DNA of 64,000 nt from a virus (IMGVR_UViG_3300028388_003280:1-64000), one strand, 5' to 3'; positions 1-64,000 are shown, counted from the first letter of the stretch. Numbers and translations are program-made. The notes: generated from the letters alone by a model not told the origin.

Positions 1-594
1 CGCCAGCAGATTCGCACCACCCACAACGGTGCTCGTCTCTATGCTCGCCTCTTCATGGAGGATATGGAGCAGCAGTTCGGCCAGGACGAACGTCTGTGGC
101 CTGGCTTCACGGTGAGCAATTCCCTTGACGGCACCCGCAAGCATGCCGCAGAGGTCACTCTGATGCGACTCGTGTGCACCAACGGAATGCGCGTGCCCAG
201 TGCGGTTGCTTCTTTCAGTGCACGCCACACCAAGAATGCTGATTACGATCAGTCGGTTGGCAAGATCCTCGAGTTCCTGGATGCACCCGAGTCCTTCGAG
301 TTCATCGCCAACTGGAATCAGCAGGCTGGACCGAACAAGCGTGATACGGACGCCGTGATCGAGGCTGTGGAAGAGCTCGTCGACACGGCTGGCTGCCGCT
401 TCCCGAAGCGCTATGCCGACGACGTTGCTGACTACTACCAGCACGCCGAGGACGGCTTCACTGTCTGGAACTTCTACAACTCCTTCAACAGTGTGATCGA
501 GCACGACATCGCTGGAGACAAGGGCAAGGTCGAGCGTGCCCGCGAGCTGGACGCCAACATCTTCGACACGTTCAGCAAGGTTTACCCGAACTGA
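1..594 (+). CDS. DUF932-family protein, 3' part (truncated by window edge)
   Basis: The frame is open from the first base, so the start lies upstream; 197 residues are visible and the ATG at 55 is probably internal. The segment VSNSLDGTRKHAAEVTLMRL followed by VCTNGM matches the core of DUF932 proteins, which carry an N-S-x-D-G block followed by a hydrophobic strand and V-C-[ST]-N-G. Members occur on phages and plasmids; their biochemical role is not established. The rest is helical and acidic with no signal peptide or membrane segment. It ends 35 bases before the terminase gene. Family assignment is from recognised motifs only. Confidence 0.7.
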   Translation, partial: RQQIRTTHNGARLYARLFMEDMEQQFGQDERLWPGFTVSNSLDGTRKHAAEVTLMRLVCTNGMRVPSAVASFSARHTKNADYDQSVGKILEFLDAPESFEFIANWNQQAGPNKRDTDAVIEAVEELVDTAGCRFPKRYADDVADYYQHAEDGFTVWNFYNSFNSVIEHDIAGDKGKVERARELDANIFDTFSKVYPN

Positions 595-629
595 TCTAGC
601 CCCACACCCAAGCCAGAGAGGTCTTTCTT

Positions 630-2201
630 GTGACCTACGGCAAGGTCATTCACCCCAAGAAGGGTAAGATCCCACTCGAGCCGTTCCCCTTCCAGTCTCA
701 CACTATCAAGCAGTATCAGCAGCACCGGTTCAACATCATCCTCAAGACACGTCAGCTAGGTCTATCTACGATCACGGCTGGTTACGTTGCGTGGCTCCTC
801 ACGTTCCATGGCGGCCAGAACGTCGCAGTTGTTGCCAACAAGGAACGCGTAGCCCAGAACTTCGTCAAGAAAGTCAGGACGTTCGTCAAGAACCTTCCGC
901 CTTGGCTGGCGACTCCGATCAAGGGCGACAACGTCGGCACCCTAGAGCTCGCTAATGAGAGCAAGGTCACGGCTCACGCAACCACATCCGACTCAGCTCG
1001 TTCAGAATCACTCTCCCTGCTGGTCATCGACGAAGCGGCTGTCATCGAGTCCCACAAGGTCGACGATCTCTGGGCCGCTGTTTTCCCTACGCTATCACTT
1101 GGTGGCAACGCAATCATCATCAGCACCCCCAAGGGCCAAGGCAACTGGTACCATAGGCAGTGGGTGCTTGCCGAGTCAAACGAGTCAGACTTCAACCCCA
1201 TCCAGCTGCACTGGACTCAACATCCGTGGTTTGCTGAAGGTGTCACGTATGACGAGAAGGGATACCCAACCTCACCATGGTACGAGGCACAGAAGCGTGA
1301 GCTAGCAGATCCCCGCAAGATCGCACAAGAGCTCGACTGTGACTTTATCGGCTCAGGCGACAACGTCATTGACGGTGAAACCATGAAGGAGCTCGAGAAG
1401 CTTCTTGAGGTACCAAAGGAAACGTGGGGCTTCGACCACAACACGTGGATCTGGGAGAGACCGATCGATGGTGAGGAATACATTGTGGCAGCCGATGTTG
1501 CTCGCGGAGATGCCGAGGACTATTCAGCAGCCGTCGTTATCAAGAGGTCAACGAATGAGCAGGTTGCCGAGTACAAAGGCCAGCTGCCTCCCGATATGTA
1601 TGCCGATCTCTTGGTTGAGCTTGCCAGTATGTATAACGTGGCGCTCCTGGCGACTGAGGCAAACAATATCGGTTACGCAACCTGCTTGAAGATCGTTGAA
1701 CATAGATATCCGAACATCTTCTATTCGATGCCGTCTCACTTCAACCCTCGCAACCGCAAGTGGATGGAGCGCAACCTGACCAACGAGAACAGCATGGTTC
1801 CGGGTTTCCAGACAACAGCCGCTAACCGTCCGCTGTTGGTCACGGCTCTTGAAGAGGCACTACGGACAGGTCGAGTTCGCATCAGGTCTAAGCGACTGTA
1901 CAACGAACTCAACACGTTCATTTGGAAGAACGGCAAGGCGCAGGCACAGGACGGTTTCAACGACGACCTATGCATGGCATTGGGCATTGGACAGCTTATC
2001 ATTGGCACCATGCTTGTGGATGTTGAGAATGCAAAGAAGCGCACCCTGGCCATGATTGACTCGTTTAGTTCTACACAGAACACCGCGCCAGTAGAGCAGC
2101 AGTTCCGCTCCGTTGACAAGGATCCATACAAGATCCAAATGCCCGACGGATCAGAAGAAGACTTACGTGGATGGCTTATCGACATGCCGTCGAAGGGATA
2201 G
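630..2201 (+). CDS. 17: Terminase large subunit (gp17-like)
   Basis: ATPase-nuclease motor that packages DNA into the prohead through the portal. The 523-residue protein has an N-terminal ATPase with Walker A-like KTRQLGLST (residues 39-47), Walker B LLVIDEA (130-136) and coupling motif STPKGQGN (165-172). The C-terminal RNase H-fold nuclease has AADVARGD (287-294), TEANN (342-346) and GFNDDL (442-447), which should supply the metal-binding acids. The start is GTG with GAGAGG seven bases upstream; no better ATG fits the N-terminus. The portal gene follows after 3 bases, as in T4-like genomes. No small terminase subunit is visible in the window. Length is normal for the family (T4 gp17, 610) but somewhat short. 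Confidence 0.95.
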   Translation: MTYGKVIHPKKGKIPLEPFPFQSHTIKQYQQHRFNIILKTRQLGLSTITAGYVAWLLTFHGGQNVAVVANKERVAQNFVKKVRTFVKNLPPWLATPIKGDNVGTLELANESKVTAHATTSDSARSESLSLLVIDEAAVIESHKVDDLWAAVFPTLSLGGNAIIISTPKGQGNWYHRQWVLAESNESDFNPIQLHWTQHPWFAEGVTYDEKGYPTSPWYEAQKRELADPRKIAQELDCDFIGSGDNVIDGETMKELEKLLEVPKETWGFDHNTWIWERPIDGEEYIVAADVARGDAEDYSAAVVIKRSTNEQVAEYKGQLPPDMYADLLVELASMYNVALLATEANNIGYATCLKIVEHRYPNIFYSMPSHFNPRNRKWMERNLTNENSMVPGFQTTAANRPLLVTALEEALRTGRVRIRSKRLYNELNTFIWKNGKAQAQDGFNDDLCMALGIGQLIIGTMLVDVENAKKRTLAMIDSFSSTQNTAPVEQQFRSVDKDPYKIQMPDGSEEDLRGWLIDMPSKG

Positions 2202-2204
2202 ACA

Positions 2205-3989
2205 ATGGCAAATCCGTATGGACCAATTGCTGGCCAAGATCAGCGAGCACCATTTGACGCAGCGAACGTGCAGCAGTGGGACCTACCCAAGAAGCTAACA
2301 TACTTCATGAAGGTGGGTATTGGCAGGTCGAGCAGCCTAAAGCCGCCCAAGCTTGATGCACCAACTTCCCAGAAGCACAAGGAGATCTTACAGGCCCAGT
2401 TTGAGAAGGCCACCAACGATTACTACATGCGACTCACGGAAATCGATCCTGACCGCATGCGTGCGTATGAAGACTTTGAGGCAATGGAGTACACTCCAGA
2501 GATCGCCTCTGCGCTCGACATCTATGCTGATGAGTGTCTCACTGAAGATTCAATGGGCAAGATCATTAACATCAAGACCACTAACCAGCGTGTGCGTAAG
2601 GAACTTGAGCGCCTTTTTGACGACGTCCTAGATGTCCGTCGCAATCTGTGGGGCTGGATCCGAGCAATGTGTAAGTACGGCAACCACTACCTACTCCTTG
2701 ATGTTGATGAGGAGCGCGGAGTTGTGGGCCATATGACCCTCCCAGCAAAGGAAATGCAGCGCGAAGAGGCATATGACGGCAATCTGAATTCAGTGAAGTT
2801 CCGCTGGGATACAAACAACCTTGAGTTTGATGCCTGGCAGCTTGCTCACTTCCGCCTACTAAACGACGACAAGCGTTATCCATATGGCACCTCGATGCTT
2901 GAGTCTGCTCGCCGCATCTGGAAGCAGCTTACTCTCGCTGAGGACGCCATGATCGTCTATCGACTAACCCGCGCCCCTGAGCGTCGCATCTTCAAGATCG
3001 ACGTCGGCAACATCGACCCCAATGATGTGCAGCAGTATATGGAGAAGGTCAAGCGCACAATGAAGCGCACACCTGCTGTTGAGCACACCACGGGCAAGGT
3101 TTCATTCAAGTACAACGTCATGAGCGTCGATGAGGATTACTTCATCCCCGTACGCGGTGATAGATCGTCAGACATTGAAACCTTGCAGGGTGCTTCAAAC
3201 ATGGACGAAATCGCGGACATCGAGTATCTGCAGCAGAAGATGTTCGCGGCAATGAAGATTCCCAAGGCCTTCCTTACATACGAGGAAGATGTCAATGCTA
3301 AGGCAACACTAGCGGGTCAGGACAGTCGCTTCGCACGGACGATTCAGCGTATTCAGGGCTCAGTCGTTGCTGAGCTCACCAAGATCGCATTGATTCATCT
3401 ATACACGATCGGCATCCGCGACCGAGACCAGCTCGGAGAGTTTGCTATCGAGCTCAGCAACCCGAACAGTGCACTAGAGCTCGAGCAGCTTGAACAGATG
3501 TCAACAAAGGCCAGAACGCTCAGAGACCTCTGGGATGAGACTAGCCTGTCTCCCGTTTCCCTCGTATGGGCACTGCGTAATGTTATGGGCTTCAGCGATC
3601 AAGAGATCAAGCTAGTTCTCAAGCAGCAGTACCTCGAAGGCAAGATCAACCTCAAGATGGAGGAAGACAACACACCCGAGTACGAGAAGGAAATGGGCGG
3701 CAATGCTCCTGCCGATGCCGGCCGTGAAGGTGGATTTGACAACCAACCTAAGGAAGGCCGCTTGAGGTCTCCAATGCAATATCTCAATGCGGATCAGTTT
3801 GATGAACACCTCGATGCAATGCTAAAGGTGTCGAAGGCAGTAGAAGCTGTTCCGCTCCATGAGAATGAGGAAGACGAGAACCCACTCGTTGAATCGAACA
3901 ACGTCAGCAACGAGCGCATGATTAACCTGTTGACGGAAGTTGACTCTCTGATTAAGAGAGTAGATCTTTCAGGAGTGAAGCTAACATGA
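2205..3989 (+). CDS. 20: Portal vertex protein (gp20-like)
   Basis: Dodecameric portal at the unique capsid vertex: assembly initiator, DNA channel and docking site for the terminase and neck. 594 residues against 524 in T4. Family-typical stretches are MEYTPEIASALDIYADECL (about residues 91-109), YRLTRAPERRIFKIDVGNI (about 248-266) and the tunnel-helix region around NMDEIADIEYLQQKMFAAM (about 329-347), followed by PKAFL. The extra length is mainly an acidic C-terminal tail. It lies directly after the terminase gene and overlaps the next gene by 4 bases (ATGA), implying translational coupling. Confidence 0.95.
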   Translation: MANPYGPIAGQDQRAPFDAANVQQWDLPKKLTYFMKVGIGRSSSLKPPKLDAPTSQKHKEILQAQFEKATNDYYMRLTEIDPDRMRAYEDFEAMEYTPEIASALDIYADECLTEDSMGKIINIKTTNQRVRKELERLFDDVLDVRRNLWGWIRAMCKYGNHYLLLDVDEERGVVGHMTLPAKEMQREEAYDGNLNSVKFRWDTNNLEFDAWQLAHFRLLNDDKRYPYGTSMLESARRIWKQLTLAEDAMIVYRLTRAPERRIFKIDVGNIDPNDVQQYMEKVKRTMKRTPAVEHTTGKVSFKYNVMSVDEDYFIPVRGDRSSDIETLQGASNMDEIADIEYLQQKMFAAMKIPKAFLTYEEDVNAKATLAGQDSRFARTIQRIQGSVVAELTKIALIHLYTIGIRDRDQLGEFAIELSNPNSALELEQLEQMSTKARTLRDLWDETSLSPVSLVWALRNVMGFSDQEIKLVLKQQYLEGKINLKMEEDNTPEYEKEMGGNAPADAGREGGFDNQPKEGRLRSPMQYLNADQFDEHLDAMLKVSKAVEAVPLHENEEDENPLVESNNVSNERMINLLTEVDSLIKRVDLSGVKLT

Positions 3990-4798
3990 GCTTTGGATCA
4001 CTACAGCGCGCCTTCTCAGCAAACTGTGTAAAGTTGATGATTGAGGGCAATGAGGCACAGGCAAAGGAAGACCTGCGCGAGTACATCGACTATCTTAGGT
4101 CGAAGGAGCCGCTGCTACGGCAGTTCCACGTATACGAGAACATCCTTAGGCATGAGGAGCCCGACCGAGAGCTTGCGATCATGTTCATTCGCGAATCGCT
4201 CGCCCAACTGGAAGATCTAACGCGTGGTGACATCCTCACACACAACACACTCTTGCGCCATCGGTTCAATCTTCAGGCTGAAGCTACTGAGCTCGACAAG
4301 GCTCTAGATCTTCTCGTCGAAGCTAAGGTGTCAGATTTCAACTACGATACTAGCCGCACCTCGAAGGCCTTCAAAGTGGTGTTAGAGCATGTCATGGCGC
4401 CCAAGCCCGAGCAGCAGCCACTCCAGGAAATGCTCACGAAGCGTAATCAGTTTGGCGATGCTAACCTCGAGTTCTTCACGCCACAGGATGTCGTCCGCAT
4501 CGGCGTCAAGAAGTTCAACAAGGAGTTCGGCCCACTGTTTACTGAAGCAGAGCGCACCATGTTCCGCAAGCTTCAGGAAGCGGAGGCCAACAATACTCTC
4601 ACAGAGCTTTACGAGTCCGAGTATGCAGACATGGAGAAGCGGGTGGATGCGTTTGTCAATGAGGATCTCGACGAAGACCTCATCCGCAACATTGTGCTCG
4701 CCAAGAAGAAGCTGAAGGATCAGGTGTCCGTTGACAACCTGCTCAACATTTTTGAGCTCAAGACACAGATCGAGGAGTTGCAGAATGAAGCTAGGTGA
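3986..4798 (+). CDS. Unidentified head-morphogenesis region protein, 270 aa
   Basis: Not recognised. It overlaps the portal gene by 4 bases and the next gene by 14 bases, so it belongs to the head operon. The protein is predicted mostly helical and strongly charged, with no cysteine cluster, signal peptide or membrane segment. The C-terminal third (about residues 190-270) is rich in E, K and L with heptad-like spacing, suggesting coiled coil. In T4 the position between portal and prohead protease holds the small prohead core genes 67 and 68; this protein is larger and any equivalence is positional only. Confidence 0.75.
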   Translation: MSFGSLQRAFSANCVKLMIEGNEAQAKEDLREYIDYLRSKEPLLRQFHVYENILRHEEPDRELAIMFIRESLAQLEDLTRGDILTHNTLLRHRFNLQAEATELDKALDLLVEAKVSDFNYDTSRTSKAFKVVLEHVMAPKPEQQPLQEMLTKRNQFGDANLEFFTPQDVVRIGVKKFNKEFGPLFTEAERTMFRKLQEAEANNTLTELYESEYADMEKRVDAFVNEDLDEDLIRNIVLAKKKLKDQVSVDNLLNIFELKTQIEELQNEAR

Positions 4799-5777
4799 TT
4801 TCGCAGAGCAGATCGGAAAAGAAGCGAACCGCGCCCTCGGCCGGCCTGGAATTGCACAAGAAGGTTTTGCCTCCCCCTGGGAGCTCGTCAAGATGCGTGC
4901 AATTCGAGGTACAGCCGCCGCTAAGACTGCTGCTGCATCCTGGCGCCTCCGCGCACCATCCAGCATGCGCAAATACGATATCAAAGAGCGAGGCGTAAAG
5001 AGCGACAAAGCAATCGCCGACGCAGTCGAAAACCAGTTGAAGAAACTGGGAAAGCCTATGAAATTCAAAGATCCAGAAACTGGTATACCTTCGTTTGGGT
5101 ATCGTGTGAAGAGTGTATTTGTTGAAAAGCTTTCAGACTTTGCATATGACTTCTATACGTGGCGCAAGGCTAAGGCGGCATTCAAGCTGGGAGAGTCAAG
5201 AGAAATGAAGCTAACTGATCTAATCACTGAAGGCGAGTTCGGACCTGGCAGCCCAAGTAATCCTGTGCGTGTTCCAAGCCCAGCTTGGAAGGCCAATATG
5301 GGAACCATTGAGAACAAGCGCCGGCCAGAATCGCTGTACATTACCATGTCAACGTGGGTAAAGCCTAAGTTGAGTGTCACCACGGCGTCAGCTCTTGGGT
5401 CGGCCGACCCAGAGGACGTTGCCATTGCTGCAGCTAAGGAGCTCGATGCTGAACTGCGAAGGATGCGGTCTAAGCTGCCTGGATTTTTCAATAGTTTGTA
5501 CTTTGATGTAGACAGCATCATATTTACATACGACTTTGCATACGAGCACGCGGCTCCCGGCAAGGCACAGTTCTTAGAGCTTGAGATCAATGTAGATACG
5601 GTCAACACGATCGATGCAGATGATCGCCCGGCGCCGAATCCGAAGACTGGCAAGGTTGAGATGCTTCACCTTGACGCCTTCAAGAAGCCGGTTGCGGACG
5701 CTGTCGCAAAGATCTTGCAACAGCAGATGTTTGCTCGGTCGGCGAACCTCGACTTTCAGAAGACCAAGAGGCGATAA
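4785..5777 (+). CDS. Unidentified prohead-region protein, 330 aa
   Basis: Start taken at ATG 4785 (MKLGDFAEQIG) because GAGGAG lies seven bases upstream; an ATG further 5' would extend the frame without a ribosome site. It overlaps the previous gene by 14 bases and the protease gene by one. Residues near 140-152 read MKLTDLITEGEFG, containing an L-I-T-E/G sequence of the type cut by T4-like prohead proteases, so it may be a processed core or internal protein. The second half contains alternating strand-like segments and could be a separate domain. No family recognised; head role is inferred from position. Confidence 0.75.
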   Translation: MKLGDFAEQIGKEANRALGRPGIAQEGFASPWELVKMRAIRGTAAAKTAAASWRLRAPSSMRKYDIKERGVKSDKAIADAVENQLKKLGKPMKFKDPETGIPSFGYRVKSVFVEKLSDFAYDFYTWRKAKAAFKLGESREMKLTDLITEGEFGPGSPSNPVRVPSPAWKANMGTIENKRRPESLYITMSTWVKPKLSVTTASALGSADPEDVAIAAAKELDAELRRMRSKLPGFFNSLYFDVDSIIFTYDFAYEHAAPGKAQFLELEINVDTVNTIDADDRPAPNPKTGKVEMLHLDAFKKPVADAVAKILQQQMFARSANLDFQKTKRR

Positions 5778-6376
5778 TGAACAAGCTGGTATTGACAGAG
5801 TGGTGTGAGCTTCAGCTTACGCCTGAAGTCATTGAGGAGGCGAAGACCTCCTCAGGGCCTCTCGTTCTCTCCAACAAGGTCCTGCAGCGTGCCAACACAA
5901 AGAATCACAACGGCCGAATTTACCCGGCCGAAATCCTCATGCGTGAGGTCAAGAAGTATTCACAACTCGTCAATGAGCGTAGAGCCATTGGTGAGCTCGA
6001 CCACCCCGATAGCCCCGTCGTTGAATTGAAGAACGCAGCACTGCTCGTTACTGAGATTCACATGGAGGGCGACGAGGTTCGGGGTGATGTCGAGGTATTG
6101 AACACACCACAGGGCGAGATCCTCAAGAACTTGGCACTTCAGGGCGTCAAGCTTGGTATCTCCTCGCGTGGTGTTGGTTCACTAAGACAAGAGTCGGACG
6201 GTGATATGGTTCAAGACGATTTTGAGCTGATTGCCTTCGACGCGGTTTCGTCACCATCAACGCCAGGCGCATACCTAGTGACCGAGGGTAAGCTGAATCA
6301 GGTTGACAGATATAACGACCTCAGAAGCGTCCTGTATGACATCAATGGCGAAGACTACTTCGGTGGTCACCGATAA
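5777..6376 (+). CDS. 21: Prohead core maturation protease (gp21-like)
   Basis: Serine protease that degrades the scaffold and trims capsid and internal proteins during head maturation, cutting after [LI]-x-E in T4. 199 residues (T4: 212). The herpesvirus-assemblin-like core is visible: ELDHP with catalytic His76, GISSRGVGS with the nucleophile Ser129 or Ser130, and FDAVSSPST (about 154-162) near the C-terminus. It sits between the portal and scaffold genes in T4 order and starts on the last base of the preceding stop codon. Its presence makes the [LIV]-x-E sites seen elsewhere in the window meaningful. Confidence 0.93.
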   Translation: MNKLVLTEWCELQLTPEVIEEAKTSSGPLVLSNKVLQRANTKNHNGRIYPAEILMREVKKYSQLVNERRAIGELDHPDSPVVELKNAALLVTEIHMEGDEVRGDVEVLNTPQGEILKNLALQGVKLGISSRGVGSLRQESDGDMVQDDFELIAFDAVSSPSTPGAYLVTEGKLNQVDRYNDLRSVLYDINGEDYFGGHR

Positions 6377-6397
6377 GCACTTAGGAGTGTTGTACAC

Positions 6398-7723
6398 ATG
6401 AGCAAGAAGAAGGACATCGTCAAAGATGCATTGCTTACGGCCAGGGACCTGGAGATTGCCGCAAAGAGCAATGCCCAGGACGTCGTCATTGAGGCGTTCA
6501 CCCCTCGGCTAACCGATGTCATCCGTCAGACTCTAGCTGAGGAGGGCCCAGGCCCACAGCTTGATGATCCCGTTACCGACCTCGCCAAGGGTGAGGAAGA
6601 AGAGACCGAGTCATCTGAGGTCCAGAATGATGGACAGGTTTCTGACGGACACCCAGAGAGCATCACACCTGATGCAGGTGAAAATGAACTCAGGGGTAAG
6701 GGAAAGAAGCACAAGCTAGATCGCCCAGCTCCCGCTCCCGGTCAGATGACCGAGGAAGAGGACGAGGACATGGATCTCGACATGGTTGACGAGGACGAAG
6801 ATATGGACCTCGACGATCTTGACGATGAGATGGAAGAGGGCTACGGCAAAAAGAAGAAGATGAAGGAAGATGATGGCCGCGATGTTGGAAAGCAGCCCGG
6901 CTACACTCCCCGTGATGGTGGCGTAGACCACGATGAGACCAAGCTTGACGAGTCGGATGACATGGAAGATGAAATGGACATGGACGACGATGATGAACTC
7001 GAGCTTGAAATGGATGACCTTGAGGATGACGGTGAAATGGATTCCGTCGATCCTGAAGACGACGTCTTCGAAGCTGACGAAGACGGTGAAGACGAGGAAC
7101 TCGAGATTCCTGACGAGCTATTCGACGACGTAGACGATCAGGACGTCGAGGGTGCCGAGGACATGGACGAAGAGCCCATGGACGATGAAGAGCCCGAGAT
7201 GGAAGAAGACGAGGAACTCGACCTAGATGTTGTCGACGATGAAGCAGACATGGACATGGACGACATGGGTGACGAGGACATGATGGAGGATGGCCTGTAT
7301 GTTCGCAAGGAAGGCGAATTCCAGAAGGTCGATCCTGCTGATGCCCTTGAGTCACGAATCAATGACCTCGAAGAAGAGAGGGAGAAGTTGGCCAACGCCG
7401 TTGGCACCCTGCGTGGACAGCTTGGCGAAGTGAACTTGTTCAACGCTAAGATGTCACATCTTGTGAAGCTCTACGAGTCAGGATGGTTCAGCACCCGCGA
7501 GAAGCGTCGCATTGCTGAGCGTCTAGATCGTTGCAGCTCGATCAAGCAGGTCAAGGCAGTGTACAAGAATATCGTAGGTGAAGCACAGGACCGCACGGTT
7601 CTGGACGACATCCACGATACGATCACTGAATCACGCGTCCGTCGCAGTTCAAAGCCAACGGGCGAAGCAGTATACGAGTCTGACGAAGTGCGCAGAATGC
7701 GCCGCATCGCAGGCATCGAATAA
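6398..7723 (+). CDS. 22: Prohead core scaffolding protein (gp22-like)
   Basis: Internal scaffold around which the capsid assembles, then degraded by the gp21-type protease. 441 residues, much longer than T4 gp22 (269). Residues about 120-310 form a highly acidic run of D, E and M with repeats such as DEDMDLDD. The C-terminal part has a coiled coil (about 315-345) followed by a segment including NLFNAKMSHLVKLYESG that resembles the conserved C-terminus of gp22-like scaffolds. RQTLAE/EG near residues 44-51 is a possible cleavage site. AGGAG lies ten bases upstream of the ATG. Assignment rests on position, composition and the C-terminal resemblance. Confidence 0.87.
   Translation: MSKKKDIVKDALLTARDLEIAAKSNAQDVVIEAFTPRLTDVIRQTLAEEGPGPQLDDPVTDLAKGEEEETESSEVQNDGQVSDGHPESITPDAGENELRGKGKKHKLDRPAPAPGQMTEEEDEDMDLDMVDEDEDMDLDDLDDEMEEGYGKKKKMKEDDGRDVGKQPGYTPRDGGVDHDETKLDESDDMEDEMDMDDDDELELEMDDLEDDGEMDSVDPEDDVFEADEDGEDEELEIPDELFDDVDDQDVEGAEDMDEEPMDDEEPEMEEDEELDLDVVDDEADMDMDDMGDEDMMEDGLYVRKEGEFQKVDPADALESRINDLEEEREKLANAVGTLRGQLGEVNLFNAKMSHLVKLYESGWFSTREKRRIAERLDRCSSIKQVKAVYKNIVGEAQDRTVLDDIHDTITESRVRRSSKPTGEAVYESDEVRRMRRIAGIE
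6755..7290 (+). repeat. Low-complexity acidic (D/E/M) coding repeat
   Basis: Degenerate tandem repetition of GAY/GAR/ATG codons inside the scaffold gene encodes blocks such as MDMDDD and DEDEE. The complementary strand shows long Arg/Pro/His-rich open frames only because of this bias; they are not genes. Confidence 0.7.
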
Positions 7724-7748
7724 CAATCAACAACAGGAGTAAGTCACA

Positions 7749-9245
7749 ATGAGTGAACTTCTACGTAGCGGTCAGGTTGGTAACATCCAGCTCCGCACAC
7801 TACAAGAGCAGAGAGGCCTTGTTGTTGATCGCTGGGAGAAGACCGGTCTTCTCGAGGGCCTTAAGGGTTCGCAGCGCAGCAACGTTGCGCAGCTCCTCGA
7901 GAACCAGGCAGGTTATCTCGCCGAGTCAACTCAGACCGCAGACGTCCAGGGATTCGACATCGTCGCCTTCCCAATGGTTCGCCGCGTGTTCTCGCGTCTA
8001 CTCGCTAACGAGATCGTCAGCGTTCAGCCAATGAGCCTTCCTACCGGCCTGATCTTCTACATCGATCATCAGGTTGAGACTTCACCGGGCAGTGGTAGCT
8101 ACACATCTGTGTATGACCTCCACTACAACAACGGTGGCTACAACAACGCCAAGGGCGCTGCTACTACCGTTCAGGAATCTGTTACGGGCGCTGTTTCAAA
8201 CAACGTCGCCGTGATGCCGTACTCTGGTGGTGTCGAAGGCCTAACCAGCCTTAGCGTCATCGGTTACTCCGGTGTCACCGTTGCAGGCTCGGACTCGGGT
8301 AGCAGCATCGACTACGTCATCAACCCACAGACCTGGACCGAGGATCTATTCCGCCAGAACCAGGTCAGCATCACCGTGCCCGACACGATGACACAGGATG
8401 ATGGCAATACTGGTGCGGTTAACTACGTCCGCGCCCAGTGGGAGAGCTACGAGGATCTTGAGGCTAACTCAGGAATGGGTCAGGTCAAGCTCACGGTCAG
8501 CTCTGTCACCGTACAGGTCGCTAGCCGTAAGCTCAAGGCCGTCTGGACGCCCGAGCTCGCGCAGGATCTCGCCGCTTATCACAGCGTCGACGCCGAGGCT
8601 GAGCTCACTGCTCTCCTTTCTGAGGAGCTTGCAGCTGAGATCGACCGTGAGATCATCCGCGACCTCATCGCCGTCGCTCCGTTCGAGCTAACCTGGAACT
8701 ACAGCCGTACAGCTGTTGCTCAGGACTCTGCTGGACGCACCATTGCAGGCGACCCTGCATCTGGCTACGTCACGCAGAAGGAATGGAACCAGACCCTTCT
8801 TACCGCTATCAACAAGGTCTCTGCTGAGATCCACAAGCGCTCGCTCCGTGGCGGCGCCAACTGGATCGTCTGCTCGACTGAGGTTGGTTCGGTCATCGAC
8901 GACATCGAGAAGTTCCACGGTGTCAACGATGCAGAGGCTCAGGAGTTCAACATGGGTATCGAGCAGCTTGGTACGCTCGGTGTGAGGTACAAGGTCTACA
9001 AGGATCCTTACCTCCCACAGAACATCTGCCTGCTCGGGCACAAGGGTAGCAACTTCATGGATACCGGATACGTGTACGCCCCGTACATCCCGTTCCAGCT
9101 CACCCCTGCTGTCCTTGATCCGGATGACTTCACTCCGCGTAAGGGTATCATGACCCGCTACGCGAAGAAGGTCGTCAACAACAAGTACTTCGGTCTTGTT
9201 CGGGTCAACTTCCCTGACACCTACGACGTCATCAACAACCTCTAA
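7749..9245 (+). CDS. 23: Major capsid protein (gp23-like)
   Basis: Forms the hexamers of the head shell. 498 residues (T4: 521). An N-terminal propeptide ends in GYLAE/STQT, so the expected gp21-type cut is after Glu59, comparable to Glu65 in T4. The following FDIVAFPMVRRVFSRLLAN and VSVQPMSLPTGLIFYID (starting about residue 69) are the conserved P-domain entry of gp23-type proteins, and ASRKLKAVWTPELAQDLAAY (about 259-278) is another family block. AGGAG precedes the ATG by nine bases. A strong terminator lies 30 bases after the stop, as expected for the most abundant product. Confidence 0.96.
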   Translation: MSELLRSGQVGNIQLRTLQEQRGLVVDRWEKTGLLEGLKGSQRSNVAQLLENQAGYLAESTQTADVQGFDIVAFPMVRRVFSRLLANEIVSVQPMSLPTGLIFYIDHQVETSPGSGSYTSVYDLHYNNGGYNNAKGAATTVQESVTGAVSNNVAVMPYSGGVEGLTSLSVIGYSGVTVAGSDSGSSIDYVINPQTWTEDLFRQNQVSITVPDTMTQDDGNTGAVNYVRAQWESYEDLEANSGMGQVKLTVSSVTVQVASRKLKAVWTPELAQDLAAYHSVDAEAELTALLSEELAAEIDREIIRDLIAVAPFELTWNYSRTAVAQDSAGRTIAGDPASGYVTQKEWNQTLLTAINKVSAEIHKRSLRGGANWIVCSTEVGSVIDDIEKFHGVNDAEAQEFNMGIEQLGTLGVRYKVYKDPYLPQNICLLGHKGSNFMDTGYVYAPYIPFQLTPAVLDPDDFTPRKGIMTRYAKKVVNNKYFGLVRVNFPDTYDVINNL

Positions 9246-9274
9246 TCGAGGGATGACTGACTAGCGATACAGGA

Positions 9275-9294
9275 GGGGCTGCTTCGGCAGCCCC
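9275..9294 (+). terminator. Terminator after the capsid gene
   Basis: Perfect 8-bp GC-rich stem GGGGCTGC / GCAGCCCC with a TTCG tetraloop, followed by TTCTTGT. It separates the capsid gene from the neck and tail genes. Confidence 0.85.
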
Positions 9295-9332
9295 TTCTTG
9301 TATGTGCAACAGGATCCTGCTGTTTCGCGCGC

Positions 9333-9339
9333 GTATTTA
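9333..9339 (+). promoter_or_regulatory. GTATTTA box upstream of gp13-like gene
   Basis: GTATTTA in GCGTATTTATACG, 28 bases before the start codon and just after the capsid terminator. It is one of eight similar boxes in short non-coding gaps of this window; a phage late promoter element is the likeliest reading. Confidence 0.5.
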
Positions 9340-9367
9340 TACGTGAATCGAACCATGCGAGGTGCAG

Positions 9368-10441
9368 ATGTCTGATCTATCAATCACAAGCGCAACGGTA
9401 CAGTCGGTGACTCAATGGGTCGTTCATCGTCTAGGTTACCCGGTTGTATCTGTAGAGCTTGACGACAAGCAGCTCGAGTACGCGTTCAATGAATCTGTTG
9501 AGCAGCTGAGCTACTATTTGGTCGAGTGGTCGATGCGAAACAACATCGCCAACGCCCTCGGTTTACCGTCAAATCAAGACTTCAGCCGTATCTTCGTTGT
9601 CCAGGACTTCGAGTTTAGCCGAGCCCTAGCACAAGCATATTCAGTTCAGGCCGGCGTTGGTGGTGACATCCCCGTCAACAAAGACTTCTTTATCCTGACC
9701 GGTGGAACACAGGAATACACAATCCCGTCTGGCCGTACAGTAACTGATGTCATGTGGGTGGAGCCCGCTGCGATTGATCGGTATCTTGTTGACCCGTATG
9801 CCAATGCCAATTGGGCACAGACCGAGTTCGGCTTCGCATATATGGGCAACAGCCTAACCTACATCACACCCGTCTATTGGTCACTCTATCACGCCCAGGA
9901 CTTCGAGCTCCGTAACCGCGTCCGCCGCGGCGATTACAGTTACAAGCTTCTCCCTTCTTCAACATTTCCAGATGATGGAACACAAATTGCCACACTATAT
10001 CCAGTCCCTGGAGACAAGGACAATGGCAAAGGCGTCTGGTATTTCTATTGGGACAATGATGATCTAAACAAGTATGCTGATGGTACTCCTGGTGAGCTCG
10101 TTTCAAGCCCAGGTGATATCAGGATTGACGAGATTCCATACAGCGCAATGAATTCATGGGCACAGTTTTGGATCAAGAATTACACGCTTGCCGTTGCAAA
10201 GGAGATCCTCGGCAGAATTCGGGGCAAGTTCAATAGTTTGCCAATCCCCGATGCTGACGTTCAGATGGATGCTCAGGATCTTCTACAAGAAGGTAAGGAA
10301 GAGCAGCAGTCGCTTATTCAGGATCTTAGCGACGAACTCGACAAGCTTGACTACAGTTCATTCCTTGAAGATGCTGCTGGCGACGCAGAGAATCTAAATA
10401 GGCAGCTGTCGTTTAATCCCGGCGGCATTTTCTTAGGGTAG
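9368..10441 (+). CDS. 13: Neck protein (gp13-like head completion)
   Basis: Head-completion protein that seals the portal after packaging and connects it to the tail. 357 residues (T4: 309). The C-terminal third carries the family signature: WIKNYTLAVAKEILGRIRGK (about 273-292) followed by a Pro-rich P-I-P-D-A and the DLLQEGKEE helix. The N-terminus resembles the cyanophage-type gp13 start (helices with LGYPVVSVEL). ATG 9368 is chosen over GTG 9362 because GAGGTG is then correctly spaced. It begins the neck/tail unit after a terminator and a GTATTTA box. Confidence 0.82.
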   Translation: MSDLSITSATVQSVTQWVVHRLGYPVVSVELDDKQLEYAFNESVEQLSYYLVEWSMRNNIANALGLPSNQDFSRIFVVQDFEFSRALAQAYSVQAGVGGDIPVNKDFFILTGGTQEYTIPSGRTVTDVMWVEPAAIDRYLVDPYANANWAQTEFGFAYMGNSLTYITPVYWSLYHAQDFELRNRVRRGDYSYKLLPSSTFPDDGTQIATLYPVPGDKDNGKGVWYFYWDNDDLNKYADGTPGELVSSPGDIRIDEIPYSAMNSWAQFWIKNYTLAVAKEILGRIRGKFNSLPIPDADVQMDAQDLLQEGKEEQQSLIQDLSDELDKLDYSSFLEDAAGDAENLNRQLSFNPGGIFLG

Positions 10442-10462
10442 TCTAAACCCAGGAGGAGGGTT

Positions 10463-10675
10463 ATGTTGATTGAGCGTATCAAGTGCGCAATCTGTGGTAA
10501 GGAGTACAAGTCCATCACCCACACGCACACAAAGAAAGAGCATGGCATGACACTGCGTGAGTACATGGAGCAGTTTCCCGACTCACCAATTCATGCGGAG
10601 CAGGCAGACGCCAAGGTCCAAGAGGGCAAGGCGCTTTTGCTAGACGCATTGAACAAGTCTATGTTCGGAAACTAA
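10463..10675 (+). CDS. Small zinc-finger protein, 70 aa
   Basis: A strong ribosome site (AGGAGGAGG) precedes the ATG. The N-terminal half shows a C2H2-like pattern: Cys8, Cys11 (CAICGKEY) and the His residues of HTHTKKEHGMT, followed by LREYMEQFPDSP. This resembles the compact Ros/MucR-like or endonuclease-associated zinc fingers common in phages, where the finger is followed by a L-x-E-Y-x-x-x-[FY]-P helix. It is a probable nucleic-acid-binding or structural finger; the role is unknown. It sits between the two neck genes. Confidence 0.75.
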   Translation: MLIERIKCAICGKEYKSITHTHTKKEHGMTLREYMEQFPDSPIHAEQADAKVQEGKALLLDALNKSMFGN

Positions 10676-10676
10676 T

Positions 10677-11207
10677 ATGCCTCAGAATTTCATCGTGGAT
10701 AACCCATCTGGCTACTCATACTGCGGCGACACATATCAGGCGGTCGGCATGCCGATCTTCTATGCAGGCGCCGAGTTTGCGGTACACAAGAAAATGGGTC
10801 GCGAGTTGATCGAGAATCTGATTCAGCAGGCGGTTCTTCTGTACCGCATCGATCAGGTCAATACTGAAGACAACTTCTACGGTGAAGCCAAGACGAAGAA
10901 CTACCTGGACCCAGTGCGCCTTGAGTGTCGAGTTCAGATCACAGATCAGGACGTAGTCCTGGAGGGCGGCATCCGGAACCTCAAGCGAGGCGACATGGTG
11001 ATGCACGTCTATAATGACCACCTTTCGGACCAAGGTGTCGAGGACATTCGTGTCGGCGACTTCCTCAAGTTCGAGGGCAAGTTCTATGAGGTCTTTGACA
11101 ATGGTCCCAACGATGATGCAAACAATAGGCGGCTTGGTGTAGACAGGGAATTCTACCGCACCATTCTCGCACATGTCGTGCAGTCAGATGTGTTCTCAGG
11201 ACGGTGA
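10677..11207 (+). CDS. 14: Neck protein (gp14-like, head-tail connector)
   Basis: 176-residue protein in the position of T4 gene 14, between gp13-like and gp15-like genes. The segment LLYRIDQVNTEDNFYGEAKT (about 54-73) followed by YLDPVRLECRV and a later GDFLKFEGKFYEV (about 121-133) resemble gp14-type connector proteins of T4-like phages, although it is shorter than T4 gp14 (256). Mostly beta with no membrane segments. Assignment combines position and moderate motif similarity; another connector or tail-completion protein is possible. Confidence 0.7.
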   Translation: MPQNFIVDNPSGYSYCGDTYQAVGMPIFYAGAEFAVHKKMGRELIENLIQQAVLLYRIDQVNTEDNFYGEAKTKNYLDPVRLECRVQITDQDVVLEGGIRNLKRGDMVMHVYNDHLSDQGVEDIRVGDFLKFEGKFYEVFDNGPNDDANNRRLGVDREFYRTILAHVVQSDVFSGR

Positions 11208-11209
11208 AT

Positions 11210-11314
11210 ATGTTTGAGCCACTTATTGAGCGTGCTTTGATGTTTCTCTTCGACCCGGTCGTGGAGGAGTTCATCAAGGGGCTCATGATCCTATATGTTG
11301 TAGGTATCCGATGA
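11210..11314 (+). CDS. Very small hydrophobic ORF, 34 aa
   Basis: ATG 11210 to TGA 11314 fills the gap between two neck/tail genes and overlaps the next start by 4 bases (ATGA). The peptide is MFEPLIERALMFLFD... with a hydrophobic C-terminal half (residues about 22-33), possibly a membrane-active or amphipathic peptide. Only weak GGTG lies upstream. It could be a translational-coupling leader instead of a functional protein. Confidence 0.4.
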   Translation: MFEPLIERALMFLFDPVVEEFIKGLMILYVVGIR

Positions 11315-12033
11315 AGCGTATTCCTGCTGGCAAGCAGCTTTCATCTCTCGGGTCGGACATTGAATGGCCGCTCGAGGTAAATCCGCTTGCCAACCAGGGA
11401 ACGTACTTTCCGCGATCAATTGGTTTTGAAGACATTGACAAGGCAGTTTATGACTGGTTCAACACAAGGGATATCGAGATCGATGGAACCAAGACTCCCG
11501 TTTTCTATCTGACCCATGAGAAGTGGGGTGAGTTCAAGAAGCAGTGGCAGTATCAAGACGAAGATGGCTTGGTCAACATGCCCTTCATCACGATCAGGCG
11601 CACTGCTCTTGCTCGCGGCCGCGATGGCCAGGGGAGAGTACCACAACCAAGACGATTCACGACATACAAGGTCCCAGTGTACGCCGAGACAGGAACAACT
11701 TACAGACACTATCGAGTGCCACAGCCTGTTCGAGTCGACATGTCATACGAGATTAGGGTGCTCACACACTATATCTCGGACATCAACAAGATCAATGAGG
11801 AGATCATCACGCACTTCGCATCCATTCAGTCGTACATCAACCTGGATGGACACACGATGCCGATGACCATTGAGAACATCGGTGATGAGTCATCTGACAC
11901 AGCATCAGAGGAACGCATTTTGCAGACCCTCTATAGCGTAACGTGCCAGGGCTACATCATTGACGAAGATGAGTTTGAAGTCGTTGATGGCGCTAGGGCC
12001 ATCATCCTAGACATCGACGAATCAATAATCTAA
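11311..12033 (+). CDS. 15: Tail terminator / sheath stabiliser (gp15-like)
   Basis: 240 residues (T4 gp15: 272), directly upstream of the sheath gene where T4-like genomes carry gene 15. The hexameric gp15 caps the tail tube and sheath and joins the tail to the neck. Characteristic stretches are YKVPVYAETGTTYRHYRVPQ (about 112-131), then VRVDMSYEIRVLTHYISDIN (about 133-152), INKINEEIITHFASIQSYIN and an acidic C-terminus. No signal or membrane segment. The call is supported by order and by resemblance to gp15 of T4-like marine phages, not by a diagnostic active site. Confidence 0.7.
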   Translation: MKRIPAGKQLSSLGSDIEWPLEVNPLANQGTYFPRSIGFEDIDKAVYDWFNTRDIEIDGTKTPVFYLTHEKWGEFKKQWQYQDEDGLVNMPFITIRRTALARGRDGQGRVPQPRRFTTYKVPVYAETGTTYRHYRVPQPVRVDMSYEIRVLTHYISDINKINEEIITHFASIQSYINLDGHTMPMTIENIGDESSDTASEERILQTLYSVTCQGYIIDEDEFEVVDGARAIILDIDESII

Positions 12034-12045
12034 GGAGACTAACCC

Positions 12046-14301
12046 ATGGCCGAGAGATTTGTAAGTCCTGGCGTATACACGCAAGAGAGGGACTTCTCAT
12101 TCTACGTATCAAGTGTCGGAACCCCCGCGCTTGGTCTCATCGGTGAGACACCAAGGGGTCCCGCATTCGTTCCTTCGCTGGTCCGCAGCATGGGCGAATT
12201 CAGGGAGATCTTTGGTGACTACGACACCGAAAAGTTTGTCCCATATGCGGCAAACGGCTGGTTCAAGCATGCTGACCAAGCCGTCGTCGTCCGTGTTCTG
12301 GGCAAAGACGATGTGTATGATGAGGGCACTGATACCGTCATCTACATCACCGCAACAGGAACAACCGATCCATCACAGGAGTACATCGTTGCTGCACTGC
12401 TTTGGACCGGAGCTCCAACCGGTCTCGCGGTTGAGACTGGCGGTGGACTCACTGACCCGTTCACGATCGAAGCGACTTCGCCAAACGTATCGGGCGACGT
12501 CCGACTGGGCTCGCCGACCGCAGCCGATTACATCGGCCGAGTCTTCCCCGCCTCGAGCGATTCCCTCGCGTCGAACTTCATGAAGCTCATGGATGTGACC
12601 GGTGGCCACGAGTTCGATTCAGGCACGTGGACTATCGTCAGCTCACACACGCAGACCATTACTGCAAATGACCATCCGCTTGCAATGAACAGCTATGCAC
12701 CTGCCCGCACCCCGCTGATTGTCTCTGACATCGCCGCGCCGGGTCAAGCAGGTGTCGGCTTGTTCACGATCTACACACGTGCAGACGGTGTAGCTGCCAA
12801 TCAGCAGCTCAAGATTGCGATCGAGAACATCGACGCAGCCAGCGGCGACTTCGACATCGTCGTCCGCGAGTGGGATGATCTTGACAACCGTCAGGTCGTT
12901 CTCGAGCGCTTCAACAAGCTGTCTATGACTCAATCAGCTACCACATACATTGCACGAGCAATCGGTGACAGTGTTGATGGTGAGACTGGTGAGTATGAGC
13001 CGCTGAGCAAGTACATCTGGGTCGAGGTTGAGGCCGGCGATCACGCTGGTCGAGTCCCTGCCGGTTTCCGCGGCGTCAACGCACCAGGTGACGACGGTGA
13101 CCTCTTCCGCTTCCCGAACTTCCCGATGACGCTGGACTATGATCCAACTATCTCGACCTCCCGCCAGTACCTCGGTGTCAACTGGCAGGCGTTGAGCAAG
13201 GATCAGGTCATGTTCAACGAGTGGTCGCAGTGGAACCTCGACGAGACCGACGATGCGATCGTCCTTTCTGGATTCCACATTGACTCCGGAGCTAGCTCAT
13301 CCGCTGGCTACATCACGTCTGTTTCGGGTCTCACCGATTGGACCAAGGCTGAGGCTAAGTTCCTCGTTCCGGTCCTTGGCGGCCGCGACGGCTGGAGCCG
13401 CACGATGGGCCCGCTCGACGGCCTTGATCCGACCTGGTTGACGTCTAACGCAACGGTCGCTGAGGCTTTCAAGGACGCTATTGATGAGCTCTCCAACCCT
13501 GAAGAGTGGAACATGAACGTCCTGGCTATGCCTGGTATCGCCGTGAACAGCACTGTCGGTAGCTACGCCATTGACATGGTTGAGTCCCGCGCTGACACAC
13601 TCTACATCGGTGACATGCCGAAGGACCTGTCAAGTGCAGCTGCTGCAGCAACTATTGCAGACAGCATCGATACCAACTACGCAGCCACCTACTGGCCATA
13701 TGTCCAGTTCTTTGACACGGACAACCAGCAGAGCGTCTGGTACCCACCAACGCCACAGGCTCTTGAGGCTATCGCGTATACCGACTCGGTTGCTTACCCA
13801 TGGTGGGCAGCTGCCGGTATGAACCGCGGTCTCCTCACAGACGTGGTCAAGGCTGAGTACCGCCTCACACAGGGTGAACGTGACGAGCTCTACGAGGGCA
13901 AGATCAATCCGATCGCAACCTTCCCTGGACAGGGCATCGTGATCTGGGGTCAGAAGACTCTGCAGACGAGGACCACTGCGCTGGATCGCATCAACGTCCG
14001 CCGCATGCTTCTCTATGTCCGCAAGGTCATCGCTGGTGCCAGCAAGTTCGTACTCTTCGAGCCGAACGACCAGGCAACCCGTGATCGTCTCCAGGCGATC
14101 ATCCAGCCTGTCCTAGACCTCGTTCGTATCAAGCGCGGCCTCGAGGACTTCCGTATCGTGATTGATGAGAGCGTCAACACGCCGGAGGTCATTGACCGTG
14201 GACAGATCATCGCACAGATCTTCATCAAGCCTACCAAGGCTGCAGAGACGATCGTGCTTTACTTCAACATCACGGCGCAGGGCGTCGAGTTCGAGGAGTA
14301 A
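12046..14301 (+). CDS. 18: Contractile tail sheath protein (gp18-like)
   Basis: Subunit of the contractile sheath. 751 residues (T4: 659). The N-terminus MAERFVSPGVYTQERDFS and following GTPALGLIGETPRGPAFVP are typical of gp18, which begins with P-G-V-x-x-x-E. The C-terminal domain shows family features: INVRRMLLYVRKVIAGASKF (about 650-669), VLFEPND, then IKPTKAAETIVLYFNITAQG before the stop. The extra length lies in the central protrusion domains (about 100-450). AAGGAG precedes the start. Confidence 0.95.
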   Translation: MAERFVSPGVYTQERDFSFYVSSVGTPALGLIGETPRGPAFVPSLVRSMGEFREIFGDYDTEKFVPYAANGWFKHADQAVVVRVLGKDDVYDEGTDTVIYITATGTTDPSQEYIVAALLWTGAPTGLAVETGGGLTDPFTIEATSPNVSGDVRLGSPTAADYIGRVFPASSDSLASNFMKLMDVTGGHEFDSGTWTIVSSHTQTITANDHPLAMNSYAPARTPLIVSDIAAPGQAGVGLFTIYTRADGVAANQQLKIAIENIDAASGDFDIVVREWDDLDNRQVVLERFNKLSMTQSATTYIARAIGDSVDGETGEYEPLSKYIWVEVEAGDHAGRVPAGFRGVNAPGDDGDLFRFPNFPMTLDYDPTISTSRQYLGVNWQALSKDQVMFNEWSQWNLDETDDAIVLSGFHIDSGASSSAGYITSVSGLTDWTKAEAKFLVPVLGGRDGWSRTMGPLDGLDPTWLTSNATVAEAFKDAIDELSNPEEWNMNVLAMPGIAVNSTVGSYAIDMVESRADTLYIGDMPKDLSSAAAAATIADSIDTNYAATYWPYVQFFDTDNQQSVWYPPTPQALEAIAYTDSVAYPWWAAAGMNRGLLTDVVKAEYRLTQGERDELYEGKINPIATFPGQGIVIWGQKTLQTRTTALDRINVRRMLLYVRKVIAGASKFVLFEPNDQATRDRLQAIIQPVLDLVRIKRGLEDFRIVIDESVNTPEVIDRGQIIAQIFIKPTKAAETIVLYFNITAQGVEFEE

Positions 14302-14306
14302 GCTAG

Positions 14307-14513
14307 GCGAATCTAGACAAGAAGGCGGTTGGCGAGCTCAATAGAGACGCCAACCGTCGCCGCCACAAGAGGGTAGAAATCGGAGACGGTGAAGTCTGGT
14401 ATTGGGAAAACGGTGACTTCGCATCGAAGAAAGCACTCGTCAGCAACAAAGATGGCGAGGAGAAGAAGGTGCCGTTTTCCAAAATCAAGGGCATCATGAC
14501 AGAAGGAAGATCA
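14307..14513 (+). other. Coding-like stretch without a usable start codon
   Basis: Between the sheath gene and the next ATG, one frame stays open from the TAG at 14304 and joins in frame to the gene at 14514. It reads like a real protein (for example EVWYWENGDFASKKAL, about 14378-14425) but has no ATG, and no GTG or TTG before GTG 14469. It may be a remnant of a longer N-terminus, a product started from a non-standard codon, or a decayed domain. Confidence 0.35.
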
Positions 14514-14852
14514 ATGAGGCGATCAGAACTACGACGAATGATCCGTGAGGAGGTGTCGGCTTACCGCCGACGCCGACTCAATGAGCTTAACATCAAGGAC
14601 AAGCTTGAGATCAAGGCAGCAGTCGGAGCAATGAAGATCGCCGGCGGAGGATCAATCCCATCGGATATAATCCAAGGTGCTAAGTTGCAAGCTGACGAAG
14701 CCAACAAGTATAAGGATGATCCAGAACAGCTGGCAAAGCGTCTGAGGAATGCGGGACACAGCGACAAAGATGTCAAGAAGGCCACATCAAACCCAGCAAA
14801 GTATGCTGAGATGGCCACGGCACTCTATGATGCGCTGAAGAACGCAGGTTAA
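14514..14852 (+). CDS. Putative head-internal protein with MRRSELRRMIREE leader, 112 aa
   Basis: Start at ATG 14514 has GGAAG at the right distance; the frame can also open at GTG 14469. The first 24 residues match the leader peptide shared by a set of proteins at 37-46 kb, ending in L-N-E (22-24), an expected prohead-protease site. The rest is helical and lysine/alanine-rich with alternating charges (LAKRLRNAGHSDKDVKKATS). I infer packaging in the head like the T4 internal proteins. It lies alone between sheath and tail assembly genes and is followed by a strong terminator. Confidence 0.7.
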   Translation: MRRSELRRMIREEVSAYRRRRLNELNIKDKLEIKAAVGAMKIAGGGSIPSDIIQGAKLQADEANKYKDDPEQLAKRLRNAGHSDKDVKKATSNPAKYAEMATALYDALKNAG

Positions 14853-14857
14853 CACAC

Positions 14858-14882
14858 CCCTGTGATTTTCACGACCACAGGG
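14858..14882 (+). other. Hairpin after the small leader-peptide gene
   Basis: CCCTGTG (14858-14864) pairs with CACAGGG (14876-14882) over an 11-base loop. It lies immediately before a stronger terminator hairpin and could assist it or protect the mRNA 3' end. Confidence 0.5.
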
Positions 14883-14887
14883 CGGTT

Positions 14888-14918
14888 GCGGGACGGACTT
14901 CGGTTCGTCCCGCTTTTT
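14888..14918 (+). terminator. Rho-independent terminator
   Basis: GCGGGACG pairs with CGTCCCGC (stem extended inward by GAC/GTT around a TTCG loop), directly followed by five T. This is the clearest terminator of the window. Confidence 0.92.
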
Positions 14919-14929
14919 CATGTGTCGAG

Positions 14930-14936
14930 GTATTTA
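14930..14936 (+). promoter_or_regulatory. GTATTTA box upstream of the tail chaperone-like gene
   Basis: GAGGTATTTATCC lies 34 bases before ATG 14971 and just after a terminator, the position expected of a promoter. Confidence 0.5.
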
Positions 14937-14970
14937 TCCCTGACAGTTCTACTAATGGAGGTACTGAACA

Positions 14971-15783
14971 ATGGCTGATCCCATCCTGCAACCAGAAGAG
15001 CACGCAAACGAACAGCGTGCCACTGCATCCCCAACAGAATCAATCCGCCCCTTCGACGTCGTCAAGCTACCGACGCTGGGCAAACTATACACCGATGGCC
15101 CACTAGCCGGTGTAGAGTATGTCGAGGTCCACTACCTGACTGCTAAGGAGGAGGATATCCTTACGTCTACCAACCTCATCCAGTCTGGTAAGATGATCGA
15201 CGCACTTCTCAGGAGTGTTCTCCGTGATCGCACCATCGACCCACAGAAGATGTTCCTCGGGGATCGCAATACGATCCTCGTTTGGCTGCGTAGCACTGGA
15301 TACGGCGCAGAGTATGAGGTGGAGCTACAGTGTGGCGCCTGCGGTGATAGATTTGCACATACGTTCGACCTATCGGCCCTCGACGTCCGCGAGCTGGATA
15401 TCACACCTGACGAGGACGGCTTGTTCTCACTCGATCTGCCTGTGACCAAGGAGACTGTACGCTTGCGCTTCCTGACGGCAGAAGAGGATGCAGAAATTGA
15501 CAAGCAGGTGGCACTCCGAACACGCAAGCTTGGTGGCGGTGGGAACCCAATGACAGCCCGGCTTTTGGCGTATGTCAAGGACGTTGTCGGCAAGGATGAC
15601 AATGAGCGCAAGGCTTTCATCGAGTCTCTACCTGTTCGCGACACACGGGCGATCCGGAAGTTCATTGCTGACTACGAGCCATCAGTCGTTATGCAGCAGG
15701 ACGCCCAGTGCACCAAGTGCGGTCACCTCAACGAGGAGGTTGGCGTGCCGGTAACGGCCCAGTTTTTTTGGCCTGACGCCTGA
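14971..15783 (+). CDS. 26: Baseplate hub/tail assembly chaperone protein (gp26-like, PF12322 type)
   Basis: 270 residues. The pattern VKLPTLGKLYTDGPLAGVEY (31-50), then YLTAKEEDILT (55-65) and a following helix pair is typical of T4-like base-plate proteins of the gp26/PF12322 group, which resemble tail assembly chaperones. Two CxxC pairs, Cys121/Cys124 (CGACG) and Cys247/Cys250 (CTKCG), suggest a zinc ribbon assembled from both ends. The C-terminus is encoded over a run of seven T, and a short open frame continues beyond the stop in another frame, as in gpG/gpGT pairs. It precedes the tail tube and tape measure genes, the usual place for a tape-measure chaperone. Confidence 0.75.
   Translation: MADPILQPEEHANEQRATASPTESIRPFDVVKLPTLGKLYTDGPLAGVEYVEVHYLTAKEEDILTSTNLIQSGKMIDALLRSVLRDRTIDPQKMFLGDRNTILVWLRSTGYGAEYEVELQCGACGDRFAHTFDLSALDVRELDITPDEDGLFSLDLPVTKETVRLRFLTAEEDAEIDKQVALRTRKLGGGGNPMTARLLAYVKDVVGKDDNERKAFIESLPVRDTRAIRKFIADYEPSVVMQQDAQCTKCGHLNEEVGVPVTAQFFWPDA
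15763..15769 (+). promoter_or_regulatory. Candidate programmed frameshift site (T7 run)
   Basis: Seven T in CAGTTTTTTTGG lie 12 bases before the TGA of the gp26-like gene. A +1 or -2 shift here avoids that stop and enters the frame of the next small gene (S-F-F-G-L-T-P-E then its Met), yielding a fusion of about 323 residues. Confidence 0.5.
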
Positions 15784-15784
15784 G

Positions 15785-15943
15785 ATGAAGAAGCTGATTA
15801 TGGAGCAGGTGTTTTCACTACAGTTCCATGGTCGATTGAGCTACACAGAAGTCATGCTCATGCCTGTTTGGCAGCGTAGATGGTGGTCGAAGCGCGTCCA
15901 CAAGGAGTTCGACACGATGTACAAACCAAAGGGCAAGAAATAG
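15785..15943 (+). CDS. Small tail assembly ORF, 52 aa (possible frameshift extension)
   Basis: ATG 15785 lies one base after the gp26-like stop. The peptide begins MKKLIMEQVFSLQFHG and continues with SYTEVMLMPVWQRRWW, a pattern seen in small proteins after the base-plate chaperone gene of T4-like phages. It has no convincing ribosome site of its own, and its frame is open back through the T7 run, so it may be made mainly as the C-terminal extension of the upstream protein. Such extensions bind the tape measure protein in other phages. Basic C-terminus (KPKGKK). Confidence 0.6.
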   Translation: MKKLIMEQVFSLQFHGRLSYTEVMLMPVWQRRWWSKRVHKEFDTMYKPKGKK

Positions 15944-15961
15944 CATCTCCCCCCTCATGGG

Positions 15962-15968
15962 GTATTTA
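15962..15968 (+). promoter_or_regulatory. GTATTTA box upstream of the HeH-domain gene
   Basis: GGGGTATTTAGAG lies 19 bases before ATG 15988 in a 44-base gap between two tail-region genes. Confidence 0.5.
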
Positions 15969-15987
15969 GAGATGACGGAGGTCAAAC

Positions 15988-16245
15988 ATGGCATATCGCA
16001 AGAGCTACTACGAGCAGAGGAAGGAAGAGGAAGCACGCATCCGCGAAGCTGTCCAAGCCCAAATCGCTCAGCAGCAGGCCCCAGCGCCAGAACCAGTAGT
16101 TGAAGAGCCCGTAGTCGAAGAAGCTCCGGTTGAAGATCTTCCAGACAAGAGCTGGACAAAGACTTCGATCAAGGAATGGCTCGACGATGCAGGCATCGAG
16201 TACAGCGACTCAATGACGAAGTCAGAGTTGCTAGATCTAATCTAA
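15988..16245 (+). CDS. Small HeH/LEM-like domain protein, 85 aa
   Basis: Three parts are visible: a charged helical N-terminus (residues 1-33), a Pro/Glu/Val-rich linker (34-52) and a C-terminal WTKTSIKEWLDDAGIEYSDS (56-75) then MTKSELLDLI. The last part fits the HeH/SAP-like helix-extended-helix fold ([ST]-x-x-x-[IL]-K-x-[WL]-L-D-x-x-G-I), often found at termini of phage proteins and associated with nucleic-acid or protein binding. It lies between the tail chaperone-like pair and the tail tube gene; the function is unknown. Confidence 0.8.
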   Translation: MAYRKSYYEQRKEEEARIREAVQAQIAQQQAPAPEPVVEEPVVEEAPVEDLPDKSWTKTSIKEWLDDAGIEYSDSMTKSELLDLI

Positions 16246-16258
16246 GGAGACAGCCACA

Positions 16259-16747
16259 ATGGCAGACATGCTCAGACCCGTTCCGATTGATATTGAACCA
16301 AAGCGCCAGAATAGGTGGGTCATCGAGTTCCCTGCCGATCTGGAGTTCGCAGAGTGGATGGTCCAGACGGCAAATCGCCCAACGGCTACCATCAACGAGA
16401 CGCCTATCGAGTTCATGAACACCACAACATATGTTGCTGGTCGCGCCACATGGGAGACCATCAGTGTGTCGTTCATCGATCCGATCGGTCCATCGGCCAC
16501 ACAGAAGGTCATCCAGTGGATCCGTCAGTGCATTGAGTACAGCACGGGCCGCATGGGATATGCTGTGAACTACAAGAAGAACCTCGTCCTCAAGATGCTC
16601 GACCCTGCAGGTGAGACTGTTGAGAAGTGGGTTCTCGAGGGATGCTTCATCACTTCAGCGAACTTCGGCCAGCTGGACTACAGCACCGACAGCCTTGCAA
16701 CGGTTGAGACAACCATCCGCTTCGACAAGGCCGTGCTGGAGTACTAA
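16259..16747 (+). CDS. 19: Tail tube protein (gp19-like)
   Basis: Forms the hexameric inner tube through which DNA passes. 162 residues, matching T4 gp19 (163). The sequence has the tube pattern: N-terminal KRQNRWVIEFPADLEF, central RATWETISVSFIDPI (about 62-76) and C-terminal EGCFITSANFGQLDYSTDSL (about 128-147), then TVETTIRFDKAVLEY. AAGGAG precedes the start. A long terminator hairpin follows within 30 bases, fitting a highly expressed structural gene. Confidence 0.93.
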   Translation: MADMLRPVPIDIEPKRQNRWVIEFPADLEFAEWMVQTANRPTATINETPIEFMNTTTYVAGRATWETISVSFIDPIGPSATQKVIQWIRQCIEYSTGRMGYAVNYKKNLVLKMLDPAGETVEKWVLEGCFITSANFGQLDYSTDSLATVETTIRFDKAVLEY

Positions 16748-16773
16748 TCGCTCCACCACCACCACTCAGCGCT

Positions 16774-16805
16774 GCAAAGCCCGTCAGGAAACTGGCGGGC
16801 TTTGC
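16774..16805 (+). terminator. Terminator after the tail tube gene
   Basis: GCAAAGCCCG-T-CAG pairs with CTG-G-CGGGCTTTGC over a GAAA loop, a 14-bp stem with one wobble pair. The AAA/TTT ends would allow function on either strand. Confidence 0.88.
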
Positions 16806-16811
16806 TATTTA
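16805..16811 (+). promoter_or_regulatory. CTATTTA box (variant) upstream of the tape measure gene
   Basis: CTATTTACC overlaps the end of the terminator hairpin and lies 16 bases before ATG 16828. It is a one-base variant of the GTATTTA box. Confidence 0.4.
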
Positions 16812-16827
16812 CCTATAGAGGTATTCC

Positions 16828-19026
16828 ATGGCAGACGCATTCACAGGTGGAGCAGACTACGGCGGAACAGGCGCCGGTGAATTTGCAAACGAGAGCTTTA
16901 AGATCTTTGGCATGTCCGTTGCACAATTTGCAGCAGCAGTTGCCGCTATGGATGTCCTGGGCATGGAGCTCGGAAACACCATTGAGAATTCGGTTGGCAA
17001 GGCCGTCAAGACTCAGAAGAAGTCTGCTGCATCAACTGATGAGTTCTCCAGGGCAACTAGAGACTTCGGCCGTGACGTTGACAAGAATGCGCAGACGTGG
17101 CAAGAACGCGCTCGTGAGGAGCAGCGCCAGGCCAAGGATTATGGCAAGGTCGCCAAGATCTTCTCTACTGACTTCAAGACACTGTTCAAGGATTGGAAGA
17201 AGAGCCAATCTGATGCACACCGCAATCGCGTGTTGTCATTCAAAGCACTCGTCAAGGACTTCAAGCAGGCTCGCGGTGGAGGTGGACTTGAAGGTATTGC
17301 TAACAGGGATACAGCAGCCGTCCTTCAGGAAGATGCAAGGCAGAGAGTCCAGACTCGCGTAGTCGGCGGTCTACAGAATATAACGAAAACAGTAGGCCCA
17401 CTCGTAAACGTGTTCAAGAGCTTCCTCATGCGGTTCATACCGTTCGTTAGCGTCCTTAGTGTATTGACTAAGGTTCTGACTGCATTGGTTGCCGGCTTCG
17501 ACGCAGCGTCTTCACTAACACGAACCCTCGGTATTGACACGTCCCGCGGTTTTGCCCGCAGTGATATCAGAACAGGCACAAACCCGGCCTTCACATCTGC
17601 ATTTGGTAACGCGAACAGTGTGTTCATGTCGGATCAAGCCATTGCGGATCAAATGGTTGCAATCAATTCGGGCTTGGAAAACGCCAACAAGTTAACCGCA
17701 GATCTAGTCGCCCAGTCATGGGGCGTATCTAGGGCGTTCAATATGAGCGCTGAAGAAGTCGGCCGATACTTTGGAACACTTTCCCGTGCCCTTGGTCTAT
17801 CTGAAAACCAAATCACTGACATCTTCGGAGTTGCTGCAGTTGGTGCCGAGCGTCTCGGCCTCAATATCACCGATATTACAAGTCAGATTCTTGAGTGGCC
17901 TAGTGCCGCGTTTGCCTTTGCTACAAACACACGAGCTGGCCGTGTCGAACTCGGTCGGATGTTCTTGCAGGCACAGCTTCTCGAGTCATCACTCCGTGAG
18001 GCTAGAAACTTCGGCGACGCAATGTTCGATCAGCAGACGATGGTGCAGACAGCCGCAGATTTCCAGCGCGCAGGTCTCGGCATCACAATGACAGATCTCA
18101 TCACATCTGCATATGATGATCCAACAACCATCATCAAGCGCATTTATGAAGAGGTCGATAAGCTGTATCCTGGCGGCATCGCATCCATGAACGGTGCCAA
18201 CCGTCGCTTCATTCAGCAGCTTGTTTTTTCTGCTGGTGGTGGATCTGTCGGCCAGTTGTTCAACAATGATGTAGGTGCATTCAGCAAGGGATTGAGTGCT
18301 TTTGCCGGTGGCAGACTCGATGAGCTTGAGACCATCCTAGCAGATATGATGAATCCGGGAGCTGGTCCATTCAGTGAAGAGAACATCCGCAAGCGTATTG
18401 GAACGTTCATTAAAGAGGGCCAAACGTTAGATCAGATTGTGGAGGGTCTAGGCGACAAGCTCGTGGACGCACTCGTTAAGAGTAAGCTGGGTCAGGAAAT
18501 TTCAGCTGGTATGCGTGCCTTGGTGCGTTGGGCTAACTTTGCAACATTTGGATTCGCTGGCCGGGGTGCAGAGGATACGACAGATCCCAACGTTAAGGCC
18601 CAGGTGGATGCCGGTGTTCGCGGGTTCAACCAATCAACTGGTACAGATATTGGTAACGCTATGAATCGTACCGCCCCGACTGACCAGCCAACCAAGCCCG
18701 AGGATCAGTGGGCTCCATGGGACTCTTCTGCCCGCAGTGTTGTCTGGTGGTCAATGACGGGTCAAGGTCCAGATAGTGTCCCTCTCGCGCCACAATACAC
18801 TGATGACGATGGTATCACAGTTAGTGAACTCGTTGCAGATTTCATTTCGCGCTCTGGCGTTGACCCATCAACAGATACTGGCGAAGACCGGATCAAGGCA
18901 GCGGTAGAATCATTGGTTGCACGTATGAAGGCAGAGGGCATGTTCGAACGTGGGGACTTGAGGATCACAAACTTCCAGGGCAAGGAACTCATGCGTGCGA
19001 TTGAAGAACAAAGGTCGGGTAGCTAA
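16828..19026 (+). CDS. 29: Tail tape measure protein (gp29-like)
   Basis: 732 residues, directly after the tail tube gene. In T4 gp29 sets tail length and is part of the baseplate hub. The N-terminal third is helical and charged (about 60-150), followed by a hydrophobic segment around LMRFIPFVSVLSVLTKVLTA (200-219) that is typical of tape measure proteins. A glycine/alanine-rich central part and a more globular C-terminus follow. No peptidoglycan hydrolase motif is seen. It ends one base into the next gene's start. Sequence conservation of tape measures is low, so the call rests on position, length and the hydrophobic segment. Confidence 0.75.
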   Translation: MADAFTGGADYGGTGAGEFANESFKIFGMSVAQFAAAVAAMDVLGMELGNTIENSVGKAVKTQKKSAASTDEFSRATRDFGRDVDKNAQTWQERAREEQRQAKDYGKVAKIFSTDFKTLFKDWKKSQSDAHRNRVLSFKALVKDFKQARGGGGLEGIANRDTAAVLQEDARQRVQTRVVGGLQNITKTVGPLVNVFKSFLMRFIPFVSVLSVLTKVLTALVAGFDAASSLTRTLGIDTSRGFARSDIRTGTNPAFTSAFGNANSVFMSDQAIADQMVAINSGLENANKLTADLVAQSWGVSRAFNMSAEEVGRYFGTLSRALGLSENQITDIFGVAAVGAERLGLNITDITSQILEWPSAAFAFATNTRAGRVELGRMFLQAQLLESSLREARNFGDAMFDQQTMVQTAADFQRAGLGITMTDLITSAYDDPTTIIKRIYEEVDKLYPGGIASMNGANRRFIQQLVFSAGGGSVGQLFNNDVGAFSKGLSAFAGGRLDELETILADMMNPGAGPFSEENIRKRIGTFIKEGQTLDQIVEGLGDKLVDALVKSKLGQEISAGMRALVRWANFATFGFAGRGAEDTTDPNVKAQVDAGVRGFNQSTGTDIGNAMNRTAPTDQPTKPEDQWAPWDSSARSVVWWSMTGQGPDSVPLAPQYTDDDGITVSELVADFISRSGVDPSTDTGEDRIKAAVESLVARMKAEGMFERGDLRITNFQGKELMRAIEEQRSGS

Positions 19027-20312
19027 TGTCAGAGCAAGATCGCAGAAGGCTGCTGTCTAACAACCAGGCGTATGAGCAGATTGATGCGGATGACCTACTC
19101 AACCGTCGTCAGAACTTCCTCCGTGCACTTGTTCAGGAATCTGCTCAAGCTGTTAGTAGGGCAAAGTCATATGCTTCGCGCATCGTGGAAGATAATATCG
19201 CCAATATAGCATCAGGTGGTGGACTGTCAGGCATCGACAGTCTGACATCTAATGGCCGCTTCCGACCAAAGATCGTTGGACCAATTGAGCAACTATCGAC
19301 CCGTGAGCAGGGCAATATTCTCGGTGGAGTCACACCGAGGAATCTGCCTGGTGTTCGTGGGTTGTTCATCATGGATGAGGCTGAGCATAGAGATCGAGCT
19401 GAGCAGGCTACAGAGCGGGACAACCGGTATACGCCAAAGTCTACATGGCGCCAGAGCGATGAATACACAGACCTCCGCAGCCAGATTGTCGGAACTGTGT
19501 TTCCATTCACGATTCGTAATCTTGCCCGCTTAGGATTCCCCAACGCTGACGACCTCGAGGACGCCGCCGCTCCAGGCGGCAACATCGGGGCTAAGGGCTT
19601 CCGCGAGTCCTTTATTCCATATATCAATAGCTTCAATGAGCAATACACTGCAAATTGGGATGGGCGAGGTTACATCGGCAGAAGTGAAGATGTCTACATG
19701 TACCAAAGCACATCTCGCGGATTCAACCTTGACTTCACCATGGTTGCAATGTCAAATTATGAGCGCCGCAGAATAATCGACCTTGAAAAGGGGTCTGATG
19801 CTGATTCTGGTAGATATGGATACAAGCTACCAATAGATCAGTTAGATCCAGAGCTCACAAATGCACTTGGCGCACTAACGTTCGGATTCGCCGGGCCGCC
19901 TGGCGCCGCGGCGGCGGTATCTAGTGACATCGCCCGGCAGGATGTTCTTGAGCAGCCGTCGATGACTAAAGAGGAGATGTGGCGCAAGCTGAAGTTCCTT
20001 GAAAGCTGCCTATACCCGTCATACGACACAGATGATCGATATGCCCGGACTCCATTCCTCCGCATCGATTTTGGACACCTATGGCGAAATCAGCTGATGA
20101 TTATCACGTCGCTGAACATCACATATACGCCACTTGTCTGGACCATTGGCGATGCAGAGATTCTACCAATGTTTGCAAACGTCGTCATGGGTGGTACACT
20201 TATCCACGACAGCAGTCCAGGCACGCTCGCTGATGGGCGGTTCGGATATACAACAGCAGACGATCAGTTTGTGTCCACCCGTGCTCCAATCACACCGAAT
20301 GAGGACAACTGA
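19026..20312 (+). CDS. Baseplate tail-tube junction protein (gp48/gp54-like)
   Basis: 428 residues. The core FPFTIRNLARLGF (about 159-171), then FRESFIPYINSFNEQYTANW (about 194-213), GRGYIGRSEDVYMYQSTSRG and FNLDFTMVAMSNYER resembles T4-like baseplate tube-cap/initiator proteins (gp48 and gp54), whose C-terminal domain is tail-tube-like. A glycine-rich stretch (about 63-66) and a Pro/Ala-rich loop (about 290-296) break it. It overlaps both neighbours by single bases within the hub cluster. I cannot decide between gp48 and gp54, and no second copy is present in the window. Confidence 0.65.
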   Translation: MSEQDRRRLLSNNQAYEQIDADDLLNRRQNFLRALVQESAQAVSRAKSYASRIVEDNIANIASGGGLSGIDSLTSNGRFRPKIVGPIEQLSTREQGNILGGVTPRNLPGVRGLFIMDEAEHRDRAEQATERDNRYTPKSTWRQSDEYTDLRSQIVGTVFPFTIRNLARLGFPNADDLEDAAAPGGNIGAKGFRESFIPYINSFNEQYTANWDGRGYIGRSEDVYMYQSTSRGFNLDFTMVAMSNYERRRIIDLEKGSDADSGRYGYKLPIDQLDPELTNALGALTFGFAGPPGAAAAVSSDIARQDVLEQPSMTKEEMWRKLKFLESCLYPSYDTDDRYARTPFLRIDFGHLWRNQLMIITSLNITYTPLVWTIGDAEILPMFANVVMGGTLIHDSSPGTLADGRFGYTTADDQFVSTRAPITPNEDN

Positions 20313-20596
20313 TGAAGGCACCGTTCAACAGGTACAAGGTATCTAACCCTTCCCGCGATCGTCTGGCAAAGCCCATTTCAATCCGCGAACGGGAGACTGA
20401 CATCTACATCGACTTCAATGAGGGCGCACGCCTTGAGTCAATTTCACAGAGTGCATACAACTCGCCGTCATATTGGTGGATCATCCTCGCAGCCAATCCC
20501 CAGTACGATATGGAGTATCATATCGAGCCTGGTGACACAATCAGAGTTCCGCTCCCTTTGAATGATGTGGTGCGGGAGATCAGGGAGCAGCTGTAG
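20312..20596 (+). CDS. 53: Baseplate wedge protein with LysM-like fold (gp53/gpX-like)
   Basis: 94 residues. The pattern LESISQSAYNSPSYWWIILA (about 42-61), NPQYDMEYHIEPGDTIRVP is the LysM-like core of T4 gp53 and of P2 gpX tail proteins: a W-W-x-[IL]-[LA]-x-x-N turn and a P-G-x-x-[IL]-x-[IV]-P end. T4 gp53 is longer (196) and part of the wedge. This compact version probably bridges the hub and wedge. It overlaps both neighbours by one base in the baseplate cluster. Confidence 0.75.
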   Translation: MKAPFNRYKVSNPSRDRLAKPISIRERETDIYIDFNEGARLESISQSAYNSPSYWWIILAANPQYDMEYHIEPGDTIRVPLPLNDVVREIREQL

Positions 20597-22197
20597 TGGC
20601 TGAGCTTTTCAACAGCAATTTCAAGCACCCCATCTTCAGGATGGAGTCTTTTGACGGGTCAATCAAACTCGGGTTTCGTGGTGATGCACTTGAAGAGCAG
20701 AGCGACTTCCTCAACATTGCTGACGTTACACAGTTCACAGCTCAGTATGACTATTCGTATGTCACATTCGTTGTGACCATGGAGATCCTGTACGGTGCGT
20801 GGATCGGCAATGAGTTTGAGGATGTCGTCCGGCCGCTCGTCGAAGAGACGTCAGAAATCGACCCAATCAAGGTCCAAGAGCTCAGGAACCGGGGTGAAAA
20901 CCTCGTTGCTGGATTGTGGAAGATTCAGTTTGGCTGGTTTGATGAAGAGACCGGCCTTGAGAATGTTACACAAGAACTTCTTTGCTGGACGAAGTCTAAC
21001 ACAGTTGTTGCAGATGCAAAGAACTTCGGTAGCGTTACACTACAGAAGACACTCGGCTTCACCCCAGCATTGTACATGATGAAGACGTCCATGCGAGACA
21101 TGACTGAGACCATGAAGCTCTTGACACTTGAGCGCAATAATCAGGGCGTGTCTAATGAAGACCTCGAATTGAGATACCTCCGCGACCGTGTTGAAGCTGA
21201 AGAACCAGATCCAGATTTTTACGCAGGCGTCGATCTAGGTCCAACACCTGCCCAGCAACCAGAGCAGGTTGAAGAAGAGGTTGAACAGCCAGACCGCCCA
21301 GCATTCACAGACCCCGGCATTCTTGTCACGAAGGATATCTTCACTGCCATCGCCCGCGATCTCCAGCGCATCTACAAGGGCTTTCCAAACGTGCCAGATG
21401 TTGATTCTTTCACATATCTGGGCACGAACCTTCTCAATACGGGCGCGTTTGAAGCGTACCGCGCATGGATCGAGGAGCCGTTGGTCAATGTTTCTGCATT
21501 GTTGTCGGCGCTTGATACACAGACTAATGCTGATCTGAATGTGTATGCGTGGGTGGATTCGTGGTTGCAAGACAACAACATGCAGTTGATTCCGCAGCCG
21601 TTCAGGGTTCTGAGCTCGAGGTCAAAGGCTGGGTTCATCATCCGGTTCGCTGAGGGTGCACAGAACGAGTTTGTCGAGCAGTTTTACCAGGCTAACAATG
21701 CCGACTCAGCCGACACACGCGACGCCGACATCGTCTCCGCACTCGCCGCATTTTCGTGGCAGCCAACCCTCGACGTCGCATCTCGGGCTGGCATCTTGGA
21801 AAACGTATCATTCCAGACCGAGACCGGCAAGTTCTCATTCCTTGCAAATCAGCAGGACGTTGAGTTCCAGAAGAAGGTCGCTGGTCTACCGGATTCCCGA
21901 GAAGAAGGTCGCAGTTCGGATGCAGCAGATGACACAACGTCCACTGACATCCGAAGCGTGTATTACGAGCTTTTGAGAACTGTGCAGAAGACATTTAACG
22001 CAACACTCCAAGGACAGCCAGATTTAGCAGCCGGCGATGTGCTGCGGATTGATGTCAACAACCCACTCTTCAATGGCTACTATCAGGTCGACTCTGTTAG
22101 TCATGCAATCACCCGTGGCGGGTTCAACACAGATGTGTCTGGCTTCAGGTTGCAGGCGGATCTGGGTAAGCAAATCAAGGGCCTAAACGATGCGTAA
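20596..22197 (+). CDS. 27: Baseplate hub protein (gp27 / late control D-like)
   Basis: 533 residues with a GTG start sharing one base with the previous stop. The C-terminal region TLQGQPDLAAGDVLRIDVNN (about 476-495), then NGYYQVDSVSHAITRGGFNT (about 499-518), is typical of gp27/gpD-type hub proteins, in which the phrase P-x-L-x-x-G-D and the Y-x-V-x-x-V-x-H strand recur. A Pro/Glu-rich linker (about 215-235) separates an N-terminal domain. It is followed by a gp5-like OB-fold gene overlapping by 8 bases, the partner of gp27 in T4. Assembly into a trimeric hub below the tube is inferred. Confidence 0.75.
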   Translation: MAELFNSNFKHPIFRMESFDGSIKLGFRGDALEEQSDFLNIADVTQFTAQYDYSYVTFVVTMEILYGAWIGNEFEDVVRPLVEETSEIDPIKVQELRNRGENLVAGLWKIQFGWFDEETGLENVTQELLCWTKSNTVVADAKNFGSVTLQKTLGFTPALYMMKTSMRDMTETMKLLTLERNNQGVSNEDLELRYLRDRVEAEEPDPDFYAGVDLGPTPAQQPEQVEEEVEQPDRPAFTDPGILVTKDIFTAIARDLQRIYKGFPNVPDVDSFTYLGTNLLNTGAFEAYRAWIEEPLVNVSALLSALDTQTNADLNVYAWVDSWLQDNNMQLIPQPFRVLSSRSKAGFIIRFAEGAQNEFVEQFYQANNADSADTRDADIVSALAAFSWQPTLDVASRAGILENVSFQTETGKFSFLANQQDVEFQKKVAGLPDSREEGRSSDAADDTTSTDIRSVYYELLRTVQKTFNATLQGQPDLAAGDVLRIDVNNPLFNGYYQVDSVSHAITRGGFNTDVSGFRLQADLGKQIKGLNDA

Positions 22198-22942
22198 GAA
22201 TCAACGTGTTGAACGCCTATTGCGTAGTCAGCAGGATCAGACTAGAACTCCATCTCGTCCTCCTGCAACGATCACTCGACACATCTATTTGGGCGAGGTT
22301 GCAGATGTCAATGATCCACTGAACCAGGGTCGGATCAAAGTATATGTTCAGCGGCTTGACGGGATTAACAAGGTAGAAGCCCTGCCATGGTGTTCAAAGC
22401 TGTTCGCCACGAACATCCAGCATCAACCAAAGATCGGCGAGTTCGTTGCGATAGTCCTCGAGAACGCGTGGATCACAGACCGTGGCAGATGGTGGTTGGG
22501 ACCTATCTACAACTCACGGATCACGGACATTCCCCTTGATGCCGTCAGCATGTCGGCTCGCAAGAACAACTCTGTTGTTTTGTATGATGACAAGGGCGTC
22601 CGCATCACCACAGATGTTACCGAAGACCAGCCCGAAGTTGAGATGGTTCTAGATGCCCTCCTGAGTGAATCCAGGATCAAGGGCAACGACATCGTCCTTG
22701 ATTCCTACCTGGGCAGAAATGGGATAGAATACGCTGTGCCTTATGGTGAGCGTCTGGTACAGTTGCTCAAGTTTATGCTCAAAGCAATGCTGACGCACTC
22801 CCACCCACCGAACACACCACCAACCCCCGAAGACTGGACTCGTAAGGCCATCGACTACATCGCCGAGATCGATGATTGGCTCATCAACAAGAACGTCAGA
22901 ACGCGGGGTCCTGGGCAGTCTAGGATTCTAGGCGAGGAGTAA
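22190..22942 (+). CDS. Baseplate spike OB-fold protein (gp5/gpV-like, no lysozyme domain)
   Basis: 250 residues. The N-terminal domain (about 30-110) shows the OB-fold signature: DPLNQGRIKVYVQRLDGI, LPWCSKLF, then PKIGEFVAIVLENAW and GRWWLGPIY. T4 gp5 has this fold followed by a lysozyme and a beta-helix. Here no T4-lysozyme-type catalytic block is seen and the C-terminus is a short helix after a His/Pro-rich segment (HSHPPNTPPTPE, about 204-215), so cell-wall cleavage must come from another protein. The N-terminal 30 residues are basic and flexible. Confidence 0.75.
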   Translation: MRKNQRVERLLRSQQDQTRTPSRPPATITRHIYLGEVADVNDPLNQGRIKVYVQRLDGINKVEALPWCSKLFATNIQHQPKIGEFVAIVLENAWITDRGRWWLGPIYNSRITDIPLDAVSMSARKNNSVVLYDDKGVRITTDVTEDQPEVEMVLDALLSESRIKGNDIVLDSYLGRNGIEYAVPYGERLVQLLKFMLKAMLTHSHPPNTPPTPEDWTRKAIDYIAEIDDWLINKNVRTRGPGQSRILGEE

Positions 22943-22950
22943 CAACAAAT

Positions 22951-24588
22951 ATGGTTCCGAAGCTGATGACGATTGTCGCGGACTGCTATGGCAATTCCGA
23001 CATCCTCAAACGCCTGCGCAAGCACGACTTCATTTACTTTGCCGAGCCCGACGAGATTCCCAATCCTCCACCGGGCCATACTCTCATCTATGGCTACGCT
23101 CTGGCTAAGGAGATGTTCGAATTCGTCTCGATCGGCGACTACTTCATCAATGACTCGACCCGCTGGACGTTCAATGAGTTCGAGTCGCGCGACGACGTTT
23201 ACGTGGATGAGTGGATCCGTGAGACCATCAACCACTTCTTCAAATACAACCACATCAAGGGCCAGTTTGGGAATGAAGCACTACAGGCGCAGCTTGCCGA
23301 GATTGACCGTGTGTTCATTTACAACGGCAACCACGAGCTCTACCTCTACGATTCAACGACGGACAACTGTTACGCGTGGAGCCATGAAGAGATTAGCTAT
23401 CGCCTCGACACCACACCAGAGGCATTTGCGTGCACTATCGCAAACCACTTTCTCGACCAGAAGCGCGCTGTGTATGCCTGGGACCCACACAACCTCAAGA
23501 CAGTAGAGCATGCGTACAATCATGTCATGCTGTTCATCCGTGACATTGCATATGCAGCAATGGGCGTCTGGCTTGAGAAGTCCGATTTCTCCACGATGCT
23601 AGCCCCGACACATAAGCTGACGACTCCAGAGTTCATGAAGTATGTCAGCCACCTCCCAGACATCTATCATGCGATGGAGACGAAGGACTACATGCGTCGC
23701 CTTGTTGCTGGTGAGGTTGAACAGCTCTACTCTATGGCTGAGATTTGCATCGACCGTTCAAACCTGCTGGCTGAAATCAAGCGCCGGAACCTTTCTGGTG
23801 CTGACGCCACGGCTTTGGAGAAGATCTACAAAGAGCTTGATTCTCACGATATGGTGCAAGTTCCATACATGTCCCGGAACAAGATCACTGGCCGGCTCTT
23901 TCCAAACGGCGGCGCGTTCAATCCGATCACAACCTCGGATGCCGCCGTCCTCAGCTCAGTCGTATCCAGGCATCAAGGCGGAACCATTGTGTCATTCGAC
24001 TTTGAGACATTTGAACCTGCAATCATGACGCAGCTCCTTGAGCTTCCCATCGCTGGCGATATTCATACGACCGCAGCAGGCGTTCTGAACTGTGATAGAA
24101 CCGTCGCCAAGAAGATCAACAATATGGTGCTATACGGCGCCTCAGAGCAAAGCCTTTTCACAGAGTTCGAGAACCAGAAAATCGGACCCGATCAGGTTGA
24201 ACGGTATTTACAGATGATGGCGCCCACCATCGAGCGCGTTGATTTCGTTCAGCGTACACTCAATGAGCGCTATGAAGTACATGGTTTCTTTAGGAACGCC
24301 TTTGGACGCATCATCCGTCCTAGAAGCCGATCGGGTGTGTTCAACAACTACATCGCCTCGATCGCTTCGGACGTATTCAACACTGCGTCATCGTTAGTGT
24401 TTGACCTGTTACGTGACCGCGAGAGCAAACTCTTCATGCACAAATTCGACGAGCTCTTCGTAGACGTACACCCCGATGAGACAGACTTGATTGACGAGAT
24501 CGTTGACATCCTCTCAAACAAGCTCGGCATCGCCTTCAAGGTCAAAGTATCAGCCGGCCGTAACCTGGCTAGCCTGAAAGCTTTGTGA
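22951..24588 (+). CDS. Family A DNA polymerase-like protein, 545 aa
   Basis: The C-terminal half carries the landmarks of DNA polymerase I in order and with correct spacing: TGRLFPNG (313-320), motif A FDFETFEP with Asp350 and Glu354, motif B with Arg383, Lys387 and Tyr395 (RTVAKKINNMVLYGAS), a NNYIASIASDVFN helix (465-477) like the NxxxQGxxAD block, and motif C FDELF with Asp500/Glu501. Departures are Asn391 at the Phe762 position of E. coli Pol I and Phe499 for the motif C His. Residues 1-300 show no 3'-5' or 5'-3' exonuclease motif. It is encoded between the baseplate and SSB genes in a genome that also encodes a family B replicase. Start ATG 22951; ATG 22966 is an alternative. Confidence 0.85.
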   Translation: MVPKLMTIVADCYGNSDILKRLRKHDFIYFAEPDEIPNPPPGHTLIYGYALAKEMFEFVSIGDYFINDSTRWTFNEFESRDDVYVDEWIRETINHFFKYNHIKGQFGNEALQAQLAEIDRVFIYNGNHELYLYDSTTDNCYAWSHEEISYRLDTTPEAFACTIANHFLDQKRAVYAWDPHNLKTVEHAYNHVMLFIRDIAYAAMGVWLEKSDFSTMLAPTHKLTTPEFMKYVSHLPDIYHAMETKDYMRRLVAGEVEQLYSMAEICIDRSNLLAEIKRRNLSGADATALEKIYKELDSHDMVQVPYMSRNKITGRLFPNGGAFNPITTSDAAVLSSVVSRHQGGTIVSFDFETFEPAIMTQLLELPIAGDIHTTAAGVLNCDRTVAKKINNMVLYGASEQSLFTEFENQKIGPDQVERYLQMMAPTIERVDFVQRTLNERYEVHGFFRNAFGRIIRPRSRSGVFNNYIASIASDVFNTASSLVFDLLRDRESKLFMHKFDELFVDVHPDETDLIDEIVDILSNKLGIAFKVKVSAGRNLASLKAL

Positions 24589-24591
24589 TCC

Positions 24592-24993
24592 ATGCCCTAC
24601 AAGCACATCCTTCTCGCGTCATTCGTACCGCCAGACGACATCGATCTAGCCTTTGACCAAATCCATACGCGTGCTGGTGTGGCGAAGAACCGCATTTTCG
24701 TCTTCAGGTCTGATGACATCGACGACCTGATTTTCACATACAACGTATCAACAGAGAATGCTGACGTAAAGTTCAGCTCGATCTGGCCCGACACCATTTC
24801 GGTACACAGGAAGAAAGAGACTAACACACTGTTCTCACTCAACGCGCTCAATGAGCTCATCAAGTCTGAGAACAATGGAGAGCTCGTTCCCCAGTACAAA
24901 ATTGATTGGGAGAGTTACCGCAACTCGTTCCTCCTGTTCCGCAGTGGCAACCTCGCCGTTTTGCCCCTAGAGCTCATCAAGCTCAATCGGTGA
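24592..24993 (+). CDS. Unidentified 133 aa protein upstream of SSB
   Basis: Starts three bases after the polymerase-like gene, so probably co-transcribed with it. The sequence looks globular with mixed alpha/beta character: MPYKHILLASFVPPDDI at the N-terminus, a central HRKKETNTLFSLNALNELI helix and a C-terminal strand pair ending LPLELIKLNR. No signal, membrane segment, cysteine cluster or known motif. I do not recognise it; a DNA metabolism role is suggested only by its neighbours. Confidence 0.7.
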   Translation: MPYKHILLASFVPPDDIDLAFDQIHTRAGVAKNRIFVFRSDDIDDLIFTYNVSTENADVKFSSIWPDTISVHRKKETNTLFSLNALNELIKSENNGELVPQYKIDWESYRNSFLLFRSGNLAVLPLELIKLNR

Positions 24994-24994
24994 G

Positions 24995-25001
24995 GTATTT
25001 A
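24995..25001 (+). promoter_or_regulatory. GTATTTA box upstream of SSB gene
   Basis: GAGGTATTTATACC starts one base after the preceding stop, 95 bases before the SSB start and 20 bases before a TGTGCA-N17-TACAAC promoter candidate. SSB may thus have promoters of two classes. Confidence 0.45.
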
Positions 25002-25021
25002 TACCTGCGCACCAAAAATGG

Positions 25022-25050
25022 TGTGCATCATCGACAGCAACTGGTACAAC
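25022..25050 (+). promoter_or_regulatory. TGTGCA-N17-TACAAC promoter upstream of SSB
   Basis: TGTGCA (25022-25027), a 17-base spacer ending CTGG, and TACAAC (25045-25050), 46 bases before the start codon, in the only 100-base gap of the replication region. It matches the other copies of this motif in the window. Confidence 0.6.
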
Positions 25051-25096
25051 AGTCAACGTCACCATCGACAACCAACGCAAAGGAGAATTCATCGCA

Positions 25097-25921
25097 ATGG
25101 ATGTCAACGCACTACGCGCTATGGTACAGCGCCTAAACCCCGAACGCAAGGACAACCCCCACCGCGACCTCTGGTTCAAGCCGCAAGAGGAAGCAACCGT
25201 CCTTCGAGTACTCCCCAACCCAAACATGAGTGAAGACCTCCCCTTCTTCGAGGTGTACTTCCACTACGATATCGCTGGCGAGCGCTCCATTGTCTGCCCA
25301 AAGCAGGTTGATGGTAGCCCTTGTCCTGTGTGTGAGCTCGCCGACGACTTCCGTGCCCGCAGCGGCAAGGGTCGTGATGATCCGAACTGGCAGATCTTTA
25401 CTCAGATCCAGGCAAAGCCCAGGGTCTACACGCCAGTGCTCATTCGTGGGCGGGAGGAAGAGGGTGCCAAGCTCTGGGGCTTCCCAGGCAGCATCCTCCA
25501 GTACTTCACTGAGACCATCCTCGACGAGGACTATGGCGACTTCACACATCCGGTCACGGGTCGCGATGTCACGGTCAAGCTCCTCAAGCCTGGCACAAAC
25601 GGAAACCCGGGTAAGTACCCGCGCCCGGCTGCCAAGGTGAAGCCGGCTCAGACGCCGATCTTCAAGGACAAGGAACAGATCAAGGAGCTCCTTGCGAGTA
25701 TCCCCAACTACTTCGACATGGATCCGCCTCTGTTTGAGGTCAAGAGTCATGACGAGCTCGTCACCATCGTTCGTCGTTACGCGGCAGAGCAGGATGGCGA
25801 AGGCACAACCATTAGTGCTAGTGACGATCTGCCCACGTTCGGAGACGACGACTTCAGCGATAGCAGCGCCTCGAAGAAGTCGACCTCGAACCTCAGTGAC
25901 CTCGATTCCCTGCTAGACTAG
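25097..25921 (+). CDS. 32: Single-stranded DNA-binding protein (gp32-like)
   Basis: Coats single-stranded DNA in replication and recombination. 274 residues (T4: 301). The OB core contains the gp32 zinc site: His56, Cys67, Cys76 and Cys79 (VCPKQVDGSPCPVCELA), spaced like His64/Cys77/Cys87/Cys90 of T4. The N-terminus is basic and could mediate cooperative binding; the C-terminus is an acidic tail (DDLPTFGDDDFSDSSA... ending SDLDSLLD) of the type that contacts helicase, polymerase and recombinase. A promoter and AAGGAG precede it. UvsX, helicase and gp43 genes follow. Confidence 0.93.
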   Translation: MDVNALRAMVQRLNPERKDNPHRDLWFKPQEEATVLRVLPNPNMSEDLPFFEVYFHYDIAGERSIVCPKQVDGSPCPVCELADDFRARSGKGRDDPNWQIFTQIQAKPRVYTPVLIRGREEEGAKLWGFPGSILQYFTETILDEDYGDFTHPVTGRDVTVKLLKPGTNGNPGKYPRPAAKVKPAQTPIFKDKEQIKELLASIPNYFDMDPPLFEVKSHDELVTIVRRYAAEQDGEGTTISASDDLPTFGDDDFSDSSASKKSTSNLSDLDSLLD

Positions 25922-25922
25922 C

Positions 25923-26276
25923 ATGAACAAGGACCAGCACTTCATTGTGCGTGGATCCGGGTACGGCATCGACAGCACTGTGGTTGTTGTCACTGCTGAG
26001 CATGAGGTGGACGGGGAGAAGTATCTCTCCGTCCGCCCGGCCACGCCGCGCCATGTAGGCGAAAAGTCCGTACTCATCCACGAACGGTACCTGCAGCCGA
26101 TCAGCGACCGGCTCAAGAAGTACATCTACACCTTCACTGTCACCAAACGGTGCGTCGACGACGGGACCACGGAACAGGATCTGCTCGTGATCGACGGCGC
26201 AGTGCGCAACATGAAGGTGGCTACGATCCTAGCCCGACTCAACATGGAACTCGGGCCAATCCTTAGGGGAGACTGA
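25923..26276 (+). CDS. Unidentified 117 aa protein between SSB and UvsX
   Basis: Begins one base after the SSB stop and ends one base before the UvsX start. Beta-rich N-terminal half (residues 1-60) and helical C-terminal half containing a strand VTKRCVDDG and a VRNMKVATILARLNMELG helix. No recognisable motif. Its placement would suit a recombination accessory factor, but nothing in the sequence shows that. Confidence 0.7.
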   Translation: MNKDQHFIVRGSGYGIDSTVVVVTAEHEVDGEKYLSVRPATPRHVGEKSVLIHERYLQPISDRLKKYIYTFTVTKRCVDDGTTEQDLLVIDGAVRNMKVATILARLNMELGPILRGD

Positions 26277-26277
26277 T

Positions 26278-27381
26278 ATGGCTGAGAAGAAGTTCAGCGA
26301 ATCAAATCTAGTAGACGACCTCGCTGCGAAGTTCAAGTCTGAGCGCTCAAATGCCACAGCCTCATTCCTTAACTCCTCGTCAGCTTATGTCGAAGAGTGG
26401 ATCTCCACGGGCAACCTAGTCCTGGATGCGACACTCAGCAACAAACGCGAAGGCGGGATTCCAGTTGGGCGCCTGACTGAGATTGCAGGCGCCGAGGGTG
26501 CAGGCAAGACTCTGCTCGCATCCAACATTCTCGCCAACACCCAGAAGAAGGGTGGAATCGCAGTATTCATCGATACCGAGCACGCTGCATCTATCGAGGT
26601 GATGGAGGCAGTAGGCGTCGATGTCAACAAGCTCATTTACATTCAAGCGGGCACCGTCGAAGACGTCTTCCGGGCGCTCGACACCATCATCCACAAGATC
26701 CAGGCTGCGAACGCCCGCGACAAGCTCATCACTATCGTGTGGGACTCGGTCGCGGCCACATCCACCTTGGCAGAAGTCGAAGGCGACTATGACGAGCACA
26801 CCATGGGAATGGCAGCTCGACGCATCGGTCAGGGACTCCGCAAGATTATCCCCGTGATCTCGACCCATCGAGTCGCCTGTGTCTTCATCAACCAGTTGCG
26901 CACCAACATCGGCGTCAGCTTCGGTGACAAGTACTTCACCCCGGGCGGCAAGGCTATTCCTTTCCACGCCTCCATCCGCCTACGTCTCACACATTTCCAA
27001 GCCATCAAGGACAAGGCTACGAAGCGCCACTACGGTAACGTAGTCAAGTGCCAGGTCAAGAAGAACAAGGTGGCTCCTCCTATGCGTGAGATCTACTATC
27101 ACATCCGCTGGGGAGACAGGCTGGGCGCCTGGATGGACGAAGCGGCTACCCTGTGGGACATCTGTGAAGAGGCTGGAATGTTCCAGAAGATCTCGGCTCA
27201 GAAGATGTGTCTCGCATCCAACCCCAAGATTGAGTTTACCAAGAAGAAGTGGGAAGATTTGCTCGGTGAGCCCGCTTTCTACGAGACCGTCAAGGAAGGC
27301 GTGCTCGACTATCTAATCATCACCGGCAGTGAACCAGGCGCCGATCTCGAGCGAGAAGACGCCACATCGGAGAACGACTAA
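26278..27381 (+). CDS. uvsX: UvsX/RecA recombinase
   Basis: ATP-dependent strand-exchange protein for recombination-dependent replication and repair. 367 residues (T4 UvsX: 391). Walker A GAEGAGKT (71-78), the catalytic Glu in FIDTEHA (98-104), Walker B LITIVWD (150-156) and the loop FINQLRTNIGVSFG (about 202-215) with YFTPGG match RecA/UvsX; the short form without the long RecA C-terminal domain is UvsX-like. AGGGGAG lies upstream. It overlaps the next gene by one base. A UvsY mediator is not recognisable in the window. Confidence 0.95.
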   Translation: MAEKKFSESNLVDDLAAKFKSERSNATASFLNSSSAYVEEWISTGNLVLDATLSNKREGGIPVGRLTEIAGAEGAGKTLLASNILANTQKKGGIAVFIDTEHAASIEVMEAVGVDVNKLIYIQAGTVEDVFRALDTIIHKIQAANARDKLITIVWDSVAATSTLAEVEGDYDEHTMGMAARRIGQGLRKIIPVISTHRVACVFINQLRTNIGVSFGDKYFTPGGKAIPFHASIRLRLTHFQAIKDKATKRHYGNVVKCQVKKNKVAPPMREIYYHIRWGDRLGAWMDEAATLWDICEEAGMFQKISAQKMCLASNPKIEFTKKKWEDLLGEPAFYETVKEGVLDYLIITGSEPGADLEREDATSEND

Positions 27382-27677
27382 TGAGCAAGAACAAGAACCA
27401 TAAGTTCGAGGTCCGTCTGAGCATGGACGGCAACGTGATCGCTTCCCGCGGCCGTTGGGTCGAGGAGTACCCCGAGAGCATCATCTACTCTCTCAGCCTC
27501 AACCAGCTTATGAACGACATGTGTGATCTCGTGTCCGACGCCCTCAAGGCCAACGACATCGAGCGTGCCTATGACATCGTCGAGGGCATGGAGAAGAACG
27601 TTCGCAAGCTCAAGCAGCGCAACAAGCAGAAGCGCCGCGAGAACGAAGTACGCCAGGGGCAGAGGATCACGAAGTGA
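27381..27677 (+). CDS. Small basic protein, 98 aa, between uvsX and exonuclease
   Basis: Overlaps uvsX by one base and the next GTG start by 4. The N-terminal half forms strands (HKFEVRLSMDGNVIASRGRW), the middle is helical, and the last 25 residues are strongly basic (KQRNKQKRRENEVRQ), suggesting nucleic-acid binding. No named family. Position suggests a replication or recombination accessory role. Confidence 0.72.
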   Translation: MSKNKNHKFEVRLSMDGNVIASRGRWVEEYPESIIYSLSLNQLMNDMCDLVSDALKANDIERAYDIVEGMEKNVRKLKQRNKQKRRENEVRQGQRITK

Positions 27678-28681
27678 GTACCACGAAGCAGGGTAGAGTC
27701 CTGCTCGTGGATGGAATGAACACCTACATTCGCTCGTTCATGATTATCCCAGTCACGAACGATGATGGCGAGCACTTTGGTGGGGTGTTCGGCTTCCTAC
27801 GCAGCCTGAAGGCGGCCATTGACCAGTTCAATCCTACTGAGGTGGTGGTTGCCTGGGACGGGCCACACTCAGGTCTGCGTCGCAAGAAACTCTTCCCAGA
27901 ATACAAAGCCAACCGCAAGCGAGATTGGAAGCGGGGTGCCGTCAAGGCCTTTGACTTCCTGGACGAGGACCAGCAGAACGACAACTTCGTGATGCAGATC
28001 CGTCGAGTTCAGGAGTACCTCGACCACCTCCCAATCAAGGTCATCCGGATTCCGTATGTTGAAGCGGACGACATCATCGCGATCTACACACAAGCACTTG
28101 ACGAGAGCTCCGAGGTCATCATCTATTCATCAGATGCCGACTTCAAGCAACTCGTCAACGAGAATGTGTTCCACTACAACCCCATCTCCAAGAAGCTAGT
28201 TTCACGCCAGGGCTTCAGAGATGACATGGGTGTTGACCCGAAGAACTACATGATTCTGAAGGCCACCCAGGGTGACAAGAGCGACAACATTCCTGGTGTC
28301 AAGGGGCTGGGCACAGCTACACTGCTTAAGCTCTACCCTGAAGTCGCAGGCGATGACCGCCTAGGTGTGGACCACATCATCGAGAAGGCCAACAAGTACG
28401 GCTTCAGCAAGGCTGGGGAGTACACGGCAGGCCAACGAAACAAGTTCAAGCTCATCGCAGAGCAGGCAGATGACATCCGCCGCAACTGGCGACTGATGCA
28501 ATTGCAAGAGCCTGAGGTCAGCAACCAGGCCCGAGAGATCGTGCTTGGAGCCGTCAACGAGTCTCCACAGAAGTTCAACAGCCTCCGCCTAAAAATGATG
28601 TTCATCCAAGACAAACTGGAGAAGACAGTTAGGCGGTTTGACGATTGGGCGAACACTTTTGGTGGACTGCAGACCCGATGA
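27674..28681 (+). CDS. rnh: 5'-3' exonuclease / RNase H (FEN-like)
   Basis: Removes RNA primers and 5' flaps during lagging-strand synthesis. 335 residues (T4 Rnh: 305). FEN-type metal ligands are visible: LLVDGMN (10-16), VVVAWDGPHSG (about 57-67), YVEADDIIA (about 127-135), SSDADFKQL (about 152-160) and the helix-hairpin-helix start GDKSDNIPGVKGLGTAT (about 200-216). The basic arch RRKKLFPEYKANRKR follows the second acid as expected. The start is GTG overlapping the previous stop. Confidence 0.9.
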   Translation: MSTTKQGRVLLVDGMNTYIRSFMIIPVTNDDGEHFGGVFGFLRSLKAAIDQFNPTEVVVAWDGPHSGLRRKKLFPEYKANRKRDWKRGAVKAFDFLDEDQQNDNFVMQIRRVQEYLDHLPIKVIRIPYVEADDIIAIYTQALDESSEVIIYSSDADFKQLVNENVFHYNPISKKLVSRQGFRDDMGVDPKNYMILKATQGDKSDNIPGVKGLGTATLLKLYPEVAGDDRLGVDHIIEKANKYGFSKAGEYTAGQRNKFKLIAEQADDIRRNWRLMQLQEPEVSNQAREIVLGAVNESPQKFNSLRLKMMFIQDKLEKTVRRFDDWANTFGGLQTR

Positions 28682-28685
28682 TGGT

Positions 28686-28692
28686 GTATTTA
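28686..28692 (+). promoter_or_regulatory. GTATTTA box upstream of helicase gene
   Basis: GGTGTATTTACC lies 20 bases before ATG 28713 in the 31-base gap after the exonuclease gene. Confidence 0.45.
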
Positions 28693-28712
28693 CCACTACC
28701 CCGAGGTGATAA

Positions 28713-30095
28713 ATGACAACCGACTCCTTTGAAAAGTTTGGCAGTCATTTCCAGCTCCGGCTTCTTCACTATCTCATTGCTGACCGTGACTTCGCGGCTT
28801 CGGTGCTTGATGCACTCAAGCCCGAATTCTTCAGTAATGACCACTATCGCACGCTCGTAACGATGCTGATGCAATACTTCGAGGAGTACAACGCAATGCC
28901 ATCGTTTGACAGCCTAGCGACCCTGGTCAACACTGAGATCAGCGACGAGGTCGAGCTGGAGTACCTACAAGACGTGTTGAAGAAGATCAGCCAAGATGGA
29001 GACCGAACAGACAAGGACTTCATTGAGGACAAGACGATCGACTTCTGCAAGCAACAGGCCTTGGTCAATGCAATCAAGGAGTGTGTGCCACTCATCGAGC
29101 GCAACCAGCTTGAGGACATTGACGAGATCATTTCAAAGGCCCGTAATGCAGTCGCCCAGCGCGACGAAGGACACGACTATTTTGACCAAGCACTTGCTCG
29201 CCGCATGGGTGAGCGTGACCCAGTTTCCACCGGGCTGCCACTGTTAGACAGATATATGGCAGGCGGCCTTGGTGCCAACGAAGCGGGAATCATCCTTGCC
29301 GGTACAGGGGTTGGCAAGAGCATGATGCTCGCGCATCTAGCAGCGGAAGCCCTCAAGCAGGGCCTCAACGTGGTATACTTCACGCTCGAGCTATCCGAAC
29401 AAATGGTGGCTCTACGTATTGACGCCAAGCTGGCAGGCATTGCCCTGACCACACTCCTGAACGATTCAGAAGGCGAGTATCGAGAGCGTGTGGACAAACG
29501 ACTGAAGCAAATCAGGAAGGACACGGGCAAGGACCCGCGTCTCCTCATCAAGGAATACCCCACCAAGACAGCATCCATCGGCACGTTCAGAAACTATCTG
29601 ATGCGACAGTACCACAAGGGCTTCGTACCAGATATGATCGTTGTCGATTACGCTGACATCATGAAGCCAGCCAGTGCCTACAAAGAGAAGCGTTACGAGC
29701 TCGAGGGCAACATTGAGAACCTACGTTCTCTGGCTGGAGAGTTGAAGGTCCCCGTTTGGACGGCTTCACAAACAAACCGAGAAGGCCTGGAAACCTCTAT
29801 TGTGGGCCTCACTTCCATCTCTGAGTCGCTTGCAAAGGCAATGGTGGCGGATGTCATTTTGAGCATCGGTCGAGACCATGCCCTTGTTGAGCGTGGCGAG
29901 GCATGTTACTACCTAGCGAAGAACCGCTTCGGCAACGATAAGGTTGTCTTCACGGGTCGGTACAACACCTCACTCCTCGATTTCACGATCGAACGTGAAG
30001 GTGTCGATGGAAATGAGCTTCACCAAGAGGCTGAGCAGGCGAGAACACGGGCGATCGGCGATCGTGTCCGTGCATTGTTTGATGAAGGGAATTGA
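28713..30095 (+). CDS. 41: Replicative DNA helicase (gp41/DnaB-like)
   Basis: Hexameric 5'-3' helicase that unwinds the fork and works with a primase. 460 residues (T4 gp41: 475). An N-terminal helical domain (1-150) precedes a RecA-like core with Walker A GTGVGKSM (197-204), FTLELSEQM (about 223-231), Walker B MIVVDYAD (308-315) and the late motif ASQTNREG (about 350-357). GAGGTGA precedes the ATG. No gp61-type primase is encoded in the window. It overlaps the RNR gene. Confidence 0.93.
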   Translation: MTTDSFEKFGSHFQLRLLHYLIADRDFAASVLDALKPEFFSNDHYRTLVTMLMQYFEEYNAMPSFDSLATLVNTEISDEVELEYLQDVLKKISQDGDRTDKDFIEDKTIDFCKQQALVNAIKECVPLIERNQLEDIDEIISKARNAVAQRDEGHDYFDQALARRMGERDPVSTGLPLLDRYMAGGLGANEAGIILAGTGVGKSMMLAHLAAEALKQGLNVVYFTLELSEQMVALRIDAKLAGIALTTLLNDSEGEYRERVDKRLKQIRKDTGKDPRLLIKEYPTKTASIGTFRNYLMRQYHKGFVPDMIVVDYADIMKPASAYKEKRYELEGNIENLRSLAGELKVPVWTASQTNREGLETSIVGLTSISESLAKAMVADVILSIGRDHALVERGEACYYLAKNRFGNDKVVFTGRYNTSLLDFTIEREGVDGNELHQEAEQARTRAIGDRVRALFDEGN

Positions 30096-30097
30096 CA

Positions 30098-31954
30098 TTG
30101 GATCTGTCCAGCAAGATCTTGTCCGACATCGTTGTACACACCAAGTACGCCAAGTGGCTGCCAAACGAGCAGCGGCGTGAGACATGGGATGAGCTCGTTA
30201 CGAGAAACATGGAGATGCATCTCCGCAAGTTTCCAGACCTAGATGCAGATATTGAGTTTGCGTACGCGCAGGTCTACGATAAGAAGGTCCTGCCGTCTAT
30301 GCGCTCACTACAGTTTGGTGGCAAGCCGATCGAGATTTCGCCCAACCGCATCTACAACTGTGCCTTTGCACCCGTAGACGACTGGCGAGTCTTTGGTGAG
30401 ATCATGTTCTTGCTCCTCGGTGGGACGGGAGTGGGCTACTCCGTCCAGCGCCACCATGTGGAGAAGCTTCCTGATATCACGAAGCCGAATCCAAAGCGAC
30501 GTCGTAGGTTTCTGATTGGCGACTCCATCGAAGGATGGGCTGACGCCGTGAAGATGCTTATGAAGTCGTACTTCAAGGGCGGATCGACGATTGACTTTGA
30601 TTTCAGCGACATCCGACCCAAGGGATCCCTGCTTGTCACTAGCGGTGGTAAGGCTCCCGGCCCACAGCCGTTGAGGGAATGTCTTGTCAAAATCCAGGGC
30701 ATACTCAGTGCTAAAGAGAACGGAGAGCAGCTTACCCCGTTGGAGGTACATGATATCGTATGCTTCATTGCGGATGCCGTACTGGCGGGGGGCATTAGGC
30801 GTGCTGCTCTTATTGCTCTGTTTAGCGCTGACGATCATGATATGATCGCTTGTAAGACCGGAGCCTGGTGGGAACTCAACCCACAGAGAGGCCGCGCGAA
30901 CAACAGTGCCGTGCTTCTTAGGTCCCGCGTCAGCAAGCCGTTCTTTGATGATCTCTGGGAAAAGATGAAGGCGTCAGGCTCGGGAGAGCCCGGCATCTAT
31001 TTCACAAACGACAAGGACTGGGGCACCAACCCATGTGTTGAGATTGCACTACGACCATTCCAGTTCTGTAACCTGACTGAGATCAACGCTAGCGATATCG
31101 CTGACCAGGAAGATCTGAACACACGTTGTCGAGCAGCAGCCTTGATTGGCACGCTTCAGGCTACGTACACGGACTTCCACTACCTTCGACCCATTTGGAA
31201 GCGCACGACCGAGAAGGACGCCCTCATTGGTGTGTCCATGACAGGCATCGCATCCAATAAGGTAAAGGACCTAGATCTCGATGAGGCAAACAGAATCATC
31301 CGTGACACGAATGAATACTACGCTGAAAAGCTTGGTATCAACCCCGCCGCCCGCCGCACATGTGTCAAGCCCGCTGGAACGACCTCACTTACGGTCGGCT
31401 CGAGCTCGGGCATCCATGCGTGGCACGATGAGTATTATGTACGCCGCATGCGCGTAGGAAAGAACGAGGCGATCTATGGATACCTTGCAGAGCACCATCC
31501 TGAGTTGGTTGAAGACGAGTTCTTTAGCCCTCATGATACTGCTGTCGTATCTGTTCCTCAAAAAGCCCCAGACGGTGCTACCACCAGGCATGAATCTGCG
31601 CACGATCTTCTCGAGCGCGTCAAGGATTACAGTATCCGGTGGATCAAGCCAGGACACAAGAATGGACTGAACACCCACAACATCTCTGCAACCGTGTCGG
31701 TTAAGCAGGATGAATGGGATTCAGTCGGTGAGTGGATGTGGAACAATCGGGAGCACTACAATGGCTTGTCCATCCTCCCGTTTGATGACCACACATATCA
31801 GCAGGCGCCATTTGAGACCATTGACCAGGTTGAATATCTGCGCCTCATGGAGTCACTTCGCGATGTGGATCTATCGAAGATCGTTGAGACCTTTGATGAC
31901 ACATCATTGAAGGACGAAGCAGCATGTGCCGGTGGTGCGTGTGAGATAGTATAA
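30098..31954 (+). CDS. nrdJ: Class II (adenosylcobalamin-dependent) ribonucleotide reductase
   Basis: Makes deoxyribonucleotides from ribonucleotides with B12 as radical source. 618 residues from TTG 30098, chosen because AAGGGA is well spaced; TTG 30092 would add two residues. Key residues are Cys88 (YNCAF) and Cys324 (FCNLTEIN) as the redox pair, Cys313/Glu315 (NPCVE) as the radical Cys and its partner, and a C-terminal CxxxxC tail (CAGGAC) that re-reduces the active site; the set fits the monomeric triphosphate reductase type. T4 uses class I enzymes instead. No accessory subunit gene is present, consistent with class II. Confidence 0.9.
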   Translation: MDLSSKILSDIVVHTKYAKWLPNEQRRETWDELVTRNMEMHLRKFPDLDADIEFAYAQVYDKKVLPSMRSLQFGGKPIEISPNRIYNCAFAPVDDWRVFGEIMFLLLGGTGVGYSVQRHHVEKLPDITKPNPKRRRRFLIGDSIEGWADAVKMLMKSYFKGGSTIDFDFSDIRPKGSLLVTSGGKAPGPQPLRECLVKIQGILSAKENGEQLTPLEVHDIVCFIADAVLAGGIRRAALIALFSADDHDMIACKTGAWWELNPQRGRANNSAVLLRSRVSKPFFDDLWEKMKASGSGEPGIYFTNDKDWGTNPCVEIALRPFQFCNLTEINASDIADQEDLNTRCRAAALIGTLQATYTDFHYLRPIWKRTTEKDALIGVSMTGIASNKVKDLDLDEANRIIRDTNEYYAEKLGINPAARRTCVKPAGTTSLTVGSSSGIHAWHDEYYVRRMRVGKNEAIYGYLAEHHPELVEDEFFSPHDTAVVSVPQKAPDGATTRHESAHDLLERVKDYSIRWIKPGHKNGLNTHNISATVSVKQDEWDSVGEWMWNNREHYNGLSILPFDDHTYQQAPFETIDQVEYLRLMESLRDVDLSKIVETFDDTSLKDEAACAGGACEIV

Positions 31955-31955
31955 T
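31950..31955 (+). promoter_or_regulatory. Possible promoter: consensus TATAAT at the end of the RNR gene
   Basis: A perfect TATAAT overlaps the RNR stop codon, with TGTGCC 19 bases upstream, 12 bases before the next start codon. The spacing is longer than in the other TGTRCA promoters and the leader would be very short, so this is tentative. Confidence 0.3.
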
Positions 31956-31967
31956 CAGGAGACAGTT

Positions 31968-32165
31968 ATGAAAAAGAAGAACAAGAGCCAGCAGATCTTG
32001 AATCGCAAGCGTCAGAAGCAGTCCCTCAAGAGGGCACGCAGAAAGGGGCTGCGGCAAGATCGCATTGCAGCCCGCAATCGTGCTTTGAATGAGGCCCGCG
32101 AGGAAGCGCTTGAAGAGCTCAAGAAGCAATTCACTGAACAGTGGAGAAAGCAATATGGCGGGTGA
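31968..32165 (+). CDS. Small highly basic protein, 65 aa
   Basis: CAGGAG precedes the ATG. More than a third of the residues are Lys or Arg (MKKKNKSQQILNRKRQKQS...), and residues 20-55 would form one long helix. No family recognised. Binding to nucleic acid is plausible from composition. It overlaps the next gene by 11 bases. Confidence 0.65.
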   Translation: MKKKNKSQQILNRKRQKQSLKRARRKGLRQDRIAARNRALNEAREEALEELKKQFTEQWRKQYGG

Positions 32166-32586
32166 GCGTCCACTACATAGGCGAAATCAACGCATTGTCT
32201 TTCCTCGCACACGCTGGTCACTCGGTGAACGACTTCCTGCTGGGACCCTTGTCGAGTTTCCTTATGGTCGCAAGAAGATGAACGAGGCTGGGGGTTGGAA
32301 GAACGACCCCCGGCCGATCGTCATCGTTTTCTTTGATGACCTAGTTGACTACATCGAAGGCCTCAACACCAATTACCTAAGCCCCCAGAAACTCAAAGAG
32401 TGCCTGGAGGTTGTCAATCAGGAGCAGTCTATCGGTGACAGTCCTGCGGACGGTAAGCGGCTGTACGAGCGCATGAAGTCTATTGAGCCCGATGTGCTTT
32501 TTGCGTACCGGAAGTTCAAGCGTGACTCTATTGCCTCGCTTTGGAAGTTCGAGGTGGACCTCACCGATCCGAACTTCAAGCCGTAG
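32155..32586 (+). CDS. Unidentified 143 aa phage protein
   Basis: Start taken at ATG 32155 (MAGERPLHRRNQ); an ATG at 32089 would extend it into the previous gene without a ribosome site. The middle has PRPIVIVFFDDLVDYIEGLN (about 52-71) followed by TNYLSPQKLKE, resembling a loose group of small phage proteins with a P-x-[VI]-[IL] strand and a G-[LI]-N-x-x-Y-[LI] turn whose role is unknown. C-terminal half helical, ending in a strand. A promoter follows its stop. Confidence 0.68.
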   Translation: MAGERPLHRRNQRIVFPRTRWSLGERLPAGTLVEFPYGRKKMNEAGGWKNDPRPIVIVFFDDLVDYIEGLNTNYLSPQKLKECLEVVNQEQSIGDSPADGKRLYERMKSIEPDVLFAYRKFKRDSIASLWKFEVDLTDPNFKP

Positions 32587-32594
32587 CCGAACGG

Positions 32595-32623
32595 TGTACA
32601 TCCACCATTGAGCGTGGTATCAT
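32595..32623 (+). promoter_or_regulatory. TGTACA-N17-TATCAT promoter upstream of dNMP kinase
   Basis: TGTACA (32595-32600), a 17-base spacer ending CGTGG, and TATCAT (32618-32623). The predicted start site leaves a short leader containing GGAGG before GTG 32643. It lies in a true intergenic gap. Confidence 0.65.
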
Positions 32624-32642
32624 TCTGTACGGAGGTGAACCT

Positions 32643-33230
32643 GTGCAACGTCGCAAGGTTATCATTGTTGAGGGCATGGACAACGTCGGGAAGGATACGC
32701 AGATCAAGGCTATCTGCAATCACTTCCCCGAAGACAATTTCCATACCCTCCACTATCATGCCATAAAATCGCGATCCAATTCTGGGGCCCGTTACGCTGC
32801 CGAGCAGACCTATTCAGAGATGTTCAGAATCATCGACACCATGTATGACCTGAACTTCATTCTGAACCGGTCCCACCTGGGCGAGTATGTCTATGGGCCC
32901 ATGTATCGCAACTACAAGGATCCAGAGTACGTCTTCCAGATGGAGCGTACACCGCTGATTCAAGGCGTCATGAATGATGCAGCACTGCTTATTCTGACAC
33001 ACAACCACCCGGAAACTCTCGCCGAGCGAGAGGATGGCGACAGTTTGTCGCAAGGACAGATCGAGCTCATTGAACAAGAGCGCGACCGGTTCTACGATGT
33101 CTACCTCGAGTCTGCAGCACGCCATAAGCTGTTGCTGCCTGTCGATGGGATGTCGAAAGAAGCAGTCACCGACAAAGTGATCGGGTGGCTGGACACCGTA
33201 TACCATGATGAACCCTTCACTGATGATTGA
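32643..33230 (+). CDS. Deoxynucleoside monophosphate / thymidylate kinase-like
   Basis: Phosphorylates dNMPs to dNDPs. 195 residues from GTG 32643, chosen because GGAGG is eight bases upstream and a promoter precedes it. P-loop EGMDNVGKDTQ (10-20) matches thymidylate kinase (G-x-D-[GN]-x-G-K-x-T). NRSHLGEYVYGPMYR (about 74-88) fits the following substrate helix, and a flexible lid with acidic residues lies near 125-140. The substrate cannot be decided: dTMP, or, given the dCMP hydroxymethylase-like gene at 56 kb, a modified dCMP as for T4 gp1. It overlaps the dUTPase gene. Confidence 0.8.
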   Translation: MQRRKVIIVEGMDNVGKDTQIKAICNHFPEDNFHTLHYHAIKSRSNSGARYAAEQTYSEMFRIIDTMYDLNFILNRSHLGEYVYGPMYRNYKDPEYVFQMERTPLIQGVMNDAALLILTHNHPETLAEREDGDSLSQGQIELIEQERDRFYDVYLESAARHKLLLPVDGMSKEAVTDKVIGWLDTVYHDEPFTDD

Positions 33231-33639
33231 TCTCGTCCATCCGGACGCCAAAATGCCAACTCGCGCAACGCCAGGAGACGCAGGTCTCGATGTTTACACA
33301 CCTGAACCGTTCTCGATTGGTCCAAGAAGTCATGGCAAGGTCTCTTTGGGCTGGCGCTGTAGGTTTGACGACGGCTGGGTCATGCTTGTTTTCAACAAGA
33401 GTGGCCGTGCCGTTAAGCTCGGCCTCGATAAGGGCGCTGAGGTCATTGATTCAGGCTATCGAGGCGAGGTGCACATCCACCTATTCAACCACTCTTTTCA
33501 GCGGGTATCGTTTGAGCGCGGAGACAAGATCGCTCAAGTCCTGCTCATGCCAGTTTGGACTGGCAACCCCATGGAAGGGCCAGTAAAGGACGACACCGAA
33601 CGCGGTGCTGGAGGCTTTGGCTCAACAGGAACGAGGTAA
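33205..33639 (+). CDS. dut: dUTPase (trimeric type)
   Basis: Hydrolyses dUTP to dUMP, keeping uracil out of DNA and supplying dUMP. All five motifs of trimeric dUTPases are present: PGDAGLDVYTPE, NKSGRA, VIDSGYRGEVHIHLFN (with the catalytic Asp and the uracil hairpin Tyr), FERGDKIAQVLLMPV, and the C-terminal arm ERGAGGFGSTG. Length 144 is normal. Motif 2 has N-K-S-G in place of the usual R-S-G. ATG 33205 overlaps the kinase gene; ATG 33223 would also leave an intact enzyme. Confidence 0.92.
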   Translation: MMNPSLMIDLVHPDAKMPTRATPGDAGLDVYTPEPFSIGPRSHGKVSLGWRCRFDDGWVMLVFNKSGRAVKLGLDKGAEVIDSGYRGEVHIHLFNHSFQRVSFERGDKIAQVLLMPVWTGNPMEGPVKDDTERGAGGFGSTGTR

Positions 33640-33640
33640 C

Positions 33641-36115
33641 ATGACCGAGAAGCGTAAGGAGTTCTACCTTTCGAGGATCAGCTCCCGGTTCTATCGCAAC
33701 AAGTGTCTGCTCACGATGTGGGGCTACGACGAAAATGGCAACCCTGTCACCCGCAAGGACGAGCTCGAGGAGTACTTCTACATTGATTCCGCCCACCTCG
33801 ACCTCCTCGGTCGATACGATCGCCTTGAGACAGCTCTAGAGGCCAGGACATATCCAACGTTCGACGGTAAGGAAGCCGTCAAGGTCATCAGCCACAACTA
33901 CAAGGACAAGAATCTCCTCAAGGAGCACTTCGGGGAGCACACGTACGAGCTCGACGTACCTGCCGAGTTCAAGTACATCATGAACAACCACATCAAGTGG
34001 TCCAAAGAGCGCCGCATCTGCTTCTTCGACATCGAGGTGTTCCCACCCCTTGACGATAACGGCAAGGAAGTGTTTGCCACGCCGTCCCGTCCATCTGCTC
34101 CTATCACGGCAATCCAAGCCGGGTCGTCTATTGACGGCAAGATCTACGTTTTCTCGTGGCATCCCCAGCACACGAAGGATGTTGATGGCTTTGAGATCAA
34201 GGAGAAGGACAATGTGGTGTACTTCTTCTGTGAGGATGAGGCTACCTGCATCCTAGCATGGTTTGAGTGGCTCAAGGGCAACCACATCGATGTCATCACT
34301 GGCTGGTACTCGGCCGGATTTGACCTCCCCTACATCCTACGCCGCTGTGAGGTCCTCAACATTGACCCCTCTGGCATCTCACCTGCCGAGTACGCCAAGA
34401 CTTACCGTAAGGGCGAGTTCTGGCGCTGCTACATCAACGGCTTGGACCACATCGACATGCTTGAGGCAGTCAAGGACCTCGGTTACAACCTGTCGAACTT
34501 CAAGCTTGCCACAGCTGCCAAGGAAATCATCGGCGATGGCGAGATGGACAAGCTGGAAGAAGTCACGTGGCGGGATTGGCCACAAGACTATGCTGGCTTT
34601 TTGAAGTACTCTGTTCGCGACGTTGAGATCTTGATGGAGATCGAGAAGCGGCTCGAGATCTTCTCCCTCTATACCACTCTACAGGAGCTGGCTAACCTTC
34701 CTGCGCTCAACTACGTGCTCATGAAGTCTACGGTTGTGGACTTCTACATCCTGACTGAGTATCATGGTCGTACTGTTTTCCCAACCCGCATCATCCGCAA
34801 GCGTAAGAAGTATATGGGCGCCATGGTACTCGAACCCCGAGAACCTGGACTTCACCTCGACGTTGGAGTGGTCGACTTTGCCTCACTGTATCCAACATCA
34901 GTCATGGCATTCAACCTCTCACCAGAGACATTCATCGCAAGTGCACACGACGTCGAAGACGCTGGCAAGACGATTGAGCAGTTTCAGACACGTCTCAAAG
35001 AGCGAAATGTCAAGGTGGTCGATACTGGCCACAATGATGACCTCTTCGGCAAGCGCTACTGGTTCCTTGCACACGAACAGCGCACCGGTCTGCTTCCCAA
35101 GATCCTGAAGAAGCTCTACCTCCAGCGCCGAGAGCTCAAGGCTCAGATGAAGCAGCCAGGTGTGTCCAAGGACCACCTCAACGCCCTAGACAAGCACCAG
35201 CAGGCTATCAAGCTTGTTCTCAACAGCACTTATGGCGCCATGGGATTCCCCTGGTTCCGGCTCTACAAGCCCGAGGTCGCGGATGCCATCACGTACTTTG
35301 CTCGTCAGGCTTTGCTGCACGCCATTGACCGCCTTGAAGCGGCAGATATGCCAGTCATCTATGGTGACACGGACTCCTGCTTTTTCAAGCAGAACGGCAA
35401 GGACTACAACGAGATCTGTGACTGGGTAGAGGACTTCAATGCCACCATCGACGAGACGTTCATTTCGCAATACAACGAAGCCCTCGACGGTGAGTACAAT
35501 CTGATGGAGCTCGAGTTTGAGAAGGACATGGAGCGCTTCTACATGGGTGAAGCCAAGAAGCGCTACTATGGCATCGTCCGCGACACAGGCAAGAAGTACA
35601 TCCGCGGACTCAACATCATCCGCAAGGATGCACCAACCCTCCTAAAGGAACGACTCAACGATCTCGCCGAGCTCGCCGTCCGAGACGAGCTCACGTCTGA
35701 ACACCTCGTCGACCTGCGTAAGGAAGTCGAGGCTGCACCCCTAGAAACCATTGGAATCACCAAGGCCTTCAGCAAGCGCTTCAGCGAGTACATCAAGAAT
35801 GTGCCGCAGCATCTCAAGGGTGCCCGCTTCGCGAATGAACACCTTGAAGCGGGTGTCACACACCAGGACAACCCCTTTATGTTCTACATCGTAAGTAAGT
35901 GCGAGGATGAGCTGAAGCCCAAGGACCGCACCCAGGTCATCTGCGTCAAGGATGAGCAGCTGCCGGACCTGACAAAGCACCCGGAGCTCTTTGAGCTCGA
36001 CTGGGACACCTTCTTCCATAAGCAGGTTGTTGAACAGCTCGAGGAGTTCGATCACATTCCGTCTGTCAAGGCGGCCATTGCAGAATATGAGGAGCTTATC
36101 AATGTCACGGTTTAG
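33641..36115 (+). CDS. 43: Replicative DNA polymerase, family B (gp43-like)
   Basis: Main replicase with proofreading. 824 residues from ATG 33641 (T4: 898). Exonuclease motifs: FFDIEVF (128-134), GWYSAGFDLPY (221-231) and YSVRD (323-327). Polymerase motifs: A VDFASLYPT (411-419), B KLVLNSTYG (524-532), C YGDTDS (574-579). All catalytic acids are present, so it should be active in both functions. The usual C-terminal sliding-clamp hook is not recognisable (it ends AEYEELINVTV). GAGG precedes the ATG, one base after the dUTPase stop. It coexists with the family A-like protein at 23 kb. Confidence 0.96.
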   Translation: MTEKRKEFYLSRISSRFYRNKCLLTMWGYDENGNPVTRKDELEEYFYIDSAHLDLLGRYDRLETALEARTYPTFDGKEAVKVISHNYKDKNLLKEHFGEHTYELDVPAEFKYIMNNHIKWSKERRICFFDIEVFPPLDDNGKEVFATPSRPSAPITAIQAGSSIDGKIYVFSWHPQHTKDVDGFEIKEKDNVVYFFCEDEATCILAWFEWLKGNHIDVITGWYSAGFDLPYILRRCEVLNIDPSGISPAEYAKTYRKGEFWRCYINGLDHIDMLEAVKDLGYNLSNFKLATAAKEIIGDGEMDKLEEVTWRDWPQDYAGFLKYSVRDVEILMEIEKRLEIFSLYTTLQELANLPALNYVLMKSTVVDFYILTEYHGRTVFPTRIIRKRKKYMGAMVLEPREPGLHLDVGVVDFASLYPTSVMAFNLSPETFIASAHDVEDAGKTIEQFQTRLKERNVKVVDTGHNDDLFGKRYWFLAHEQRTGLLPKILKKLYLQRRELKAQMKQPGVSKDHLNALDKHQQAIKLVLNSTYGAMGFPWFRLYKPEVADAITYFARQALLHAIDRLEAADMPVIYGDTDSCFFKQNGKDYNEICDWVEDFNATIDETFISQYNEALDGEYNLMELEFEKDMERFYMGEAKKRYYGIVRDTGKKYIRGLNIIRKDAPTLLKERLNDLAELAVRDELTSEHLVDLRKEVEAAPLETIGITKAFSKRFSEYIKNVPQHLKGARFANEHLEAGVTHQDNPFMFYIVSKCEDELKPKDRTQVICVKDEQLPDLTKHPELFELDWDTFFHKQVVEQLEEFDHIPSVKAAIAEYEELINVTV

Positions 36116-36314
36116 TCGCACGCTACAAGAAACTGATCGCACACCGGAAAACATCACTCTTGGCCACAATGGAGAGCGATGCCAGCTCATCGCTTCCAGT
36201 GGGTTCATTCACAGAGTACACACACTCAGGAGCCTTGAATCTGGTCGCTTGTATACTGCCCGGGTTCGTGTCAAGCAACTCAAGACTGATTGGAAGCCTA
36301 GCCGTGATGCATAA
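36102..36314 (+). CDS. Small 70 aa protein overlapping the polymerase end
   Basis: ATG 36102 has GAGGAG seven bases upstream, overlaps the polymerase gene by 14 bases and shares its stop region with the deaminase start. The peptide MSRFSRTLQETDRTPENITL... has a C-terminal strand-rich basic part (LYTARVRVKQLKTDW). No motif recognised. The good ribosome site and tight packing argue for a real gene. Confidence 0.6.
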   Translation: MSRFSRTLQETDRTPENITLGHNGERCQLIASSGFIHRVHTLRSLESGRLYTARVRVKQLKTDWKPSRDA

Positions 36315-36879
36315 GAATTTGGTTACGTGTTCTTATTGCGGAGTTCGTTTCAAAACGCTTGCAGAACCTTCTGCGATTGGTGCACCATATTGGATGTGTT
36401 CAGACTGTATGGGACAGCACGTCCTTGGCACTAACATTTTCAAGCCTAAGCCTAGGCCGTCGTGGGATGAGATCTGCATGGACACAGCAATCAAGCTTGC
36501 AAAACGGTCTACATGCAACACCCCGAATAGACAGGTAGGCTGTGTCATTGTGACACCTGACTACTCCTCCGTTTTGGCCTGGGGATACAACGGGGGAGCG
36601 GCAGGGAGTGACGATGAGTGTGACTTCGACGCCGAGGTTGAGAAGGGCTCCCGCTGTCAATGTGCGCACGCCGAAATGAACGCGCTCACCAAGCTTGACA
36701 CAAATGGTAAGCGGGACCTTGTGATGTACGTCACACTGTCCCCATGCCAGCTTTGTGCGACCCTCATCGTCAATGCGAAGTGCTTCAAGGAAGTAGTATA
36801 CTTGGATGATTACCGCGCCGAAAAGCCCATATTTATACTCAGGCAGGCTGGCATCCAAGTGCGAAAGTATGGAACATGA
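36307..36879 (+). CDS. cd: dCMP deaminase with N-terminal zinc ribbon
   Basis: Converts dCMP to dUMP for thymidylate synthesis. 190 residues from ATG 36307. Deaminase zinc motifs are HAE (121-123) and PCQLC (146-150); the CMP/dCMP deaminase fold spans about 53-185. The first 35 residues carry an extra CxxC...CxxC pair (Cys8, Cys11, Cys31, Cys34), a zinc ribbon absent from the minimal enzyme. A longer frame from 36160 exists but its added residues are the shadow of the previous gene. It overlaps the next small gene by 3 bases. Confidence 0.88.
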   Translation: MHKNLVTCSYCGVRFKTLAEPSAIGAPYWMCSDCMGQHVLGTNIFKPKPRPSWDEICMDTAIKLAKRSTCNTPNRQVGCVIVTPDYSSVLAWGYNGGAAGSDDECDFDAEVEKGSRCQCAHAEMNALTKLDTNGKRDLVMYVTLSPCQLCATLIVNAKCFKEVVYLDDYRAEKPIFILRQAGIQVRKYGT

Positions 36880-37052
36880 AGACGATCACTGTAGCAGACG
36901 TACGATACATCGTCATTCGTGAGCTCGGCACTGACTCAGAAGCAGCATCGCGGATCCGCTCCACTCACGGTGGCGCCTTGATCCGTAACAGCAAGGACAA
37001 CACGTTCATGCTGTGTCAACGTATTGGGGAAGCAGAGTATGAAGAAGTCTGA
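36876..37052 (+). CDS. Small 58 aa protein after the deaminase
   Basis: ATG 36876 overlaps the deaminase stop (ATGA) and the frame ends at TGA 37052, overlapping the next gene by 14 bases. The peptide reads MKTITVADVRYIVIREL... and continues with a basic turn and NTFMLCQRIGEAEYEEV. The helix-first layout and the V-R-x-[IL]-[VI]-R-E-L element distantly recall the leader peptide of the following genes, so it may be a diverged member. Not otherwise recognised. Confidence 0.55.
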   Translation: MKTITVADVRYIVIRELGTDSEAASRIRSTHGGALIRNSKDNTFMLCQRIGEAEYEEV

Positions 37053-37320
37053 ACTGCGACAAATGATCCGCGAAGAATACCACCGCGCAACGGTAAATGA
37101 GGCGGTTGCCAAGCGCGCCAAGCAAATGCTGGCTCTCCGTAAGGAAATGGTCAAGCATCTCAACGCTTTCGACAGGGCCCATAGCAAGCTTGATGGTTAT
37201 ATTGAGCTAAGAGATGAAAAGGTCATCCGCAAGCTTGAAATGATCGAGAAGCGCGTGAACGACATCTTCGAGTATCTCGGGGATGTTGAAGATCTATTGC
37301 AGCAAATCGAGGAAGATTGA
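37039..37320 (+). CDS. Putative head-internal protein with MKKSELRQMIREE leader, 93 aa
   Basis: First of a run of genes with the shared leader. Residues 1-13 match the leader consensus and V-N-E/A (19-21) gives a probable prohead-protease site, leaving a 72-residue helical product (AVAKRAKQMLALRKEMVKHL...) likely to form a coiled coil. Start ATG 37039 is preceded by GGGGAAG; an upstream start would add five residues and hide the leader. Packaging into the capsid is inferred by analogy with T4 internal proteins. Confidence 0.75.
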   Translation: MKKSELRQMIREEYHRATVNEAVAKRAKQMLALRKEMVKHLNAFDRAHSKLDGYIELRDEKVIRKLEMIEKRVNDIFEYLGDVEDLLQQIEED

Positions 37321-37604
37321 TGAAGAAGAGCGAACTACGGCAGATCATCCGTGAAGAGATCAAGCGAGCCATCAACGAGAACGAGTGGGCTCCCGTCGAG
37401 AAGTGGCTCCGGTCATCATCCAATCGTAAGAAGCTAGCACAGCGAGTCAAGGATTCAGTTCTTCCAGGCGATGCAGCTTTTGGCGCGGACCCAATGGACT
37501 GGGGAATTCCGGGTTGGCTTGATTGGATCGAGTCAGACTACAACACCCAGCAGTATCTGCAGAGCATTGGACTTGACATTCCAGGAAGGCCGAACCGACC
37601 ATGA
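37320..37604 (+). CDS. Putative head-internal protein with MKKSELRQIIREE leader, 94 aa
   Basis: ATG 37320 shares its A with the previous stop and has GAGGAAG upstream; TTG 37317 would add one Met. The leader is followed by I-N-E (18-20), the expected cleavage site. The mature part carries NEWAPVEKWLRSSSNRKKLA and a C-terminal segment rich in W, D and P (DPMDWGIPGWLDWIESD). It looks like a small folded domain, not recognised. It overlaps the next gene by 4 bases. Confidence 0.75.
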   Translation: MKKSELRQIIREEIKRAINENEWAPVEKWLRSSSNRKKLAQRVKDSVLPGDAAFGADPMDWGIPGWLDWIESDYNTQQYLQSIGLDIPGRPNRP

Positions 37605-37921
37605 AAATTTCCAAGCACACACTCCGCTCCCTAATTCACGAGTGCATCAACGAGATGCACGATGAAATGCAGGAAGCCAAGGGCGACAAGAAGTTCGTCA
37701 TCTACTACAAGAAGAAGAACGGTAAGGATGCCAAGACTACTGTGATGGCTCAGGACAAGGATGATGCCATGGCTATGGCTCGACGCAAGCTTGCTGGCCG
37801 TTACTACGACCTCTTCGGCGCTCGCGAGCTGGATGAAATGACAACCACAGGAGATGTGGCCGGATATGACGCACCGATGGGCACAAAGCTTACTGACCTC
37901 ATCGATGATGAGGATGATTGA
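37601..37921 (+). CDS. Putative head-internal protein with diverged leader, 106 aa
   Basis: The N-terminus MKISKHTLRSLIHECINE is a diverged version of the shared leader (L-R-x-L-I-x-E) ending in I-N-E (16-18). A beta-rich segment (KKFVIYYKKKNGKDAKTTVM) follows, then a helix (DDAMAMARRKLAG). The C-terminus TTTGDVAGYDAPMGTK with a DDEDD tail resembles end motifs of small proteins in marine T4-like phages. Function unknown; head location inferred. Confidence 0.72.
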   Translation: MKISKHTLRSLIHECINEMHDEMQEAKGDKKFVIYYKKKNGKDAKTTVMAQDKDDAMAMARRKLAGRYYDLFGARELDEMTTTGDVAGYDAPMGTKLTDLIDDEDD

Positions 37922-37937
37922 GGCGCTTCGGCGCCTC
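37920..37937 (+). other. TTCG hairpin between small gene and peptidase gene
   Basis: GAGGCGC-TTCG-GCGCCTC, a perfect 7-bp stem in the 34-base gap, without a T tract. It may be a weak or factor-dependent terminator or an mRNA-stabilising structure. Confidence 0.5.
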
Positions 37938-37955
37938 TTCCGGCGAAGAGGAACA

Positions 37956-38462
37956 ATGCAGGTACCAACGGATCCACGACACCAGCTGTCTCAGAATTTC
38001 ACACTAGGTGAAATGCTCAAGAGTCAGACAGCGACCCGCAAGGGTATTGACAACACACCGGACCTCGAGCAGTTCAAGAACCTTCAGGCTCTGTGTCAGA
38101 ATGTTCTTCAGCCAGTACGGGGCATCTATGGCGTTCCGCTGATCGTCACATCAGGACTTCGTGTCCTCGAGCTCAACCGTGCAATTGGTTCATGGGACGG
38201 ATCGCAACATACCAAGGGTGAGGCAGCTGATTTTGAACCGCTCGGAAACATCGCACTAGAAGATCTATGGCGCTCGATCGTCCTCAGCGACATCCCATAC
38301 GACCAGTGCATTCTCGAGTTCCCACCCACTGGCTGGATCCACATCTCCCACAAGCGTGATGGAGATCAGCGCGGCAAGATCACCGTTGCCCGTAAGGTTG
38401 ACGGTAAGACCCGCTACGACCACTACACTCGTGAGCAGGTAGAACAATTTGATTGGGAGTGA
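37956..38462 (+). CDS. M15-type peptidase (putative endolysin)
   Basis: Zinc peptidase of the M15A/YcbK-like group, which cuts peptide cross-links of peptidoglycan. 168 residues. Zinc ligands His85 and Asp92 lie in SQHTKGEAAD, and His129 in GWIHIS; SGLRVLELNRAIG (66-78) is the conserved preceding block. No signal peptide or cell-wall-binding repeat, so release would need a holin, or it could act from the virion. The tail spike protein lacks a lysozyme domain, making this the best wall-degrading candidate in the window. Start ATG 37956 with GAGG upstream. Confidence 0.85.
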   Translation: MQVPTDPRHQLSQNFTLGEMLKSQTATRKGIDNTPDLEQFKNLQALCQNVLQPVRGIYGVPLIVTSGLRVLELNRAIGSWDGSQHTKGEAADFEPLGNIALEDLWRSIVLSDIPYDQCILEFPPTGWIHISHKRDGDQRGKITVARKVDGKTRYDHYTREQVEQFDWE

Positions 38463-38465
38463 CCA

Positions 38466-39848
38466 TTGAAGGCACGCTATCACAAATTTACTGGTGAGGT
38501 TCCAGTTGTCTTCGTCGAGGACGCCAAGGCTTTCATGGAAAAGCTTGGTGCTCCCGTAACTGAGGCAAAGGACCGTTTCGGCGTCGAACTCATGCATGAG
38601 GTCAATATTGGCCCACTCAAGATGCTCGTGTTCAGTGAAGCAATGCTGCGTACCATTTCTGGTTCCCGCCCAACACCCGTGATCGAGGCCCACCTTGCGA
38701 TCTGGAAGGGCCAGCAGAAGTATCCACAGAACGAGATCGCTGGGTTCAAGTACGCGCTCGCTCTAGCTGAGCGGTACAAGCGGAAGAAGTGCCACGAGTT
38801 GATCCGTCGAACCATGGCAGAAGCAACGGGCTATCACGCGGAGCCGATGGAGGTGGAGATCGTTGGTCAGCGCAAGGCTGTTTCCGACAAGAAGGTCGAG
38901 AGTGTCCTTTTTGAAGAGGGCATCCTCCTTGAGATGGGCAACACCAACCGCATCGACGTCAACGAAATCTACCTAGGCTACTATATGCTTGGTGGGACGT
39001 GGACGGGCTTCGTGAAGGCAGCCGATGCAAAGGCCCAGCTTAGGAAGCGCCGCGAAGAAATCACGCCCGAGGAGTTTAAGGATGAGCAGGGTAAGGCCAA
39101 GGTCATGGCACGCGAAGCTCTGAATTGGGCTCAGGCAAACGGATATGGTGGCGGCGTCAAGAAGGCTTGGTGGACCGCGCGTCCGGGTGACCTTTCAAAG
39201 GCAACAGGCCTAGATGTTTCATCTGCTGCGAACCCAACAGACACACTAGTCCAGTTTGGCGACGGCAAGTTCCTAGGGTTGAGTGCGAAGTCTGGTAAGA
39301 AGAAGAGCAGCAAGATCGCATTCAAGAACCCAGGCATGGGAACGATCGACAATGCACTCAATGCCGGTCTGCAGGCCGTGTTTAGTCGCGAGATTGACAA
39401 ATTCATCAAGAAGCATGATCTCTCCCCAGTAGCTGCCACCCGTAAGACTCAGATCCGCGATGACAGAAAGATCGAGTCTGAAGCAAACAAGGCTGGTTCT
39501 GTTGTCCACAAGAAGCTCAGAGATGAGCTATTCAAGACTCTCAACAAGCTGAACGAGAAGGCCCTGAAGGAACATGTCCTGTCTTATTGGATGGACGCGA
39601 ATGTTGTTGAGCCACCGTACATCAAAGTAACTGGCAAGGGTTCGGGTGGAGACTATACAGCCTCAGTTATGAATCCCCTCAACAATGAGAAGCTGACTGC
39701 AATTAGCCATGGCAATTATGAGCTCAAGAAGGTCGGCGACAATTCAATCGGCTTCATGGCTGATGGGAAGCGTGTCTTCAAGATGCGCTTCAAATTCTCG
39801 TCGCAGTTCATGGCCTCAAGCATGAAGCTTAGCGGTGACCAATGGTAA
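38466..39848 (+). CDS. Nuclease-like protein (possible PD-(D/E)XK fold), 460 aa
   Basis: TTG start three bases after the peptidase stop. A helix with VNEIYLGYYML (165-175) precedes a core where Asp259 (NPTDTLVQ) and Lys275 (LGLSAKSGK) are spaced like the D...(D/E/S)xK of restriction-type nucleases; KIAFKNPGMGT (283-293) follows as in phage proteins with this arrangement. Residues 1-60 contain a V-T-E/A sequence (31-33) that could be a processing site. The C-terminus (about 395-460) is beta-rich. Nuclease activity is an inference from spacing; catalysis is unproven and the family is unnamed. Confidence 0.6.
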   Translation: MKARYHKFTGEVPVVFVEDAKAFMEKLGAPVTEAKDRFGVELMHEVNIGPLKMLVFSEAMLRTISGSRPTPVIEAHLAIWKGQQKYPQNEIAGFKYALALAERYKRKKCHELIRRTMAEATGYHAEPMEVEIVGQRKAVSDKKVESVLFEEGILLEMGNTNRIDVNEIYLGYYMLGGTWTGFVKAADAKAQLRKRREEITPEEFKDEQGKAKVMAREALNWAQANGYGGGVKKAWWTARPGDLSKATGLDVSSAANPTDTLVQFGDGKFLGLSAKSGKKKSSKIAFKNPGMGTIDNALNAGLQAVFSREIDKFIKKHDLSPVAATRKTQIRDDRKIESEANKAGSVVHKKLRDELFKTLNKLNEKALKEHVLSYWMDANVVEPPYIKVTGKGSGGDYTASVMNPLNNEKLTAISHGNYELKKVGDNSIGFMADGKRVFKMRFKFSSQFMASSMKLSGDQW

Positions 39849-39859
39849 GGAGCACTAAG

Positions 39860-40165
39860 ATGAGAGAGAAGAAGAGACTATTAGAGAACGCAGGCCTCGA
39901 TGCCAAGCGAATTCTTTCAGAGGCTGACACTGTGGACTTCGAGTTCGACCTCGATGAGCCCGAGGACTGGGCTGCTATGGAGGCTGAACTGAAGGACGCC
40001 GGGGCCAAGATCAAGAAGAAGTGGAGTCGCGGTACCCGAGACTACATTACGGTTGAGATTCCAACCGACGCTCGCAAGCGTGCAGACCTATTTCACTGGG
40101 TCGCGAATTTCTACTACCAGGGCGACCGTAAGGACGCAGCATACGAATTTCCCGAGTTGACCTGA
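39860..40165 (+). CDS. Small acidic protein, 101 aa, before the NMNAT/ligase fusion
   Basis: AAGGAG precedes ATG 39860 by eight bases; ATG 39842 lacks a site and overlaps the previous gene. N-terminal REKKRLLENAGLDAKRILSE (2-21) ends in L-S-E/A, again a prohead-protease-like site, then an acidic linker (VDFEFDLDEPEDW) and an alpha/beta domain with RDYITVEIPTD. Unrecognised. It shares one base with the next start. Confidence 0.68.
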   Translation: MREKKRLLENAGLDAKRILSEADTVDFEFDLDEPEDWAAMEAELKDAGAKIKKKWSRGTRDYITVEIPTDARKRADLFHWVANFYYQGDRKDAAYEFPELT

Positions 40166-42012
40166 TGCCAAAACTAGTCGTCGTATTCTACGGCAGATTT
40201 CAGCCACCCCACCTGGGGCACATCGAGACGTATAAGGACCTGGCCAAGAAGTTCGGGTCCAAAAACGTGTACGTGGCGACATCTGATAAGACCGATCCTG
40301 ATCGCAGCCCGCTGCCGTTCAAGGTGAAGACTAAGCTGCTGCAGAACCTAGGCATTCCGGCGAGTCAGATTCTGAAGACTCGCCGAAACTACAATGCCGA
40401 CGAGATCAAGCAGGTGCTTGGTTTGAGAGACTTCTCTGACTTCATCTTCGTGGTGGCGGTCGGTGAGAAGGATGCTTCACGACTAGGCGGTGGGAAGTTC
40501 TTCCAGGAGTTCCCGAGATCAAAGAAAGACCTCCAGACTGCAGATCAGACTGGATACTACTTTGTCCGCCGCGGCAAGATGCGAAGTGCAACAAAGCTCC
40601 GTGATGTCTTGCGTCAGGATGAGCTCAGCGCGCAGGACCTCAAGTTCCTGATGCAGCAGACCGGTCTCAAGAAGCGGGGTGTGATGCAATTGAAGAAGCT
40701 CGTCGAACATCAACAGCGTAAGAAGACCTGGGGTGCACTACTTAACGGTCAGGCTGCACTACTTAGCGAGGGTGGTGCTGGTGGGCATATGCTCCACCCA
40801 TTTGAAGACCTCACTATGTCGTTTGGTGAGATGAAGAGCATCATCGAGGCCTCTTTCGACGGACAGCTCGACGTCGTCGCTAGCAAGGGCGGTGGTGACG
40901 TCCGCGAAAAGACTGACGGACAGAACCTGTTCGCAACGGTCATTGATGGTAAGGTCCGGTTCGCACGTAACAAGACACACCTCCGTAACCGTGGCCGCAA
41001 TGCCATGTCTATCAAGGACATCCAGACGAAGTGGGCAGACAAGCCAGACATCCAGGCTGCATTCCTTGATGGCGGCCGTGCATTGAAGAAGGGGTTTGAG
41101 TCCCTGCCGCAAAAGGTACAGGACGAGATCTTTGGAAACGGTGAGCGCTGGATCAACTTTGAGGTCATTTCACAGAAGAACCCCAACGTCATCAACTACG
41201 ACAAGGACCTGATTGTCTTCCACGATATCCAGGTCGTCGACATCAACGGAACTGTGACTGGTGTTGCAGCAAAGCAGTCTGCCAAGCTGTACAAGATCTT
41301 CGCAGATGCCGAGAAGCAGGCCGAGACCAAGATCCCCATCCAGCCCCCACCGTATGTCCGTGCCGCTACAGACATGAACCTCGACTTCGGACCTGAGAAG
41401 TACCGCTTCCTAGCAGACATTGACCGCTTCGCCAAGAAGTACGGCCTAGGGGACAGTGACACAGTGGGGGATGCGATGGTCACAGCGTGGAATCGCATGC
41501 TGGATGGTGTCGAGGACAAGTACACGGTCACCATCCCACCCGCACTTCGCCAAAAGCTCATCCAGCGCTTCGTCTATGGCAACAAGGCCTATCGTATCAC
41601 ATCGTTGCCAAAGGATCTTCCTGATGCTGCAGCCATCGACGCCATCAAGTCTATGGACAAGAGCTCGAGGGACATCAACAAGAGCATCATGGAGCCGCTA
41701 GAGCTCACTATCTTGGCATTTGGTACTGAGCTGTTGACGGCCATGAAGAAGTTCATCGCGGCGTCGCCTGAAAAGAGCGCCGCGAAGCTCAAGGCCGACA
41801 TCGACAAGCAGATCGCCACGATCCGCAAGTCCAAGAACGCTGAAGACATTGCCCGCATGGAAGTCATGCTCAAGAAGATCCAGGCTGCAGGCGGTTTCGA
41901 CAAGCTTGTTCCGTCTGAGGGACTTGTCTTCCGCTACAAGGGCAAGATCATCAAGATCACTGGCCTGTTCGCGCCAGTAAATCAACTCATGGGAATCGGG
42001 AGGTTCGGATGA
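40165..42012 (+). CDS. Bifunctional NMNAT-like nucleotidylyltransferase / ATP-dependent ligase-like protein
   Basis: 615 residues with two enzyme modules. The N-terminal one (1-155) is a cytidylyltransferase fold: GRFQPPHLGH (10-19) with the HxGH motif and SATKLRDVL (141-149) for the ISSTxxR-type motif, as in NMN adenylyltransferases. The second (about 205-615) shows covalent nucleotidyltransferase motifs: KTDG (249-252, motif I with Lys249), NFE (331-333), EGLVF (585-589, motif IV) and KGKIIKI (592-597 region, motif V). Between them lies LLSE/GGAGGHMLHPFEDLT (199-214), a possible processing site. Substrates are unknown; NAD salvage and RNA repair are both reasonable. Confidence 0.75.
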   Translation: MPKLVVVFYGRFQPPHLGHIETYKDLAKKFGSKNVYVATSDKTDPDRSPLPFKVKTKLLQNLGIPASQILKTRRNYNADEIKQVLGLRDFSDFIFVVAVGEKDASRLGGGKFFQEFPRSKKDLQTADQTGYYFVRRGKMRSATKLRDVLRQDELSAQDLKFLMQQTGLKKRGVMQLKKLVEHQQRKKTWGALLNGQAALLSEGGAGGHMLHPFEDLTMSFGEMKSIIEASFDGQLDVVASKGGGDVREKTDGQNLFATVIDGKVRFARNKTHLRNRGRNAMSIKDIQTKWADKPDIQAAFLDGGRALKKGFESLPQKVQDEIFGNGERWINFEVISQKNPNVINYDKDLIVFHDIQVVDINGTVTGVAAKQSAKLYKIFADAEKQAETKIPIQPPPYVRAATDMNLDFGPEKYRFLADIDRFAKKYGLGDSDTVGDAMVTAWNRMLDGVEDKYTVTIPPALRQKLIQRFVYGNKAYRITSLPKDLPDAAAIDAIKSMDKSSRDINKSIMEPLELTILAFGTELLTAMKKFIAASPEKSAAKLKADIDKQIATIRKSKNAEDIARMEVMLKKIQAAGGFDKLVPSEGLVFRYKGKIIKITGLFAPVNQLMGIGRFG

Positions 42013-42302
42013 GCAAGTATAAGCAGAGAATCAACGAGCTCGCGGGAACGGTCCGCGAAAGTTCTGGCAGTGCAAACCTCGAGCGTGTGCTCAAGAAGCT
42101 TGAAAAGAAGGGCGTGATGAAGTCTGGAGATATCCAGTATGTGCTCAGCAATGTATGGGCTGTTGAGCCTCGCAGCGTTGCGGACATGGACGATTTCCTC
42201 AATGGTGGCACTATTGGTGATGAGCCACAATGGCCAGCTGAGGAAATCTTTAAGGCATACAGGCGAGACGTCAAGGCCTCAACGCGTCGCCCAAAGTACT
42301 AG
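42009..42302 (+). CDS. Small protein, 97 aa, after the ligase fusion
   Basis: Overlaps the previous stop by 4 bases. It starts MSKYKQRINELAG, where I-N-E (8-10) is a potential protease site, although the upstream part is shorter than the usual leader. Residues 20-60 are helical with a positively charged face (NLERVLKKLEKKG). No family. Followed directly by a GTATTTA box. Confidence 0.68.
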   Translation: MSKYKQRINELAGTVRESSGSANLERVLKKLEKKGVMKSGDIQYVLSNVWAVEPRSVADMDDFLNGGTIGDEPQWPAEEIFKAYRRDVKASTRRPKY

Positions 42303-42303
42303 G

Positions 42304-42310
42304 GTATTTA
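42304..42310 (+). promoter_or_regulatory. GTATTTA box upstream of gene at 42316
   Basis: AGGGTATTTAAACC begins two bases after the previous stop and only five bases before the next ATG. If it is a promoter -10 element, that mRNA would be leaderless or start translation at a later codon. Confidence 0.4.
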
Positions 42311-42315
42311 AACCT

Positions 42316-42528
42316 ATGAACCTTATCCAACGAGCACTATTTGAGCGAATGATCGACGGCGACCCTCAGATCCGCGAGCTATTTGAGGACTACGTCCGTA
42401 AGATGGGTCACAAGGATGAAGAGGCTTTGCAGATCGTCGAGTCGATCATCGCCGATGGTAAGAAGATTCTCAACGAAGATATGGACTTGGCTTCTATGGC
42501 CAAGATGGACAAGAGGAATGTGCTATGA
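42316..42528 (+). CDS. Small helical protein, 70 aa
   Basis: ATG 42316 is the first in-frame start after the previous gene's stop; no convincing ribosome site precedes it. Almost entirely helical and acidic (MNLIQRALFERMIDGDPQIR...), with K-I-L-N-E-D near the C-terminus. It overlaps the next leader-type gene by 4 bases. Unknown function; probably part of the same virion-protein block. Confidence 0.6.
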   Translation: MNLIQRALFERMIDGDPQIRELFEDYVRKMGHKDEEALQIVESIIADGKKILNEDMDLASMAKMDKRNVL

Positions 42529-42935
42529 AGATTAGTGCACTACGAAAGATGATTCGTGAAGAGGTCCGCTCTGCGGTCCGCGCCGAGTTGAAGGCTGCAC
42601 TCAATGAGTCAGCCTCCCGCCCTGCTCCTCAGAAGCAATCAGGCGAGGGTCTAGATGCCCTCCGGGCCCGCTTCAAGCAGTCGCAGCAGGGCAGTCTTAC
42701 TGAGATGTATGACGGCTTGGAGGGAAGCAAGCCAAAGGGTCGATCGAACGCATCCGAGCCTGACAACCCCCGCGAGCTTCTTGAAAATGGAGAACCGTTC
42801 GCATCTGGGGCGGGTTTGCTTGAGTGGTTCAAAGAGTCGAAGGATGAAGCTGCCTTGGCTCAGCATGAGCAAGCGCTTGCTAAGCAGGCCAAAACTGACG
42901 AATACGTCAAGAATCTAATGGGGGGAAATCGATGA
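42525..42935 (+). CDS. Putative head-internal protein with MKISALRKMIREE leader, 136 aa
   Basis: The leader runs to AALNE/SA, with L-N-E at 26-28. The mature part is low in predicted structure at first (ASRPAPQKQSGEGLDALRAR) and then helical with a Lys/Ala-rich end. Small, charged and partly disordered, like T4 internal proteins. It overlaps both neighbours by 4 bases. Confidence 0.75.
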   Translation: MKISALRKMIREEVRSAVRAELKAALNESASRPAPQKQSGEGLDALRARFKQSQQGSLTEMYDGLEGSKPKGRSNASEPDNPRELLENGEPFASGAGLLEWFKESKDEAALAQHEQALAKQAKTDEYVKNLMGGNR

Positions 42936-43213
42936 AGCGTTCGGAGTTACGACAACTAATTCGCGAGGAGCTTGATCGCTCCATGGTGAGCGAGGCCAAG
43001 CTGCCTAAGCCTAAGTTCCTTACGAAGGACTGGTACAACAAGGCCTTCGCAGACTATGATGCAATTGAGCAGGCTGTTGGCAGCGAAGACTCTCGTGGAA
43101 ATTGGGGTCACGACCCCGACGTTCAGCGGCAGTTCGATTTGGTTGCAGACGCACTCAACAGTCTTGACACTCGCTGGAAGAAGCTACTCAGAATGGCAGC
43201 AAAGGTTCAATAA
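42932..43213 (+). CDS. Putative head-internal protein with MKRSELRQLIREE leader, 93 aa
   Basis: The leader ends in V-S-E/A (19-21). The rest (KLPKPKFLTKDWYNKAFADY then DAIEQAVGSEDSR) has a basic, Pro-containing linker and a helical domain. GGGGGAAA is weakly SD-like upstream. One-base overlap with the next gene. Function unknown; packaging inferred. Confidence 0.75.
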   Translation: MKRSELRQLIREELDRSMVSEAKLPKPKFLTKDWYNKAFADYDAIEQAVGSEDSRGNWGHDPDVQRQFDLVADALNSLDTRWKKLLRMAAKVQ

Positions 43214-43551
43214 TGAAGAAGTCAGAACTACGACAGCTGATCCGTGAAGAGATTGAGGCCATCAATGAGATCAGTTTCAAGAATGCAATTCAAGCAATTG
43301 GGGCCAATCTCACCGGGCCAATCAAGAAGAAGCTGGCCAAGCCCGGGAGTGTGTGGCTAAACGGCCGGTCAGCAGATCCCGATGTTGATGATATGTGGGG
43401 CGGAATGAACAAGCGTGGCAAGATCGCGGTATTTGCCGACAAGACTGCAGCCAAGATTTGGGCCACCTCTGACCTTGACCGGGCCGGGACTTCTGAATGG
43501 TACAAGTACGTGAAAGCACATCCAATGCACAAGATGATTGGAAAGAAATAA
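43213..43551 (+). CDS. Putative head-internal protein with MKKSELRQLIREE leader, 112 aa
   Basis: This copy carries the consensus leader exactly, followed by I-N-E/I (17-19). The mature protein has a helix (FKNAIQAIGANLTGPIKKKL), then a strand-rich part (GSVWLNGRSADPD, KIAVFADKTAAKIWA) suggesting a small folded domain. Not recognised. It begins on the last base of the previous stop. Confidence 0.75.
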   Translation: MKKSELRQLIREEIEAINEISFKNAIQAIGANLTGPIKKKLAKPGSVWLNGRSADPDVDDMWGGMNKRGKIAVFADKTAAKIWATSDLDRAGTSEWYKYVKAHPMHKMIGKK

Positions 43552-43566
43552 CACATAGGTTACAAC

Positions 43567-44310
43567 ATGCCAGCAAAGAGTAAGAATCAACAGCAGGCCG
43601 CAGGTCAAGCTCTCGCCGCAAAACGTGGTGAGCTAGCTGTTTCTAAGCTTCAGGGTGCCGCCAAGGACATGTACGACAGCATGTCTGAGAAGGAGCTCGA
43701 GAAGTTCGCCAAGACTAAGCACGATGGCTTGCCGGACAAGGTCGAAGAGGGCGCCGGAGACATGCGCCTCCTAAAGGTTGCCGTCAAGCGGGGCGCCAAC
43801 GCAGCAAAGGCCAAGAAGAAGCGATCGCCATTGATGGATCCGAAGTTCATCAAGATGATTGACCTACCAGGCGCCCGCCCTGGCAAAGACTCGCCATACT
43901 TCAAGGCGTGGCTGAAGGGGTTTGATATGGAACGTATGAACGAAGTGCGACAGATCGTCCGAGAGATGATCCTTGAAGAGCTTAGTGAAGGTAAGCCCGA
44001 GTTCGAGGTCAAGTATGCTAAGAGCAAGAGTGGTCCGATCAAGGTCACAAAGTTCATGACCAAGGAAGAAGCTTTTGAATTCCTTGCCAAGATGAAAGCA
44101 GACGGCTTCAACGGAATCGTTTCGCGCGCCGGTAAGCCGATCAAGGAATCTAGGCTCAACGAGAACGAGGACCACATCCACCAGGCGATCGCCGAGGCAC
44201 TCAAGGGCGTCAAGGATTCAAAGGGTCGTCCGGTTCGCTATGCAATTGAGACGGTCGCAAAGGGCAACCGTGGTGAGATCAAGGTTAGCGTGTACGGATC
44301 TATTGACTGA
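43567..44310 (+). CDS. DUF3008-type protein with internal leader-like segment, 247 aa
   Basis: Residues 1-57 (MPAKSKNQQQAAGQALAAKR, KLQGAAKDMYDSMSEKELEK, FAKTKHDGLP) match DUF3008, a short domain also found as free bacterial proteins. After a basic region comes MERMNEVRQIVREMILEELS then E/G (about 120-140), closely resembling the shared leader but in mid-protein, with L-S-E/G as a potential cut site; a second R-L-N-E/N follows near residue 197. The C-terminal part is alpha/beta. It could be a polyprotein-like precursor cut into two or three pieces in the prohead. Confidence 0.72.
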   Translation: MPAKSKNQQQAAGQALAAKRGELAVSKLQGAAKDMYDSMSEKELEKFAKTKHDGLPDKVEEGAGDMRLLKVAVKRGANAAKAKKKRSPLMDPKFIKMIDLPGARPGKDSPYFKAWLKGFDMERMNEVRQIVREMILEELSEGKPEFEVKYAKSKSGPIKVTKFMTKEEAFEFLAKMKADGFNGIVSRAGKPIKESRLNENEDHIHQAIAEALKGVKDSKGRPVRYAIETVAKGNRGEIKVSVYGSID

Positions 44311-45704
44311 TGGCAGAATATCAGGGCAAGAAGGTAGAGTTGAACAAGCCGATCCGTGGAGGGTCGAAGAAGTTTTACGTCTATGTGAAGAATGATAAGG
44401 GCAACGTGGTCAAAGTCAGCTTCGGTGACCCGAACACTGACATCAAGAGAGACGACCCTGATCGCCGTTCAAACTTCCGCGCCCGCCACAACTGTGACGA
44501 CCCTGGCCCGAAGTGGAAAGCTAGATATTGGAGCTGCAAAATGTGGGGCAAGAAAAACGTATCTGATCTAACTGAGGAAGATCGCATGAAGGGTGAAGAC
44601 CCATGCTGGGACGACTACGAGATGGTCGGCAAGAAAATGAAGGATGGAAAAGAAGTGCCTAACTGTGTTCCAAAGAACGAAGCTGCTGGTAAGCACACCC
44701 GCCGCGGCCGCAGAGAGCGTAACAAGGCTCGCACTAAGGCAAAGGCCAACCGCCTCTCACCTAAGAAGATGGGCAGCAAGCCCGTCTCACGCCTTAAGAA
44801 AGAGGCACAGGGAGACTGGACCACCTTTGGCGATCTCCCCATCGGCGCCAAGTTCCGCTTCACTGAAGAAGACGCGGACATGTACACCAAGGTGAGTGAC
44901 ACGCACTTCCGTAACCGCAATGGCAAGAGCTACCGTGAAGAGCCAACCGTTGACGTGATTCAGCAAGAGGGACGCCTGGCAGAGTCTGACACCAGGGGTT
45001 GGGATCCTGAGCTCCTGAAGATTGCACGTAAGTTTGACCGTGACGAAGTTAACCTAGGCATCAAGATTGAGAAGGAGCATGACGAGGATCCAGCAACGGA
45101 CGTCGTCAAGGACAAGAACGACCTCCTCAAGATCGCACTGGCACACCTCGAAGAGGATCCAGAGTATTACACGCATCTAGTTGACATGGAGTCGAAGTTT
45201 GAGGACACCGATGAGGCGTATTCACCATCCGAGTATCCACAGTCCCGTGATCCGTATAACGATGACTCGACAATCCCAGGCACACATCAGAGTCAGACGG
45301 GCGCAATGCCCCGTGGTTTCCGCAACCGCAAACGTGGTAAGGTGGATCATAAGCCCCTCGGCCGCGAACGACCGAGGTTGAAGGAGCAATTCTTTGGTCG
45401 TAACCATGAGCGCGTGATGCGGTCAGCTGGATTGTTGAATGAATCGATGAGTCGCTGGTGCATGTTCTACAAGGCAAAGAACGGTGACTGGTATATGGAG
45501 CTTGCACCAAATGAATATGGCGATCAGCGGGATGCCACCACATACGGGCCGTTTAGTAGCATGGACGAAGCAGACGAATACCTCAGCCGGAATTTCTCAA
45601 ATCCGGGTTCCATGCACGTCGATTCCTCCGGCACGAAGCCGGTGCCGAAGAAAAGTCCTAGCGGACGACCAGTTCAGTCGCCAAATAGGCGAGGGTACTA
45701 CTAA
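44310..45704 (+). CDS. Multi-domain phage protein with RARHNC...YWSC motif, 464 aa
   Basis: Residues about 1-80 hold a domain widespread in marine T4-like phages: GKKVELNKPIRGGSKKFYVY, then VKVSFGDPN, FRARHNC and KARYWSC, where the cysteines could bind zinc. A basic segment (HTRRGRRERNKARTKAKANR, about 129-148) follows, then acidic linkers. Near residue 376 SAGLLNE/SMSRW repeats the L-N-E site, followed by a compact C-terminal domain (WCMFYKAKNGDWYMELAPNE, YGPFSSMDEADEYL). Domain functions are unknown. The site again suggests processing and virion location. Confidence 0.7.
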   Translation: MAEYQGKKVELNKPIRGGSKKFYVYVKNDKGNVVKVSFGDPNTDIKRDDPDRRSNFRARHNCDDPGPKWKARYWSCKMWGKKNVSDLTEEDRMKGEDPCWDDYEMVGKKMKDGKEVPNCVPKNEAAGKHTRRGRRERNKARTKAKANRLSPKKMGSKPVSRLKKEAQGDWTTFGDLPIGAKFRFTEEDADMYTKVSDTHFRNRNGKSYREEPTVDVIQQEGRLAESDTRGWDPELLKIARKFDRDEVNLGIKIEKEHDEDPATDVVKDKNDLLKIALAHLEEDPEYYTHLVDMESKFEDTDEAYSPSEYPQSRDPYNDDSTIPGTHQSQTGAMPRGFRNRKRGKVDHKPLGRERPRLKEQFFGRNHERVMRSAGLLNESMSRWCMFYKAKNGDWYMELAPNEYGDQRDATTYGPFSSMDEADEYLSRNFSNPGSMHVDSSGTKPVPKKSPSGRPVQSPNRRGYY

Positions 45705-46180
45705 TGAAGAAGTCAGAGATCCGCCAGCTGATCCGAGAAGAGATTCAACGGCTGGATGAGGCAAGCTTCGTCAAGGGTAGGGGTGCAACGGGAAAGATCG
45801 AGCTCGAACGAGACCAGTCCCCAGCTGGTCATGGCTACAGCATCAACATTAACGGCGCCTGGGGCGGATTTTGGCCTGATGATCCTAGAGATGCAGCTGT
45901 AGTTGAGATGGCGATGGTCGATGATGGCACCGAATATGGTGAAAGCCCAATCGTACATAATATAGAACCAAAGCTTCTCTACATGCATGTACTACGGCGC
46001 CTAAAGGCAGCGGGTTTGCGCAGGGTCATCAACGCGATCCGCAAGGCAGCAAAAGTTCAGCCTAATAGTCCAATTAGGCAAAGCGGCGGCGTTCGCCTTC
46101 GCGCTCTTGTCAGACCAAGCCTAAAGGGTCCGGTCCGGTTCGTCGAGTACGACTGGGGAAGATTCGAGTTCAAGCTGTAA
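45704..46180 (+). CDS. Putative head-internal protein with MKKSEIRQLIREE leader, 158 aa
   Basis: Last of the leader-bearing genes. The leader ends in L-D-E/A (17-19). The mature part is a beta-rich domain (GKIELERDQSPAGHGYSI, NGAWGGFWPDDPRDAAVVEM) followed by a basic helical tail (LRRLKAAGLRRVINAIRKAA). Unknown function. It begins on the previous stop's last base and is followed by a TGTRCA-type promoter that opens the glycosyltransferase island. Confidence 0.75.
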   Translation: MKKSEIRQLIREEIQRLDEASFVKGRGATGKIELERDQSPAGHGYSININGAWGGFWPDDPRDAAVVEMAMVDDGTEYGESPIVHNIEPKLLYMHVLRRLKAAGLRRVINAIRKAAKVQPNSPIRQSGGVRLRALVRPSLKGPVRFVEYDWGRFEFKL

Positions 46181-46184
46181 ATGG

Positions 46185-46213
46185 TTTGCAACGGCAAGCT
46201 GTTCTGATACAAC
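46185..46213 (+). promoter_or_regulatory. TTTGCA-N17-TACAAC promoter before the sugar island
   Basis: TTTGCA (46185-46190), a 17-base spacer, and TACAAC (46208-46213) in the 57-base gap before ATG 46238. It is a weaker match to the TGTRCA motif. Confidence 0.5.
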
Positions 46214-46237
46214 TGCTAGGTTCCCAAAGGAGACACA

Positions 46238-47389
46238 ATGGACAAGATCCGGGTTCTACTCGTTCCCTCCGACCCTTATGGTGTGGGTCACTACAGGTCA
46301 ATCTGGCCTGCCCAAATGATGCAGAAGCTGTACCCAGACGAATTCCATGTGGATGTGCGTCTACAACAGCCAGTCACAGATGCTGATCTCGGCAAGTTCG
46401 ACATCATCCATTTCCACCGCAGACTAAACAGTGAGAGCGAAACCCTCGAGTGGATCCGGAAGTTCAAGGAATCCGGCGCAGTGGTCATCTCTGACATCGA
46501 TGACTATTGGGTGCCGTTCCCTGGCCATCCGGCTCGCATGCTTGTTTTATCTAAGCAACTGCACCTCGACATCCAGGCTATCCAGAAGGCAGCTGACTGG
46601 GTGACGACTACCACCGAGTTATACGCCAAGCATCTGCGTAAGCTCAACAAGCGTGTTCACCTGATCCCAAACGCAGTTGATCCGGCTCTATCCATGTGGG
46701 ACCGTAAACGGGCGCCGGGTGACAAGGTGCGCGTCGGTTGGATTGGTGGATCTTCCCACGAGCGAGACCTTGCCCGCATCGAAGGCATGGCCAACAAGCT
46801 GTACAATGATCCAGACCTCAAAGACAAATTCCAGATCGTCATGTGCGGCTACGATACTCGTGGAACCATGACAGAGGTTGACCCCGAAACCGGAGAGCAG
46901 CGTACTCGCAAGCTCCGCCCAGAAGAGAGCGTGTGGAACAAGTTCGAAGCTATTTTCAACGACTATGGTCGCGCGCCCGAAGACGGCTACATCCGCAGGA
47001 CTACCCTCCCTATCACCCAATATGGGAAGCACTACAACTGGCTCGACGTTTCCCTGGCCCCACTGGATCAACATACGTTCAACGAGTGCAAGTCCGAGCT
47101 AAAGCTGATCGAGACCGGGATGCACAAGATCCCAATCGTGGCATCTGACCTCTACAGGTATGCAGAGCTCATCGACCACGGCAAAAACGGCTTCTTGGTG
47201 CAGCCCCGCAGGGATCACAAGGACTGGTACAAGTATGTCAAGCAGCTCATCCTCGACGAGGACATGAGGACAGAAATGGGTCAGGCCCTCTACGACACCG
47301 TCTATCCAACCTATACCATGGAGCAGCAAACGCGAGAGCGCTGCGAGTGGTACAGATCACTGGTTTCGCAAAAGGCTGTGCAGGCGTAG
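46238..47389 (+). CDS. Glycosyltransferase, GT4-like
   Basis: 383 residues. N-terminal Rossmann start with VLLVPSDPYGVGHYRSIWPA (6-25), then DIIHFHRRL and VISDIDDYW, and the linker PNAVDP typical of GT-B enzymes. The C-terminal domain begins VRVGWIGGSSHERDL (about 161-175) and includes APLDQHTFNECKSELKLIE with the acidic donor-binding helix, then KIPIVASDL. It transfers a sugar from an activated donor; substrate unknown. AAGGAG precedes the start. First gene of the island. Confidence 0.85.
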   Translation: MDKIRVLLVPSDPYGVGHYRSIWPAQMMQKLYPDEFHVDVRLQQPVTDADLGKFDIIHFHRRLNSESETLEWIRKFKESGAVVISDIDDYWVPFPGHPARMLVLSKQLHLDIQAIQKAADWVTTTTELYAKHLRKLNKRVHLIPNAVDPALSMWDRKRAPGDKVRVGWIGGSSHERDLARIEGMANKLYNDPDLKDKFQIVMCGYDTRGTMTEVDPETGEQRTRKLRPEESVWNKFEAIFNDYGRAPEDGYIRRTTLPITQYGKHYNWLDVSLAPLDQHTFNECKSELKLIETGMHKIPIVASDLYRYAELIDHGKNGFLVQPRRDHKDWYKYVKQLILDEDMRTEMGQALYDTVYPTYTMEQQTRERCEWYRSLVSQKAVQA

Positions 47390-47405
47390 CCGAGCACGGT
47401 AGGAT
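47377..47405 (+). promoter_or_regulatory. TGTGCA-N17-TAGGAT promoter before the HD gene
   Basis: TGTGCA (47377-47382) lies in the last codons of the glycosyltransferase gene; after a 17-base spacer comes TAGGAT (47400-47405), 20 bases before ATG 47426. Confidence 0.55.
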
Positions 47406-47425
47406 TCTACAAACTGGAGGTTCCA

Positions 47426-48079
47426 ATGGAGTATCGCATGATGCGATTCGACGATGCCACTATCGAGAAAGTCATCACTTCGTGGCAGTCGCTTATCAAG
47501 CAGGTTGAGGATGATGACCTCGCCCGCAAGCTTGAGGTTTTCCTCAACGACAATGCAGATCAGTTCTTCACTGTCCCCGCCTCACCGTCTGTCAATTATG
47601 CTGCAGCCCACAACTGCATGCCTGGTGGTTTGGCTGAGCATACCCTCCGTGTGTATCGCAACTTCCACAAGCTTGTTCATGAGCACATGGACATGTTCGA
47701 CCACCCGGTGTCCGAGGACGACATCCTCGTCGCAGCCATGTTCCACGACATGGGCAAGATGGGTGACACACACAACCCATACTATCTTGAGCAGGACTCT
47801 GATTGGCACCGCCGCAGGGGCATGTTCTACCAGATGAATCCTGACATTGATTACATGCGTGTCCAGCATAGGTCTCTGTATCTCATGCAGCTCTATGGAA
47901 TCAAGGCCCCACTGCACGTGTTCAAGGCAGTGATGCTTCATGACGGCATGCACGACGAGTCGAACAAGCACTATTCCATGAAGGAGGGCCTGTTCGCACA
48001 ATTGCTCGCCCACGCCGATGTCATGGCAGCCGTTTGGGAACAGAAGCGTTACAATGACTGGCTTAGTGGGCTTGAATAG
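47426..48079 (+). CDS. HD-domain phosphohydrolase
   Basis: 217 residues. Metal-binding HD residues are visible: GGLAEHTLRVYRN (His72) and AAMFHDMGKMG (His107/Asp108), with later HRRRG, QHRSL and HADVM elements. HD proteins hydrolyse phosphate esters, including nucleotides and cyclic dinucleotides; the substrate cannot be told here. GGAGG lies upstream. In a phage it could act in nucleotide scavenging or against nucleotide second-messenger defences, both inferred. It has its own promoter candidate. Confidence 0.85.
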   Translation: MEYRMMRFDDATIEKVITSWQSLIKQVEDDDLARKLEVFLNDNADQFFTVPASPSVNYAAAHNCMPGGLAEHTLRVYRNFHKLVHEHMDMFDHPVSEDDILVAAMFHDMGKMGDTHNPYYLEQDSDWHRRRGMFYQMNPDIDYMRVQHRSLYLMQLYGIKAPLHVFKAVMLHDGMHDESNKHYSMKEGLFAQLLAHADVMAAVWEQKRYNDWLSGLE

Positions 48080-48110
48080 TGCCTAAATCCTTAAACTGCA
48101 ATTTTGTCCA

Positions 48111-48138
48111 TGTGAAGCCATGGCCATTATCGTACAAT
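48111..48138 (+). promoter_or_regulatory. Possible TGTGAA-N16-TACAAT promoter
   Basis: In the 91-base gap before ATG 48171: TGTGAA (48111-48116), a 16-base spacer and TACAAT (48133-48138). It is a looser match to the recurrent motif, but this gap is more AT-rich than its surroundings. Confidence 0.4.
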
Positions 48139-48170
48139 AAGAAATTTGGGCTAAAGGAGTTCAAAAACAC

Positions 48171-49031
48171 ATGAGTGCACCACAGCATCCAATCTTTAGC
48201 TTGACCGACGGCATCGATCGGCCGTACTATTTTGGCATCGGAGGGATCGGAGATTTCCTACTCTTGATGGCATCATTCTACGACAGCATCGAGCCTGGCT
48301 CTGTTGATGTGGTGTTCGTCGCCAACAACATGAAGCCCCTTCGTGACATGGTTGCAGAGCCAAAAGAGAATGATGCCGTCCAGGTTCAATACTTTGATCG
48401 GGTCAACCGGTTCTGGTTCTTCCCGCGGCAGTCGTTCCCACTGGATCCACGGCTGTGGGAGCTCTTACAGTCCGACCAGCGCTGTCAAGGCACTGGTGTC
48501 ACACCGAAGGAATTCAAGTACATCGAGGACTGGAACGAATGCGGCAAGACAAATGTGTTCGAGCACTACGATGTGCAGCGTCTACCGATCTGGGCTAGGA
48601 AGTGGCCCCTGTCGAAGGACGTCGCAGTCACGATCCAGCCGTTTGGTGGAGCTGACGACCCGACCAAGGTCAAGCGAATCAGCGACAGCGAACTTCGCAG
48701 CCTCGTCATCGAGGAATTCGCTGACGTTCGGTGCACCATCATCGGCTCACCGGACGAGATTCGCCACATTGCCGGTCTAGGGCTCCCTAACAGCCCAATC
48801 CTCATATCTGATATTCGCATGGCCATGAAAGCCATCAGGCAGTCAACTGTGTATGTCGGAACAGACTCTTGGGGGAAGACAATGGCAGCACTTGCTGGCG
48901 TCCCCGAGATCATCGTTTACAAGAACCGCTACATCAATGCAACGCCCCAGCAGATGTTCGGTCAAGATGTGGATCCGGGAGACTATGTCTTCCTCCACGA
49001 TTGGGGCTTTGAGTTCCGGGAGGAATCATGA
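48171..49031 (+). CDS. Glycosyltransferase, GT9 (heptosyltransferase)-like
   Basis: 286 residues. GIGGIGDFLLLM (22-33) is the N-terminal glycine loop of GT9 enzymes and VYVGTDSWGKTMAALAGVPE (about 224-243) matches their donor-site block (V-G-x-D-[ST]-x-x-x-H/K-x-A-A-x-x-G-x-P). Middle part shorter than in LPS heptosyltransferases (about 320-350). Substrate unknown. AAGGAG precedes the ATG. It overlaps the DUF6165 gene by 4 bases. Confidence 0.78.
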   Translation: MSAPQHPIFSLTDGIDRPYYFGIGGIGDFLLLMASFYDSIEPGSVDVVFVANNMKPLRDMVAEPKENDAVQVQYFDRVNRFWFFPRQSFPLDPRLWELLQSDQRCQGTGVTPKEFKYIEDWNECGKTNVFEHYDVQRLPIWARKWPLSKDVAVTIQPFGGADDPTKVKRISDSELRSLVIEEFADVRCTIIGSPDEIRHIAGLGLPNSPILISDIRMAMKAIRQSTVYVGTDSWGKTMAALAGVPEIIVYKNRYINATPQQMFGQDVDPGDYVFLHDWGFEFREES

Positions 49032-49429
49032 CCACACGTAGTGTCCACAGCGTTCTTGCACCCATCTCAATCGGCGAAGCCCTTGACAAGCTGACCATCC
49101 TTGAGATCAAGGAAGAGAACATTGACGATCCGACAAAGCTCCATGCGATCCGATATGAAACAGCTCAGCTCGAGAACGCAATTCGACACCTTGATGTGTT
49201 TGCTACTGTAGGCGTTCAAGATCTCTACGCGGCACTCGATGCTATCAACCGTGAGCTGTGGGATGTGGAGGATACACTTCGCATTCTTGAAGCAAAAGAG
49301 GACTTCGGTACTGAGTTCATCGAGCTCGCAAGATCTGTGTACAGGCTCAACGACAATCGGGCCGGCATCAAGCGTGAGATCAACATCCTTACCGGCTCAG
49401 ATGTTGTTGAGGTGAAGAGCTATGCCTGA
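49028..49429 (+). CDS. DUF6165-like protein
   Basis: 133 residues, helical. ISIGEALDKLTILEIKEENI (about 14-33) is the conserved start of a family found beside glycosyltransferases in phage and bacterial polysaccharide loci (DUF6165); the rest is two or three long helices with the LWDVEDTLR element. No catalytic residues are known. Association with the preceding GT9-like enzyme suggests a helper role. It overlaps both neighbours. Confidence 0.75.
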   Translation: MTTRSVHSVLAPISIGEALDKLTILEIKEENIDDPTKLHAIRYETAQLENAIRHLDVFATVGVQDLYAALDAINRELWDVEDTLRILEAKEDFGTEFIELARSVYRLNDNRAGIKREINILTGSDVVEVKSYA

Positions 49430-50081
49430 GAACCTGCAGCACCACCCGGAGGAGTTCTGGATGGGTTTGAGTGCTTCAGAGTGGTCTCGCAAGGAACTCC
49501 ATAACGCATTTGACAAGTACATCAACAAGGATGACGTCGGAATCGTCGTGGACATTGGTGCCAACTACGGGTTCTCCACTCGCATGTTTGCCATGTACTT
49601 TGAGCCTGATGCCATCTATGCATTTGACCCAGGTCAACGTCAGGCCCAGGTGTTCGCAGAGGTCACAGCTAAGGTCTCAAAGGAGACCCCGATCATGTTC
49701 AAGATGGTGGGCATCTACTACGGCGCCAATTCTGCTGGCCTGCTCGCCAGTCCAGATGGAAACCGCGGCGGTGACTCAATTGAGGAAGCCGGAACTGAGC
49801 ACATGGGCTACACTGAACGAGAAGTCACACAGGTAGTCAATTTGCGCACACTAGAAGATGAACTACCTGAGCATCCAGACTTTGTCAAGATCGACGTAGA
49901 GGGGTCAGAGTACAACATCATCATGAATTCGCAGATCCTACAGACTGTCAAGTATCTGCTCATTGAGTGGCACGATTCTGATATCGATCTGCCCGAGTTT
50001 TGCGCAGACTATCTGCCAAACCACGAGATCGTGTGGCAAGACTCTCGTGGGAGCACACTGCATGTACGAAAGGATCCCTGA
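49422..50081 (+). CDS. FkbM-family methyltransferase
   Basis: 219 residues. SAM-binding motif VVDIGANYGFSTRMF (42-56), acidic strand end YAFDPGQ (about 66-72), and the FkbM hallmark DFVKIDVEGSEYNI (about 149-162) are present. FkbM-type enzymes usually O-methylate sugars or polyketides, so a glycan substrate fits the neighbourhood. It overlaps the upstream gene by 8 bases and the downstream by one. Confidence 0.88.
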   Translation: MPENLQHHPEEFWMGLSASEWSRKELHNAFDKYINKDDVGIVVDIGANYGFSTRMFAMYFEPDAIYAFDPGQRQAQVFAEVTAKVSKETPIMFKMVGIYYGANSAGLLASPDGNRGGDSIEEAGTEHMGYTEREVTQVVNLRTLEDELPEHPDFVKIDVEGSEYNIIMNSQILQTVKYLLIEWHDSDIDLPEFCADYLPNHEIVWQDSRGSTLHVRKDP

Positions 50082-50827
50082 TGGACATTAGTGTGAGTAT
50101 GATCGCTGGTAACACAGCGGATACATTGGATGTGTTCTTTACCTGGGCAACTGAGCACTTTGACGAGATCAACGTAGTCGTGCAGCCCGACAACTACGAC
50201 AACACACTAGAGCTCTGCCAGTCATACGATGAGCGATTTGAAAGTATCAAGCTCATGGTATCGGAGTTCGACAACTTTAGTGCACAGTTTCAGCGTTCGA
50301 TTGACATGAGCACTAAAGACTGGACCATCCAGCTCGGCGCTGACGAAATCCTGGCTGAATTTCCATACGAAAGATTGCCCCAGATGCTAACACGCATGAA
50401 GAAGAAGGTTGCTATTCTCCCACGATTCAATCTCCAGCGTGATTACAAGCACTACAACGAAGAGGGATATCCTGATTTCCAGTGGCGCGTGATGAACCGC
50501 GCGGCTGGTATCGGGATGAATGGGAAGACCGTTGACGAGAGTCTCAATGCAGATCCAAAAGACTGCATGGTGCTTGAAGCCTGTCCAATCATTCACTTTG
50601 GCCATATTAGACCGCACGAAGCGCTGATTCAGAAGGGTAAAGATAGAATAAAGTTTGCAGATGACGACGCATGCGATGGGCCGCCACTAAAGGAACACGG
50701 CATTGAGTGGTTTGATAAGCGCAATGAGTCGTGGGACCGTGTCGCGAAGACTCTTCCACACGAATATGTGCGGCACATTGAAAAGTACTTGCCGTCAAAT
50801 AGCGTACTTAGGGGGGATCATGGCTAA
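50081..50827 (+). CDS. Glycosyltransferase, GT2-like
   Basis: 248 residues from ATG 50081, which lies on the previous stop; the frame extends upstream only as shadow. GT-A layout: N-terminal MDISVSMIAGNTADTLDVFF strand-helix, INVVVQPDNYDN, and the metal-binding region WTIQLGADEILAEF (about 83-96), where the usual D-x-D appears as A-D-E. Unusual for GT2 is the late HFGHIRPHEALIQKGKDR block, which resembles acceptor regions. Substrate unknown. Confidence 0.75.
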   Translation: MDISVSMIAGNTADTLDVFFTWATEHFDEINVVVQPDNYDNTLELCQSYDERFESIKLMVSEFDNFSAQFQRSIDMSTKDWTIQLGADEILAEFPYERLPQMLTRMKKKVAILPRFNLQRDYKHYNEEGYPDFQWRVMNRAAGIGMNGKTVDESLNADPKDCMVLEACPIIHFGHIRPHEALIQKGKDRIKFADDDACDGPPLKEHGIEWFDKRNESWDRVAKTLPHEYVRHIEKYLPSNSVLRGDHG

Positions 50828-51767
50828 GGTATATGTTCAAGCCTGGGCTGGGCCGTGGGGCTGGCGACAGGCATTCTACGACTGGTTTGATTCGGACAAG
50901 CACGGATTTGAACTAACTGAATCGATCGCCGATGCCGATCTGGTGTTCCAAGCAGACACCACAGACTGGCGCAATGTCATTGACGCATCCAAGGGTAAGA
51001 AGCTCCTGTGCAACGTTCTTGACTTTGCCGAGTGGAAGGAGCCGGACGGCGCGCCGAGCGTTGATACCATTGCACAGGCTAAGATTTTCAAGGCTGCTGG
51101 TGCGAACTTCACCGCGATCTCAAACAAGGTGATTGAGCAGCTTGACGACTTCATCGGTGTTGAAGCCGATCTCTTCTATTACCCATCCCAGGTGACTGAA
51201 CAGCGCATGAAGGAAACTGGGCTTATTGGCGGCAAGAAGATGTTCATCACGTTCTCGCGACTGGGCGATCCTGGCAAGGCGATCCCCCAGGCCATTGAAG
51301 CATTTGAGCAGAGCAAGCTAGCTGAGGCTGGTTGGCGATATATGCTGGTCGGGCCAGAACGCCCTCCAGTTGCAACTCTGCCGAATCGGGTGATGTATGC
51401 TGGATATGTCAACGCAGACCAGCTCGCGATGATGATTCGCCAAGCCGGGTATGTGTTCATGCCTTCGTACGGTGAAGGGTTGGGACTGCCAATCATCGAG
51501 GGCAGCCTTCTTGGTACACCATATGTAACTCGTGCGATTGAGCCCATGCGGACTCTCTTGGATGAGACGTGGGATACGACGTGTGCATTCAAAGATGATG
51601 ATGCCATGTCTGCTGCGCTTGTTTCTGCAGCAAGAGACTTCAAGTCTGACAACTATGAGTGGCGCGTGAAGTGGGGCTTCGTTTCGGCTAAGCCCTGGAT
51701 CAGAGAGAACGCGTTTGATGCCTTGGCAAATAGGCTCAAATTGGAGGTGTCAGATGTTCAACATTAG
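50820..51767 (+). CDS. Glycosyltransferase, GT4-like
   Basis: 315 residues from ATG 50820 (GGGGGG upstream). The C-terminal GT-B half is clear: MFITFSRLGDPGKAIPQAIE (about 140-159), VGPERPP, and VFMPSYGEGLGLPIIEGSLL (about 216-235) with the E-x(7)-E donor motif, then GTPYVTRAIEPMRTLLDE. The N-terminal acceptor domain is shorter than usual. It overlaps its neighbours by 8 and 14 bases. Confidence 0.87.
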   Translation: MAKVYVQAWAGPWGWRQAFYDWFDSDKHGFELTESIADADLVFQADTTDWRNVIDASKGKKLLCNVLDFAEWKEPDGAPSVDTIAQAKIFKAAGANFTAISNKVIEQLDDFIGVEADLFYYPSQVTEQRMKETGLIGGKKMFITFSRLGDPGKAIPQAIEAFEQSKLAEAGWRYMLVGPERPPVATLPNRVMYAGYVNADQLAMMIRQAGYVFMPSYGEGLGLPIIEGSLLGTPYVTRAIEPMRTLLDETWDTTCAFKDDDAMSAALVSAARDFKSDNYEWRVKWGFVSAKPWIRENAFDALANRLKLEVSDVQH

Positions 51768-52506
51768 CGTCGTTGTGAGCTACTGTTCAAATGAGAACAT
51801 GTTTATCGATAAGCTGCTCTCCGAGGCCAAAAAGTTTTCTAATGATGTCATCGTTGTGCATGGTGATAAGTTCTTCAATGGCGAACCCGACCTTGAGCTC
51901 AAGAAGGATCTCAACGCTGACCATGTTTGCGCGATTGAAATTTCACCGGACCTCATTGCAAAGCACGGGCCTAGGTACTATCACAATATGTACCGCCGCG
52001 TCGGGTGGGAAGCCGCCTCCGGCGATTATGTTCTATTCCTAGATGGTGACGAGGTACCTGACGGCGAGCTGTTTGGTAAGTTTCTTAGTGAGTTCGACTA
52101 TGAGCAATTCAACGCATACACCTTTATGTGCTACTGGTATTTCAGGGAGCCAACGAATCAGGCAACGAGCCTTGAAGCATCACAGCTGATGGTCAAGCGT
52201 GATTGCTTAACGCCTGCTATGTTCAATGGTGACACTGAAAGGTTCTATACGTTTAACTCAGTTCCGGGCCCAAAGGTGAAAAACTTTAAGCCGCCAACTA
52301 TCGCCGAGCCCATGTTCCACCACTACAGCTGGGTGCGCTCTGAGGAAGAGATGGTTCGCAAAGCTACTTCATGGGGGCACAAGAATGATCGCCCTTGGGA
52401 GAAGCTTATTCGTGAGGAGTTTTCTAAATTCGGGGAACCCGGCGAGACAGATTTTGTCCACGGATATTCATATCGTCGCGTGGAGTCATTTCTAGACAAG
52501 GAATAA
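51754..52506 (+). CDS. Glycosyltransferase, GT2-like
   Basis: 250 residues from ATG 51754 (GGAGG upstream, seven bases). ISVVVSYCSNENMFIDKLLS at the N-terminus, DYVLFLDGDEVPDGELFGKF (about 90-109) with the D-G-D metal motif, and a His-rich end (MFHHYSWVRSEEEM, about 187-200) as in GT2 enzymes. Substrate unknown. Two GT2 genes so close suggest stepwise building of one oligosaccharide. Confidence 0.83.
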   Translation: MFNISVVVSYCSNENMFIDKLLSEAKKFSNDVIVVHGDKFFNGEPDLELKKDLNADHVCAIEISPDLIAKHGPRYYHNMYRRVGWEAASGDYVLFLDGDEVPDGELFGKFLSEFDYEQFNAYTFMCYWYFREPTNQATSLEASQLMVKRDCLTPAMFNGDTERFYTFNSVPGPKVKNFKPPTIAEPMFHHYSWVRSEEEMVRKATSWGHKNDRPWEKLIREEFSKFGEPGETDFVHGYSYRRVESFLDKE

Positions 52507-52507
52507 C

Positions 52508-53119
52508 ATGGATAGAAAACCACTAGACCTTACGACATTCCTGGGATTTGAGCAATCCCAGTCAATGTATGCCATACCATATTGGGAGAAATTGCTGTTC
52601 TCACGAGATGAAGCAAAAGAAGCCACAGTGGGTGGTATTGCTAAGTTGAACCACGATTTGAGCAGGATCATTGAGATTGGGTCGGGTCAGGGTAACTTTT
52701 CATTCTATCTGTACCTAATCTCTCGTGTACACGATTTGGAATTCAGCACATATGAAATCAACCACTCGTTTATGACACAATCAGAGTTCAAGCGCGAGCT
52801 TGGATTCTATGACCACGCACACCAGAAAGATTGTTTCAGCTCTGATATTGCTGAACAGATCGCTAGACCCGGTGGCACACTGCTTTTCTGTGATGGCGGA
52901 AATAAGCCGCGAGAGTTTAATCACTTTGCCAGGTTCCTTAAGCCTGGTGATCTGATTGGTGCACATGATTGGGAGCAGGAAGAATATCAGTGGTCTGTTG
53001 AGACAAAGTACGCCCAGGTCGAACCGGCCATTAAGGAATTTGGCTTGAGGGAGATCACTATCCCCAACCAGGAAGCAGCCCTAACAAGATTCTTTGTGCG
53101 GGTAGACAGTGGAGTTTAA
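52508..53119 (+). CDS. Class I SAM-dependent methyltransferase-like
   Basis: 203 residues, starting two bases after the previous stop. IIEIGSGQGNFSFYLYLIS (about 54-72) is a canonical motif I; YEINHSF supplies the acidic residue of motif II, and GGTLLFCDGGNKP and GDLIGAHDWEQEE follow. The D-G-G and H-D-W elements resemble sugar or cephalosporin-hydroxylase-type methyltransferases. Acceptor unknown; a sugar is likely from context. Confidence 0.8.
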   Translation: MDRKPLDLTTFLGFEQSQSMYAIPYWEKLLFSRDEAKEATVGGIAKLNHDLSRIIEIGSGQGNFSFYLYLISRVHDLEFSTYEINHSFMTQSEFKRELGFYDHAHQKDCFSSDIAEQIARPGGTLLFCDGGNKPREFNHFARFLKPGDLIGAHDWEQEEYQWSVETKYAQVEPAIKEFGLREITIPNQEAALTRFFVRVDSGV

Positions 53120-53120
53120 G

Positions 53121-54215
53121 ATGCAGATTAGAAATGACATGCTAAAGGTCCTTGGACCAGAGGGATCTGAAGCAGATGTACAGGCTGTTGGCGATGTTTT
53201 GCGCAGTGGGTGGTGGGGTAACGGTCCAAAAGTTGCTGAGCTTGAAGAGCGGTTTGCCGCACTGGTCGGGCACAAGTATGCATTGGCTGTGACCAGCAAT
53301 TCTCATGGACAAGATTTGGTATTGAAGGCCCTTGGCATCAAAGGCGTTGATGTCATCAACCCAACCATGTCATTTGCTACCACTGCAATTGTTCCGCTGT
53401 GGAATGACTGTACGACGAACATAGTCGACGTCGACCCGCATGCACTCAACATTACTGCAGAGGAGGTTGATCGGTGGAAGAAGCCAAATACCGAAGTCGT
53501 GATTGCTGTGAATATGGCGGGCGTCAATTCTCCAATCCCAGAGATCAGGAAAGTCTTCGGCGGATTCATCATCGAGGACTGTGCGCATAGCTGCTACACG
53601 CCTGGTGCTGGGCTGCGTGGTGATGTCGCTGTGTGGTCATTTCAGTCTGTCAAATCAATTCCAATTGGTGATGGCGGAATGATTACTACAGATGACAGGG
53701 AGCTGTATGAGAAGATGAAGTCCATGATCTGGTTTGGGGTTTCATCTACCTGGTCTCGTGTTGGTAAGAAGGGCTATTCATGGGACTATGACATTGACCA
53801 CCTCGGGTACAAATACTACATGATTGATATCCTCGCTGCCTTGGGCCTTTCGCAGCTCGATAGGCTGGATCAGACTTTGAAGCGTAGGCAGCATGTCAGG
53901 GATCGGTATAACGCCGAGCTGCATCCTGCTGTGGGTCGCCCGATTGATTCGGATACTGTGCAATACTATGTGGCTAGGGTGCCATCAAATCTCCGTGATG
54001 CATTGATTGATTACCTGGCGGATAAGAAGATTCACACGTCAGTGCATTTCAAGCCTCTCCATAAGTTCACACTGTTGCAAAACGACAGGAGCTACCCAGT
54101 TGCAGATAAGGAGTGGCTAAAGCTAGTCAGTTTGCCATGCAACAACACAATGACAGATGACGACATCCAGTATGTTGTCTATTGGGTCAACAAATTCTTT
54201 GAGGAGCAACTATGA
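53121..54215 (+). CDS. DegT/DnrJ/EryC1-type sugar aminotransferase
   Basis: PLP enzyme that adds an amino group to a nucleotide-linked keto-sugar. 364 residues from ATG 53121. Features: GSEADVQAVGDVLRSGWWGN at the N-terminus, VTSNSHGQDLVLKALGI (about 57-73), IEDCAHS (151-157, Asp153) and the PLP lysine Lys178 in SFQSVKSIPIGDGG. The presence of this enzyme means the glycan contains, or the phage supplies, an amino sugar. No dehydratase partner is seen in the window, so the keto-sugar must come from the host or another locus. Confidence 0.9.
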   Translation: MQIRNDMLKVLGPEGSEADVQAVGDVLRSGWWGNGPKVAELEERFAALVGHKYALAVTSNSHGQDLVLKALGIKGVDVINPTMSFATTAIVPLWNDCTTNIVDVDPHALNITAEEVDRWKKPNTEVVIAVNMAGVNSPIPEIRKVFGGFIIEDCAHSCYTPGAGLRGDVAVWSFQSVKSIPIGDGGMITTDDRELYEKMKSMIWFGVSSTWSRVGKKGYSWDYDIDHLGYKYYMIDILAALGLSQLDRLDQTLKRRQHVRDRYNAELHPAVGRPIDSDTVQYYVARVPSNLRDALIDYLADKKIHTSVHFKPLHKFTLLQNDRSYPVADKEWLKLVSLPCNNTMTDDDIQYVVYWVNKFFEEQL

Positions 54216-54910
54216 AAATCGCACTTGGCATTGGGACAATAAACAGGGCAGACATTCTACATCGAAGCCTCGAGGACTTGTCTGAAAATTTTGCAGAGAT
54301 GCTTACTGATTTTGTCATCATTGACAACGGAAATCAGAACATCGTGATACCGGATAACTTGCCACAGAATATCATCCGTCCAGCCAAGAATCAAGGTTGC
54401 GGTGGGAGCTGGTCAATGATTATGGATCACTTTGTTGATAGGCCAGACATTGACCACATCATCATGCCAAGTGACGATGTCATTTTGGGCAAACGTTTTG
54501 CAGACGATCTAGAGACAGCGCTTTCACAGCCATATGATGTACTGTTACCAGAGGTTAACTATCACTGGTCTGTTGTCTCAATTTCAAAGCATTGCTGGAA
54601 GACTGTTGGTCGATTCGATCCAATCTTTTATCCTGCATACCATGAAGATTGGGACTACTGGTATAGGGTTGAGCTTGCTGGTATGAGTCTAACCCGCACG
54701 CCCCTATTCAATCCGGGTGAATTTACAAACGGTGGCTCAATTTCAAAGGACAGATCCCTCGCAAATCATCAGACTGGCAGCTATTACCAGAGAAAGTGGG
54801 GTGGCTCGAGGAACGGCAAGACTGAAAAGTACACTGAGCCATATAACGGTGACGTTGAGATGCAGAGGCAGATGCACATACTTGGTCAGCGAAATCTTGG
54901 AAGGATTTGA
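54212..54910 (+). CDS. Glycosyltransferase, GT2-like
   Basis: 232 residues overlapping the aminotransferase gene by 4 bases. MKIALGIGTINRADILHRSL and VIIDNGNQN (GT-A start), NQGCGGSWSMI, HIIMPSDDVILG with the S-D-D metal motif (about 85-96), then FDPIFYPAYHEDWDYWYRVE (about 138-157), where E-D is the usual catalytic region. The C-terminus has a Y-rich segment. Substrate unknown. Confidence 0.83.
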   Translation: MKIALGIGTINRADILHRSLEDLSENFAEMLTDFVIIDNGNQNIVIPDNLPQNIIRPAKNQGCGGSWSMIMDHFVDRPDIDHIIMPSDDVILGKRFADDLETALSQPYDVLLPEVNYHWSVVSISKHCWKTVGRFDPIFYPAYHEDWDYWYRVELAGMSLTRTPLFNPGEFTNGGSISKDRSLANHQTGSYYQRKWGGSRNGKTEKYTEPYNGDVEMQRQMHILGQRNLGRI

Positions 54911-54911
54911 C

Positions 54912-55925
54912 ATGCAACCACGCAAACTATTCATTGACGACAGCCAGGACCCATGGATCACTTGGGACTCAGACCTATACAAACTACAGGAAGCTTCCAG
55001 GGGTACACCCAAGGATATGCCAGGTTTCTATGGCATCGAGGTCGTAGCTAACCCATGGATGGCAGACCTGTTCTTCATCAACCACAACACAATCGACATC
55101 CGTGATGAGCTGTTCAAGGGCAAGGACGTGTTTGTCTTCATGCCTGAGTTTCCACAGAACGCACAAGAGCAGCTGAAGACACTCCAGGATGTCAAGTACG
55201 CAGATGACAACAATTGGACCGTGGTCACCGAGAGCCAAGAGCTCTATGATAAGCTCCAGGGTCTAGGATTGAAGCAGGAGCCGTGGCTGTGGCGCCGACC
55301 AAGCAGAGTGTCAGCAGACGAGGTGTTCAATGAGACCCCACTCAATGAACGCAAGTGCAAGATCGTAGCTGTGTTTGATGCCGGACATCCGCTCAGCCAT
55401 GCTGCTGAGCTCGTCAAGGGATATCTCAGTGCGTTCATGGTCCTCCGCGATGACTACAACACAGAGCCAATTCTTGAGATCTATAGCCACTCTGATATGC
55501 CGTTTGAGCCATTCAATGAGATCCACTTCCAAGGTATGACGCCCAACAAGCGCATGTTCAAGGCGCTCAGGGACGCCACACTGTTCATCTTCCCATCAGA
55601 GACGGACAAGTATCCTAACACCATGATGGAGGCTGCACAGCTTGGCGTACCATCAATTCAATTCTGGGATGATAGCAGCCCCATCCGGCAACACCTGATG
55701 TTCCCAGACCAAGAATGGTCCAGGTTCAGGACTTCAGAAGAGCTCGCCGACAAGATCGTTGAGCACTTCAGCACATTTGATGATTTGGACCGCGTCAACG
55801 ACACCATCAACCACCAGAAGTCGGTGGTCGCCGAGGAGTCCATGGAGTACGGCTGTGAGATCTTCATCACAGAGATGGCTAGAAGGCTATCCTTGGCAAT
55901 GTTTGCTGACGAAGAGGCCCTGTAA
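54912..55925 (+). CDS. Glycosyltransferase, GT4-like
   Basis: 337 residues from ATG 54912; the longer frame from 54717 is shadow of the previous gene. The donor-binding half is recognisable: PNKRMFKALRDATLFIFPSE (about 211-230), TDKYPNTMMEAAQLGVPSIQ (about 231-250) with the conserved E of the E-A-x-x-x-G-x-P motif. The N-terminal half is atypical and could bind the acceptor. Last gene of the island proper, followed by a promoter. Confidence 0.78.
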   Translation: MQPRKLFIDDSQDPWITWDSDLYKLQEASRGTPKDMPGFYGIEVVANPWMADLFFINHNTIDIRDELFKGKDVFVFMPEFPQNAQEQLKTLQDVKYADDNNWTVVTESQELYDKLQGLGLKQEPWLWRRPSRVSADEVFNETPLNERKCKIVAVFDAGHPLSHAAELVKGYLSAFMVLRDDYNTEPILEIYSHSDMPFEPFNEIHFQGMTPNKRMFKALRDATLFIFPSETDKYPNTMMEAAQLGVPSIQFWDDSSPIRQHLMFPDQEWSRFRTSEELADKIVEHFSTFDDLDRVNDTINHQKSVVAEESMEYGCEIFITEMARRLSLAMFADEEAL

Positions 55926-55934
55926 TATTCGGGG

Positions 55935-55963
55935 TGTACAATGGTCTGCCGGTCTGGTAGGAT
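55935..55963 (+). promoter_or_regulatory. TGTACA-N17-TAGGAT promoter before the hydroxymethylase-like gene
   Basis: TGTACA (55935-55940), a 17-base spacer ending TCTGG, and TAGGAT (55958-55963), 18 bases before ATG 55982, with GGAGG in between. Confidence 0.65.
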
Positions 55964-55981
55964 CGACAGCGGAGGTATATC

Positions 55982-56716
55982 ATGAGCTCCATCAACGAGC
56001 ACAGGCTAGCGCCTGTTATTCACAAACTAGCAGATCAGGTGCGGGCCGAGAAGTTCGTCACTGATAAGTCAGGCGTCAAGCTTGTCGAGATCATTGCGGA
56101 GCCCATCACTCTTGATCCAACACAGCCAATCCTCGAGTTTGGCGAAGCCCGCAAGACGCCCATGAAGTACGTCAATGCTGAGCTTGAATGGTATCTGAGC
56201 ATGGATCTCAGGGTAGACGAAATTGCCAAACATGCTGGCATCTGGGCCAAGGTTGCGGATTCAAACGGCTTTGTCAACTCCAACTATGGGTGGTGCATCT
56301 TCTCACCACAGAACGGTGCACAGTACGAAAACTGTCTTAGTGAACTCATCGCCTTCCCCGACTCTCGCCGCGCGGTGATGATCTACAACCGGCCGGAGAT
56401 GTGGCAGGATTACAACCGTGATGGCATGTCGGACTTCATGTGCACGTTTGCAACGCAGCACCTGATTCGCGACGACAAGCTGGTCTCCATCGTCAACATG
56501 CGAAGCAACGATTTCGTATTCGGCTTCTTCAACGACTTCTACTGGCAGGCGTGGGTGCACAATCACCTTCTGCACGCACTACAACGAGCGGCGTACCCTG
56601 ATCTCGCGAGTGGCAAGATCGTGTGGGTCGCCAATTCCCTACATGTATACGAAAGACACTTCCCAATGTTGCTCAATATTGAGCGCTGGTTGGAAACGAA
56701 AGGACACGATGGCTGA
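55982..56716 (+). CDS. Thymidylate synthase-family enzyme, probable dCMP hydroxymethylase
   Basis: 244 residues. Gapless alignment to the ThyA core gives the nucleophile Cys154, Arg174, Asp177 (RSND) and His221/Tyr223 (LHVYERH) for the deoxyribose. At the base-specificity position, Asn177 in E. coli ThyA, it has Asp185 (GFFND). Asn there selects dUMP and Asp selects dCMP, as in T4 gp42. I therefore favour 5-hydroxymethyl-dCMP synthesis, using methylene-tetrahydrofolate, over dTMP synthesis. It has its own promoter and GGAGG. The short length also fits T4 gp42 (246) better than ThyA (264). Confidence 0.8.
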   Translation: MSSINEHRLAPVIHKLADQVRAEKFVTDKSGVKLVEIIAEPITLDPTQPILEFGEARKTPMKYVNAELEWYLSMDLRVDEIAKHAGIWAKVADSNGFVNSNYGWCIFSPQNGAQYENCLSELIAFPDSRRAVMIYNRPEMWQDYNRDGMSDFMCTFATQHLIRDDKLVSIVNMRSNDFVFGFFNDFYWQAWVHNHLLHALQRAAYPDLASGKIVWVANSLHVYERHFPMLLNIERWLETKGHDG

Positions 56717-57320
56717 GTGCTTCGTTTACTGGATCACACCAGATCCGTCGTTGGACATATCCACATGTGGGTATGTTGGCGTGTCCAAGGATCCGGCGAA
56801 GAGGCATAAGGTTCATATCCGAGAAGGCCGTGTTCCTTCAGGTACTAAGCAGTTCATCATTTTCTCTGGCACCCGTAAGCAGTGCTTCGCCAAGGAACGA
56901 GAGCTAAGACCTAAGAAAGGGATTGGGTGGAATCGTGCAGTTGGTGGCGCGCATGGATATCGCGAGGGGTTCGTGATGCCTCAATCTGCTATCGATAAGT
57001 CACGAGAGAATAGAGACTATGGGGACCCCTGGAACAAAGGCCTAACCCACGCTGAAGACCCAAGGATTGCCACTGGAAACACTGACCCGTCTCGGGCAGA
57101 TCGAATGAGGAAAGTGGGCAAATCAAATCTAGGTAAGACATCGCCACACAAAGGAAAGCACCACGGTCCACGACCACACACAAAAGAGCACACTGAAAAG
57201 CGGCTTGCTGCAACTAGGAAGTTTTGGGATGATCCCGAGAAATCAGAGCATCTCAGAAAACAACGATCTGAACGTATGAAGAAATATCATGAACAGAGGA
57301 GACTAAATGGTAAAGCCTAA
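56709..57320 (+). CDS. GIY-YIG homing endonuclease-like protein with NUMOD3-type tail
   Basis: 203 residues from ATG 56709. The N-terminal FVYWITPDPSLDISTCGYVG (5-24) then VSKDPAKRHKVHI fits a GIY-YIG nuclease start, with Arg and His in the conserved helix and a Glu in the KERELR segment (about 57-62). The C-terminal GLTHAEDPR, GKSNLGKTSPHKGKHHGPRP and HTKEHTEKRLAATRKFWDD are NUMOD3/helical DNA-binding repeats of Seg-type enzymes. It sits right after the hydroxymethylase-like gene, and its codons overlap the next gene. Free-standing homing endonuclease is the likely nature. Confidence 0.82.
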   Translation: MAECFVYWITPDPSLDISTCGYVGVSKDPAKRHKVHIREGRVPSGTKQFIIFSGTRKQCFAKERELRPKKGIGWNRAVGGAHGYREGFVMPQSAIDKSRENRDYGDPWNKGLTHAEDPRIATGNTDPSRADRMRKVGKSNLGKTSPHKGKHHGPRPHTKEHTEKRLAATRKFWDDPEKSEHLRKQRSERMKKYHEQRRLNGKA

Positions 57321-57984
57321 CCTAATCGCGCACGAGCTGGGACATGTCCTGTTTTCGTATCTGTATGACAAGGATTCATACCCAACCTCTATGGTTCTGA
57401 AATCTGATGGCAACACAGCGGCGTGTGTCAACTTCGACGAGTACGAGGATCTCCCCGTTGCCAATGGTCAGATTGCTCGGATCCCGTCGGCGTCGTACCT
57501 TGGTGGCATGTTCGGCGAGTTCATCTGGAACGGTCGGTGCCGAGTCATGGGCATCCGCGCAGACATGGATGAGCTTCTGACTGAATACCGGTACATCAAG
57601 AATGGTAAGCGTCCTGGCGGTAAGGGCGGAGTTCACGATAGTGAGCACCGATACCGTCGTTCACAGTCCAAGCTCTTCAAGGAGCTATGGGCTTGGTTCT
57701 ACACAGATCGAGACCAGTGGTCATATGGCGGCATGATGAAGCGGTGGATGGACTGCCCGAATAACCGGTCGGGTACAATCATGACGACCAGCCGCTTCAA
57801 GAAGCGACTGCCTGAGACCTACAAGGTATTTGAGACGTTCTGCTCAGACATTGATCTTGACGAGTTCGTCAACTCGGTCACTGATATTCAGAGGTCGAGC
57901 TCGACCAGGCTTCAGAGTCGAACCCTACGTAAGTACGGCCGCCGTATCATCCCAGATACGGTCATGCATCCGGAGGACATCTAA
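57307..57984 (+). CDS. Putative zincin metalloprotease with HELGH motif, 225 aa
   Basis: The N-terminus LIAHELGHVLFSYLY holds HExxH at residues 9-13, the zinc-binding pattern of zincins; a later Glu-containing block GGMFGEFIWNGRC (about 66-78) could supply the third ligand. The C-terminal half is helical and basic. No signal peptide, so activity would be intracellular or in the virion. GAGGAG precedes the ATG, which lies inside the previous gene. Not assigned to a family; the motif could be coincidental, although its N-terminal setting before a hydrophobic helix is typical. Confidence 0.62.
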   Translation: MVKPNLIAHELGHVLFSYLYDKDSYPTSMVLKSDGNTAACVNFDEYEDLPVANGQIARIPSASYLGGMFGEFIWNGRCRVMGIRADMDELLTEYRYIKNGKRPGGKGGVHDSEHRYRRSQSKLFKELWAWFYTDRDQWSYGGMMKRWMDCPNNRSGTIMTTSRFKKRLPETYKVFETFCSDIDLDEFVNSVTDIQRSSSTRLQSRTLRKYGRRIIPDTVMHPEDI

Positions 57985-58301
57985 TGGATTGGCTACCTCT
58001 AGCTTCTTACATCACAAATGGCATCCTCGTTGTAATAGTAGCCCTGGGAATCATCGTGATTCGGGGTATGCTAGCATCAAGAGATAGTATGATTGACAGC
58101 TACAAGCGCCGAGATTTGACTGGACGTGAACGTGAGGATATCAGGAGACGGCTGTTGGCTAGTGGAACATCTGCGATCCACCCACATGAAATCTTGGACC
58201 TGATCTACACGTTCCGCAGTGTCGAGCTCGGTCAATACGAAGATAAAGACCCATACGTGCCAGCGGACCCATATGACGACATTGAGGAGTACATTGGATG
58301 A
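57984..58301 (+). CDS. Small membrane protein, 105 aa
   Basis: One membrane segment near the N-terminus (ITNGILVVIVALGIIVIRGM, about 10-29), then a charged cytoplasmic helix and an acidic Pro/Tyr-rich tail (DKDPYVPADPYDDIEEY). Its topology suits a spanin, holin-like or membrane-anchored factor, but nothing specific is visible. It overlaps both neighbours by 1-4 bases. Confidence 0.68.
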   Translation: MDWLPLASYITNGILVVIVALGIIVIRGMLASRDSMIDSYKRRDLTGREREDIRRRLLASGTSAIHPHEILDLIYTFRSVELGQYEDKDPYVPADPYDDIEEYIG

Positions 58302-58552
58302 TGAAGACTGTGCTCAAACGAATTGCACCCGGATACTACTCGGGCCTTGGGAAAACGACCGTCGACGGCAAGCCAGTAAAGCTGAAGATCAACGTTATCA
58401 GAGCTCAAGCTGGAGCTTGGTATTGGCAAATTGACAATGAAGACGCACACGATTGGTACCCAACGAAAAGGGACGCAAAGGATGCCCTCGACCGCGTCCT
58501 TGCAACGGGGTTCAGGCTAGATCCCCGCTACGGTCGAGTCATCGATCGGTGA
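58298..58552 (+). CDS. Unidentified 84 aa protein
   Basis: Starts ATGATG at 58298, overlapping the previous stop. Strand-rich (GYYSGLGKTTVDGKPVKLKI, AGAWYWQIDN) with a helix at the end (KRDAKDALDRVLATG). The layout resembles small phage proteins that align Y-x-x-x-G with a W-x-W strand pair, but no named family. A 43-base gap with a GTAATTA sequence follows. Confidence 0.65.
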   Translation: MMKTVLKRIAPGYYSGLGKTTVDGKPVKLKINVIRAQAGAWYWQIDNEDAHDWYPTKRDAKDALDRVLATGFRLDPRYGRVIDR

Positions 58553-58595
58553 TCTTCCGAGGCCTCGCGGGTAATTAGAGATACAGGAGCACACA

Positions 58596-58961
58596 GTGCC
58601 TAGGAATAGAGATTACTGGAACGCACTCGAGGCCCACATACGTACGAACCCCCACGACCTGTATGGTATGGGTTCAACACATGGCGCAAACGCACTGCGC
58701 CGGCTCGCCAAGCTCATCGCCCGTCATGCCAAGATCCACAAGAGCAGGGAAGACACTATTGCGTACGCTCATAGCAAACTCGCTGATCTTCATGCTACTG
58801 GTTATATCCAAGCTCTCAGTCCTGGAGCCTGTAAGGGCATCTGCGAGCTCATTGCACCGATATATGACTTCAATGGATGGAAGCCGATCGAAGCAGATGA
58901 GCTCCTCACAGCAGGAGGCGACGATGCACAGCCACAAGTTCAACTACCCCGCAAACATTAA
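58596..58961 (+). CDS. Unidentified 121 aa protein
   Basis: GTG start with CAGGAG upstream. Mostly helical: NRDYWNALEAHIRTN, then ALRRLAKLIARHAKIHKSRE and AYAHSKLADLHATGYI, ending in a polar tail. No motif recognised. It overlaps the zinc-ribbon gene by 38 bases. Confidence 0.68.
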   Translation: MPRNRDYWNALEAHIRTNPHDLYGMGSTHGANALRRLAKLIARHAKIHKSREDTIAYAHSKLADLHATGYIQALSPGACKGICELIAPIYDFNGWKPIEADELLTAGGDDAQPQVQLPRKH

Positions 58962-59184
58962 CCCCTGCCGCTTCTGCGGTAGTGAGGACGTAGCGCTCGA
59001 CGCTGCACTTATCCGTTTGAATGACGGACACCTCACAACGCTATTCAATCTCGGATGCACAGAATGTGGCTATACCACTCGAGACTATGAATACCCTGAC
59101 ATTGCTGCCCACGCTTGGAACATGGCGGCCAAGCTTGAGATCAATGCGCTCCTAGACGCGGTGGCAGATCCTACAGAGCAATGA
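58924..59184 (+). CDS. Lar-like zinc-ribbon protein, 86 aa
   Basis: Start ATG 58924 with GGAGG six bases upstream. Two CxxC pairs, PCRFCGSEDV (about 14-23) and GCTECGYTTR (about 44-53), followed by an A-H-A-W-N element fit the restriction-alleviation protein Lar group (C-P-F-C-G ... C-x-x-C-G ... W-N). Lar of Rac modulates host type I restriction. Many phage homologues have unknown function, so the anti-restriction role is only suggested. It overlaps its neighbours. Confidence 0.7.
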   Translation: MHSHKFNYPANINPCRFCGSEDVALDAALIRLNDGHLTTLFNLGCTECGYTTRDYEYPDIAAHAWNMAAKLEINALLDAVADPTEQ

Positions 59185-59387
59185 GGGCCTACGACATCAT
59201 GCCAATTGGTGGATCCTGGCCGTGGATCCAGGCTGAGCGCTTCGACGGAAAGTCGATGTACCGCTTAGCCCTGCCTCCAGATGTGCTTACAGAATGGCAT
59301 GTACATTTACCCGATGCTATAGTAGAGTGGAACGACATGGCAGCAGTACGCTCAATGAAGGAGATCGTCGACAGTGAAGAAGATTAG
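59181..59387 (+). CDS. Unidentified 68 aa protein
   Basis: Overlaps the Lar-like gene by 4 bases (ATGA) and the next GTG start by 14. It carries SWPWIQAERFDGKSM and an LPDAIVEWNDMAAVRS segment, acidic end. No family recognised. Confidence 0.55.
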   Translation: MRAYDIMPIGGSWPWIQAERFDGKSMYRLALPPDVLTEWHVHLPDAIVEWNDMAAVRSMKEIVDSEED

Positions 59388-59883
59388 CGCCCTTGCGGTG
59401 CTTTGCCTATTCATTGCCGTCTTTCAGACAGTATCGGATAACAGGCATGAGCCACGAATGCACAATTGGGAAATCGTCACGGATGATCCGGGAATCCCGG
59501 TTCTTCCAGCGCCGCTCCACATTCCAGTCACCGTCACAATCTATCACCCAGTTCCCGAGCAGACCGACTCAACCCCAAACATCGTCGCCTCCGGCAAGAA
59601 GATCAAGATCCACCGCGCACGCTATTACCGCTACGTCGCTGTATCACGCGATCTGCACAAGCGTTGGGGCGGACCTCTCTCGTTTGGCGACATCATTGAG
59701 CTCAAAGATGCGGGCTATCTTTCGGGCTTCTACATCGTCGAAGACACGATGAACGCCCGTTTCAAGAATCATGTAGACGTCTTGCTTTCGCCGGGCGATC
59801 CGCTAGCAAAGTTCCCTAACGCACTACTGGTGATGACCAATGGCACAACACGGATGGAAGACCCTCCACGGGCAGCCTATTGA
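59374..59883 (+). CDS. Secreted 3D-domain protein
   Basis: 169 residues from a GTG start. The N-terminus MKKISALAVLCLFIAVFQTV is a signal peptide (or single membrane anchor). The C-terminal part has the 3D (three-aspartate) fold pattern: VTIYHPVPEQ, YRYVAVSRDL, FGDIIELKDAGYLSGFYIVE, DTMNARFKNHVDVLLS. Bacterial relatives are peptidoglycan-active lytic or resuscitation-type proteins with a double-psi barrel. It could act on the wall at lysis or be a periplasmic factor. The D-x-M-N-x-R-F element is a clear family hallmark. Confidence 0.78.
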   Translation: MKKISALAVLCLFIAVFQTVSDNRHEPRMHNWEIVTDDPGIPVLPAPLHIPVTVTIYHPVPEQTDSTPNIVASGKKIKIHRARYYRYVAVSRDLHKRWGGPLSFGDIIELKDAGYLSGFYIVEDTMNARFKNHVDVLLSPGDPLAKFPNALLVMTNGTTRMEDPPRAAY

Positions 59884-60391
59884 AAGCATCTATGACGAAC
59901 TCGCAACCGTTTTCAAGGAGGCGTATGAGCAAGACTACGACTGCTTTGTCTACGTCGGAACAGACAGCCAGAACCTCGGCTCACGAACCTCGTTCGTACA
60001 AGTGGTTGCTGTCCACATTCTCCGTGACACTGGCCGTGGTGATGGTGGCCGTGTTTACTATATCCGCCATCTGGAGCGTAGGTATCGCTCTCGTCGCGAG
60101 CGTCTTCTCAGGGAAGCAGAGTTGAGCATCAACCTTGCCCAGAAGATTAACCCAGTTTGTGAAGAGCACGGGATTGAGTTTGAGGTCCATGCTGACGTCC
60201 ACTCGAGCCCTGGCCGCAATAACGAGAACAAGAGTCACGAGGTTCACGACGCTGTGGTTGGCTGGGTGAGCGGCATGGGATACAAGTGCGTCACCAAGCC
60301 TGGCGCCTTCGTTGCCAGCATCGTTGCAGATAGACACACCCGCGGGGTCAAGCAACCGCGAAGATTCAAGAAGCACAAGGCCAATAGCTGA
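59840..60391 (+). CDS. RNase H-like protein (YkuK/DUF458-type)
   Basis: 183 residues, overlapping the previous gene by 44 bases. YVGTDSQNLG (about 38-47) supplies the first acid, EAELSINLAQKIN the Glu, and VHADVHSSPG the next Asp; GWVSGMGYKCVTKPGAFVAS and VADRHTR close the fold. This matches the YkuK-type RNase H-like family. The cellular role in Bacillus is unclear; nuclease activity is plausible. A GTATTTA box follows. Confidence 0.82.
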   Translation: MAQHGWKTLHGQPIESIYDELATVFKEAYEQDYDCFVYVGTDSQNLGSRTSFVQVVAVHILRDTGRGDGGRVYYIRHLERRYRSRRERLLREAELSINLAQKINPVCEEHGIEFEVHADVHSSPGRNNENKSHEVHDAVVGWVSGMGYKCVTKPGAFVASIVADRHTRGVKQPRRFKKHKANS

Positions 60392-60398
60392 GTATTTA
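60392..60398 (+). promoter_or_regulatory. GTATTTA box upstream of duplicated cassette
   Basis: GAGTATTTAGATATTGGAGG lies at the end of the YkuK-type gene, 17 bases before ATG 60416. Confidence 0.45.
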
Positions 60399-60415
60399 GA
60401 TATTGGAGGTCCAAC

Positions 60416-60619
60416 ATGGATTCAAGACTAGCACGAAAGATTCAGTCAGAGGCAAACGATCTCATGCGCCTCGGCAAGCAGGCCGACAAGCTACGGCTGA
60501 TGGAAGAAGACGACGTCGAGGAGCTGTATGATATCTCGCAGGACCTCATCGCATCAATCCAGGCACTAGAAGAGGTCGTTACTGCGCTTCGCAAGGAGGC
60601 ACGCAAGAATGAGCGATAA
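60416..60619 (+). CDS. Small helical protein, cassette copy 1 gene A, 67 aa
   Basis: MDSRLARKIQSEANDLMRLG then an acidic helix (EEDDVEELYDISQDLIA) and a basic C-terminus. Entirely helical, heptad-like, so probably a dimeric coiled coil. GGAGG precedes it. Paralogue of the gene at 60902. It overlaps gene B by 11 bases, suggesting coupled translation and a complex between the two products. Confidence 0.7.
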   Translation: MDSRLARKIQSEANDLMRLGKQADKLRLMEEDDVEELYDISQDLIASIQALEEVVTALRKEARKNER

Positions 60620-60902
60620 GCTACCCAAGTATACCCGCGTCATCGTAGAAGGCGAAGAGCAATTCATTCTACGTGAAGCACAGTTCGACCCACGAAAAGC
60701 AAAGCGGCTGCTGAGCCAATTCGGAAGTGGTCTGTTCGGCTATGCAGAAGATGTTAAGGGCGCCCTCGGAGAACAGGATCCTGCATACGCAGCAGAGTTG
60801 ATCGAAGACGTTATATACGATCTTCAAGACCTCGCTGCAGACATGGAAGAGCTCCACGACGAAGCTCGTGCAGCAATGGACGACGACCCGGAGGCCTTCT
60901 AA
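60609..60902 (+). CDS. Small protein, cassette copy 1 gene B, 97 aa
   Basis: MSDKLPKYTRVIVEGEEQFI then LREAQFD, followed by helices and an acidic tail (DDDPEAF). The N-terminal K-L-P-x-Y-x-[RK]-V-I-x-E...[FV]-[IL]-L-R-E block is shared with the gene at 61090 and probably forms a small beta element. Function unknown. Confidence 0.7.
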   Translation: MSDKLPKYTRVIVEGEEQFILREAQFDPRKAKRLLSQFGSGLFGYAEDVKGALGEQDPAYAAELIEDVIYDLQDLAADMEELHDEARAAMDDDPEAF

Positions 60903-61093
60903 TGGATGCACGACTAACACGAGAAATGCAAGCATTCGTCAATGATCTCAAGTCATACTCTCAGGATCTTGCTCGGATCCGCGTTGCATCAAATCCAGAT
61001 GCAGAGGAAGAAGTACAAGACGTCATCGAAGGCATTGTATACATGCGCGATGAACTCGAGTCTCTAGCATACAAACTAAGGAGACAGGGATGA
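60902..61093 (+). CDS. Small helical protein, cassette copy 2 gene A, 63 aa
   Basis: MDARLTREMQAFVNDLKSYS then an acidic helix and KLRRQG end. Same length class, first residues and charge pattern as the gene at 60416. It starts on the last base of the previous stop. Confidence 0.68.
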   Translation: MDARLTREMQAFVNDLKSYSQDLARIRVASNPDAEEEVQDVIEGIVYMRDELESLAYKLRRQG

Positions 61094-61362
61094 GCAAGCT
61101 ACCACGGTATCGCAAGGTCATCAATGAGCATTCAGATGTTCCGGAGCGTTGGGTCCTTCGCGAAGGGGTTGAGAGCGACCTGAAGATGTACTCACGAACA
61201 TTGGCTGATATGTCCAAGGACCTGAAGAAGGCTATGGGCATGGAACCAGCAAAAGCTGCTGAAGCCCTCAGCGATCTAGTAAACGATTGCAATGAGCTTC
61301 TGAACGAACTCGACGGACTTCAAGACGATCTCCGCGATGAACTCGAGGACCTAGGATACTAA
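61090..61362 (+). CDS. Small protein, cassette copy 2 gene B, 90 aa
   Basis: MSKLPRYRKVINEHSDVPER then WVLREGV and a helical, acidic remainder (LNELDGLQDDLRDELEDLGY). Paralogue of the 97-residue protein at 60609. It overlaps gene A by 4 bases, as in copy 1. Role unknown. Confidence 0.68.
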   Translation: MSKLPRYRKVINEHSDVPERWVLREGVESDLKMYSRTLADMSKDLKKAMGMEPAKAAEALSDLVNDCNELLNELDGLQDDLRDELEDLGY

Positions 61363-61365
61363 TCC

Positions 61366-61587
61366 ATGGCATCTATTTCTGAAGAGCGCGCTGACCAGAT
61401 GATCGCCCAAATCATGGACGAGTATCCGCCTGGCAAGAAGCGCAAGTTTCTGTTGAAGCAAGTCTTCACGGCCTTCATGAAGGGCATGCCTAAGAAGCAA
61501 GCCGTCATGCGGGCCAACAACTTCGTTCTGAAGTACAATCTTGACCAGACCGACAAGATCCCACTCTTTCGGTATGGCCGAGGGTAG
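61366..61587 (+). CDS. Unidentified 73 aa protein
   Basis: Begins three bases after the cassette. Helical N-terminus (EERADQMIAQIMDEYPPGKK) and a basic middle (KRKFLLKQVFTAFMKGMPKK). No motif. Its stop is adjacent to a TGTGCA-type promoter for the next gene. Confidence 0.6.
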   Translation: MASISEERADQMIAQIMDEYPPGKKRKFLLKQVFTAFMKGMPKKQAVMRANNFVLKYNLDQTDKIPLFRYGRG

Positions 61588-61616
61588 TGTGCAACGCCTA
61601 CCCGTTCTGGTATAGT
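61588..61616 (+). promoter_or_regulatory. TGTGCA-N17-TATAGT promoter
   Basis: TGTGCA (61588-61593), a 17-base spacer ending TTCTGG, and TATAGT (61611-61616), 28 bases before ATG 61645. Together with the copy at 62029 it is the clearest member of the family; the two also share spacer letters. Confidence 0.68.
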
Positions 61617-61644
61617 CTACTCACCCTAGCACAGAGGTTCCAGC

Positions 61645-61986
61645 ATGGAAATGACTCTCATGGAAGTCAAGATCGGCCCACGGGCCGTTAGAATCGTAGC
61701 CGGCGATCCGAAGACCCACGTCAGTCGGATTCCCCACACGACCGTAGAAATCGTCGATCAGTACGGCGAGGTCGAATACGCCTATCTGTACGAACACACC
61801 CACCCCATGAATGAAATGGAAGCGTGGAAGCAGTTTGGTGACATCTGTCGGCAAGAGGCAGAAGTCGCAATGGATAGGGCGGCTGTGCGGCACGGAGTTG
61901 AGGCAATTGCCGCCAACGGCTTCATCGGTGACTGCATCATCGGCGTTCGTCCGAAGGCAACTGAAAACGATTCTCAACTAGCGTAG
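61645..61986 (+). CDS. Unidentified 113 aa protein
   Basis: AGAGG precedes the ATG. Beta-rich first half (MEMTLMEVKIGPRAVRIVAG, TTVEIVDQYGEVEYAYLY), helical centre (EMEAWKQFGDICRQEAEVAM) and a short strand end. Compact, mixed fold; no recognised family. It is transcribed alone or with few genes, given promoters on both sides, which suggests early expression. Confidence 0.66.
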   Translation: MEMTLMEVKIGPRAVRIVAGDPKTHVSRIPHTTVEIVDQYGEVEYAYLYEHTHPMNEMEAWKQFGDICRQEAEVAMDRAAVRHGVEAIAANGFIGDCIIGVRPKATENDSQLA

Positions 61987-62001
61987 AAACTGCCCTAAAA
62001 A

Positions 62002-62035
62002 GTGTGCACATTTTTTTGTCGGAAACTGTGTGCAC
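62002..62035 (+). repeat. Direct repeat GTGTGCAC x2
   Basis: GTGTGCAC at 62002-62009 and again at 62028-62035, 26 bases apart and separated by a T7 run. The second copy is the -35 of the promoter at 62029-62057. The first could be an operator or a second -35. Confidence 0.5.
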
Positions 62036-62057
62036 GCCCCTACTCGGCTGGTATGAT
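62029..62057 (+). promoter_or_regulatory. TGTGCA-N17-TATGAT promoter
   Basis: TGTGCA (62029-62034), a 17-base spacer ending GGCTGG, and TATGAT (62052-62057). It gives a leader of about 55 bases with a hairpin before ATG 62118. Confidence 0.68.
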
Positions 62058-62071
62058 CTATACACATCGAC

Positions 62072-62088
62072 GCGGTGCGAAGCGCCGC
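62072..62088 (+). other. Leader hairpin before the gene at 62118
   Basis: GCGGTGC-GAA-GCGCCGC: a 7-bp stem (one G-T pair) in the presumed 5' leader, 30 bases before the start codon. It may affect mRNA stability. Confidence 0.4.
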
Positions 62089-62117
62089 CAGAACAAACCA
62101 AGCCTACGAGGTGCACA

Positions 62118-62621
62118 ATGACCGTCAACGCCAAGCAGGCGTTCGTTGCGGTGCGCGAAGCACAGCAGCGCGTCAACGACCGGGTCCTGACCCTTTCGCA
62201 GATCTCCGAGCTCCGCAAGGAGACCCTTGGATGGGACAGCCCCGTCACGCAGTTCCGCAAGTACGCCGACGAGCAGATCAAGGTTCTGCCGCGCGGTGAC
62301 AAGCAGAAGAAGATTCTGCGCTCGCAGAAGGCCGACCTCAGCAAGATGGTCAACGCCCTCCGCGATTCCATGTCCTCGTACGAGGACCTCATCCGCATGA
62401 AGCGCGCGGAGGCTCGTGATAACAAGAGCGCCGTGCGTTTTGAGAAGGCCCGTATTCAGATCGTGGACGCAGTGCGTCGCATGATTGAAGAGGACCGCGC
62501 CAACGCCTACTCCTTCCTGCTCACGCAGTTGGAGCGTGCCGAGGCGACGCAGACGGCTGACGCCGTCGACACCGACGCAGAGAGCGTCACTGACGAAGAG
62601 CATGTCACTATCACTGACTGA
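62118..62621 (+). CDS. Coiled-coil protein, 167 aa
   Basis: Start ATG 62118 with GAGGTG upstream; the frame opens at 62004 but that part spans the promoter. Helical throughout: AKQAFVAVREAQQRVNDRVL, a basic middle (LPRGDKQKKILRSQKADLSK) and an acidic Thr/Ala/Asp-rich tail (VDTDAESVTDEEHVTITD). The composition (G+C-rich third positions) is more strongly biased than its neighbours. Unknown function. Flanked by a strong promoter and a terminator, so it is an independent unit, likely early and abundant. Confidence 0.75.
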   Translation: MTVNAKQAFVAVREAQQRVNDRVLTLSQISELRKETLGWDSPVTQFRKYADEQIKVLPRGDKQKKILRSQKADLSKMVNALRDSMSSYEDLIRMKRAEARDNKSAVRFEKARIQIVDAVRRMIEEDRANAYSFLLTQLERAEATQTADAVDTDAESVTDEEHVTITD

Positions 62622-62645
62622 CAAGCAGACAACTGAACTGCTCGG

Positions 62646-62688
62646 CTACGCCCGTCCGTGCTCGCCCTCCTGCACGGCGCGGGCGTAG
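62646..62688 (+). terminator. Terminator after the coiled-coil gene
   Basis: CTACGCCCG (62646-62654) pairs with CGGGCGTAG (62680-62688), continued by CCGTGC / GCACGG inside. The stem is long and GC-rich, followed by TCTCGTTCCCC, not a clean T run, so termination could be partial. Confidence 0.65.
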
Positions 62689-62709
62689 TCTCGTTCCCCC
62701 TAAGGTATC

Positions 62710-63333
62710 ATGAGAACAATAGCAATAGACATCGACGGCACACTCCGCAACCTAGACATCGCACTTGAAAAGTACTTAGAAGTCGACCACCCACACAGAG
62801 TCAAAACCTTCACCAGCAATCCGGAGTCGTGGAATAAACTCGACCTCGCATTTGGTGGAGACCGCGACGCAGTCATGGATTGGCTCTATGGAACTCGTGC
62901 GTTCCAGACGTTTGGGCAGGCACCAAAGATGTACCGCGATGTCATTGACCACCTCAATGCATTGGACAAACGGGCTAGAGCAGTTGGGGATAGGATAATC
63001 CTCTCCTCTGTTCAGCGTGAGCAGTCAATCACTGCGACCCTATTCTGGCTGGCAAAGAACGGATGCAAGGTGCATCACTATCGTTTCTTTGATAGCTTTG
63101 ATGAAAAGATGGGGGCCGGATACGACATCGTCGTTGACGACCATCCACAGGTTCTGGAAACGGCCAAGGACTTCGGGTCCGAGGCTATCGTGGTTCCGCA
63201 TCCGTACAATGAACACCTCACTACGGAGGACGGATACAAGCGCCTTGACTACGAAGGCGAGAAGCCGACAGGTCTAGCCGGTCTAGCAGATCTGGTCGGC
63301 CTCGGCACATACCAAATTGTCGAAGGAGACTAA
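62710..63333 (+). CDS. HAD-family phosphatase (deoxyribonucleotidase-like)
   Basis: 207 residues. The motif I is AIDIDGTL (5-12) with nucleophile and acid Asp residues, IILSSVQREQ (about 96-105) gives motif II Ser, and YDIVVDDHPQVLETA (about 138-152) motif IV. The cap is a helical insertion, as in 5'(3')-deoxyribonucleotidases. It would remove phosphate from a nucleotide or small metabolite; the substrate is unknown. AAGG precedes the ATG, with only 4-5 bases spacing. Confidence 0.8.
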   Translation: MRTIAIDIDGTLRNLDIALEKYLEVDHPHRVKTFTSNPESWNKLDLAFGGDRDAVMDWLYGTRAFQTFGQAPKMYRDVIDHLNALDKRARAVGDRIILSSVQREQSITATLFWLAKNGCKVHHYRFFDSFDEKMGAGYDIVVDDHPQVLETAKDFGSEAIVVPHPYNEHLTTEDGYKRLDYEGEKPTGLAGLADLVGLGTYQIVEGD

Positions 63334-63335
63334 GT

Positions 63336-64000
63336 ATGTCGATCACCAAGAAGGACATCGAGGACGTCATTGGTAAGCTTGAAGAAGGCGACTACCGTGC
63401 ATTGTTCCTATGTCCCGATTTTGAAAAGCCATCCGGTGGAGTGGGCCTGATCTACGATCACGTCCGCATCCTCAACGAGCTGGGCTTCAATGCCTCGGTC
63501 GTCCACCAGAAGGATGGTTTCGTGCCTGAGTGGCTGGGAGACCGAGCCGAGGGCGTGCCTATCATCTACACGGAGAAAGGCGACCTGAACATCAACATGC
63601 AGGACTTTTTCTTCATCCCTGAGGGGATGACGAATGTCATGCAGCAGATGCAGCAGCAGAACGTGCCAGCCAAGAAGATCGTCTTCTGTCAGAACTGGTA
63701 CTACATCCTGAACGCACTGCAGCCCGGCCAGACCTGGCAGAGCCTTGGAATCGGCGACTGCTTGTCGGTCAGTGAATTCCAGACACGCTACATCCAGAGC
63801 ATTATGCCAGGCATGCGTTGCAAGAATGTCGTCGGCAGCATTGATCCTGAGGTGTTCTACCCGCCTGAGAGCGATGTTGAGAAGAAGCCAATCGTTAGCT
63901 TCTACCCATCTCGTGATCGTGGTGGCATGAAGAGCACCAACGTCATCAAGACGTTCTACCTCCTCTTCCCGCACTTCAAGTGGATCCAGTTCCGCCAGAT
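63336..64000 (+). CDS. Glycosyltransferase, GT4-like (5' part, cut by window end)
   Basis: ATG 63336 follows the previous stop by three bases with AAGGAG upstream; the frame stays open to the window end (221 complete codons). LFLCPDFEKPSGGVGLIYDH (about 24-43) is a GT-B N-terminal strand with the G-G-V loop. Later NVVGSIDPEVFYPP (about 168-181) is the interdomain linker, and PIVSFYPSRDRGGMKSTNVI opens the C-terminal donor domain. The donor motif lies outside the window. Substrate unknown. Confidence 0.85.
   Translation, partial: MSITKKDIEDVIGKLEEGDYRALFLCPDFEKPSGGVGLIYDHVRILNELGFNASVVHQKDGFVPEWLGDRAEGVPIIYTEKGDLNINMQDFFFIPEGMTNVMQQMQQQNVPAKKIVFCQNWYYILNALQPGQTWQSLGIGDCLSVSEFQTRYIQSIMPGMRCKNVVGSIDPEVFYPPESDVEKKPIVSFYPSRDRGGMKSTNVIKTFYLLFPHFKWIQFRQ

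Follow-up and report, generated by a model that had tools for sequence, protein, structure and literature searches.

Nine genes of an uncultured T4-like phage, eight of them in the 64,000-nucleotide stretch analysed here (the window, bases 1-64000 of a 118,196-bp record), encode the N-terminal leader M-[KR]-[KR]-S-E-L-R-Q-[LMI]-I-R-E-E, either in this form or diverged from it. On sequence evidence, this shared N-terminus is very probably a capsid-targeting propeptide. It would work like the capsid-targeting sequence (CTS) of T4 internal proteins, with a leader sequence of its own and larger cargo sets. The first-pass annotation had proposed capsid targeting and protease cleavage. Four tests, each of which could have failed, agree with that reading.

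A leader shared by unrelated genes

Translation from starts 14514, 37039 and 37320 gives MRRSELRRMIREE, MKKSELRQMIREE and MKKSELRQIIREE, respectively; starts 42932, 43213 and 45704 give MKRSELRQLIREE, MKKSELRQLIREE and MKKSEIRQLIREE. These are six of the seven genes previously listed as having nearly the same beginning. The seventh, at 42525, is diverged (MKISALRKMIREE) and is the family member that we hold with least certainty. Translation confirmed the gene at 37601 (MKISKHTLRSLIHEC) as the diverged copy it had been called. The recommended motif search in the rest of the genome found one extra copy, MRKSELRQMIREE at 103843 of the record, outside the window. The first-pass annotation had counted about ten leader proteins between 37039 and 46180. 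The family is real and most copies lie there, but the count is eight in the window and nine in the record, and leaderless genes share the interval.

The leader score was attained by none of 14,665 shuffled N-termini. Across six phage contigs, 46 of 47 leader matches were at an N-terminus. Individual members differ in what follows. Near its C-terminus, the 37601 protein has a second site, LDE/MTTTGDVAGY (the slash marks a cut or predicted cut throughout), and this C-terminal segment is found again behind [LI]DE in three other loci (L302, L303 and L304). The mature part of the 14514 protein had no close relatives in collection scans; the only one, among fetched loci, is L074, which retains the site as ..AINE/LSLKDKL with a different linker length. 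Four other viral loci match the leader part alone of the 45704 protein, the remainder being without close relative. A single-sequence AlphaFold model of this protein (mean pLDDT 37.6) drew the leader as a helix at residues 3-22, at a quality too poor for use.

Table 1. Positions of leaders, head genes and related features in the window
Feature	Position	Strand	Remarks
Leader MRRSELRRMIREEVSAYRRRRLNE/ (site at end)	14514..14585	+	112-aa protein 14514-14852
Leader MKKSELRQMIREEYHRATVNE/ (site at end)	37039..37101	+	93-aa protein 37039-37320
Leader MKKSELRQIIREEIKRAINE/ (site at end)	37320..37379	+	94-aa protein 37320-37604
Diverged, class-2-like leader MKISKHTLRSLIHECINEMHDEMQE/	37601..37675	+	106-aa protein 37601-37921
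Diverged leader MKISALRKMIREEVRSAVRAELKAALNE/	42525..42608	+	136-aa protein 42525-42935
Leader MKRSELRQLIREELDRSMVSE/ (site at end)	42932..42994	+	93-aa protein 42932-43213
Leader MKKSELRQLIREEIEAINE/ (site at end)	43213..43269	+	112-aa protein 43213-43551
Leader MKKSEIRQLIREEIQRLDE/ (site at end)	45704..45760	+	158-aa protein 45704-46180
Leaderless protein, start M-AEYQGKKVELNKP (M-AEYQGKK)	44310..45704	+	Domain recurs behind glutamate-ending sites elsewhere
gp21-type prohead protease, putative processing enzyme	5777..6376	+	phrog_207 E = 5e-48; T4 gp21 structure 5jbl E = 2e-14
Probable scaffold (gp22-position) protein	6398..7723	+	Between protease and capsid genes; acidic repetitive sequence
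gp23-type major capsid protein	7749..9245	+	phrog_138 E = 5e-78; T4 gp23* structures E = 7.5e-31
Putative capsid maturation site L57-A-E59/S60 (YLAE/S)	7917..7925	+	[LIV]xE/[AS] column in gp23 alignment

A probable cleavage motif follows the leader

All nine leader genes encode [LIVM]-x-E at residues 13-30, compared with 44 of 145 other genes of the phage (Fisher p = 4e-5). These motif counts admit V and M besides L or I at the first position. The site lies 6-16 residues past the core in all nine proteins. The leader search patterns do not include [LIVM]-x-E, and how often it follows the leader can therefore be tested independently. In two sets of independent phages, the motif followed the leader in 69 of 82 nonredundant proteins (shuffled mean 15.9, maximum 26) and in 92 of 113 (shuffled mean 28.3, maximum 42). 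Just 10 of 82 and 16 of 112 had it in the following 14 residues. Among fetched leader proteins, the distance from core to site peaks at 3-4 and 6-7 residues and is rarely 5, and hydrophobic residues occupy core positions 4, 7, 8, 12 and 15/16. This spacing matches one face of a predicted helix that would end at the site.

The core itself holds I-x-E, with I at core position 8 in 494 and E at core position 10 in 496 of 501 leader proteins. Such near invariance would fit a variant of the same system in which cleavage falls within the core, behind I-[RK]-E (leader positions 10-12), either instead of at the later [LIV]-x-E or in addition to it. T4 ipII and ipIII are cut at FIAE/A, right after the equivalent residues (PMC9026906). 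We consider a core cut unlikely. The residue past the core glutamate is another glutamate in 454 of 501 proteins, whereas capsid sites have A or S; past the later site it is most often A, G, S, D or N. In addition, homology of swapped cargos often starts at the later site. Its following residue and the swap junctions lead us to favour the later site as the predicted cut point, and cutting at both is possible.

The capsid protein carries the same motif

A head module of T4 type lies in the window, comprising terminase (630), gp20-type portal (2205), protease (5777), gp22-position protein (6398) and capsid protein (7749). A gp21-type protease had been reported at 5.8 kb, and both profile and structure matches bear this out (Table 1). 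The gp22-position protein had no family match in a profile search. It has several [LIVM]-x-E sites and may be the core to which leaders bind.

T4 mature gp23* structures align to the capsid protein from residue 70 on, just downstream of L57-A-E59/S60. When 24 gp23 homologues of leader phages were aligned, one column just before the mature domain read [LIV]-x-E/[AS] in nearly all of them; the cultured phages Mel-JY01 and immuto have LISE/A and IVSE/A. This conserved column lies at the T4 gp23 cut position in this phage and 20+ relatives, and it indicates the specificity of the protease. The major capsid protein would be cut at the same motif as the leader proteins.

Leaders are exchanged at the predicted site

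We compared the mature part behind each predicted site with every other protein in the fetched loci. For homologues without a recognised leader, [LIVM]xE lay no more than 3 residues from the projected junction in 19 of 33 (binomial p ~8e-8 against a null of 0.16, the expectation from elsewhere in the same proteins, with swap pairs not fully independent); the other 14 of 33 had no site there. In a stricter subset with no leader resemblance the site was at the junction in 15 of 27. Between recognised leaders, 28 of 34 subjects retained it. An earlier version with full-length queries, which was too restrictive, gave 10 pairs, 8 with a site (null 0.23).

Examples include ..EELTTVLKE/QGGYVELIEMDP (L044) against MENNFDIHKWQAKFLKESTIQE/QGGYVEVMGPDF, the latter from a gene adjoining the protease gene in the cultured immuto phage. 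A second group comprises ..EEIKILLNE/GTRSRIG (L012), MRKLIYEQIDKKWNDYILTE/GTRSTIG (L013) and MIKLKSLIRESKLITE/ATRWAVG (L102). A third pair is ..EEIQTLNE/REIISIEKAQDM (L068) and MIKLIDLLNE/KVDITIDKAQEM (L210). Such swapping of leaders is the strongest evidence for reading them as capsid-targeting propeptides.

The leaderless 44310 protein points the same way. Five other phages have its domain inside longer proteins, directly behind VIEE/, PLEE/, PMKE/, YLGE/ and SLNE/. This is the pattern expected if the protease excised such pieces.

The leader tends to occur together with the protease

A degenerate pattern for MKKSELRxxIREE identified 83 stretches of IMG/VR contigs, with up to seven per contig. 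A second leader form, MK[IL]TKxQLxxIIKEE, gave more than 120 matches in IMG/VR contigs. The suggested motif search in related phages yielded 501 unique leader proteins in 196 fetched loci, and none in 45 random control loci (342 kb). Some single phages have at least 8-13 leaders (N-terminal matches: 9 in G016, 10 in G025 and 13 in G037).

The phrog_207 protease was present in 14 of 40 and 15 of 20 leader contigs (29 of 60 together) and in none of 45 random contigs. For contigs of at least 60 kb, the figures are 19 of 25 and 0 of 9. The six long leader contigs with no gp21-type protease match, five of the class-2 set and one of class 1, have no gp23 match either. These six could be genome fragments or could belong to phages with a different head system.

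Neither Megablast with the region nor tblastn with the bare leader gave a match in the phage collection, where a 21-23-residue query is too short for significance. GTDB genome contigs yielded no leader, so we assign no host. The literature that we searched neither described the leader peptide nor reported virion proteomics of this or any other leader-bearing phage. A cultured phage has related N-termini. In Flavobacterium phage vB_FspM_immuto, which grows on Flavobacterium sp. LMO8, these are MKKSELVKLIKEEL.. (immuto35A_175), MKKSQLREIIRKEL.. (176), MKKSQLRQIIKEAL.. (190), MENFDLKKFLVENKLTTNSKILKE/NS (194) and ..STIQE/QGGYVEV (201). A similar immuto N-terminus, MKLDLLKKLIKEAVKEAVREEL, lies just upstream of a baseplate gene; the 42525 protein resembles it.

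This last location would suit a different role for the leader, as a helix that stays uncleaved and docks on another partner (tail or baseplate, host membrane or host polymerase), on proteins that are not head cargo. The leader is a predicted amphipathic helix, which is a common docking element. We judge this very unlikely, since it leaves unexplained the [LIV]xE site, the matching capsid maturation site, the association with the protease and the swapping at the site.

The peptide is kept while its codons differ

Seven leader copies provide 205 pairs of codons for the same amino acid. The codon differs in 101 pairs, with 112 expected under independent draws from genome codon usage. Nucleotide identity between copies is 75% in the leader, 30% in the upstream 30 nt and 25% in the downstream 60 nt, the flanks being at chance. 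The first-pass annotation was right that the peptide is kept while codons differ and that the proteins are unrelated past the leader; sequence common to the leader genes of the window is limited to leader and site. Although the copies are clustered, with head-to-tail overlaps between several genes, there is next to no chance that the 5' ends recur through recent duplication or as an RNA or DNA element (a regulatory or recombination target) lacking protein function, since saturated synonymous codons together with flanks at 30% and 25% identity exclude both, and the identical peptide occurs with other codons in hundreds of distant contigs.

Comparison with T4 and other systems

Consistent with the first-pass annotation, gp21 removes the CTS of T4 internal proteins by cutting after L/I-X-E (PMC9026906). 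Targeting depends mainly on CTS residues 4 and 7, and processing on 8 and 10 (PMC9026906). With D in place of the site glutamate, T4 processing is blocked while targeting persists (PMC9026906). T4 ipII and ipIII begin MKTYQEFIAE/A, and ipI begins MKTFKEFTSTTTPVSTITE/A (NC_000866). Like the CTS of IPI, IPII, IPIII and Alt, the leader is a short, putative N-terminal propeptide on otherwise unrelated small proteins, ends in [LI]-x-E and occurs in a genome with a gp21-type protease and a gp23-type capsid protein. Leader residues 6, 9, 10 and 12 are spaced as T4 residues 4, 7, 8 and 10, a shift of two. Both share the spacing h-x-x-h-h-x-E; in the leader, residues 6, 9 and 10 are the hydrophobic ones and residue 12 is the glutamate. 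In six phages this spacing was found at residues 3-15 of 46 of 1182 non-leader genes versus 68 of 3677 internal control windows.

There are also differences. Propeptides are 10-19 residues long in T4 and 19-28 here, where a second, later site is usual; ipI, with core and later site, is the nearest architectural match. T4 has three IPs, whereas several phages here have at least 8-13 leader copies. The sequences differ (MKKSELRQLIREE..LNE versus MKTYQEFIAE), with no clear identity beyond residue spacing. In T4, targeting was shown by genetics; here it is predicted from sequence. We take the common spacing as a lead that T4 CTS and leaders bind alike, not as proof of common descent. We regard it as strongly supported that the leader works like a T4 CTS. 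Because the sequence differs, we do not claim that it is the T4 CTS.

Shorter leaders occur in another phage, G015, where 10-residue peptides MIKL[LT][DN]IL[KFN]E (for example MIKLTDILLE and MIKLIDILNE) are repeated on unrelated genes. They have the spacing and register of the T4 CTS, are half the length of the long leader and end at the first site. The phage also encodes a gp21-type protease, and a leader of this type takes the place of the long one on one homologous cargo (the L210 and L068 pair). We know of no experimental work on them.

Giant phages SPN3US and phiKZ have N-terminal propeptides on head proteins, inferred to target ejection proteins and likewise cut after glutamate by a gp21-related protease (PMC5694885). 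Unlike the leader, theirs are mostly more than 100 residues long, have A-X-E type motifs and include no single repeated peptide.

Putative cargo proteins

Leader proteins are small, with a median mature length of 81 in the fetched loci. A scan of 110 found 15 Pfam families, most proteins having no known family. Single proteins matched pentapeptide repeats, GNAT acetyltransferase, AAA/zeta-type kinase and a ParB-like nuclease domain. Leader proteins of the window had no significant Pfam or PHROG match, and their mature parts no homology to T4 internal proteins. Basic cargo, as in T4 internal proteins, was not supported (mean net charge per residue -0.016).

On entering the cell, T4 internal proteins act against host defences, IPI by inhibiting the GmrSD restriction system (PMC9391042). 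By analogy with IPI and IPIII (PMC9391042), the cargo would be host-takeover or anti-defence effectors. Because the address is common and the function is not, these are probably different ones.

Discussion

A mechanism can be proposed for the capsid-targeting propeptide. In the amphipathic helix of the leader, hydrophobic residues stand at 6, 9, 10, 14 and 17/18. This helix would attach to the prohead core during head building, and any protein with a leader would be co-packaged in the head. The gp21-type protease would cut after [LIV]-x-E at the helix end, releasing mature cargo within the head. If T4 is a guide, this cargo would exit with the DNA at infection.

We lean towards regarding the leaders as an exchangeable packaging code common to a large group of T4-like phages, most of them uncultured, in which a gene acquiring one of a small number of leader types becomes injected cargo. 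Thanks to the capsid-site match and leader exchange, the targeting rule known from T4 can be put to the test in other phages, such as the cultured Flavobacterium phage. The injected proteins of most phages are not predictable from sequence; a cleavable address label would turn their prediction into a text search. If so, the leader would allow injected effectors, most without known family, to be listed for phages that have never been grown, and candidates are at hand in the 501 unique leader proteins.

Possible processed products and window genes with counterparts in other phages

The domain making up the leaderless protein of the window is embedded in longer proteins of five other phages (loci L097, L125, L179, L055 and L048). 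Because the domain directly follows a glutamate-ending site in all five, the window gene looks like a processed piece that has its own separate gene.

Window features compared with other phages
Feature	Window position	Detail
Leaderless protein	44310-45704	N-terminus M-AEYQGKKVELNKPIRGG
Nucleotidyltransferase-like protein	40165-42012	615 aa; no additional N-terminal helix
C-terminal segment	within the 37601-37921 protein	LDE, then MTTTGDVAGYDAPM

Homologues of the nucleotidyltransferase-like protein in the cultured phage Mel-JY01 and loci L210, L054 and L055 carry a short additional N-terminal helix (e.g. MSKLATQLIQELLEDTG). The C-terminal segment is found again after [LI]DE in loci L302-L304. 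Similar segments occur in protease-neighbouring genes of Mel-JY01 and Flavobacterium phage vB_FspM_immuto. The segment is possibly a conserved core peptide freed by the protease.

Separately, window positions 47426-57320 hold a run of genes similar to glycosyltransferases and methyltransferases, with one aminotransferase-like protein.

Very short leader ORFs and other candidate leaders

Loci L011 and L052, and also L029, contain very short leader-like ORFs, hardly longer than the leader alone. These are MKKSELRQIIREEIQKLNEARPINIEI and MKKSELRQIIREEIQALNESQPINIDI (27 aa), and MKKSELRQLIREEIQALNEASYSNLK (26 aa), the last near the protease gene.

The cultured phage immuto (L301/L293) has three MKKS-type leaders. 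It also has another recurring N-terminus, M[AE][DN]xF[ND]LxxFL[TV]ENKLTxNSxLL[KE]E, shared by neighbouring genes upstream of terminase. Outside the window, adjoining genes 72179, 72952 and 73587 of phage contig G000 begin with MSTWHDVFREYRRRLNES, MTDYHQMHRNWRAHLVEAS and MSQRDDIRRALQEAGD, respectively. These N-termini differ, yet likewise end in [LIV]-x-E or L-x-E. The three genes are candidates for further cargo under another leader.
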